NCBI GenBank assembly: GCA_022402525.1
Contig: JAKRSB010000021.1
Span: forward strand, 1 to 33,270
Direction of reading: 5' to 3'
DNA length: 33,270 nt
Origin: Thermosynechococcaceae cyanobacterium MS004
GTDB taxonomy: Bacteria > Cyanobacteriota > Cyanobacteriia > Thermosynechococcales > Thermosynechococcaceae
Shown here one piece after another: positions 1 to 33,270 of the stretch. The translations under genes and the position numbers were made by a program. Position 1 is the stretch's first letter, and every line of letters begins with the position of its first letter. The notes under the pieces were generated by a model. The model did not search any database. It was not told where the DNA came from and saw only the letters and a program-made list of their open reading frames with translations.

Positions 1-348
1 TATTGGCGCACATACCATTATTGAAAGGAGTCCTACAGAAAAGACTATCAATTTGCCAATTGTCGTTTAACCGGCAAATGTCCTCGTTAACACAATAAAT
101 TTCCGCTAGAGGGGGTGCCCCAAATGTTCACACTGAGGGCACCCAAGGATCCGTTATTGAGCTGTTGCCTTTGCTGACTTAGGCGATCGCCTACGCGGGG
201 TCTTGTCCAGCCCGCTGCCGTTGCCTGAAGTCTTTGTAGGGGAGTTAATAGGATGGTTGAGATAAATAGGGTTTTGTAATAGGTCTGGCTGTTTTTGGGT
301 ACGCTAAGCTTGCTGAATTGAATGCTGGATCCCCTATTTGGGTTTAAG
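1..348. other. Intergenic region upstream of the SWIM gene
   Basis: No gene is supported here. One plus-strand frame is open from the window edge to a TAA at 68-70 and could be the last 22 codons of a gene lying outside the window; I do not recognise the peptide. A perfect 8-bp inverted repeat, GGGTGCCC at 113-120 and GGGCACCC at 137-144, could form a hairpin with a 16-nt loop, but no T run follows it, so it is not a typical terminator. No clear promoter is visible. Confidence 0.4.
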
Positions 349-1698
349 ATGCCATCCGTTTGGACAACTGAGAAAGTCCTGGCCCTTTCGCCTGATGCAA
401 GCTCCAGTAAAAGCGGGCAGCAGTTAGCCAATGCCCAAAAGTGGGGAGCATTAGGGCATAGTGAGGTCGCTCTATGGGGAGAATGCCAAGGTAGCGGCAA
501 ATCCCCTTACCGAACACAGATTGATTTAACGGAACCTGCCTTTCGTTGTAGTTGTCCTAGCCGGAAATTTCCCTGTAAGCACGCCTTGGGGCTGTTTTTG
601 ATTTTTGCGGGTCAGTCTGGAGCCATACCGGAAAGTGAGCCGCCAGACTGGGTGAGAGAATGGCTGGAGAAGCGATCGCAAACATCGCAAAAGAAACAAG
701 AGTCGAAGGCCGAAAAACCCATCGATCCGGTGGCTCAAGCCAAACGCATTGCCCAGCGAGAAGCGAAGGTAACAGCAGGCTTAGCGGAAATGCGTTTATT
801 TTTGCGGGATGTGGTGCGCCAAGGACTTGCTACAGTGCAAACCCAACCCTATAGCTATTGGGATAGAGCAGCAGCAAGGTTGGTGGATGCTCAAGCTCCA
901 GTTTTAGCCAAGCGGATTCGGTCGATGGCAAGTATTCCCCATTCTGGACAAGGGTGGGCAGATCGGCTACTGACTGAATTGGGGAAGCTGCATTTACTTG
1001 TGGAGGGGTATCAGCGCCGAGACAAGTTGCCAGAAACGTTACAGGCGGAACTGCGATCGCAAATTGGCTGGACATTGAAGCAGGATGAACTACTCGGCAT
1101 AGCGGAGCAGTCTGACGGCACCGTCGAGGTTTGTGAGGATTGCTGGCGGGTGTTGGGGCGGCGGGTTATCACAGAAGAGGATTTACAGGTACAGCGCGTA
1201 TGGCTCCAGGGAAAGGAGTCTAAGAGATCGGCTCTGCTGCTGAATTTTGCCCATCGTAGTCAGGCCCTAGAGTGTTTGGCTGTCCCAGGAACCCAATGGC
1301 AGGGCACTCTAGTGTTTTATCCAGGGCTTTACCCGATTCGGGCGGCGCTCAAACATCGGGAGCAGAGCACCGCTTGGACGGAACCGAAGGCTGGGCATCC
1401 CTCGATCGAAGCGGCGATCGCACAGTACGGAATAGCAATGGCTCAAAATCCTTGGCTAGAAACCTTTCCAATGCTGCTCACGGCGGTCATGCCCTACTGG
1501 GAAGGTAAGACCTGTTGCTTGGCGGATGGGGCAGGAGCGCGGGTGGGGCTGGACAGTGGATTTAAGCAGGAATGGATGCTGATGGCCTTGAGTGGTGGGC
1601 ATCCGGTGCAGATTTTTGGTGAGTGGAACGGTAGTACGTTAATGCCCTTAAGTTTAGGGGTGCAGGGCCGTTGGATATCACTGGAGGTGCCATCATGA
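349..1698 (+). CDS. SWIM zinc-finger family protein
   Basis: The protein is 449 aa from the ATG at 349; an in-frame ATG at 322 would add nine residues, but the shorter start gives the usual family opening (W-T-x-E-x-V-L-A-L-x-P-D). A SWIM zinc-binding motif of the form CxC-x6-CxH is visible at C67, C69, C76 and H78, in the context CSCPSRKFPCKH. SWIM domains bind zinc and are thought to contact DNA or proteins. The rest has no motif I recognise. It is the first gene of a five-gene set matching E. coli yehQ/yehL/yehM/yehP, where yehQ is the SWIM member. Its TGA overlaps the next start codon (ATGA), indicating translational coupling. The molecular function of the set is not established. Confidence 0.85.
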   Translation: MPSVWTTEKVLALSPDASSSKSGQQLANAQKWGALGHSEVALWGECQGSGKSPYRTQIDLTEPAFRCSCPSRKFPCKHALGLFLIFAGQSGAIPESEPPDWVREWLEKRSQTSQKKQESKAEKPIDPVAQAKRIAQREAKVTAGLAEMRLFLRDVVRQGLATVQTQPYSYWDRAAARLVDAQAPVLAKRIRSMASIPHSGQGWADRLLTELGKLHLLVEGYQRRDKLPETLQAELRSQIGWTLKQDELLGIAEQSDGTVEVCEDCWRVLGRRVITEEDLQVQRVWLQGKESKRSALLLNFAHRSQALECLAVPGTQWQGTLVFYPGLYPIRAALKHREQSTAWTEPKAGHPSIEAAIAQYGIAMAQNPWLETFPMLLTAVMPYWEGKTCCLADGAGARVGLDSGFKQEWMLMALSGGHPVQIFGEWNGSTLMPLSLGVQGRWISLEVPS

Positions 1699-3347
1699 GC
1701 CAATCTTGGGAAGCCTTAGTATCGGTGGCGCTTCTCGGTACAGATCGCCAAAAAACGCTTCCGGCGATCGCTGAGGGAAATCTCAAAACCCTACTCAATC
1801 AGGTCAATGCAGAGGATGCCGCAGACTGGGTATTAAGCGCGGCTGGAACCTTAGCCGCCTATCAACAGGCAGGGCAAAAACCAGAACAACGAACGGAGCC
1901 TTTACCCGAACCGGCTGCTGCTGAAACGACAGCATTGGCAGAGTCAGACGATCTCCCGTATTTACGGATGATTTTTACTCAAGATTTTCAGCCTGCGCTG
2001 CCGGAATTTTTAACGCTCTTACAGCAAACGGGGCAGTGCATTCCGCCAGAACATTTGCCACAGCTTTTAGATTGGGGACATTTCCATCCTGAAGTGCGAT
2101 TGCCGTTACGGTCTGTGATTGGCCCACGAGGCGAGTGGCTTGCCCGTCTTAACCCAAAGTGGCGCTACGCTCAGGCAACTCCTCAAGCATCCAACCCAGA
2201 AGAATGGAAGGCGCTCTGGGAAACGAGCGATCGCACGGTGCGGCTTAATTTGCTACGGGAGTGGCGGTTGCAAGATTCTACGGCAGCAAGAGAACTGTTA
2301 GCTGCTACCTGGAAACAAGACTCGGCAAAAGATCGCGCTGCATTTTTAGGATGTTTATCCGTAGGGTTATCCCTTGCAGATGAGACGTTTTTGGAGGTTG
2401 GATTGGGCGATCGGAGTAAGGATGTTAAAGCTAGTGCAATTGAGCTTCTGACTAGACTTCCTGATTCTCAATTTAGTCAGGAGATAGCGATAAAAGCCTC
2501 CTCACTTATCCAGTACACGACGATTGAAGGCAAACTTCAAGTGGAAGTCACGCTGCCACAAGCCGATGATCTGCAATGGAAAAACTATGAGTTTAAGGCT
2601 CAATATCCTAGCCGCTTGGTCTCAAAACAGGGCGATCGCGCCAACTTACTGATTCAGATTCTTGAAATTTCGCCCTTGTCAATTTGGGAAAAATTAGGTT
2701 CACCAGAACAGCTCATTCATGAAATTGCCAATCATGACTGGGAATTGCCCTTGATTCAAGGATGGAGCTTAGCGTGCCAGCGGCAACAGAATTTGGTGTG
2801 GGCGCATACCTTGCTGAGATGGTTTGGACAGAATTCATCTTTCCAGCTACATGAGATGGGCGCAGTAGAAATCGTAGCTCAGCTCTTGTCAATATTGCCG
2901 ATAGAAACTCGTTGCCAGTGGGTTACGGCTTGGCTAGAGTCACAGGAATGGAATGAGGGAATCCTTCATTTGCTGTCCAATACATCGTCTAACATCTTGA
3001 ATCCAAGCAGCTATCTAGAGATCCTCAAATTACTGTTGAATACCATACCAGTACCCTGGAGTTTAGCGCTAAGTAAAATCCTTCTCAGTTCAACTCAAAT
3101 TTATTTAAAAGCCTGTAATGCCCAAAATAATCATGCATTATCTCAGGTCAAGTGGGTCGTAGCACATCACCTAAAATCATTGGCTTATAGCCTACATCCC
3201 AGTAGCTTGAATACATTGGAGGTATCCCAACTGCGCCTACTTTATGCAGATCATTTAGAAACTGAATTTGAACAAGTGCTTGAGATTTTAAGATTTCGCC
3301 AACAGATGCATCAATCACTGTTTAACAAAAAAGAAGCATCAGGGTAG
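1695..3347 (+). CDS. DUF5691 family protein
   Basis: The protein is 550 aa from the ATG at 1695. This start is chosen over one 24 nt upstream because GGAGGT lies just before it and it forms an ATGA overlap with the preceding SWIM gene. The N-terminal signature V-A-L-L-G-T-D-R-Q is typical of DUF5691, a family that sits between SWIM and MoxR genes in many bacteria. The sequence is leucine-rich and predicted to be mostly helical, with a HEAT-like look (inference). There is no signal peptide or membrane segment, so it should be cytoplasmic. It probably acts as a scaffold or adaptor for the AAA+/VWA proteins encoded downstream; no catalytic motif is visible. Confidence 0.75.
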   Translation: MSQSWEALVSVALLGTDRQKTLPAIAEGNLKTLLNQVNAEDAADWVLSAAGTLAAYQQAGQKPEQRTEPLPEPAAAETTALAESDDLPYLRMIFTQDFQPALPEFLTLLQQTGQCIPPEHLPQLLDWGHFHPEVRLPLRSVIGPRGEWLARLNPKWRYAQATPQASNPEEWKALWETSDRTVRLNLLREWRLQDSTAARELLAATWKQDSAKDRAAFLGCLSVGLSLADETFLEVGLGDRSKDVKASAIELLTRLPDSQFSQEIAIKASSLIQYTTIEGKLQVEVTLPQADDLQWKNYEFKAQYPSRLVSKQGDRANLLIQILEISPLSIWEKLGSPEQLIHEIANHDWELPLIQGWSLACQRQQNLVWAHTLLRWFGQNSSFQLHEMGAVEIVAQLLSILPIETRCQWVTAWLESQEWNEGILHLLSNTSSNILNPSSYLEILKLLLNTIPVPWSLALSKILLSSTQIYLKACNAQNNHALSQVKWVVAHHLKSLAYSLHPSSLNTLEVSQLRLLYADHLETEFEQVLEILRFRQQMHQSLFNKKEASG

Positions 3348-3402
3348 GTACTCGCTCCCGCAATGACTTTTTACTTACGGATTAATTAGGATTTTTTTTA
3401 AG

Positions 3403-4530
3403 ATGCCTACTAAAGCAAAACAACCTACTTTTAAAACACCAAACTCTCAAGCGGTTCAAGTTCTGCGGCAGCACGCAGAAGTGCAATTCTCCCAAGAGCT
3501 AGAAGAACTGATTAAAACCGATACCCGTCAACGCCCGCCTAACTGGAAACTCTCTCCCTGGGCTGTCGCAACCTACCTCATGGGTGGCACCCTCGACAAC
3601 GGGTTTGTCATTTCACCCAAATACATTGGCAACCGTCGTCTCATAGAAATTGCGATCGCCACCCTCACGACTGATCGCGCCCTGCTACTCTATGGTGTCC
3701 CAGGTACCGCAAAATCATGGGTGTCAGAACATTTGGCAGCGGCGATCACAGGCGACTCCACTCTCCTTATTCAAGGCACCGCAGGTACCAGCGAAGAAGC
3801 CATTCGCTACGGTTGGAACTACGCCAAACTACTAGCAGAAGGCCCCTCTCGTAGTGCGATCGTCCCTAGCCCCCTCATGAATGGCATGGGCGATGGCAAA
3901 ATTGTTCGAGTGGAAGAACTCACCCGCATCCCCGCAGATGTTCAAGACACCCTCATTACGGTTTTGTCTGAAAAAACGTTGCCGATTCCCGAACTCGGTG
4001 AAGAGGTTCAGGCCAATAAAGGGTTCAATATTATTGCGACTGCTAATAACCGCGACAAAGGCGTAAATGACCTCTCCAGCGCCCTTAAGCGTCGCTTTAA
4101 TACCGTCATTTTGCCTGTTCCTGACACCGAAGCCGAAGAAGTTGATATTGTTCAGCAGCGCGTGACAAGCTTAGGTCGTGCCCTAGAACTGCCCATCGAA
4201 GCCCCAGCAGTCGAAGAAATTCGGCGCATCGTCACCATTTTTAGAGAACTGCGAAATGGCGTGACCAGGGATGGCAAAACAAAGCTTAAATCCCCCACCG
4301 GAACCCTCAGCACCGCCGAAGCTATTTCCGTTGTCAGCAGCGGAATGGCTCTTGCTGCTCACTTTGGGGATGGGTCACTTCAGGCAGGAGATTTGATGTC
4401 AGGACTACTTGGCGCTGTGGTTAAAGATCCAGTGCAAGACCTGCTCGTGTGGCGTGAATATCTAGAAACTGTTGTCAAAGAGCGGGATGACTGGAAAGAT
4501 CTGTACCGCGCTAACCGAGATATGAGCTAG
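3403..4530 (+). CDS. MoxR-family AAA+ ATPase (YehL-like)
   Basis: The protein is 375 aa. An intact Walker A loop (GVPGTAKS) ends at K104-S105. The Walker B region reads VRVEELTR, so the usual Asp-Glu pair is Glu-Glu. A sensor-1 stretch ATANNRDKG and an arginine-finger-like ALKRRF follow. MoxR ATPases usually work as chaperones that remodel or load cofactor into partner proteins, in concert with a VWA-domain protein; such a protein is encoded two genes downstream. The 55-bp gap from the DUF5691 gene suggests the same operon. It corresponds to E. coli yehL by family and neighbourhood. The substrate is unknown. Confidence 0.85.
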   Translation: MPTKAKQPTFKTPNSQAVQVLRQHAEVQFSQELEELIKTDTRQRPPNWKLSPWAVATYLMGGTLDNGFVISPKYIGNRRLIEIAIATLTTDRALLLYGVPGTAKSWVSEHLAAAITGDSTLLIQGTAGTSEEAIRYGWNYAKLLAEGPSRSAIVPSPLMNGMGDGKIVRVEELTRIPADVQDTLITVLSEKTLPIPELGEEVQANKGFNIIATANNRDKGVNDLSSALKRRFNTVILPVPDTEAEEVDIVQQRVTSLGRALELPIEAPAVEEIRRIVTIFRELRNGVTRDGKTKLKSPTGTLSTAEAISVVSSGMALAAHFGDGSLQAGDLMSGLLGAVVKDPVQDLLVWREYLETVVKERDDWKDLYRANRDMS

Positions 4531-4575
4531 CAGTACAAATTTTTGAAGGTCTTTAGGTAACAACCCCAATTCTGT

Positions 4576-6915
4576 ATGGCCACTGATTCCAACCTTCATC
4601 TATTTGGTGTTCGCCACCACGGGCCTGGATCGGCCCGTAGCCTTCTGGAAAGCTTACAAGCTCTCCAGCCCGATGTCCTTCTGATTGAAGGGCCACCGGA
4701 GGCAGAATCGATTTTGCCGCTACTCCTCCAGACACAGATGCAGCCACCCGTTGCAATGCTGCTCTATGTGCCAGATACGCCTCATCTCGCAACCTACTAT
4801 CCCCTTGCTAGCTTTTCGCCAGAATGGCAGGCACTCCAGTTTGGGTTGCGGCAGCAAATCCCGATCCGGTTTATGGATTTGCCCCAAAGCCATCAGTTGA
4901 TTGAACTTGCAGAACCCCCAGCAGAAAAAGAGATTGAGGTTGAAACCACTGACTCAGATCGTCCCGAAGGGCTAATTTCCCAAGATCTAACCACAACCCC
5001 TGAGCTAGAAATCCGCCGTGACCCTTTGCGCTGGCTTGCACAGGCTGCTGGATACAGCGACGGCGAACGTTGGTGGGAGCAATTTGTAGAACAGCGTCAG
5101 GACAGCACCGATGTCTTTTCAGGCATCCTAGAAGCCATGACTGCTCTTCGAACTGAAGTTGAATTGCAATATCCCCCCAACGTAGAAAACCCACGAGATC
5201 ACCGGGAAGCCCTTCGCGAAGCCTACATGCGTCAAACCATCCGTCAGGTTCAAAAAGAAGGGTTTACTAAAATTGCCGTTATCTGCGGGGCATGGCACGC
5301 ACCTGCCTTGGTCCCGCCTCTCGCCGCCGCCAAAGCTGATGCCGCTCTCCTGAAAGGATTACCGAAAGCGAAGGTATCTGCCACTTGGGTACCTTGGACC
5401 TACGAACGCCTCACCTACCAGAGTGGTTACGGAGCAGGGGTGGAATCCCCTGGCTGGTATGAACACCTATGGGAAGTGAGCGAAAGCCTAGCTTCCCAAC
5501 AAAAGTCCGCACCAAGAATCCGCCCTTCAGAGCGATGGCTCGTTAAAATTGCGCGTCTCCTGCGAACTAAGGATTTAGATGCATCCTCCGCCAGCGTCAT
5601 CGAAGCTGTCCGCATGGCAGAAGCCCTTGCCGCCCTGCGGGATCATACTGCCCCTGGCCTTACCGAACTAAACGAAGCTGTTCAATCCGTTCTCTGCTTC
5701 GGGGATGCAACCCCCATGCAGTTAATTCAGCGTCAGCTCATGGTGGGCGATCGCCTCGGCACCGTGCCTGATGAAACCCCAATGGTACCGCTTCAGCAAG
5801 ATTTAAGACATCTCCAGCAACGGTTGCGTCTCAAGCCAGAAGCGCTAGACAAAGCGTTAGTGCTGGATTTACGAAAAGAAATGGACTTGGGGCGCTCTCT
5901 ACTGCTCCATCGTCTCAAATTGCTGAATATTTCCTGGGGGGAAATCACAGAAGTCAGTGGCAAAGGAACCTTCAAAGAAAAATGGATACTTCGGTGGCGA
6001 CCAGAATTAGAAATTGCCCTCATTGAAGCCGGACGCTGGGGTAACACCATTGAAACTGCTGCAACTGCATTTGCCTGTGATCAAGCCACTCAATCCACCC
6101 AACTCCCTCCTCTAACTGCACTTTTAGAACAAGTTTTGCTGGCCACCTTATCGGCTGCGGTTTGTCACGTCATGCAAAGGTTGCAAGCAGAAGCGGCAAT
6201 TGCCAGTGATCTGATTCACCTCATGGCTGCGATTCCGCCTCTGGCCAATGTGTTGCGCTACAGCGATGTACGCCAGACAGATGTGGGCACCCTCACCCAT
6301 GTTGTAGATGGTTTGATGGCCCGAATCTGTATTGGTCTGCCCAGCGCTTGTGCCTCCCTAGACGATGATGCTGCTGATCAAATGCTCGGCTATATGGTTC
6401 AGACCCATCACGCCATTAAGCTTTTACAGGAAGAATGTCACTATCACGAATGGATGGCCGTGTTAGTGCGTTTAATGAATCAGGCACAACTTCATGGTCT
6501 ACTTGCCGGACGTTGCTGTCGGCTCCTGCTAGATGAAGGCCAGATCAAGGGTACTGAAGCCGCTCAAAGCTTAAACCTTGCGCTTTCTCGTGCCGTTGAA
6601 CCCGCCCATGGTGCTGTTTGGATTGAAGGCTTTTTGCAAGGGAGTGGTCTTTTGCTCCTCCATGACAAAGAAATCTGGAGTGTTTTGGACCAGTGGATTA
6701 CAGAACTTCCTGCTGAAGATTTTATTGCCTTGTTACCGCTTTTACGTCGCACTTTTGCGGCTTTCACTGCAGCGGAACGTCGTCAAATGGCTCAACGGGT
6801 CAAGCATGGAGCGATAGAAAACAAGACAAGGACTGTAACCAATCTAGACGGCGATCGCGCTTCTTTGGCCTTGCCCCTCGTCGCCCAACTATTAGGACTG
6901 GACTTTACCTCATGA
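4576..6915 (+). CDS. DUF5682 family protein (YehM-like)
   Basis: The protein is 779 aa, near full length for the family. It begins with the hallmark HLFGVRHHGPGSA followed by an LLIEGPPEA motif, and carries an ICGAWHAPAL stretch near residue 236. These His- and Glu-containing motifs resemble those of the TraB/TIKI/EreA-like enzymes, so a metal-dependent hydrolase fold is possible (inference). The C-terminal half is helical and leucine-rich. There is no signal peptide. It follows the MoxR gene by 45 bp and overlaps the VWA gene by 4 bp (ATGA), so the products are probably made in fixed ratio. It is the counterpart of E. coli YehM. No clear Shine-Dalgarno precedes the start, but the N-terminal motif fixes it closely. 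Confidence 0.8.
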   Translation: MATDSNLHLFGVRHHGPGSARSLLESLQALQPDVLLIEGPPEAESILPLLLQTQMQPPVAMLLYVPDTPHLATYYPLASFSPEWQALQFGLRQQIPIRFMDLPQSHQLIELAEPPAEKEIEVETTDSDRPEGLISQDLTTTPELEIRRDPLRWLAQAAGYSDGERWWEQFVEQRQDSTDVFSGILEAMTALRTEVELQYPPNVENPRDHREALREAYMRQTIRQVQKEGFTKIAVICGAWHAPALVPPLAAAKADAALLKGLPKAKVSATWVPWTYERLTYQSGYGAGVESPGWYEHLWEVSESLASQQKSAPRIRPSERWLVKIARLLRTKDLDASSASVIEAVRMAEALAALRDHTAPGLTELNEAVQSVLCFGDATPMQLIQRQLMVGDRLGTVPDETPMVPLQQDLRHLQQRLRLKPEALDKALVLDLRKEMDLGRSLLLHRLKLLNISWGEITEVSGKGTFKEKWILRWRPELEIALIEAGRWGNTIETAATAFACDQATQSTQLPPLTALLEQVLLATLSAAVCHVMQRLQAEAAIASDLIHLMAAIPPLANVLRYSDVRQTDVGTLTHVVDGLMARICIGLPSACASLDDDAADQMLGYMVQTHHAIKLLQEECHYHEWMAVLVRLMNQAQLHGLLAGRCCRLLLDEGQIKGTEAAQSLNLALSRAVEPAHGAVWIEGFLQGSGLLLLHDKEIWSVLDQWITELPAEDFIALLPLLRRTFAAFTAAERRQMAQRVKHGAIENKTRTVTNLDGDRASLALPLVAQLLGLDFTS

Positions 6916-8084
6916 CAGATTCAGAAAACCATCGTCGCTGGCGACTCATTCTAGGGAGTGCAGATAGTTCGGGGCCTGGAGGAACGGATCATGCTGGCAT
7001 CACCCTTGTAGGGGAGGATCTGAGTATGGATCAGGCATTAGCTGCGCTTTACAATACCGATGAAAAGCGAACGGGTGGCTTAGAGGGTTCTTCCCCACGG
7101 GTTGCCCGATGGCTAGGGGATATCCGTAAATACTTTCCCAGTTCCGTTGTGCGGATTATGCAGCAGGATGCATTAGAACGTCTAAACCTTCAACGGATGT
7201 TGCTAGAGCCAGAACTGCTAGAAGCCATTGAACCTGATGTCCATCTTGTGGCAAATCTACTGTCCTTGAGTCGGGTAATGCCCAGTAAGACGAAGGATAC
7301 AGCTCGACTAGTCGTGCAGCGAGTGGTTAACGAACTGTTGCAGAAACTGCAAAATCCTATGCAGCAGGCCGTCATGGGAAGTCTTAACCGTGCAATTCGT
7401 AACCGTAGACCACGCCATAATGAAATTGACTGGCATCGAACAATTCGAGCTAATTTGCGGCACTATCAGCCCCAATACCGCACGATTATTCCTGAAACAC
7501 GCATAGGATATGGACGCAAACGCTCTGCCCTGCGAGATATTGTGCTCTGCGTGGATCAAAGCGGATCGATGGCAACTTCAGTTGTGTATGCCAGTATTTT
7601 TGCAGCAGTGTTGGCTTCGCTCCCAGCGGTCAGTACAAAATTGGTGGTGTTTGATACGGTCATTGTCGATCTCACGGATCTGCTGCAAGATCCAGTCGAT
7701 GTATTGTTTGGCACTCAGCTAGGTGGTGGGACAGATATCAATCAAGCCCTGAGTTATTGCCAAGGGTTAATCCGCCAACCTCAAGAAACTATCCTAGTGC
7801 TTATTAGTGACCTTTATGAAGGCGGCAATGCGACAGAAATGCTTAAGCGCGCAGCAACATTAGTTAATTCTGGTGTTCAAGTGATTACTTTACTTGCGCT
7901 CAATGATGATGGTGCCCCCTGCTTTGATCATCACCATGCTGCTCAATTTGCGGCTTTAGGAATTCCCGTATTTGCCTGTACCCCTGATAAGTTTGCAGAC
8001 CTGATGGCAGCTGTGATTCGGCAACAGGACATTACTCAATGGGCAGCTAAGGAAGAGATTGTGACAGCTCGCCAAGAATCCTAA
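6912..8084 (+). CDS. von Willebrand factor A domain protein (YehP-like)
   Basis: The protein is 390 aa. The C-terminal half holds a VWA domain with a complete metal-ion-dependent adhesion site: D215-x-S217-x-S219 (DQSGS), a downstream GGGTDI threonine loop and an Asp in LISDLYEG. VWA proteins encoded next to MoxR ATPases usually present or hold the client protein for remodelling. The N-terminal ~200 residues are helical and basic around the NRRPRHNEI segment. The start overlaps the DUF5682 stop (ATGA). This is the last gene of the five-gene set; no obvious terminator follows. It corresponds to E. coli yehP. Confidence 0.85.
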   Translation: MTDSENHRRWRLILGSADSSGPGGTDHAGITLVGEDLSMDQALAALYNTDEKRTGGLEGSSPRVARWLGDIRKYFPSSVVRIMQQDALERLNLQRMLLEPELLEAIEPDVHLVANLLSLSRVMPSKTKDTARLVVQRVVNELLQKLQNPMQQAVMGSLNRAIRNRRPRHNEIDWHRTIRANLRHYQPQYRTIIPETRIGYGRKRSALRDIVLCVDQSGSMATSVVYASIFAAVLASLPAVSTKLVVFDTVIVDLTDLLQDPVDVLFGTQLGGGTDINQALSYCQGLIRQPQETILVLISDLYEGGNATEMLKRAATLVNSGVQVITLLALNDDGAPCFDHHHAAQFAALGIPVFACTPDKFADLMAAVIRQQDITQWAAKEEIVTARQES

Positions 8085-8121
8085 AGTCAGGCTCTATCTG
8101 AATCGCTTTCATTGGCTCACC

Positions 8122-8565
8122 TTCAGCGAACACTCACTCATTGGACACTCCATCAGCGACCTGCGAATGGGCGGCTCAAACTCCGTAATGCCAAACTTCT
8201 CCCCCACCACCGTTAGGACATTTCGTAAATACTCATTCACCTGGCGATTGGTCATGCCCAGGCAATGCACAGGGGCGACCTCCGCCAGCTTTTGATTTCC
8301 CTGCTAGACCGCCACAGCGATCGCATGGAGATGGGCATCCTGCCGATTCTCTCAAAACAGATAGAGCAGCGCCACAGAGGGAGCCTGCACCGAAACGAAT
8401 CTTTTCTCTCTCGCCTCGGCCGCTTGCCCTGCCATTCTCCCAGGCAACCGAAAGAGCCAAGTCTAACCTTGGGCTATGGCGAGAGAGCTGGCCGAGGCTT
8501 GTGCGGTGGCGAAGCGTAGGAAAGGCGATCGCCCTAACCCCTGCTGTGCCCTCGTCTGCTTCAGC
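8122..8565 (-). pseudogene. Degenerate gene copy A (paired with 10149-10592)
   Basis: On the minus strand this tract reads as a broken protein ending in a conserved-looking tail (GMTNRQVNEYLRNVLTVVGE, then a CPMSEC motif). In-frame stops interrupt it at the positions matching LLYLF-stop-ENRQDAHLHA and AVAV-stop-QGNQKLA. The same sequence, diverged but clearly alignable over about 444 bp, recurs at 10149-10592, where it is also broken. I do not recognise the protein family. The segment occupies most of the gap between the VWA gene and the VF530 gene and holds nothing else I can support. Confidence 0.6.
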
Positions 8566-8568
8566 CCC

Positions 8569-8987
8569 AGCAAAGTCGAATTTGGGTGCCGAGGTGAATG
8601 TGAGCTGCCGCTTTACCAACTCAGTCAGAATTTTTACTGAAGGTCTTGAGGTATAGCTCTTCAACCTTATTCCTAGCCCAAGGGGTTTGTCTAAGGAACC
8701 TCAAGCTGGACTTGATACTTGGGTCACGAGTAAAGCATCCGATATTGATGATTTTTCCCAATTCAACCCAACCGAGATGTTCAACTAACTGAGTGAGAAT
8801 CATCTCTAGCGTGATTCCATGCAAAGGATTATTGGGCTGCTTATTTTCCAAATGCTTTCGCGGTTATCCAAAAGTGCTGTGTATCAAATCTACCGCATGG
8901 CGCACGTTACATCTGGCAAATCATAAGTCCTAGCGCTTTTCTCCAGCAACAGTCTCAGCAAAGCCGAAGCAGGGTGCCGGAGGGGTG
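8569..8987. repeat. Imperfect direct repeats flanking the VF530 gene
   Basis: AGCAAAG(T/C)CGAA followed by GGGTGCCG and AGG occurs at 8569-8594 and again at 8957-8985. The two copies bracket the VF530 gene. Sequence matching the outer part of the paired tract (8960-9056 with 10633-10730) resumes after the right-hand copy, as though a segment carrying VF530 was inserted into, or recombined within, an older duplicated region. Confidence 0.45.
8621..8851 (-). CDS. VF530-family (DUF2132) DNA-binding protein
   Basis: The protein is 76 aa and matches the VF530 family along its length: [18 protein letters not shown] near the start, then CFTRDPS, SLRFLR and [14 protein letters not shown]530 proteins are small double-stranded-DNA-binding proteins of uncertain role. 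The start codon is TTG, because an in-frame TAA lies five codons upstream and no ATG precedes the conserved region. The gene stands alone on the minus strand between imperfect direct repeats and is bordered by pseudogene tracts, so it may have arrived with them. Confidence 0.85.
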
Positions 8988-9063
8988 GTCATTTCTGGCA
9001 AAGCTACCGTAGAGCGATCGCCCATCTCAGGCAAAAGCGATCACCCTTCATTCGCCTGCCGCC
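8852..9063. other. Spacer with degenerate repeat matching 10633-10730
   Basis: This stretch contains no gene. From about 8960 to 9056 it resembles 10633-10730: both share GGGTG, GGTCATT, GGCAAAGCTA, GCGATCGCCCA and TCCTTCA-like blocks in the same order, which extends the duplicated tract described at 8122 and 10149. Confidence 0.45.
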
Positions 9064-9528
9064 TCATCCGCTGACTAGGCGTGATTCCAGAGCTGACTCA
9101 TTGAAGAATCTTCCCTCATCTAACTCATTCGAGGCTTGGGTCACTTGATAGGCCCATTCTTGAGCGCGAAGTTGAAAAGAATCCTCCATGATCCTGGTTG
9201 AGTACTCAAAATCGTTCCAGTGCAGCGTGACAAACTCATGCAGCTCAAACCTTGGTGCCGGAACTTGGATTTTCTCAGTCATTGAAGTAAACCAACCTGG
9301 GCACTCTCGGCCACATAAAAGCCCCCGTGTTGCTCCAGCCCAAACCCACCCAGCAGCCCAGCTAGTCCAGAGCGCCTGACCTGCCACCCTGAACTGCTCC
9401 TTCTGGGTCAGCCCCAGCAACGCCGGATCAAGCGATCGCCAAAGCTGCCGTAAGTCCGCGACCTCCGGCTCAGCCAAGGCTTGGGCGAGAGCGCTTTGAA
9501 AGTCCAGCTCCAGTTGAATCGCTTTCAT
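9064..9528 (-). CDS. Conserved hypothetical protein
   Basis: The protein is 154 aa from the ATG at 9528; a longer reading frame continues to 9564, but its extra residues look like sequence from the overlapping toxin gene. It opens with MKAIQLELDF. The middle is rich in Trp and Ala (QALWTSWAAGWVWAGATRG) and the C-terminal half is acidic (HEFVTLHWNDFEY, QASNELDEGRFF). I do not recognise a named family and assign no function. Its 5' end overlaps the 3' end of the MazF-like gene by 59 nt in another frame, so co-transcription is likely. A decayed relative of the Trp-rich part is visible near 12130-12240. Confidence 0.55.
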   Translation of the reverse strand: MKAIQLELDFQSALAQALAEPEVADLRQLWRSLDPALLGLTQKEQFRVAGQALWTSWAAGWVWAGATRGLLCGRECPGWFTSMTEKIQVPAPRFELHEFVTLHWNDFEYSTRIMEDSFQLRAQEWAYQVTQASNELDEGRFFNESALESRLVSG

Positions 9529-9868
9529 CAGAAACACATAACAAAGACTGTAGCGTTGACACAACAGCTTCTTGATCTTGAGAACTCAGTTGGCCAATAT
9601 GCTTATGAATTAACACATGGTCAATTGTAAAAAGCTTCATCCGTATGATGGATGGGGATTTCAGCCCTGCATTTTCAAGATTTGTAATGTCCACGTCAAG
9701 AGGCCAAGCAGAATGAGATGCCGTTGTGATCATTGCCATGACGCTATGACCAATCCCTGAATTAAACATCTCACAAGACAGTACCAAGGCAGGTCTTTTT
9801 TTAGTCGCTGTCCGATCAGTAAAAGGAAAGGGCACCACCACCACATCAAAAGGCTTATAGGTCGGCAT
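9470..9868 (-). CDS. MazF/PemK-type mRNA interferase toxin
   Basis: The protein is 132 aa from the ATG at 9868. The N-terminus FDVVVVPFPFTDRTATKKRP followed by ALVLS is the classic PemK/MazF opening, and KLFTIDHVLIHKHIGQLS near the end is the usual C-terminal part. MazF-like toxins are ribosome-independent endoribonucleases neutralised by their cognate antitoxin. The start lies inside the antitoxin gene (14-nt overlap), indicating translational coupling. Family members normally stop soon after the QSLL segment; here about 22 extra residues (CVSDESDSTG onward) run into the next gene in a different frame. This suggests a lost stop or a small indel, though the catalytic core looks intact. Confidence 0.8.
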   Translation of the reverse strand: MPTYKPFDVVVVPFPFTDRTATKKRPALVLSCEMFNSGIGHSVMAMITTASHSAWPLDVDITNLENAGLKSPSIIRMKLFTIDHVLIHKHIGQLSSQDQEAVVSTLQSLLCVSDESDSTGAGLSKRSRPSLG

Positions 9869-10103
9869 AAGCTTCGTCGTCTGCAGGACTGTTCCATTCA
9901 TTCAAAGTCCCTTCTACGGCACGAAGATAATCCCAATCAATTGAGGAGGGCACCTTCTTCTTAATGATGATCGTCTCGTTATCCTGACGCTCAAAAACAA
10001 TTTTGTCTCCCGCCTGGATATTGAGCTGTTCCCTCACTTTGAGCGGAATGGTCGCCTGATATTTTTGAGTCACACTAGATTCAGCGATCACGGCATCTAT
10101 CAT
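9855..10103 (-). CDS. AbrB/MazE-type antitoxin
   Basis: The protein is 82 aa. Residues ~8-50 form a swapped-hairpin AbrB DNA-binding domain (SVTQKYQATIPLKVREQLNI then QAGDKIVFERQDNETIIIKK), and the acidic C-terminal tail (NEWNSPADDEAYADL) is the expected toxin-binding segment. It should bind and inhibit the MazF-like toxin encoded immediately downstream and repress its own promoter. Three copies of the heptamer GTATTAC directly upstream of the start are candidate operator elements. The pair is transcribed right to left with the toxin start inside this gene. Confidence 0.85.
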   Translation of the reverse strand: MIDAVIAESSVTQKYQATIPLKVREQLNIQAGDKIVFERQDNETIIIKKKVPSSIDWDYLRAVEGTLNEWNSPADDEAYADL

Positions 10104-10104
10104 G

Positions 10105-10126
10105 GTATTACGGTATTACGTATTAC
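10105..10126 (-). promoter_or_regulatory. Triple GTATTAC heptamer, candidate mazEF operator
   Basis: GTATTAC occurs at 10105-10111, 10113-10119 and 10120-10126, beginning one base before the antitoxin start (reading GTAATAC on the transcribed strand). Type II antitoxins of the AbrB class usually autoregulate through repeats at the promoter, so this is a likely binding site (inference). Confidence 0.45.
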
Positions 10127-10148
10127 TCATGATAACTTGGCTTTTTAC

Positions 10149-10592
10149 TTTAGCGGACAGTCGCTCAACGGACACTCCATCGGCAACCTGCGAATGGGCG
10201 GCTCAAACTCCGTAATACCAAACTTTTCCCCCACCATCGTCAGGACATTCCGTAAATACTTATTGACCTGGCTCAGGTCATGCCCAGGCAATGTACAGGC
10301 ACGACCTGAGCCAGCTTCTGATTCCCCTGCCAGACCGCCAGAGTGAACACATGCGCATGGAGATGGGCATCCTGCCGATTCTCACGAAACAGATAGAGCA
10401 GCGACATAGGGGGAGCCTGCACCGGAACGAATATTTTCTCTCCTGCCTCCGTCGCTTGCCCTTTCATTGCCCCAGGCAACCGAAAGAGCCAAGGCTACCC
10501 TTGGACTATTGCGGGAGCTGACCGTGGCTTGTACGGTGGTGAAGCGTGGGAAAGGCGATCGCCCTATCCTACGCTTCGCCCTCGTCTGCTTG
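10149..10592 (-). pseudogene. Degenerate gene copy B (paired with 8122-8565)
   Basis: This is the second copy of the broken gene seen at 8122-8565. On the minus strand it reads VPVQAPPMSLLYLFRENRQ, then WQGNQKLAQVVPVHCLGMT, after which a stop appears and the frame shifts by one base relative to copy A. The following DLSQVNKYLRNVLTMVGEK and a CPLSDC motif are then in another frame. It therefore lacks the in-frame stops of copy A but has its own frameshift. The family is not recognised. Together with 10633-10730 it fills the space between mazEF and the BMP gene, where I see no intact gene. Confidence 0.6.
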
Positions 10593-10765
10593 GCTTTCGT
10601 TAGCTATAGAAAAGCGATCGCCCTTCTATCGCTAAACCGAGGGGGTACCGAGGGTGCGGTCATTCTTGGCAAAGCTATTGTGAGGCGATCGCCCACCTAG
10701 GTAACAGCAACCGTCCTTCATGAGCCGTCATGCCCATTGAGTTAGGAAAGAATATGGGAGGGAGG

Positions 10766-11935
10766 TTAACCAATTTTTCCAACAACCCCTTCAACTAACC
10801 AATTCATGGACTCAAGCTCAATTGCCTTTTGATCAAGCTTTTTGCCCTTAGGAATGACAATCTTGCCTGTATTGTCCTTAATTTCGCCTGAGTAAATTAC
10901 CAGTGAACCGTTTACTATTTTATCTTTGGCTTCTTCAGCAGACTTTTTAGCAACATCAGTCACCGCTGGCCCGTAATTGGATAGTTTGATGAAATTTTCC
11001 TTGAATCCGCCCCTCAGTAAATGGGGAATATCGGCATTCATAAGGGTTTTACCGGATTGGATCTGGGTTGCAATCTCGGTATAAACAGTGGCCCAATTCC
11101 ACTCGGCTCCTGTCAAAAAGCCTTTAGGAGCTAGGGCACTCAAATTAGAATGATAACCGCACGAATAAATGCCTCGTTTTTCAGTAGTTTCCACAACTAT
11201 TTTGGGGCTATCCACGTGGCAAGTAATGACATCAATTCCCTGATCGGCAAGACTGTTAGTGGCTTCAGCTTCTTTGATAGGTAACGACCAATCGCCCGTA
11301 AATACTACCTGCGTGGTTGCAGTAGGCCTAATGCTTCGGGCACCGAGAGTAAAACTATTAATGTTGCGAAGAACTTGAGGAATGGGTTTGGCCGCGACAA
11401 AGCCCAATTTACCGGATTTGCTCATGTGAGCAGCTATAATACCCGCCAAATATTGCGCTTCATCAATATAACCAAAATAACTACCTACATTTTTGGGGTG
11501 TTTGTCCTCTTGATAGAGACCCCCACAGTGAAAGAACTGCACTTCAGGAAAATCGGTAGCAATTTCAAGAATATGAGGGTCAAAATAGCCAAAAGAGGTA
11601 GGGAACAGGACAGTGGCTTTGTCCTGTTCAATCATATTCCGCATTGCTTCTTGAACTTCGGTTGTTTCCGGCACGTTGGCCTGCTCAACAATCTTTACTC
11701 CAGGCAGCTTTGCGATAGCAGCGGCTCCCTCAGCATGGGCTTGATTATATCCATAGTCGTCCTTAGGCCCGACGTAGATAAAACCCACCAATAGATCCTT
11801 ATTTCCAGATGGACTTTGAGTTGCTGTAGGAGCGTTGGATGTGGCGCATCCCGTTAGCCGAGAGGCCGCACTAAAGGCTCCAATAGCAAGAAGACCTCTA
11901 AGCACCTGACGACGATAAAGTGTAGCTCGCTTCAT
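10766..11935 (-). CDS. BMP-family ABC transporter substrate-binding lipoprotein
   Basis: The protein is 389 aa from the ATG at 11935; a TTG six bases upstream has better spacing to GAGG and is an alternative. The N-terminus has a twin-arginine-like YRRQVLRG and a lipobox RLTGC, so it should be an exported, lipid-anchored protein. The body matches the BMP/PnrA periplasmic-binding fold (DLLVGFIYVGPKDDYGYNQA, then IGYIDEAQYLAG-like and GFVAAKPIPQV segments). The family binds nucleosides or related ligands for ABC import. No ATPase or permease genes are nearby, so it is an orphan in this window. The ligand cannot be told from sequence. Confidence 0.85.
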   Translation of the reverse strand: MKRATLYRRQVLRGLLAIGAFSAASRLTGCATSNAPTATQSPSGNKDLLVGFIYVGPKDDYGYNQAHAEGAAAIAKLPGVKIVEQANVPETTEVQEAMRNMIEQDKATVLFPTSFGYFDPHILEIATDFPEVQFFHCGGLYQEDKHPKNVGSYFGYIDEAQYLAGIIAAHMSKSGKLGFVAAKPIPQVLRNINSFTLGARSIRPTATTQVVFTGDWSLPIKEAEATNSLADQGIDVITCHVDSPKIVVETTEKRGIYSCGYHSNLSALAPKGFLTGAEWNWATVYTEIATQIQSGKTLMNADIPHLLRGGFKENFIKLSNYGPAVTDVAKKSAEEAKDKIVNGSLVIYSGEIKDNTGKIVIPKGKKLDQKAIELESMNWLVEGVVGKIG

Positions 11936-12690
11936 ATTCAAAGAATTTTCCTCACACCCAGGATTGAAAGACAGTCATATTTAACTGTGCTTAAGAAAGA
12001 AGAATTGTTGGTTCAGCTACAAGAGTTAAAAGTCAAAGGCGGCGTATGCTGTATACAGTCATGCATTCTCGTAGGCTGAATAGTGTGCCACCGTCATGGT
12101 CACACTACAACAATCTACCGCAAGCTGATCGCTACCCCTACCTCCTCATAAACGCCCCCATATTGTTCCATCTCAAGCCACCCAACAACCCCGCCAGCCA
12201 AAGCCTGAAGACCGATAAGCCTGTGCCGTACTGAAGCTGAGCGATCGCCGCAGACTCCAGCCCCTGCCGCTTCAGCCACCCGCAAATAGCCTACTCCCCT
12301 CAATCTCAAGCACAGCTACAGTCCCCTTGCGAAACTTAGGCTAACGCACTAGAGCAGAGATATCGAGAACATGCTTTTTTGCACCAGCCCGGCCAGGAAA
12401 TCCTCATCAGGGATTGGGCCACCCGTATTGTGCTGATCTACCCAATCATTCCACATCATCTCAGCGTGACGCTGGCACACCTCCGCCAGGTCTTGGACGC
12501 TTACAGTGAGACAGGTGCAGTTATTCTCAACCGTCTAAACCGACGGTCAGAGGATTTGAATGTAGTTGCCGAGTTCTTAATGGAGTAAAAATGGTGTTCA
12601 CCTCGTCTATGCATTACCTGTGAAGCCTTTGTAGCTTTGTGAGAGCGTTGCAAAAGCAAGTGGAGGTTCGTTGAACTTACATCTTTATGC
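11936..12690. other. Gene-poor spacer with a decayed fragment
   Basis: No intact gene is supported across this ~750-bp stretch. The part nearest 11936 holds the leader of the BMP gene. Around 12130-12240 the minus strand resembles the Trp-rich middle of the hypothetical gene at 9064-9528 (described separately). An open frame at 12379-12588 would give a 69-residue peptide with no recognisable motif and no good ribosome binding site. The final ~90 bp lie just beyond the psbA terminator. Confidence 0.4.
12130..12240 (-). pseudogene. Decayed relative of the 9064-9528 hypothetical gene
   Basis: About 65 bp here align by eye with the segment near 9313-9380, sharing blocks such as ATAAA-GCCCCC, TTG-TCCA, CCACCCA-CA and CCTG in order. 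In translation, a LQAL...GW pattern parallels QALWTSWAAGW of the intact protein. The rest is unalignable. It looks like a residual duplicate, consistent with other duplications in this accessory stretch. Confidence 0.35.
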
Positions 12691-12720
12691 AAAAACTACG
12701 CCTTTATTTAAGAGGCGTAG
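12691..12720 (-). terminator. Rho-independent terminator of psbA
   Basis: On the minus strand CTACGCCT (12720-12713) and AGGCGTAG (12703-12696) form a perfect 8-bp stem with a 9-nt loop, followed directly by TTTTT (12695-12691). It lies 23 bp after the psbA stop codon, in the right orientation, and predicts a monocistronic psbA transcript. Confidence 0.85.
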
Positions 12721-12743
12721 CTGTGATTGTAAGACCGGATGTC

Positions 12744-13826
12744 TTAGCTGACAATTTTAGGGGCAGACAACGCCACAATTTGGGCTTCGCCAAAAGCTAA
12801 ATCCAGCGGAAAGTTATGGGCATTTCGCTCGTGAATGACCTCAATGCCCAGGTTGGCGCGGTTTAGGACGTCAGCCCAGGTATTGATCACATTCCCTTGG
12901 CTGTCCACAATGGAATGGTTAAAATTGAAGCCATTCAGGTTGAAGGACATGGTGCTGATGCCCAGAGAGGCAAACCAAATTCCCACCACAGGCCAAGCGG
13001 CAAGTAAGAAATGGAGAGATCGTGAGTTATTAAAGCTGGCGTACTGAAAAATCAGACGACCAAAATAACCGTGAGCCGCCACAATGTTATAGGTTTCCTG
13101 TTCTTGACCAAACCTATATCCAGCATTGGCCGATTCGATCTCACTAGTTTCGCGGATTAAAGACGAGGTCACAAGAGATCCATGCATTGCAGAGAATAAC
13201 GCGCCGCCAAATACCCCAATGACGCCTAACATATGAAAGGGATGCATTAGCACGTTATGCTCTGCGGAAAACACAATCATGAAATTGAAAGTGCCGGAAA
13301 TACCTAGCATCAGGCCATCGGAAAAACTTCCCTGACCAATGGGATAAATCAGCAATACTGCCGTTGCTGCGGAGGCTGGCGCAGAAAAAGCCACCGCAAT
13401 CCAGGGACGCATCCCCAGGCGATAGCTCAACTCCCACTGTCGCCCCATATAGGCATAGATGGCAATCAAGAAATGAAACACAATCATCTGCCAAGGGCCA
13501 CCGTTGTAGAGCCACTCATCTAGACTGGCCGCATCCCAGATGGGGTAAAAATGTAGCCCGATGGCGTTGGAGGTGGGTACGACGGTTGCCGTGATGAGGT
13601 TGTTTCCGCCTAGCAATGACCCAGTGACGGCTTCACGAATGCCGTCGATATCTACGGGCGGGGCTGCGACAAAGGCTAAGACGAATACAATGGCTGCGAC
13701 GAGGGCGGTGGGGATGAGCAATACTCCAAACCAACCGATATAAATGCGATTCGAGGTGCTGGTAATCCAGTTGCAGAAACGATCCCAGAGATTAAGGCGA
13801 TCGCGCTGTTCGAGAAAGGTACTCAT
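12744..13826 (-). CDS. psbA: Photosystem II D1 protein, low-oxygen (D1') form
   Basis: The protein is 360 aa, the normal precursor length. Essential residues are present: H118, Y161, H190, H198, H215, H272, S264, and the manganese-cluster ligands D170, E189, H332, E333, H337, D342 and A344, followed by a 16-residue tail removed by CtpA. A80, L158 and A286 replace the usual G80, F158 and T286; these three changes define the micro-aerobically induced D1' class (Synechocystis PsbA1, Thermosynechococcus PsbA2, Anabaena PsbA0). Q130 is the form seen in low-light D1, and 172-173 read LM instead of MP. GGAG lies 12 nt before the ATG. The gene is divergent from the sulfide operon, has its own terminator, and shares promoter boxes with that operon. 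The protein should be functional in water oxidation. Confidence 0.97.
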
Positions 13827-13881
13827 AATTGCGGTGCTCCTAAAGTAAGAAGAAATAGATCAGCAAGCAGATATATTTGAT

Positions 13882-13935
13882 AGCTATATAACTTGCTAGT
13901 TATTAAACTATAGAGCATGTTTTTACTTATGGGAA
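13882..13935 (-). promoter_or_regulatory. psbA promoter region with boxes shared with the SQR promoter
   Basis: On the minus strand TATAGT (13912-13907) is a good -10 with a weak -35 TTCCCA (13935-13930) at 17-bp spacing. TATAGTTTAATA (13912-13901) and TATATAGCT (13890-13882) both recur, with near-identical sequence, in the SQR operon promoter at 14193-14203 and 14175-14183. Promoter placement is inference from consensus alone. Confidence 0.4.
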
Positions 13936-14169
13936 AGATTTTTATGAACCCTGGGCAAATTCTTTGATTCGCCGTTGCGGGTCAAGGGCTAGTGGGCATC
14001 AAAGGATCTGCAATCTGGGTGATGACATCGTGCCTCTTGAAAACCAATAGTGTTCAAGGGGCTACGTGTGGGGGATTGAGCCTGGTAGCCGGATTGGGGC
14101 GATCGCCCCAATCCTTCGAAGGAGTAAAAGAACAAAGCCAACGTAAACCTTTTGCAACAAATCAATTTA

Positions 14170-14203
14170 TCGACTATATAGCTTTATGGTAGTATAGTTA
14201 ATA
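14170..14203 (+). promoter_or_regulatory. SQR-operon promoter with overlapping inverted repeat
   Basis: A sigma-70-type promoter can be read as -35 TCGACT (14170-14175), a 17-bp spacer and -10 TATAGT (14193-14198). The inverted repeat ACTATA (14173-14178) and TATAGT (14193-14198) overlaps both elements, the geometry expected for an ArsR-family repressor. The ArsR/SqrR-like protein encoded at 15892 is the obvious candidate ligand-responsive repressor (inference). Confidence 0.5.
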
Positions 14204-14226
14204 TATTGAATCTAGAGGCAAGCGGG

Positions 14227-14442
14227 ATGCTGAAGGCCATGAAGCGAAAGCAAGGGTGGACGCGACAGCAATGGATTCGGCTTGTGGCGGGCAGCATGAT
14301 CCTGTTGAGTTTGGGGTTGTCCCTGACGAATCAAAGCTGGATGTTTTTGACGGCTTTTGTGGGGCTGAACTTGCTGCAATCTGCCTTTACGAGCTGGTGC
14401 CCCTTAATAGCCGTACTGCAAAGACTTGGGGTGAGGGAGTAG
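14227..14442 (+). CDS. DUF2892 (YgaP-type) small membrane protein
   Basis: The protein is 71 aa from the ATG at 14227, which has GAGG upstream; a TTG at 14206 would add seven residues but falls in the likely promoter. Two membrane segments (residues ~17-34 and ~37-55) and the tail FVGLNLLQSAFTSWCPLIAV are typical of DUF2892, the membrane domain found in the rhodanese YgaP and next to sulfide-oxidation genes. It may help move sulfane sulfur or hydrosulfide at the membrane (inference). It is the first gene of the sulfide operon, 104 bp before the SQR gene; a separate rhodanese gene lies further downstream. Confidence 0.75.
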   Translation: MLKAMKRKQGWTRQQWIRLVAGSMILLSLGLSLTNQSWMFLTAFVGLNLLQSAFTSWCPLIAVLQRLGVRE

Positions 14443-14546
14443 CGGGTGTTAGGGAATAGCGCATTTTCAGAGGTTTCAAGCGGCGATCGCATTTAAATCA
14501 ACCTTTAAGGCTCAATTTATAAAATCTTCGTTTAGGGGTCAAAGAC

Positions 14547-15848
14547 ATGGCTCGGATTGTGGTCATTGGGGCTGGACTAGGGGGACTGCCTAGCGCCTAT
14601 GAGTTAAGGCACGTATTGCCCCGTGAGCATCAGGTTGTACTCATTTCTAATCAACCGACATTTACCTTTGTGCCGTCGCTGCCCTGGATCGCCTTGGGGT
14701 TAAAGACTCTGGATCAAATTCAGTTAGATTTAGCCACTATTGTGCCTCAGCAGGGCATTGAATTAATTCTGGATTCGGTTACGGCGATTGATCCGCAGCG
14801 GCGGCAGATTACCTTAAAAGATCAAATACTGGCCTATGACTATGCCGTAATTGCCACGGGGCCAGAACTGGCACTGGATGCGCTGCCGGGACTCGGACCA
14901 GAAGGTGGCTACACTCAATCGATCTGCAATCCGCACCATGCAGTGTTGGCGGGGGAAGCTTGGCAGAAATTTTTAGCAGATCCGGGGCCAATTGTGGTGG
15001 GTGCCGCGCCGGGGGCAAGCTGTTTTGGCCCTGCCTATGAGTTTGCCTTTTTAATCCATCACGTTTTGAAACAGAAGGGACTGCGCGCTCAAGTCCCCAT
15101 CACCTTCATTACTTCCGAACCCTATGCCGGACATTTGGGCATTGGCGGCATGGCAGACTCCCGCTGGCTGATGCGTAAGTTTATGGCGAGTCGGGAAATT
15201 GAGCTGATGGAAAATACTGCCATTGCTCGGTTTGAACCAGATGCGGTTCACCTTGCTGATGGGCGCACCATTCCGGCAAAGTTTGTGATGGTCTTGCCGC
15301 CCTTTCGGGGGCCGCGCTTCTTGCGCGAAGCGCCAGGGTTAACCGATGCCAAGGGGTTTATGCCCGTATTGCCCACCTATCGTCACCCTGATTTTGAGTC
15401 CATTTATTCTGTGGGGGTGATTACACAGCTTAAGGCTGTGGAAGAAACTCCTATCCCGACGGGTGCGCCCAAGGTGGGGTTGATGACCGAAGAAATGGCG
15501 CTTTCTGTGGCTCATAATATTGCGCTTGAGTTAGGGGTTATTTCTGGCGCACAGCTTAAGCCCACCCTACAGGCCATTTGCTTTGCGGATTTTGGCAATA
15601 CGGGTGCGCTGTTTTTAGCCGATCCATTGCTGCCGGATGCAGAAGGACATCGCCACCGCGCCCTGACCTTTCACGGGCCGTGGGTGTCTTGGATGAAGCT
15701 AGGGTTTGAGCAATATTTTCTATTGAAAATGCGGATGGGCTGGACGATTCCTTGGTTTGAGCGCTGGGGCTTTCGGGCGATTGGGTTGCCTTTGGTGGAG
15801 AGGGTTCAGCCAGAGTCCAGTCTGGATCTTTCACCTCCCATAGTCTGA
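14547..15848 (+). CDS. sqr: Type I sulfide:quinone oxidoreductase
   Basis: The protein is 433 aa. The Rossmann FAD site VVIGAGLGGLPSAYEL starts at residue 5. The three catalytic cysteines of SQR are at C127 (QSIC), C159 (GASCFGPAYEF) and C345 (AICFADFG), matching the layout of the A. ferrooxidans enzyme, along with GHLGIGG and PTGAPK-G-M motifs. SQR oxidises sulfide to sulfane sulfur or polysulfide and passes electrons to the quinone pool. The C-terminal region (SWMKLGFEQYFLLKMRMG) is the amphipathic membrane-anchoring part. AGGGG precedes the ATG. A DUF2892 gene precedes it and an ArsR regulator follows after 43 bp, the usual arrangement of sulfide-induced sqr operons in cyanobacteria. Confidence 0.95.
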   Translation: MARIVVIGAGLGGLPSAYELRHVLPREHQVVLISNQPTFTFVPSLPWIALGLKTLDQIQLDLATIVPQQGIELILDSVTAIDPQRRQITLKDQILAYDYAVIATGPELALDALPGLGPEGGYTQSICNPHHAVLAGEAWQKFLADPGPIVVGAAPGASCFGPAYEFAFLIHHVLKQKGLRAQVPITFITSEPYAGHLGIGGMADSRWLMRKFMASREIELMENTAIARFEPDAVHLADGRTIPAKFVMVLPPFRGPRFLREAPGLTDAKGFMPVLPTYRHPDFESIYSVGVITQLKAVEETPIPTGAPKVGLMTEEMALSVAHNIALELGVISGAQLKPTLQAICFADFGNTGALFLADPLLPDAEGHRHRALTFHGPWVSWMKLGFEQYFLLKMRMGWTIPWFERWGFRAIGLPLVERVQPESSLDLSPPIV

Positions 15849-15891
15849 TGCAAGGGTCTGCCGAGTTTTTCTGTAGGTTCGATGCTGATGT

Positions 15892-16194
15892 ATGGAAATT
15901 GTGGTCAGTCCAGCGGAACTAGAGGCGCTTGCCAACCGATTTAAGGCGTTGGCAGAACCCACACGGCTTCACATCCTTGCGGCAATCTGTGACCAGGAAC
16001 GCAATGTGCAGGATATCTGCGATCGCACGGGTCTCCACCAAGCCAATGTCTCGAAGCATTTGCGATTGATGAAGGAGGCTGGGGTGTTGGCCTGCCGTCG
16101 AGAAGGGTCATGGCGCTACTACCGCGTGATTGATACCGAACTGCTGTCGCTCTGCCCCCATATTCATCCTGGCGCTCTGGGAAAAAAGGCGTAA
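15892..16194 (+). CDS. ArsR-family (SqrR-like) thiol-sensing repressor
   Basis: The protein is 100 aa with a complete ArsR winged helix: LAEPTRLHIL, then TGLHQANVSKHLRLMKEAG and the wing REGSWRYYRV. The arsenic-binding CxC of helix 3 is absent; those positions are N38 and Q40. Four cysteines remain (C33, C43, C68, C88). C33 or C43 with C88 could form the sulfide or persulfide switch known from SqrR/BigR, which uses one cysteine before the DNA-binding helices and one in the last helix. It sits just after sqr and probably represses its own operon, and perhaps psbA. The pairing of cysteines is inference. Confidence 0.88.
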   Translation: MEIVVSPAELEALANRFKALAEPTRLHILAAICDQERNVQDICDRTGLHQANVSKHLRLMKEAGVLACRREGSWRYYRVIDTELLSLCPHIHPGALGKKA

Positions 16195-16243
16195 CGCTTT
16201 ATTGCTGTTTGATTTTTCTAGATTTAATACAGATTTAAAAAAC

Positions 16244-16846
16244 ATGTTGAAACTTTTTTATCAGATATTGATTGGGTTGATGGCGATCGCGCTCTGGTTG
16301 ATGCCCCAGTCCGTCTGGGCTGCGACGGATTCTACCGAATTAGCAAAAGCAGTTCAGGCCATTGAAAGTCTGGATCAAATGCGCTCCGAGCTAGCCTCAA
16401 CCCTAGAAGGGCAAAGCGAGGAGCCGACTCAACAAACGATGAAAGAAGTCTGTCGCCCCGTCGGGATGCAGGCGATAAAGCTGAGCCAGGAAAATGGCTG
16501 GCAGGTGAAGCAAATTGCCAGCAAGTATCGCAATCCTGACCACGGCCCCGATAATCTTCATTCCAGACTAGCCCTGGCAACCTTTGAGAAAACCCCTGAA
16601 CTGATGGGCTTTTGGGATCGTGAAACCATCAATGGGCAATCGGGCAATCGCTATTACCGCCGCATCAATGTAGAAGCCAGTTGTTTAGCTTGCCACGGCG
16701 GCAAGTCGAGTCGCCCTCAGTTTGTGAGAGAGAACTATCCCCAGGATCTTGCCTATGACTTCAATATTGGCGATCTGCGAGGGATGTATGCCGTGTTTAT
16801 GCCCGATCTCCAGCAAGCGCTGGAAACCCCAGCCCACAACTCATAG
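16244..16846 (+). CDS. DUF3365 (Tll0287-like) c-type heme protein
   Basis: The protein is 200 aa from the ATG at 16244; the open frame extends further upstream, but that would bury the signal peptide. Residues 1-26 are a signal peptide (hydrophobic core ILIGLMAIALWLM, cleavage after VWA). The heme-attachment motif C147-L-A-C150-H151 is near the C-terminus, with another cysteine in KEVCRPVG. Family members such as Tll0287 are PAS-like, exported c-type heme proteins suspected of redox or gas sensing. The mature protein would be periplasmic or lumenal. It lies 49 bp after the ArsR gene and 9 bp before the DUF3122 gene, so it belongs to the sulfide operon. Confidence 0.85.
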   Translation: MLKLFYQILIGLMAIALWLMPQSVWAATDSTELAKAVQAIESLDQMRSELASTLEGQSEEPTQQTMKEVCRPVGMQAIKLSQENGWQVKQIASKYRNPDHGPDNLHSRLALATFEKTPELMGFWDRETINGQSGNRYYRRINVEASCLACHGGKSSRPQFVRENYPQDLAYDFNIGDLRGMYAVFMPDLQQALETPAHNS

Positions 16847-16855
16847 AGAAGAATC

Positions 16856-17395
16856 ATGATGGGATGTCGCATTCGCAAATTTTTTTCCTGGCTATTGATC
16901 TTGGGGGCGATCGCCTTAAGCATTGGACTGGGGTTAGGGATCTTGAATCCACCCAGAGCTGAAGCCGCAATCCGTCAGCTTGAAGAAGCGCCAGGGCAGA
17001 TGGTCTATCAATCTAGAGCCACCCTCAAGGATCAGCATGGGAGTGGCTGGCAGGCGATCGCCTTCAAACGGGTACGCCCAAATGGTCAAACCAGCATTGA
17101 GCTAAGGCTGGTGGGGTTTCCAGGGGTAGCGGTCTTGGATCGTTCCCAGCCATTGACCTTAACCAATGCTCTAGGCAAAACCCTGACGGCACCTGATGCG
17201 TCTAGCGCCATCTTTGGGGAAGCCAAACCGCCTGAACCGAATGTGGGTCAGTACGACCTATTGCCCGTGCTGTCTCAGCTCCAGGCAGAGGTTCCCTTAC
17301 AGTTAACGCTGCCAATTGTGGACAGCGAACCCATTACCCTTTCCGTATCGCCCTCGCTGCTTCAAGAATGGCAAATTCTTGCCCAGGATTCCTAG
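16856..17395 (+). CDS. DUF3122 family exported protein
   Basis: The protein is 179 aa with an N-terminal signal (LLILGAIALSIGLGLGI, then PPRAEAA). The family signature is visible after it: IRQLEEAPGQMVYQSRATL, WQAIAFKRV and LRLVGFPGV. DUF3122 is restricted to cyanobacteria and has no known activity. A second in-frame ATG three bases later is an equally possible start; AGAGAAGA upstream serves either. The 9-bp gap from the DUF3365 gene suggests the two extracytoplasmic proteins are made together and may work together. Confidence 0.8.
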   Translation: MMGCRIRKFFSWLLILGAIALSIGLGLGILNPPRAEAAIRQLEEAPGQMVYQSRATLKDQHGSGWQAIAFKRVRPNGQTSIELRLVGFPGVAVLDRSQPLTLTNALGKTLTAPDASSAIFGEAKPPEPNVGQYDLLPVLSQLQAEVPLQLTLPIVDSEPITLSVSPSLLQEWQILAQDS

Positions 17396-17410
17396 GCTTT
17401 GAGCGCATTT

Positions 17411-17452
17411 TTAACTTCACACATTTAACTTTACACATTTAACTTCACACAT
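17411..17452 (+). repeat. Three tandem 14-bp repeats before the SCP2-like gene
   Basis: TTAACTTCACACAT occurs at 17411-17424 and 17439-17452, with a single-mismatch copy (TTAACTTTACACAT) between them at 17425-17438. The array is followed directly by the ribosome binding site CGGAGGAG and the start at 17468. It could be a slippage product in the leader or a binding site that adjusts translation of the downstream gene. Confidence 0.85.
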
Positions 17453-17467
17453 CGGAGGAGAAAAACA

Positions 17468-17863
17468 ATGGCGGAGTTATTTTCACCCGAATGGATGCAG
17501 GCGTTTGGTGAACGATGGAACGCCGAACCAGAGTTGGCAGATGCCCTCGCCAAAATTCATTTCAGTTCGGTCATTGGCTATGGGTTTACAGATGCCCCAA
17601 CCCCCACTGGAGTCATGGCCATCGTAGACGGGCGCGTTACCTGTGCAGGCCCTTACAAAGGTCAGGTGCTGAACTGGGATTTACGGGCAACGCCCCAACA
17701 TTGGCAAGACTGGATCACCAAAGGGCTAAACATGATGGGTCTGAGCATGGCCTATATGACTCGTAAGCTGCAATTTAGGGTGGGAGACTACACCGCCATG
17801 ATTAAAGACCCACGGATGGCGGCTCCCTTTATCAAATCCTTTGCTGCCATGAGCAAGGTTTAA
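17468..17863 (+). CDS. SCP2 sterol-binding-like domain protein
   Basis: The protein is 131 aa and consists of one SCP2-like domain: SPEWMQAFGERWNAEPELAD at the N-terminus, the GVMAIVDGRVTCAGPY strand region, and FRVGDYTAMIKDPRMAAPFI at the end. The fold binds hydrophobic ligands; in sulfur operons such proteins may carry lipophilic or sulfur intermediates (inference). There is no signal peptide. A strong Shine-Dalgarno GGAGGAG precedes the ATG. It lies between the DUF3122 and rhodanese genes. Confidence 0.75.
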   Translation: MAELFSPEWMQAFGERWNAEPELADALAKIHFSSVIGYGFTDAPTPTGVMAIVDGRVTCAGPYKGQVLNWDLRATPQHWQDWITKGLNMMGLSMAYMTRKLQFRVGDYTAMIKDPRMAAPFIKSFAAMSKV

Positions 17864-17903
17864 GTTGTCTCAAAATAACGCATTGAACGTGAGAGAAGAA
17901 TCC

Positions 17904-18245
17904 ATGACCTCTAAATCGACTGCTAAACCCGTGACAAACCCAATCTTACTCACTCCAACTCAATTCAAGGCTCGCCAGAAAGAATTTTTGGTGATTGACG
18001 TGCGGGGCTGGTTGGAATACTGGATGGCGCATATTCCAGGGGCAAAACGACTCAGCCGCGATCTCATTCTTAAAACAGTTTCCAAAGATCAGGCGATCGC
18101 CCTGACTTGTTTGTCGGGTCATCGTAGCGCAATGGCGGCGCAGTGGCTTGTGGGACAGGGCTATGGCAAGGTTCATAACCTGAAGGGCGGTCTGTTGAGC
18201 TGGCAAAATGCAGGCTACGCGGTTCAGCGAGGCAATCGTCCCTAA
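17904..18245 (+). CDS. Single-domain rhodanese
   Basis: The protein is 113 aa from the ATG at 17904, preceded by GAGAAGAA; upstream in-frame TTG and GTG codons are possible but lack good sites. It is a single rhodanese domain with the persulfide-carrying cysteine C69 in CLSGHRS, preceded by VIDVRGWLEYWMAHIPGA and followed by GLLSWQNAGY. Rhodaneses transfer sulfane sulfur, here most likely the product of SQR, to thiols or other acceptors. No signal peptide is present, so it acts in the cytoplasm. Confidence 0.9.
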   Translation: MTSKSTAKPVTNPILLTPTQFKARQKEFLVIDVRGWLEYWMAHIPGAKRLSRDLILKTVSKDQAIALTCLSGHRSAMAAQWLVGQGYGKVHNLKGGLLSWQNAGYAVQRGNRP

Positions 18246-18307
18246 GTCTAGATAAGGCTAGAGCCGCGATGGGCCAATCCAACCGATGAACTTTACACCG
18301 TAGAACC

Positions 18308-19690
18308 ATGCAAACCAACCCCTATCAGCTCCCAACGCTGCCGCCACTACGATCTAAGGTAGGTCTTGGATTATTGGGCGCGATTGCCCTCAGTGGGGTA
18401 GGCCTATTTTGGATAGTGCGCTCCACAATGGCTCCCTCGCCACCGCCAGCGGTTGTAAAAATTCAGCCCCTTGTCGTTAAAACAGAGGTGGTTACGACCA
18501 ACGCCGTGGCTGGCACCCAGACCCTCACGGGCACGGTAGAACCGCTGGAATCAGTGACGGTGACGAGTCGGGTGATGGGGTTAATTGCCCGTTTGCCTGT
18601 GCAAGAAGGCGATCGCGTCCGGGCCGGACAGGTGGTGGCCGTCATTGATGTCAAAGATATCCAGGCCCAGCGCGACCAGAGCATCGCCTCCATTTACCAG
18701 GCCCAAGCGGGGGTCACTGGTGCCCAGGCCACCCAAACCCAGGCGATCGCCAGTGTCGCCCAATCTAATGCCCAGCGCGCCCAAGCCGAGGCGCGTCAAC
18801 AAGAAGCGCAGGCGCAGCAACAAGAGGCTGAGGCGGATCTGGCCAATGCCTTGCTCAACCAACAGCGCATGGCGAAACTGCGGCAGGCAGGGGCTGTGAG
18901 TCAAGTTCAGCTCGATGATGCCAATACACGGGTGGCCTTGATTCAAGCCCAGATTCAGCGAGCCAAGGCAGGGGTCAATCAGGCCAGACGCGGCATCGAA
19001 CAGGCTCAAGCCATCATTGACCAGTCCCAAGCGCAAATCCGGCAGGCCAATGCCAGCGTCACCCAGGCTCAGGCGCAAGTCCGTCAAGCGCAAGCCTCTC
19101 AAGAGCAGGCGATCGCCAACTTAGACTACGGTACGGTCACTGCCCCTTTTGATGCGGTCGTCACCCGTAGGCATACCGAAGTTGGGGCAATGGCAGGGAT
19201 GGGACAGCAGCTTCTGACCCTAGAAAGCGTGGATCGCTTACGGCTGAGTGTCGGTGTCCCAGAATCGGCGATCGCCCAGGTGCAAATAGGCCAGCGGGTG
19301 AGGGTGCGTTTTGATGCCCTCCAGCGCACCCTCACCGGACGATTAAGCCAGATCATTCCCTCCGCCGACCCCATCTCCCGCAACTTTAGGGTCAAAATTT
19401 CGCTCCCTGCCGGCCCAGGGGTAATGCCTGGTATGTTTGGGCGACTAGAACTGAATGCTGCCCAACGCAGCACCCTTCAGATTCCCCAAAGTGCCATCGT
19501 CGAGCGAACCGGCGTTAAGGGGATCTTTCAGGTGCAGGGAGATCACGCCGTCTTTCATCCTGTCACCTTGGGCAAGCCCCAGGGGGAACGAGTGGAGGTG
19601 TTTGCAGGGGTGAAACAGGGGAGCCGCATCATTCTCAACCCGCCCGCCAACCTTACGGAACATACGCCCCTGCGCCTTGGGCCAGCCTAA
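18308..19690 (+). CDS. RND efflux periplasmic adaptor (HlyD/AcrA type)
   Basis: The protein is 460 aa. One membrane anchor lies at residues ~19-38 (GLGLLGAIALSGVGLFWIV), with no lipobox. It is followed by a lipoyl-like half-motif (VTVTSRVMGLIARLPVQEGD then RVRAGQVVAVID), a long Ala/Gln-rich coiled-coil hairpin (~115-265), the returning lipoyl half (YGTVTAPFDAVVTRR) and beta-barrel and membrane-proximal domains. It bridges the RND pump encoded next to an outer-membrane channel; no TolC-like gene is in this window. The coiled coil is made of repeated QAQA-type runs. Confidence 0.9.
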   Translation: MQTNPYQLPTLPPLRSKVGLGLLGAIALSGVGLFWIVRSTMAPSPPPAVVKIQPLVVKTEVVTTNAVAGTQTLTGTVEPLESVTVTSRVMGLIARLPVQEGDRVRAGQVVAVIDVKDIQAQRDQSIASIYQAQAGVTGAQATQTQAIASVAQSNAQRAQAEARQQEAQAQQQEAEADLANALLNQQRMAKLRQAGAVSQVQLDDANTRVALIQAQIQRAKAGVNQARRGIEQAQAIIDQSQAQIRQANASVTQAQAQVRQAQASQEQAIANLDYGTVTAPFDAVVTRRHTEVGAMAGMGQQLLTLESVDRLRLSVGVPESAIAQVQIGQRVRVRFDALQRTLTGRLSQIIPSADPISRNFRVKISLPAGPGVMPGMFGRLELNAAQRSTLQIPQSAIVERTGVKGIFQVQGDHAVFHPVTLGKPQGERVEVFAGVKQGSRIILNPPANLTEHTPLRLGPA

Positions 19691-19726
19691 TCAATCTACC
19701 GACCCACCCTATCCCTCTTGAGTCCC

Positions 19727-22700
19727 ATGCCAGTCGATCCTGCTCCCCTCGCTGAATCCGTTTCTCCCCCGCAGCGCAATCTGGTAGGGAGGATTACGGC
19801 CTACTTCATTAACTCTCAACTCACCGTGCTGCTGATTGTTGTGCTGGTGCTGTTTGGGGTTGGAGCCGTCCTGTTAACCCCCAAGGAAGAAAATCCTCAG
19901 ATTGTCGTACCGGCGGCGGATGTGCTGTTGTCCTATCCAGGTGCTTCGGCAGAAGTGGTGGAGCAAACTTTAACCATTCCCATCGAAGCCAAGCTTCGAG
20001 AGCTGAATGGAGTGGAACATATCTATTCCGCGTCCCAAAATTCTGGCGCAAAAGTCACGGTGCAGTTTTTTGTGGGTGAGAACTGGGAAAATTCGCTCTT
20101 TCGGCTCCAAAATCATCTCTACAACCATCAAGACCTGCTGCCGCCAGGGGCAAGCTATGGGGTCAAACCTATCATCATTGATGATGTTCCGATTGTTACG
20201 CTGACCGTGACGGGCAAAAACTATAGCGACAACCAGCTCCGCCGCATTGGAGAACGCTTACTCGAAGACCTCCGCAGCATTCCCAATACCGCTAATTTGA
20301 CCTTGACAGGGGGGCAGCCCCGCACCCTTCGCGTCGATTTAGACCCTGATCGACTGGCTAGCTACCGCCTGTCCCCTGCTGAAATTACCCAACGCCTTCA
20401 AGGAGAAAATGTTCAGCTTCCGGCGGGAGATGTATTACTCGGTGACACGCGCCTATTTTTACAGGGGGGTAGTCTGTTCCAATCTGCGCAGGATGTGGAG
20501 GGGATTATCGTTGGGTTTGGTCAATCTACTCCGGCCAATGGGGGGGGCACGGCGACCTCTCCTATCTATTTGCGAGATGTAGCTTCTGTGGTGGATGAGT
20601 TTGGCGATCGCCTTACGGAGTCCCGCATTAGCTTCCGACAGGATTGGGATGTAACGGCACCCTATCCTGCCCCCAGCAGTACGGCGATGGAGGAATTTGT
20701 AACCCAACCTGCTATTACGATTGGCATTGCCAAACAAAAGGGCACCAATGCCGTCACAGTCGCCCAAAGTATCTTTCGTCGCCTAGAAGAACTCAAGCCC
20801 CAGCTCCCACCAGGGGTTGAGGTGGCCGTGACGCGGAACGATGGTCAGACCGCCGCACGAGCAGTGGGTGACCTCTACCAAAGTTTGGGCATTGCCATCG
20901 TGACGGTGGTGGCGCTATTGGTGCTATTTCTAGGTTGGCGAGAAGCTTCCATTGTCGCCTTTGTAATTCCCCTTACGCTGGCAGGAACGCTGGCGGTGGG
21001 CTGGGTGTCGGGGCAAACGATTAACCGGATCACCCTCTTTGCGCTGATTTTAGCCCTCGGCACCTTGGTTGATGATGCGATCGCCATTACCGAAAATATT
21101 CATCGCTACTTTGAAGAAAATCCTGGGATGACCTGGCCTCAAAAACTAGAGGCTGCTACTAGCGCAGTTGCCGAACTAGGAAGCCCCGTGATTCTCTCGA
21201 CCATTACCGTGATTTTGGCCTTTTTACCGATGGCTTTTGTCACCGGCATGATGGGGCCGTACATGGGGCCGATTCCGTTTAACATGCCCGTCGCCATGAT
21301 TATTAGTACCACTTTGGCCCTGACCATCACCCCATTTTTAGCCGTGAGGCTCATTAAACTCAAACCTCATGGGACGGTACTCCCCCTTGAGCAAACCCGT
21401 ACCTATCGGGGCTATCGTTGGCTGATGGAACCACTCCTAGAGTCTGCCCGCCGTCGCCGCTTTGTTCTGTGGGTCATTGTGGGATTGATGCTGGCGAGTT
21501 TCTTGCTGCCGCTGACCCAATCTGTAAAGTTTCGGATGTTGCCCAAGGCCAACAAAGATACATTTCTGGTACAGGTGGATCTTCCCCTGGGCACCAACCT
21601 TAGCCAAAGCAATCGGGTGGTGGGTGAATTGGAGGCGATTCTGCGCCAAACCCCTGAAATTACCAACTTTGAAACCTATGTAGGCACTGGCGCACCCATT
21701 GATTTTAATGGGATGCTGCGCGGCGCAACGGATCGCGGCAACCAGCATTTTGCTGATATTCGCGTCCATTTAACCAACAAAGATGCGCGTGGGAAGAGTT
21801 CAGAAGCCATCGTCTTTGAGCTACGGCCCAAACTATCCCAGCAGGCCAGCCAGCATCAGGCGATCGTCAAACTTGTGGAAGATCCCCCTGGCCCTCCGGT
21901 GCGCTCTACAATGCTGGCGGAGATTTATGGGCCAGACTACCCCACCCAGCGTCAATTGGCTAAACAGGTACGTCAGGTCTTTGCCGAGACGGCTCAGGTC
22001 GTGGATATTGATGATTCGGTCAAAAACCAAATCCCCCAGATGCGTTTAGTAGTGGACCGCGATAAGGTGAGTCGGGCGGGCCTGAGTACCCAGGAGATTA
22101 CCCAGACGATTCAAATGGCGATCGCTGGAGCCAAGGTGAGTACACTCCAGGTGCCCGGAGAACTTGCCCCCGTTGCCATTCAGGTTCGCTTTGCGGATGC
22201 TAACCGCCAAAGCCTCAACGACCTTACCCGTATCCAAATTCCCACCGCCAGCAAAACCCTGGTGCCCCTCTCCGAGCTGGTGACTTTTGAGTCCACTACG
22301 GTAGATGAACCCATTCTGCATAAAGACCAGCGTCCTGTCACCTACGTTATGGGTGAAATGGGCGATCGCTCTTCGGTCTATGCAGTCATGGAGCAGCTCG
22401 TTTACTTTATTCGCCATCCCTTACCTAAGGGATACACCATCAATTGGGACGGAGAATGGAAGCTCACCCTAGACGTATTCAGGGATCTGGGGTTAGCGAT
22501 GCTCGTCGCGGTGCTGCTGATTTATCTCATTTTGGTCGGACAATTTCGCAGCTTCAAAGTGCCACTCATTATGCTGGGCAGCATCCCCTTAGCACTTATT
22601 GGAATTTTAATTGGCTTTTCCCTCAATGGGGTTTACTTCAGCGCCACTGCCATGATTGGCGTCATCGCCTTAGCGGGGATTGTCGTGCGGAATGCGATCG

Positions 22701-23005
22701 TGTTGCTAGAGTTTGTGGGCGATCAGGTACGGGCTGGAGTTGACCTAAAGCGAGCAATTCTGGAAGCCGGAGCCGTCAGATTTCGACCCATTTTACTCAC
22801 CAGCGTCACTACAATGCTCGGTACATTATCAATTTTGAGTGATCCGGTCTGGTCAGGGCTTGCCTGGACGCTGCTGTGCGGGATGTTGGCCTCTTCGGTC
22901 TTGACGTTGGTGGTCATTCCACTCATGTACTACGGCGATCAGCATCGTCAGTCGATCCCTTCCCCACAGCCTACCCCCACCCATGCATCTCCGCTGCCTG
23001 GTTGA
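19727..23005 (+). CDS. RND efflux transporter permease (AcrB type)
   Basis: The protein is 1092 aa from the ATG at 19727, about the usual length for the HAE/AcrB class, with a 12-helix layout and two large periplasmic loops. The proton-relay Asp pair is kept in TM4 (D449-D450 in GTLVDDAIAITEN). At the TM10 lysine of AcrB there is R988 in GIVVRNAIVLLEF. It should export small toxic compounds by proton antiport with the adaptor encoded 36 bp upstream. Its substrate is unknown; placement in a sulfide operon suggests sulfur-derived or metal-sulfide stress products (inference). Confidence 0.92.
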   Translation: MPVDPAPLAESVSPPQRNLVGRITAYFINSQLTVLLIVVLVLFGVGAVLLTPKEENPQIVVPAADVLLSYPGASAEVVEQTLTIPIEAKLRELNGVEHIYSASQNSGAKVTVQFFVGENWENSLFRLQNHLYNHQDLLPPGASYGVKPIIIDDVPIVTLTVTGKNYSDNQLRRIGERLLEDLRSIPNTANLTLTGGQPRTLRVDLDPDRLASYRLSPAEITQRLQGENVQLPAGDVLLGDTRLFLQGGSLFQSAQDVEGIIVGFGQSTPANGGGTATSPIYLRDVASVVDEFGDRLTESRISFRQDWDVTAPYPAPSSTAMEEFVTQPAITIGIAKQKGTNAVTVAQSIFRRLEELKPQLPPGVEVAVTRNDGQTAARAVGDLYQSLGIAIVTVVALLVLFLGWREASIVAFVIPLTLAGTLAVGWVSGQTINRITLFALILALGTLVDDAIAITENIHRYFEENPGMTWPQKLEAATSAVAELGSPVILSTITVILAFLPMAFVTGMMGPYMGPIPFNMPVAMIISTTLALTITPFLAVRLIKLKPHGTVLPLEQTRTYRGYRWLMEPLLESARRRRFVLWVIVGLMLASFLLPLTQSVKFRMLPKANKDTFLVQVDLPLGTNLSQSNRVVGELEAILRQTPEITNFETYVGTGAPIDFNGMLRGATDRGNQHFADIRVHLTNKDARGKSSEAIVFELRPKLSQQASQHQAIVKLVEDPPGPPVRSTMLAEIYGPDYPTQRQLAKQVRQVFAETAQVVDIDDSVKNQIPQMRLVVDRDKVSRAGLSTQEITQTIQMAIAGAKVSTLQVPGELAPVAIQVRFADANRQSLNDLTRIQIPTASKTLVPLSELVTFESTTVDEPILHKDQRPVTYVMGEMGDRSSVYAVMEQLVYFIRHPLPKGYTINWDGEWKLTLDVFRDLGLAMLVAVLLIYLILVGQFRSFKVPLIMLGSIPLALIGILIGFSLNGVYFSATAMIGVIALAGIVVRNAIVLLEFVGDQVRAGVDLKRAILEAGAVRFRPILLTSVTTMLGTLSILSDPVWSGLAWTLLCGMLASSVLTLVVIPLMYYGDQHRQSIPSPQPTPTHASPLPG

Positions 23006-23080
23006 TCGCGCAGCGAATGCCGCACCCCTGATCCCGACTGAACGCCCCTGTCCTAAAACACCCTACTGAATAGAGGACTC

Positions 23081-24523
23081 ATGGATTTTTTATCGAATAC
23101 CGTTGCACTGTCTCGAATGCAGTTTGCCCTGACCGCTATTTTTCATATGCTCTGGCCTGTCCTGACCACAGGCATGTCAATCTACTTGGTCATTGTGGAA
23201 GGGCTGTGGCTGAAAACCCGCAACCCAGATTACTACCGTCACGCCCGATTTTGGTCAAAGCTCTATGTCCTGAACTTTGGCATTGGCGTGGCCTCCGGTT
23301 TGCCGATGGAATTTCAATTTGGCACCAACTGGGCACCCTTTTCCGAAGCCGTAGGGGACTTCTTTGGCAGCATTCTCGGCTTTGAAGGCGCGATGGCCTT
23401 CATGCTAGAAGCTGGATTTCTGGGCATTATGCTCTTTGGCTGGGGACGGGTGCATCCGGTGATTCACTACCTCGCCACGATCATGGTGGCTTTTGGTGCC
23501 AATCTCTCTACCTTCTGGATTTTGGTCGCCAATTCCTGGCTGCAAACCCCATCGGGGGGCGAGATGGTCAACGGCAAGTTTATTGTCAGTGACTACTTCC
23601 AGGCCATCGGGAATCCGTTCATGCTCAAGAGCGTATCCCATATGTTTTTCGCCACCCTAGAAACCTCTTTATTTGTGATTGGCGGCATCAGCGCCTGGTA
23701 TATCCTCAACAACCGTCATCAAGCCTTTTTTAGCCAATCGCTCAAGATTGTCTTGGCAGCAGCGATCGCCGTAACCCCGCTGCAAATCTATATCGGGCAC
23801 CTGAGCGCCGAGCAGGTGGCGCAATACCAGCCCACCAAACTTGCGGCCATGGAAGCCAAATGGGACACCAGCCCCGCCGGACAGCCTGCCGACTGGAGCC
23901 TGTTGGCCTTACCCAATGAGGCTGAACAAAAAAACACCTTTGAAGTCACCATTCCCAACGGCTTGGGCTACGTGCTGAATTTCCAGAAAAACCTTAAAGA
24001 ACCCGTTCTGGGGCTAAAAGAATGGGCCCCAGGCGATCGCCCCCGCATGGTAGGACTCATTTACTATTCCTTCCGCATCATGAGCGGTATCGGCTTCTTT
24101 CTGGCTGGACTAATGCTCTGGAGCGTCTTGCAGTGGGTGCTGGGCAATCTCTCCCCAGAAAAGATTGAGAAACAACAGTGGCTGCTCCGCACCTGGATTT
24201 TTGCCGCACCCTTGGGCTATATCGCCGTTGAATCGGGCTGGATTGTGCGCTGTGTCGGTCGTCAGCCCTGGACGATGTACGGGCAAATCCGCACAGCAGA
24301 TGCGGCTTCCCATCTGCCAGCCAGCAATGTGCTGACTTCTCTGAGCCTGTTTGCGATTGTGTACTCTATTTTATTGGTTGCGACCCTATACTTTGGCAGT
24401 CGCATTATCCGCCACGGCCCTAACCTTGAGTTGCCGATTCCTGGACTCGATGACCAACCCGCCATGGAAACCGAACCCGCGACCTTTGTTCCTGATCAGC
24501 GCCCCGTAGAAGCACAGCAGTAG
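23081..24523 (+). CDS. cydA: Cytochrome bd quinol oxidase subunit I (CIO-like, short Q-loop)
   Basis: The protein is 480 aa, shorter than E. coli CydA (522), with the short Q-loop typical of cyanide-insensitive and cyanobacterial bd oxidases. Heme ligands are visible: H22 (FALTAIFH), H187 (SVSHMFFATLE) and M334 in SFRIMSG, with R332 nearby. The quinol-site K-L-A-A-M-E motif is present. With CydB it oxidises plastoquinol and reduces oxygen to water with high affinity and resists sulfide. It sits 75 bp after the RND gene and 9 bp before cydB. Confidence 0.95.
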   Translation: MDFLSNTVALSRMQFALTAIFHMLWPVLTTGMSIYLVIVEGLWLKTRNPDYYRHARFWSKLYVLNFGIGVASGLPMEFQFGTNWAPFSEAVGDFFGSILGFEGAMAFMLEAGFLGIMLFGWGRVHPVIHYLATIMVAFGANLSTFWILVANSWLQTPSGGEMVNGKFIVSDYFQAIGNPFMLKSVSHMFFATLETSLFVIGGISAWYILNNRHQAFFSQSLKIVLAAAIAVTPLQIYIGHLSAEQVAQYQPTKLAAMEAKWDTSPAGQPADWSLLALPNEAEQKNTFEVTIPNGLGYVLNFQKNLKEPVLGLKEWAPGDRPRMVGLIYYSFRIMSGIGFFLAGLMLWSVLQWVLGNLSPEKIEKQQWLLRTWIFAAPLGYIAVESGWIVRCVGRQPWTMYGQIRTADAASHLPASNVLTSLSLFAIVYSILLVATLYFGSRIIRHGPNLELPIPGLDDQPAMETEPATFVPDQRPVEAQQ

Positions 24524-24532
24524 GTCGAACCC

Positions 24533-25546
24533 ATGGAAGCTTTACGCTATTTTTTGCCTCAAGTTTGGTTTGTGATTCTGGCATTGTTTTTGTTTCTCTA
24601 CGTCATGCTCGATGGCTTTGACTTGGGGGTTGGCATTCTTTCGCTGACCAGTTCCGATGAAGACCGTCGCAGTCTGCTGATGACCAGTTTAGGAAATATT
24701 TGGGATGCCAATGAAACCTGGCTGGTGCTGATGGGAGGCGCTTTATTTGGTGCATTTCCTCTGGCTTACGGCACTATCTTGAGCGCCCTGTACATTCCCA
24801 TCTTCATGATGATTTTCGGGCTGATTTTTCGGGCCGTGGCCTTTGAGTTTCGAGAGCATTCCAATCGCAAAGCGTTTTGGAACTTTGCCTTTGGGGCGGG
24901 TAGCTTTATGGCAGCGCTCGGACAGGGCTTTGCGCTGGGCAGTGTGATTGAAGGCATTGCCGTGGATGAGGCTGGTCACTTCATTGGCTCCACATGGGAC
25001 TGGCTGGACTGGCGATCGCTTTTAGTCGCTCTTACCCTCATTCAGGGCTATGTCCTGATTGGTTCTACCTACCTAATTTTGAAAACCGAAGGAGAACTGC
25101 AAAAAACGCACTATCGCACCGCAAAGCTTGCTGCCGTTACCACTTTGATTGGAGCAGTTTTAATCACCATTGCGACGCCTGTTTTCTATGAAGCGGCGCG
25201 CACTCGGCTGTTTAGCCCTCCGCTGGTTTATGTTTTTGCCCTCATTCCGGTGCTGGGGTTAGGGCTAGTGTGGCTGCTGCTGCAAAGTCTCAATCGAGAG
25301 GAAGAAGTTACCCCGTTTATCTGGACGATTTTGATCTTTCTGCTCACCTTTATTGGGCTAGGGCTGATTGTGTTTCCCTACATTATCCCTACCCAAATCA
25401 CCATTTATCAGGCGGCTGCGGCTCCGAGTGCCCTGGTCTTTATGCTCACCTTTATTGGAGTTCTGATTCCCATTATGCTGTTCTACAACATCTATAACTA
25501 CGTGGTGTTTCGCGGCAAAGTGGTAGGAGAGGCGTATGGGGAATAA
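24533..25546 (+). CDS. cydB: Cytochrome bd quinol oxidase subunit II
   Basis: The protein is 337 aa with the conserved N-terminal segment LYVMLDGFDLGVGIL, the WDANETWLVLMGGALFGAFP motif and about eight to nine membrane helices, as expected for CydB. It pairs with CydA from the adjacent gene (9-bp gap) in the plasma or thylakoid membrane. No CydX-like small subunit is evident in the 45 bp that follow. Sulfide tolerance of bd oxidases fits its place in an operon with SQR. Confidence 0.95.
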   Translation: MEALRYFLPQVWFVILALFLFLYVMLDGFDLGVGILSLTSSDEDRRSLLMTSLGNIWDANETWLVLMGGALFGAFPLAYGTILSALYIPIFMMIFGLIFRAVAFEFREHSNRKAFWNFAFGAGSFMAALGQGFALGSVIEGIAVDEAGHFIGSTWDWLDWRSLLVALTLIQGYVLIGSTYLILKTEGELQKTHYRTAKLAAVTTLIGAVLITIATPVFYEAARTRLFSPPLVYVFALIPVLGLGLVWLLLQSLNREEEVTPFIWTILIFLLTFIGLGLIVFPYIIPTQITIYQAAAAPSALVFMLTFIGVLIPIMLFYNIYNYVVFRGKVVGEAYGE

Positions 25547-25591
25547 GCGGTTCCGTGCCTTTGTCCATTCCAAACAGTAGCGATAAACCCT

Positions 25592-26185
25592 ATGTGGAAC
25601 GAGCGATACAGCCAACCGGGCTATGCCTTTGGCAAGCACCCTAACGATTTTCTAGTCGAAGTCATTGACCAAATTCCAAAGGGTCGGGTGCTTTGTTTGG
25701 CAGAGGGGGAAGGTCGAAATGCGGTGTACTTGGCTCAGCGAGGTTGTCAGGTTACGGCTGTGGACGCCTCGGCAGTGGGGTTGGCAAAGGCTCAGAATCT
25801 GGCCTTAGAGCGTTCTGTAACCATTGAAACGATCGCAGCAGATCTGGCGAAGTTTCAAATTCAGCCCAACGCCTGGGATGCAGTCATCTCTATTTTTTGC
25901 CATCTGCCGCCGCCCCTTCGCGCTCAGGTGCATCGACAGGTTGTGGCGGGGTTACGTCCGGGTGGCGTATTTGTGCTGGAAGCCTATACGCCCCGTCAGC
26001 TTGAATTTAAGACCGGAGGCCCACCCAGTGTTGAACTGATGATGGATCTCGCCACCCTTCAAAAAGAGCTAGAAGGACTGAAATTTAGCCACGCCATAGA
26101 ACGAGAGCGGAATATCCTGGAAGGGCAGTTCCATCAGGGACGTAGTGCAGTTGTCCAGGTGCTTGCGCTTAATCTGAAGCCATGA
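25592..26185 (+). CDS. Class I SAM-dependent methyltransferase (TehB-like)
   Basis: The protein is 197 aa. It begins WNERYSQPGYAFGKHPNDFL, a start shared with TehB-like methyltransferases. Motif I is LCLAEGEGRNAVYLA, the acidic ribose-binding residue follows in VTAVDAS, and the later GLRPGGVFVLEAYTPRQ segment is motif post-III. Family members methylate small toxic or thiol-like substrates, including tellurite and selenium species; a thiol or sulfide acceptor is plausible here (inference). Its stop overlaps the next start (ATGA). Confidence 0.85.
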   Translation: MWNERYSQPGYAFGKHPNDFLVEVIDQIPKGRVLCLAEGEGRNAVYLAQRGCQVTAVDASAVGLAKAQNLALERSVTIETIAADLAKFQIQPNAWDAVISIFCHLPPPLRAQVHRQVVAGLRPGGVFVLEAYTPRQLEFKTGGPPSVELMMDLATLQKELEGLKFSHAIERERNILEGQFHQGRSAVVQVLALNLKP

Positions 26186-28890
26186 ATGCCAAAACAAATC
26201 TCACCACAGCCGCTCAAACTCCAGCGGAGTTGACCTTTCCAAACCTGCCCTTACCGCTAATGTCGGATCTTTGTTCGGCTGTTGTGGAGGATGAAAAGGC
26301 TGTTGAAGATTATCAGAATTGGTTAAGTTTTCATCGCGTTTGGGGACAGTTGCCAACGGAGGCACTGCAAGCGATCGCCCAATCTTTCCTTCGTTTTCGC
26401 GTAGAACCCCAAACACTCATTTTTCAGGAGGGACAAACCCCTATCGGTTTGTATCTTCTCCAGTGGGGAACGGTGGAGATTTTTCGGCGATCGCCCATTG
26501 GTCAATCGCTGATTCGCTACCGGAATGCGGGGGATTTATTTGGCTATACCCTCGTTGCTAATGCCGTTGAAGGGGCGTACCAAACCAATGCGATCGCCCT
26601 GACCACTAGCGAAATCTGGTTTATCCCAAAAGCAGCATTTCAACACCTGATGGTTGAATACCCCTCCATTCAACCCGTAATTCAGTCTCTACTTTCTCAA
26701 GACCTCCATGAGTATATGGCCCGCATTACCTGGGAACAGATGCGGATTCAAGGGTTACAGTCCTACATTCAAACTATTCCCAGCGAGACCACGATTCTAG
26801 GCTGTAGTAAGGCCGCTCAAAAACTGACCGAGCAAATCCATCAGGCCACCACAAATCAGAACCCCGTCGTCTTTCAGGCACAAGCAGGTACAGGTAAAAC
26901 ATTTTTAGCTGGGTTAATCCATGTCCGTTCTGGACTGGCCTCTCAACCCTTCGCCGAACTGAACTGTGCCAATTTACCCCGTACCGAAGATGGTCGGCTG
27001 AACACCGATCCGCTGTTCGGTCGTATCGGACATCAGGCAGGCATTCTTGAACTGTTGGAGCGGGGAACCCTGCTACTGGTCAATGTGCAGGCATTGAGTG
27101 AGGGCGATCGCACTCGCATAATCCACTACCTCAAAACGGGACTGGTGCTGCCAAATCATGGGATTGTGAGTAAAACTGACCTGGCAACTGAACCGCCTAA
27201 ACCCATTCAATCTTGGGTGCGTCTGATTCTGGCATCGCCTAAAAAGCTAGATTTGCCTGAGATCAACGCTATTGTCATGAGACTTTTTCCACTCCCCCAA
27301 CGCAAAGAAGATATTTCAGAGTTTGCGCGCTATTTCTTAACGCGGTTTTGTCGAGAACAGAATCGCCCACGCCTGCAACTGGATCAATCCGATCTCCGCC
27401 GTCTCCTGAGCTACGACTACCCTGGTAACTTCACAGAACTAGCTGAAATTCTGCATCGAGCCGTCATTATGACCCCCCTAGGGCAAACGGTGATTTCAGA
27501 ACAAGCTCTATGGTCAGTGCAGTCAGCCCGAAACGCCTTTCGTCTGGACTTGCTCACCCATGTGCCTTGGTTGCGGCAAGCATTGCTGAGTCGTTGGTAT
27601 CCAAAGGGGATCTGGATTGTGATGATGGTATTTTTTGTGCCCGTCACCCTTGCCGGATTTCTAGGGCCGCAGGGACGAGAGAGCAGCGTGACGCTAAATC
27701 TCTTTTGGGCTTGGTGGTGGCCTGGTTATCTGTTTTTATTCGTCTTTGTGGGTCGCCTTTGGTGTGCGGTCTGTCCCTTTATGATCACAGCAGAGTGGAT
27801 TCGTCGTTTCTCCCTTTGGGTGTTTCCGCGCCGGCAGCTCACTTGGAATACCCAATGGCTCAATCGCTGGGGAGCCTGGGTGCTGTTTGGCGGATTTGTT
27901 GCCATTTATCTTTGGGAAAAGCTCTGGGATTTGCCCCACCATGCGGCGCTTTCGGCCTGGTTGCTTTTGACCATTACGGCGGGCGCGGTCATTTGTAGCC
28001 TGATATATGAGCGGCGGCTCTGGTGTCGCTATCTCTGTCCCATTGGTGGGATGAACGGCATGTTTGCCAAACTCTCCATCCTTGAATTGCGATCAACCCA
28101 ACAGGTGTGCGGGAGCCAGTGCAGTACCTTTGGCTGTTACAAAGGCAGTGGTGCAACCCCCGTTATCTTTGCCGATGCGCTACCCACAGAAGGACAGTCC
28201 ACGGGCGGCTGTCCGCTCTATTCTCACCCAGCGCAGTTGCAGGATAACCGAGACTGCGTATTGTGTATGACCTGCCTCAAAGCCTGTCCCCATCGCTCGG
28301 TGCAGTTAAACCTGCGTTTTCCAACCTCAGACTTACTGGACAATCATCGAGGGTTTGGGGCAGAAGTTGCGCTGTTGCTACTGCTGTTGGGTGGGGTATT
28401 TATGCACCATGCCCAACGAATTTTAGGCGCTTTAGGATTTCATGATATTCCCATTGATGCAGACCATTTACTGATCAGCACACCGAACGCCCTGGCACTG
28501 CTCAGCATTCCAGCCGTCTTGACGTATTTGACCCATGCGATCGCCCGTTTCCTGGATCCGCAGCAACCGGATTATCTCACCGTCATCTACGCCTACTTGC
28601 CCTTTACCCTAGCCGCCAATCTGGCTCATTATATCCCTGCCGCCATGACTGAAGCCGGACAGATTCTGCCCGTATTGGCAAGAACTCTAGGCTACAGCGG
28701 TGCAGGCTGGCCGACCCTCACCTGGAGTTTAGAGGTGGCCCAGTTTCTTCAGGGTGTGACGCTTCTGTCCGCCCTAGTGTTCAGCGTGTATCCGCTGCTG
28801 CGAATCACGCAACGCACTTGGGTGAGTAATCTTCCCCATCTCTTATTACTGAGCGGACTCACAGGAATGGGTTTCTGGCTCATGGCTTAA
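26182..28890 (+). CDS. CRP-type sensor / degenerate AAA+ / membrane 4Fe-4S ferredoxin fusion
   Basis: The protein is 902 aa with three parts. Residues ~54-180 form a cyclic-nucleotide-binding (CRP) fold. Residues ~200-440 are an AAA+ domain resembling sigma-54 activators: Walker A is intact (AQAGTGKTF), but the Walker B site reads LLLVNVQ with no Asp-Glu, and the GAFTGA loop is missing. From ~470 there are several membrane helices and NapH/NosR-like cysteine motifs: WCAVCP (~527), WCRYLCP (~615), CGSQC-STFGC (~644) and CVLCMTCLKACP (~694), followed by more helices. I infer a membrane electron-transfer protein with a cytoplasmic sensory module. The AAA+ part is unlikely to activate sigma-54, since cyanobacteria lack it. 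It is coupled to the methyltransferase by an ATGA overlap and lies 19 bp before the cysteine synthase gene. Confidence 0.85.
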   Translation: MNAKTNLTTAAQTPAELTFPNLPLPLMSDLCSAVVEDEKAVEDYQNWLSFHRVWGQLPTEALQAIAQSFLRFRVEPQTLIFQEGQTPIGLYLLQWGTVEIFRRSPIGQSLIRYRNAGDLFGYTLVANAVEGAYQTNAIALTTSEIWFIPKAAFQHLMVEYPSIQPVIQSLLSQDLHEYMARITWEQMRIQGLQSYIQTIPSETTILGCSKAAQKLTEQIHQATTNQNPVVFQAQAGTGKTFLAGLIHVRSGLASQPFAELNCANLPRTEDGRLNTDPLFGRIGHQAGILELLERGTLLLVNVQALSEGDRTRIIHYLKTGLVLPNHGIVSKTDLATEPPKPIQSWVRLILASPKKLDLPEINAIVMRLFPLPQRKEDISEFARYFLTRFCREQNRPRLQLDQSDLRRLLSYDYPGNFTELAEILHRAVIMTPLGQTVISEQALWSVQSARNAFRLDLLTHVPWLRQALLSRWYPKGIWIVMMVFFVPVTLAGFLGPQGRESSVTLNLFWAWWWPGYLFLFVFVGRLWCAVCPFMITAEWIRRFSLWVFPRRQLTWNTQWLNRWGAWVLFGGFVAIYLWEKLWDLPHHAALSAWLLLTITAGAVICSLIYERRLWCRYLCPIGGMNGMFAKLSILELRSTQQVCGSQCSTFGCYKGSGATPVIFADALPTEGQSTGGCPLYSHPAQLQDNRDCVLCMTCLKACPHRSVQLNLRFPTSDLLDNHRGFGAEVALLLLLLGGVFMHHAQRILGALGFHDIPIDADHLLISTPNALALLSIPAVLTYLTHAIARFLDPQQPDYLTVIYAYLPFTLAANLAHYIPAAMTEAGQILPVLARTLGYSGAGWPTLTWSLEVAQFLQGVTLLSALVFSVYPLLRITQRTWVSNLPHLLLLSGLTGMGFWLMA

Positions 28891-28909
28891 ATTTGGTTCG
28901 ATTGGTCTT

Positions 28910-29860
28910 ATGAAAACTTACGCTAGCATTGCTGAAGTTATTGGTCATACACCGCTGGTGCAGCTCCAGCGACTGCCGCAGCAGTTTGGCTGTGTTGCCG
29001 AAATTGTGCTGAAGTTGGAGGGCATGAATCCGGCAAAATCTGTGAAAGATCGCATTGCCATCAGCATGATCATTGAGGCAGAGCGGATCGGACTGATTGA
29101 GCCTGGGCTTTCTACCATTGTGGAAGCAACTTCCGGCAACACCGGAATTGGGTTAGCCATGGTCTGTGCTGCTAAAGGCTATCGTCTGATTTTGACCATG
29201 CCCGAAAATATGAGCCACGAACGACAACTGATGGTGCAAGCCTACGGTGCAGAGGTCATCTTGACCTCTGCTGTCGCGGATATGCAGGGGGCGATCGCTC
29301 ATGCAAATCAGTTAGTCACCATGATTCCGAATGCCTTTTCCCCTCACCAGTTTAGTAACCCAGCCAATCCCAAAATTCATTTCGATACCACTGGTCCCGA
29401 AATTTGGCAGGATACCGACGGACAACTAGCCGCCTTAGTTGTGGGGGTAGGCACGGGGGGCACCCTGACCGGAGCCGGACGCTACTTAAAGCAGCAAAAC
29501 CCGATGCTCCAGATCGTTGCTGTTGAACCTGCCAAGAGTGCGGTACTGAGTGGGAAACCTGCGGGCGAACATAATTTACAGGGGATTGGCGCTGGATTTA
29601 TTCCCGATGTGCTGCGGGTGGATCTCATGGATGAAATTGTGAGGGTAACAGAAGCTGATGCTTACGATACAGGACGACGATTAGCACAGACTGAAGGTAT
29701 CCTTAGCGGTATTTCGACGGGTGCGGCAGTCTATGCAGGGTTACAGATTGGACAACGCTCCCAGTATGAAAATCAAAGAATCGTGATTATTCAGCCTAGC
29801 GCGGGAGAACGATATCTCAGCACCGCAATGTGGAAGGATGAAGCCACAGAAATTGTTTAA
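28910..29860 (+). CDS. cysK: Cysteine synthase (O-acetylserine sulfhydrylase)
   Basis: The protein is 316 aa, full length. The PLP lysine is K46 in the motif NPAKSVKDRI, and the substrate loop EATSGNTGIGLAM and the phosphate loop GVGTGGTLTGAG are intact, as is the C-terminal PSAGERYLST motif. It condenses O-acetylserine with sulfide to give cysteine. Housed at the end of a sulfide-oxidation operon, it would assimilate incoming sulfide and help lower its concentration. It follows the fusion gene by 19 bp; there is no cysE nearby. Confidence 0.93.
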   Translation: MKTYASIAEVIGHTPLVQLQRLPQQFGCVAEIVLKLEGMNPAKSVKDRIAISMIIEAERIGLIEPGLSTIVEATSGNTGIGLAMVCAAKGYRLILTMPENMSHERQLMVQAYGAEVILTSAVADMQGAIAHANQLVTMIPNAFSPHQFSNPANPKIHFDTTGPEIWQDTDGQLAALVVGVGTGGTLTGAGRYLKQQNPMLQIVAVEPAKSAVLSGKPAGEHNLQGIGAGFIPDVLRVDLMDEIVRVTEADAYDTGRRLAQTEGILSGISTGAAVYAGLQIGQRSQYENQRIVIIQPSAGERYLSTAMWKDEATEIV

Positions 29861-29899
29861 TCGTTTTCAGCCAATCAAGAATAGAGGTCAAAATCGGTC

Positions 29900-30778
29900 A
29901 TGGGGACACAAGGAGAGGCACTACACACCCAGATCAAAGCGCATCAGCTCACTTTGAATTTGCCGAACCTTCAAATGACTTACCTAGAGTGGAAACGGGC
30001 ACAGAAGCCTTTACTCTTACTCCACGGAATGGCAGATCATGGGATGGTCTGGGCAGCGTTGGGGGAATTTCTGCAAGATCGTTATCATATCCTTGCGCCT
30101 GACCTACGGGGACACGGTAATAGCAGTAAACCCTTGAAAGGCTATCGCTGTGACGATATTATCAATGACCTAGAATTCCTAATGGCCCATAAGGGCTGGA
30201 AGTCTGCCCATGTGGTGGCTCATTCCTGGTCGGCTAAAGTGGCAACCATTTGGGCAAAACAGCACCCTCAAGCCATTCGGAGTCTGGTGCTGGTAGATCC
30301 CTTTTTTATTGACCCCATTCCCCGCTGGTTGGAACCAACGTTTCCCTTGTTGTACCGCGTTCTGCCATTTCTTAAGATGTTGGGGCCTTTTGAAACCCAT
30401 GCACAGGCGGAGCAGCAAGCACGAAAACTTAAACAATATAATGGTTGGAGTGCCTTGCAACAGGCCGTGTTTGAGGCGGGGATTGAACAGAAGCCCGATG
30501 GACAATGGGGCAGTAAGTTTGTGGTACAAGCCAGGAATGAGATCTTTGAAGATGTGATGGGGGCTGCTGGGCTAACGTCTGCGATCGCCATTCCAACGCT
30601 GTTTGTTCAGCCAGAGCGGGGACTTAATCGGACGGCATGGCAACTTAAACCCTATCGAACCTTTCTCAAAAATCTACAGATAATCCAGGTTCCTGGAAAT
30701 CATTGGTGTTTTCTGGTGGAGCCAAGCGCCTTTAATCAATCGGTGGCAAGGTTTTTAGACTCCCAATGGAAGGATTAA
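29900..30778 (+). CDS. Alpha/beta hydrolase
   Basis: The protein is 292 aa. It shows LLLLHGMADHGMVW (oxyanion region), DLRGHGNSSKP, the nucleophile elbow VAHSWSAKVA, where the usual glycines of G-x-S-x-G are Ala and Ala, and a late catalytic His in PGNHWCFL. The fold covers esterases, lipases and C-C hydrolases, and the substrate cannot be predicted. It is 39 bp downstream of cysK and probably the last gene of the long operon. There is no signal peptide. Confidence 0.85.
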   Translation: MGTQGEALHTQIKAHQLTLNLPNLQMTYLEWKRAQKPLLLLHGMADHGMVWAALGEFLQDRYHILAPDLRGHGNSSKPLKGYRCDDIINDLEFLMAHKGWKSAHVVAHSWSAKVATIWAKQHPQAIRSLVLVDPFFIDPIPRWLEPTFPLLYRVLPFLKMLGPFETHAQAEQQARKLKQYNGWSALQQAVFEAGIEQKPDGQWGSKFVVQARNEIFEDVMGAAGLTSAIAIPTLFVQPERGLNRTAWQLKPYRTFLKNLQIIQVPGNHWCFLVEPSAFNQSVARFLDSQWKD

Positions 30779-30901
30779 AGCAAAGAGAAAATGAGTGAGA
30801 TGTCCCATATGCCTCTCCTTTCCTTCATGCAAGCATCACATTGTGCGAAAAAGCAAAAGTCAGCGAATTTTGAGAACATTTAAGCCTGTGGTTCTCGTAG
30901 A

Positions 30902-31447
30902 ATGACCGATCAATCCACTGAAGTCTGGCAAACGCGCGATCGCTTCTTAGCACTCCACTCACGTTGGATGACCCTTATTGGAGAACACCTGCAAGACAAT
31001 CAGGGGCAGATTTTAGACTATTGGCGAATCGAGAAAGCAGATTCAGTCATTGTGTTACCGATTCAGGGCGATCGCATCCTGCTCCCCTCTCCCAGCTATC
31101 GCCCAGGCATTGGACAAGTCACGCTGGATTTTCCAGGCGGTCGAGTGTCAGCGGGACAAACACCAGAACAGGGGGCGATCGCGACCCTGAAGCGAGAACT
31201 AGGCTTTGAAGCCGCCTCAATCCTGCAACTGATGCCCCTCAACACAGAAGGCTGGGCCATCAACAGTTCTTTTTCCAATCAGAAACTGTATGGGTTTGTC
31301 GCTCACCTTGACAACAGCGCAAACCCTTCTGCTGATGTGACTGGATCGATTGATTCAGTCTCTCTCACTGACGTTCAGACCTTACTTCAAAAACTTACTT
31401 GCCTACAGTGCCGTGCTGTTTTGCTGGAATGGTGGCTAAACCATTGA
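30902..31447 (+). CDS. Nudix-like protein with degenerate Nudix box
   Basis: The protein is 181 aa. A Nudix-fold signature is recognisable at DFPGGRVSAGQTPEQG followed by AIATLKRELGF. Compared with the consensus G-x5-E-x7-R-E-U-x-E-E-x-G-U, the first Glu is Gln, the Arg-Glu pair is Ala-Thr, and one of the two later Glu is Arg, so most metal ligands are lost. It may bind a nucleotide-sugar or act as a regulator instead of hydrolysing it. A 123-bp gap separates it from the alpha/beta hydrolase gene, containing an inverted repeat GAGAAC/GTTCTC shortly before the start, so it may have its own promoter. Confidence 0.75.
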   Translation: MTDQSTEVWQTRDRFLALHSRWMTLIGEHLQDNQGQILDYWRIEKADSVIVLPIQGDRILLPSPSYRPGIGQVTLDFPGGRVSAGQTPEQGAIATLKRELGFEAASILQLMPLNTEGWAINSSFSNQKLYGFVAHLDNSANPSADVTGSIDSVSLTDVQTLLQKLTCLQCRAVLLEWWLNH

Positions 31448-31458
31448 TCGTCACTTCA

Positions 31459-31478
31459 TAGCTTTATGGTTATGTAGT
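31459..31478 (+). promoter_or_regulatory. 20-nt element matching the SQR promoter
   Basis: TAGCTTTATGGTTATGTAGT at this site matches TAGCTTTATGGTAGTATAGT at 14179-14198 in 17 of 20 positions. It lies ~145 bp upstream of the truncated nitronate monooxygenase gene and downstream of the Nudix-like gene. It may be a second copy of a regulatory element, or chance. Confidence 0.3.
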
Positions 31479-31543
31479 CTTAAAAAAGGATAGAATGGAA
31501 GGGATCAAAAACCCGGCCTGTTTTTTAAGGCGCTCACTTTTGA

Positions 31544-31601
31544 GAGGGTTCAGTATTTTTCTGCCGCTATATTTTCCTCAGTCTGACTGAGCGTAACCCT
31601 C
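31544..31601. repeat. Nested inverted repeats before the truncated gene
   Basis: GAGGGTT (31544-31550) and AACCCTC (31595-31601) form an outer inverted repeat around the perfect 7-bp palindrome CTCAGTC-T-GACTGAG (31577-31591). They lie just before the truncated nitronate monooxygenase start and could be an operator or a transcriptional structure. Confidence 0.4.
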
Positions 31602-31621
31602 AACCTAAAGCAGTTACTAAT

Positions 31622-31756
31622 ATGCAACCCTTGCCCTCCCTTCAAATTGGTCAACATATTGCCCGCTATCCCATCATCCAGGGCGGTATGGGCATTCGCA
31701 TATCTGGTGCAAAACTGGCGGCGGCTGCTGCCAATGCACGAACAGCCTCAATTTGA
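31622..31756 (+). pseudogene. Truncated nitronate monooxygenase-like gene (N-terminal fragment)
   Basis: The frame from the ATG at 31622 encodes IGQHIARYPIIQGGMGIRIS then GAKLAAAAANA, the N-terminus of the NPD/nitronate monooxygenase family with its flavin-phosphate loop (PIIQGGMG). After about 39 codons the sequence ceases to match the family and runs into the antisense of an integrase gene, stopping at 31756. The remaining ~300 codons are absent from the window, so no function is retained. The join is near 31733-31738. Confidence 0.75.
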
Positions 31757-32043
31757 CTACCAATATCTTGACGGAGAACATGACGGTAAAGAAAAACTAA
31801 AGCGCTGAGGGCTTGATTTTGAGTAGACGCTGCAACTTTTCTTTGGACAGCAAGAAAGGTCAAAAAAGCCTCAATTTCAGACGCACCCATGTCTTTGGGA
31901 TGACGTTTATTATGGAACACGATAAAGCGATAAACCCAGTCCACATAGGATTGTTCAGTGCGGTAAGAATAATGCTTAAGGCGAAGAACATCACGCAACT
32001 GATCCAAAATCTTTTTGGGCTGCTCAACCATGTCAAAACTCAA
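31737..32043 (-). pseudogene. Truncated integron-type tyrosine recombinase (IntI-like)
   Basis: About 103 N-terminal residues survive (from 32043, or from the second ATG at 32031). They match the SAM-like DNA-binding domain of integron integrases: RLKHYSYRTEQSYVDWVYRF, then HNKRHPKDMGASEIEAFLT, VAASTQNQALSALVFLYR. The match ends at the AVRA segment; beyond this the frame reads antisense into the nitronate monooxygenase fragment. The catalytic C-terminal domain (Arg-His-Arg-Tyr) is missing, so it cannot recombine DNA on its own. Confidence 0.8.
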
Positions 32044-32597
32044 AGAAATACAAAGATATTGACATTGATGATAAAAAGAGTTAATAAATTCGACATCCGA
32101 GGAAACACTGATACTATCTGTCTAAACAGTCAGAAAAGCGATATAGGCGGACAGGTATCCGCCTATATGCCGGAAACGGGGATATGGTCGGATGCGTCCG
32201 TCTAAATGACTAAAACAGGAATATGGGTGGATGCTATCCGCCTATATGACGAAAAGAGCGATATAGATGGACGACTATCCGTCTATATGCCAGATTAGAC
32301 GACATAGGTGGACTGCTTCCGTATATATCGCCTCTAAAGCGTTATAGGTTGATGTTGTCCGTCTACATATAGTTAGACTTCAAAAGCAACTTATTGTTGC
32401 AATACTCTATCCTAAGTAGGTTGGCTGAATTCTCTATAAAATAGATCAAGCTGAAACCCTTGCAGTGCTTGAAAGCTATTGTAAGTTTAATTACACCACC
32501 CTACTTACTCTATCCTAATAGTTTATTATCTATGCAGCCAACATCCCCTTTTCATTTAAATGTCCAGATCACTTAAATTTCTATTTTTCTAGAAACA
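32044..32597. other. Gene-free region upstream of the integrase fragment
   Basis: No gene is supported in this ~550-bp stretch. Its first part carries the hairpin-repeat array (described separately). GTTAGAC at 32372-32378 matches the integron core-site consensus GTTRRRY. A 13-bp direct repeat, TACTCTATCCTAA, occurs at 32403-32415 and 32506-32518. In a working integron this is where attI and the first cassette would lie. Confidence 0.5.
32100..32379. repeat. Seven tandem ~40-bp hairpin-forming repeats
   Basis: Units begin near 32100 (degenerate), 32140, 32181, 32220, 32260, 32301 and 32341, with a period of 39-41 bp. Each holds an inverted repeat of the form ATATAGGCGGA, a 4-6 nt loop, then TCCGCCTATAT; the unit at 32140 has a perfect 11-bp stem. 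In the units at 32220 and 32260 the arm differences leave G-T/G-U wobble pairs, so the hairpin is kept while the sequence drifts. The linkers of about 12 bp also resemble one another (GACGAAAAGAGC, GCCGGAAACGGG). It starts 57 bp from the integrase fragment. Confidence 0.85.
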
Positions 32598-32924
32598 ATG
32601 CTACAAATTAGTAGAAGATATTTAATGATCTTTTGGCCAGTAATTTTATATATTCTAACTTTCATTGTTTACTGTTTGATGGTAAACGATTTCTACTCAA
32701 TGAATAAAGGAATCTATACTTCTGAATTGTTTATCCCCGCTTTTATCGGGTGTCATTTCGTTTTGCCAGCGCTTGGCATTCTTCAGTTAGTCTATGGCGT
32801 TACAAAAATGATAAGTAATAAGAGCCGTAATTACAGGCTGCATATTTACTCATCAATGGCTGTTTTTTGCATGTTCGGGATTTTTATGTTGTCTTTAGCT
32901 CGCGGTAACTATCCGACCGTATAG
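32598..32924 (+). CDS. Small AT-rich membrane protein of unknown function
   Basis: The protein is 108 aa with three likely membrane helices (WPVILYILTFIVYCLMV; FIPAFIGCHFVLPALGILQL; YSSMAVFCMFGIFMLSL). I recognise no family. Base composition is clearly more AT-rich than the operon genes and HIP1 is absent, suggesting recent acquisition. It lies between the hairpin array and an attC-like palindrome, the position expected for a gene cassette. The ribosome binding site is weak (AGAAAC before the ATG), as is common for cassette genes. Confidence 0.6.
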   Translation: MLQISRRYLMIFWPVILYILTFIVYCLMVNDFYSMNKGIYTSELFIPAFIGCHFVLPALGILQLVYGVTKMISNKSRNYRLHIYSSMAVFCMFGIFMLSLARGNYPTV

Positions 32925-33060
32925 CAATACTTTTTGAGGACTTTATGCTGGGTTTTGGCGATCTACCTTTAGCCTCAAATCTTTACAGTTTCTTGGATTG
33001 CTCTAAATTGCCCATGCAAGAGGACGCTCATGTATAAGCTTCGTGTACTTTAAATTAATT

Positions 33061-33120
33061 TTCGCGCCCCTGAAGCCCAAGCCGTTGGACGGCTTGGCTT
33101 AGCTCTTGACAGGCAGATAA
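33061..33120. repeat. attC-like imperfect palindrome
   Basis: AAGCCCAAGCCGT (33073-33085), a 3-nt loop and ACGGCTTGGCTT (33089-33100) form a 12-bp stem with one bulged C. Inner arms of the type CAAGCCG/CGGCTT followed by AGCTC, with an extrahelical base in one arm, are typical of integron attC sites. The outer core boxes (RYYYAAC/GTTRRRY) are not recognisable, and no T run follows to mark a terminator, so the assignment is tentative. Confidence 0.4.
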
Positions 33121-33130
33121 TTTAAGTCTA

Positions 33131-33235
33131 ATGTCTTTTCAGAATGATCGTTCTGGTAAAGAGATGCCTCGTTACAAAGAGTTTGATTCTGAAGCTTGTC
33201 TTGAACAAGTCATGCGCTCAATGCCACTGAAATAA
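33131..33235 (+). pseudogene. TetR-family regulator N-terminal fragment
   Basis: A 34-codon frame runs from 33131; from its internal ATG at 33164 it reads MPRYKEFDSEACLEQVMRS, which resembles the opening of TetR regulators (M-x-R-x-K-E-F-D-x-x-x-x-L-x-x-A-M). The similarity ends there and a stop follows at 33233. The helix-turn-helix and ligand domains are not visible before the window edge. It may be another gene broken at a recombination point. Confidence 0.35.
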
Positions 33236-33270
33236 GGAGACACAAAACCCTACAAGGCTTGATTTAGATG

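Follow-up and report, generated by a model that had tools for sequence, protein, structure and literature searches.

NapH-type membrane iron–sulfur modules act in maturation in known systems. Electron transfer from quinols has been proposed or shown for NapH and for RdhC (PceC), the latter having first been taken for a transcriptional regulator and now being viewed as an electron carrier, and NosZ activity is lost in cysteine variants of NosR (PMC5928378). The Synechocystis low-oxygen cluster (psbA1, slr1182-slr1185) joins psbA1 to rhodanese and PetC genes (PMC5295598), and sqr lies with arsR in an operon (PMC4918915); in Synechococcus 7002, polysulfide induces cysK2, rhod, and tauE (PMC12466478). 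The islands described here share psbA, rhodanese, PetC, SQR, and ArsR with the low-oxygen cluster and the sqr-arsR operons, and contain in addition a fusion protein that goes unmentioned in the portions of those accounts consulted (PMC5295598, PMC4918915). Most sampled cyanobacterial genomes encode at least one member of its family, yet a literature search, with subscription journals mostly outside its range, found no published description of the fusion or its architecture.

In the window, by which we mean the whole 33,270-nt stretch analyzed, a single 902-aa frame (26182..28890, + strand) joins a CRP-like sensor, a degenerate AAA+ domain of the sigma-54-activator (bEBP) type, a NapH-like iron–sulfur membrane module, and extra C-terminal helices. 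The ORF begins with ATG and shares 4 bp with the stop region of an upstream SAM-dependent methyltransferase gene (25592..26185, +; Pfam). Four Pfam matches, each above its curated cut-off, mark the protein (cNMP_binding, residues 73-159; Sigma54_activat, 206-320; AAA_lid_14, 373-444; Fer4_5, 592-631), and the AlphaFold model of the whole chain has a mean pLDDT of 80 and a pTM of 0.53. Pfam and structure comparison thus agree with the initial annotation, which had read CRP, degenerate AAA+, and membrane Fe-S parts in one frame. An assembly or sequencing join of two genes, the concern raised there, is ruled out because most of the cyanobacterial genomes sampled encode full-length homologues built in the same way; the fusion is a genuine single protein, found cyanobacteria-wide. 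A viral origin is likewise ruled out, since no relatives were found in viral contigs and a viral structure library gave no significant match for the membrane module. The protein is a new combination made from known parts.

Of 195 genomes sampled from class Cyanobacteriia, 138 carry family homologues, mostly full-length fusions, and no protein with the fusion was found in those other classes of its phylum that were sampled. The best 80 matches of the genome scan, with 412 further matches below them, are all cyanobacterial. A tree of 56 members resolves two clades, each fully supported: the rarer clade A, to which the window's protein belongs (54-85% identity to it among the genome-scan matches listed), and the widespread clade B (~40% identity). 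Both are often carried by one genome, and the window's own genome holds one member of each. Clade A is taxonomically mixed, with Synechococcus SynAce01, for example, nested among Leptolyngbyaceae, a pattern that would fit horizontal transfer. At five loci (L030 on G035:C1, L084, L091, L100, and L102), the clade A gene lies in two or more frames, reflecting a frameshift, a true split, or a sequencing error.

The N-terminal part (residues 44-192; 26311..26757, +) is a CRP/FNR-type cyclic-nucleotide-binding fold that leads into a long helix, as in the CRP/FNR family (Pfam cNMP_binding, 1.6e-14; VIA Z ~17 against the cyclic-nucleotide domains of HCN and PKA-R). Unlike those sensors, the fusion has no helix-turn-helix (no Pfam match anywhere in the 902 residues), and the AAA+ domain follows the sensor fold directly. 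By sequence inspection, TNA or TQA stands where CRP has RSA, which we take to be its phosphate-binding motif; another residue takes the place of the Arg in the cyclic-phosphate site, and cAMP is therefore not the ligand to be expected. The sensor has been dropped in some lineages that retain the AAA and Fe-S parts, as in three relatives of 657-728 aa (L124, L127, and L128) that have no CRP-like domain.

The AAA+ domain and its lid (residues 193-445; 26758..27516, +) share the fold of the sigma-54 activators NifA, NtrC1, FleQ, and PspF (Z ~21-23; ~23 against FlrC/NtrC1), along with Walker A and R374 in a PLxxRK motif. In contrast to those activators, the fusion has no GAFTGA segment, no catalytic Glu, and no DNA-binding domain, and its genome has no sigma-54. 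The intact Walker A of the initial annotation is borne out (AGTGKT in the window's protein), as is the missing GAFTGA loop, which is absent from all 56 aligned homologues. Its statement that Walker B lacks Asp-Glu holds for the window's protein, where the position reads V300-N301, and for the Glu, which occurs in no member of either clade; the first Asp, however, is still found in 22 of the 42 clade A members. Walker A is kept only in clade A, as GxxGxGKT with T240 in 41 of 42 members, the Thr being always Asp in clade B. The absence of sigma-54, previously put forward for cyanobacteria as a group, was found in the protein's own genome and in 20 relatives (PF04552, with four positive controls detected). 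An active sigma-54 activator is therefore ruled out by the motif state together with the absent sigma factor. Homology to sigma-54 activators and CRP makes it easy to take the fusion for a transcription factor, yet the parts needed for such a role are missing. The degenerate ATPase is not decaying, since purifying selection acts on both the sensor and the AAA part (omega 0.04-0.27). Judged from its motifs, the clade A domain probably still binds ATP but does not hydrolyze it normally, and for that reason it would serve as a switch that responds to nucleotide and ligand, or as an oligomerization clamp. It is a clear example of a mechanochemical ATPase domain put to new use once its partner was lost. 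One 1121-aa relative (L123:342-3704, G053:C1) carries two tandem AAA domains between sensor and Fe-S module, the first copy having GEAGVGKVN at Walker A and LDH at Walker B.

The membrane module (residues 453-720; 27538..28341, +) contains 12 cysteines, all of them invariant across the 56 homologues of both clades. These make up the four motif groups noted earlier, for which exact spacings can now be given: CX2CP (528/531), CX3CP (615/619), the atypical cluster motif CX3CX4C with a distant CP (643/647/652...677), and the canonical cluster motif CX2CX2CX3CP (692-702). With NapH, NosR, and RdhC the module has in common its membrane helices, CX(2-3)CP motifs before two Cys groups able to hold 4Fe-4S clusters, a Fer4_5 match, and a weak NapH-family profile match (1e-8, below the cut-off). 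It differs from them in its first motif and its atypical third group, in some five further membrane helices, in having no Pfam match to the FMN-binding domain of NosR/RdhC, and in the CRP and AAA+ cytoplasmic domains fused in front of it. The extra helices (residues 721-902; 28342..28887, +), recognized from the model, carry the invariant residues H722, E728, H742, Y803, Y805, Y817, E824, and Q857. Modeled alone, the membrane module reaches a pTM of 0.81, with pLDDT below 50 in the Cys-rich stretch; Foldseek gave no PDB match at E <0.001 and VIA a best Z of 5.2, results that do not imply a novel fold. A second membrane protein in the same genome (L126:2-2440, - strand, G000:C32) has CX3CP-like motifs and a long helical C-terminal region, and is 28% identical to the fusion over the Fe-S part.

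Conservation is highest in this module: mean identity within clade A and to clade B is 82% and 60%, compared with 57% and 26% for the sensor and 62% and 33% for the AAA part, and its dN/dS is 0.03-0.10 in all nine pairs, the lowest of the parts in eight of them. It is always kept, even where the sensor is absent (657-728 aa) or the AAA domain is doubled (1121 aa). Because it is best conserved and survives these rearrangements, we suggest from the sequence comparisons that the Fe-S module is the working end of the protein and that the other domains control it. Our preferred reading, which we hold tentatively and at a little short of even confidence, is a gated NapH-like membrane electron-transfer protein with a CRP and AAA+ regulatory head, clade A being devoted to sulfide and low oxygen. 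Against a carrier stand the NapH/MauN profile score (TIGR02163, 34.8 bits vs. a curated cut-off of 213.05), the pairing of CX2CP with CX3CP in place of the two CX3CP motifs of the NapH/MauN type, and the lack of a similar solved structure. The main rival, possible although somewhat doubtful, is a membrane redox sensor through which no net electron flux passes: the Fe-S clusters would sense how reduced the quinone pool is, or the sulfide level, and the head would signal to a partner, possibly CysK or a regulator. Both cytoplasmic domains are indeed derived from regulators, clade A sits in sulfide and low-oxygen islands, and the spread of clade B through SQR-less genomes would fit a general redox-sensing role. 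However, the protein has no output domain (neither helix-turn-helix nor GAFTGA), several lineages do without its sensor domain but not without the Fe-S part, and for RdhC a similar regulator proposal gave way to the electron-carrier view (PMC5928378).

The operon setting claimed for the fusion is real, all listed genes from SQR (14547) to NUDIX (31447) lying on the + strand. An SQR-like flavoprotein (14547..15848; Pyr_redox_2, with SQR_III the best NCBIfam match, below its cut-off) is followed by an ArsR-type repressor (15892..16194; NF033788, 2.5e-25), a single-domain rhodanese (17865..18245; profile match), an HlyD-type membrane-fusion protein (18308..19690; Pfam), an RND-type exporter (19718..23005; ACR_tran, 2e-179), and cytochrome bd subunits I (23081..24523) and II (24533..25546; both Pfam). 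Cysteine synthase, cysK (28910..29860; TIGR01139, 424 bits), begins 19 bp downstream of the fusion gene, and its product shares 57% identity with the next copy that the genome encodes. Near the fusion, no gene for an electron acceptor or for a dedicated redox partner holds a fixed position. Also inside the island (16130-17395, +) are a Tll0287-like protein, presumably of a heme-binding family, and a DUF3122 protein, which recur in 11 and 10 clade A loci, respectively.

Across genomes, the constant partner of clade A is cysK, which the initial annotation had not named: it neighbors 42 of 69 clade A loci vs. 1 of 26 clade B loci, and in 35 of 62 testable clade A loci it lies immediately downstream, within 600 bp and on the same strand. 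Genes for rhodanese, SQR, NUDIX, PetC Rieske, Tll0287-like, and DUF3122 proteins recur near clade A, as do TauE, psbA, RND, and cydAB, and all of these are absent from clade B loci; hemN, heme oxygenase, and ArsR genes also recur in clade A islands. A single locus, L057, unites SQR, ArsR, cydAB, methyltransferase, fusion, and cysK genes. SQR is encoded by 22 of 24 clade A genomes vs. 44 of 171 without clade A (p=4.6e-10, with related genomes counted as independent and one fragment in the contaminated genome G056 left out), which upholds, together with the neighborhood link, the co-occurrence that the initial annotation had proposed to look for. This association is specific to clade A, because SQR occurs in just 32 of 114 clade-B-only genomes and 12 of 57 with neither clade. 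The sulfide link thus stands for clade A but does not extend to the entire architecture, since the clade B paralogue, which is widespread, has no sulfide genes nearby.

The corresponding check for cydAB failed. Of the 69 clade A loci, just 6 have it nearby, and cydA is no commoner in genomes with clade A (12 of 24) than in the others (76 of 171, related genomes again counted as independent), so that cydAB is ruled out as a specific partner; the membrane Fe-S electron carrier inferred at first survives as the most plausible output. The same counts bear on an assembly or maturation factor of the CcoG/NosR type, which would deliver electrons to, or reduce the metal centers of, sulfide-sensitive or low-oxygen enzymes such as cytochrome bd or alternative PSII or b6f subunits. 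The presence of cydAB, psbA, and Rieske PetC among clade A neighbors is in its favor, as are the maturation roles of NapH-type modules and the NosR variants cited above, but with cydA not enriched, and with the most constant neighbor, cysK, needing no such maturation, we regard this proposal as quite unlikely.

The contrast between clades also raises the prospect that the sulfide link is hitch-hiking, with one housekeeping function for the fusion across the two clades, and clade A a copy riding on a mobile low-oxygen island. Such a history would account for the same architecture recurring in clade B without sulfide genes, and for the mixed taxonomy of clade A. It nevertheless appears very unlikely, since clade A forms a single clade with full support and a Walker A state not shared by clade B, its neighbors recur in many families in differing orders, and redundancy of the clades is disfavored by genomes that often hold both.

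Returning to the gated electron-transfer protein, we propose that SQR loads the membrane quinone pool during sulfide oxidation and that the cytoplasmic head, with its CRP-type ligand domain and its AAA+ domain inherited from a sigma-54 activator, would control the passage of electrons between that pool and a cytoplasmic acceptor via the predicted Fe-S clusters, in a life with sulfide and low oxygen, while the partner CysK would convert free sulfide to cysteine. Cluster and ATP binding, quinol use, ligand gating and nucleotide switching, and the direction and partners of the flow all belong to this proposal. A bolder version strikes us as unlikely: in it, the sigma-54-activator ATPase of cyanobacteria has become a nucleotide-dependent gate for membrane electron transfer, and clade A, by partnering directly with a dedicated CysK, ties sulfide assimilation to the redox state of plastoquinone while sulfide is being oxidized. 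Clade A offers a concrete gene, testable by knock-out, for cyanobacterial photosynthesis under sulfide.

Two further features of the window lie outside the SQR-to-cysK island. A psbA (D1) gene beside it (12744-13826, -), which may encode a low-oxygen D1 variant, has counterparts near other clade A loci. At 322-8084 (+), genes for a SWIM protein, DUF5691, a MoxR-like AAA ATPase, DUF5682, and a CoxE-type VWA protein stand in a row, a five-gene set that resembles MoxR-VWA systems.
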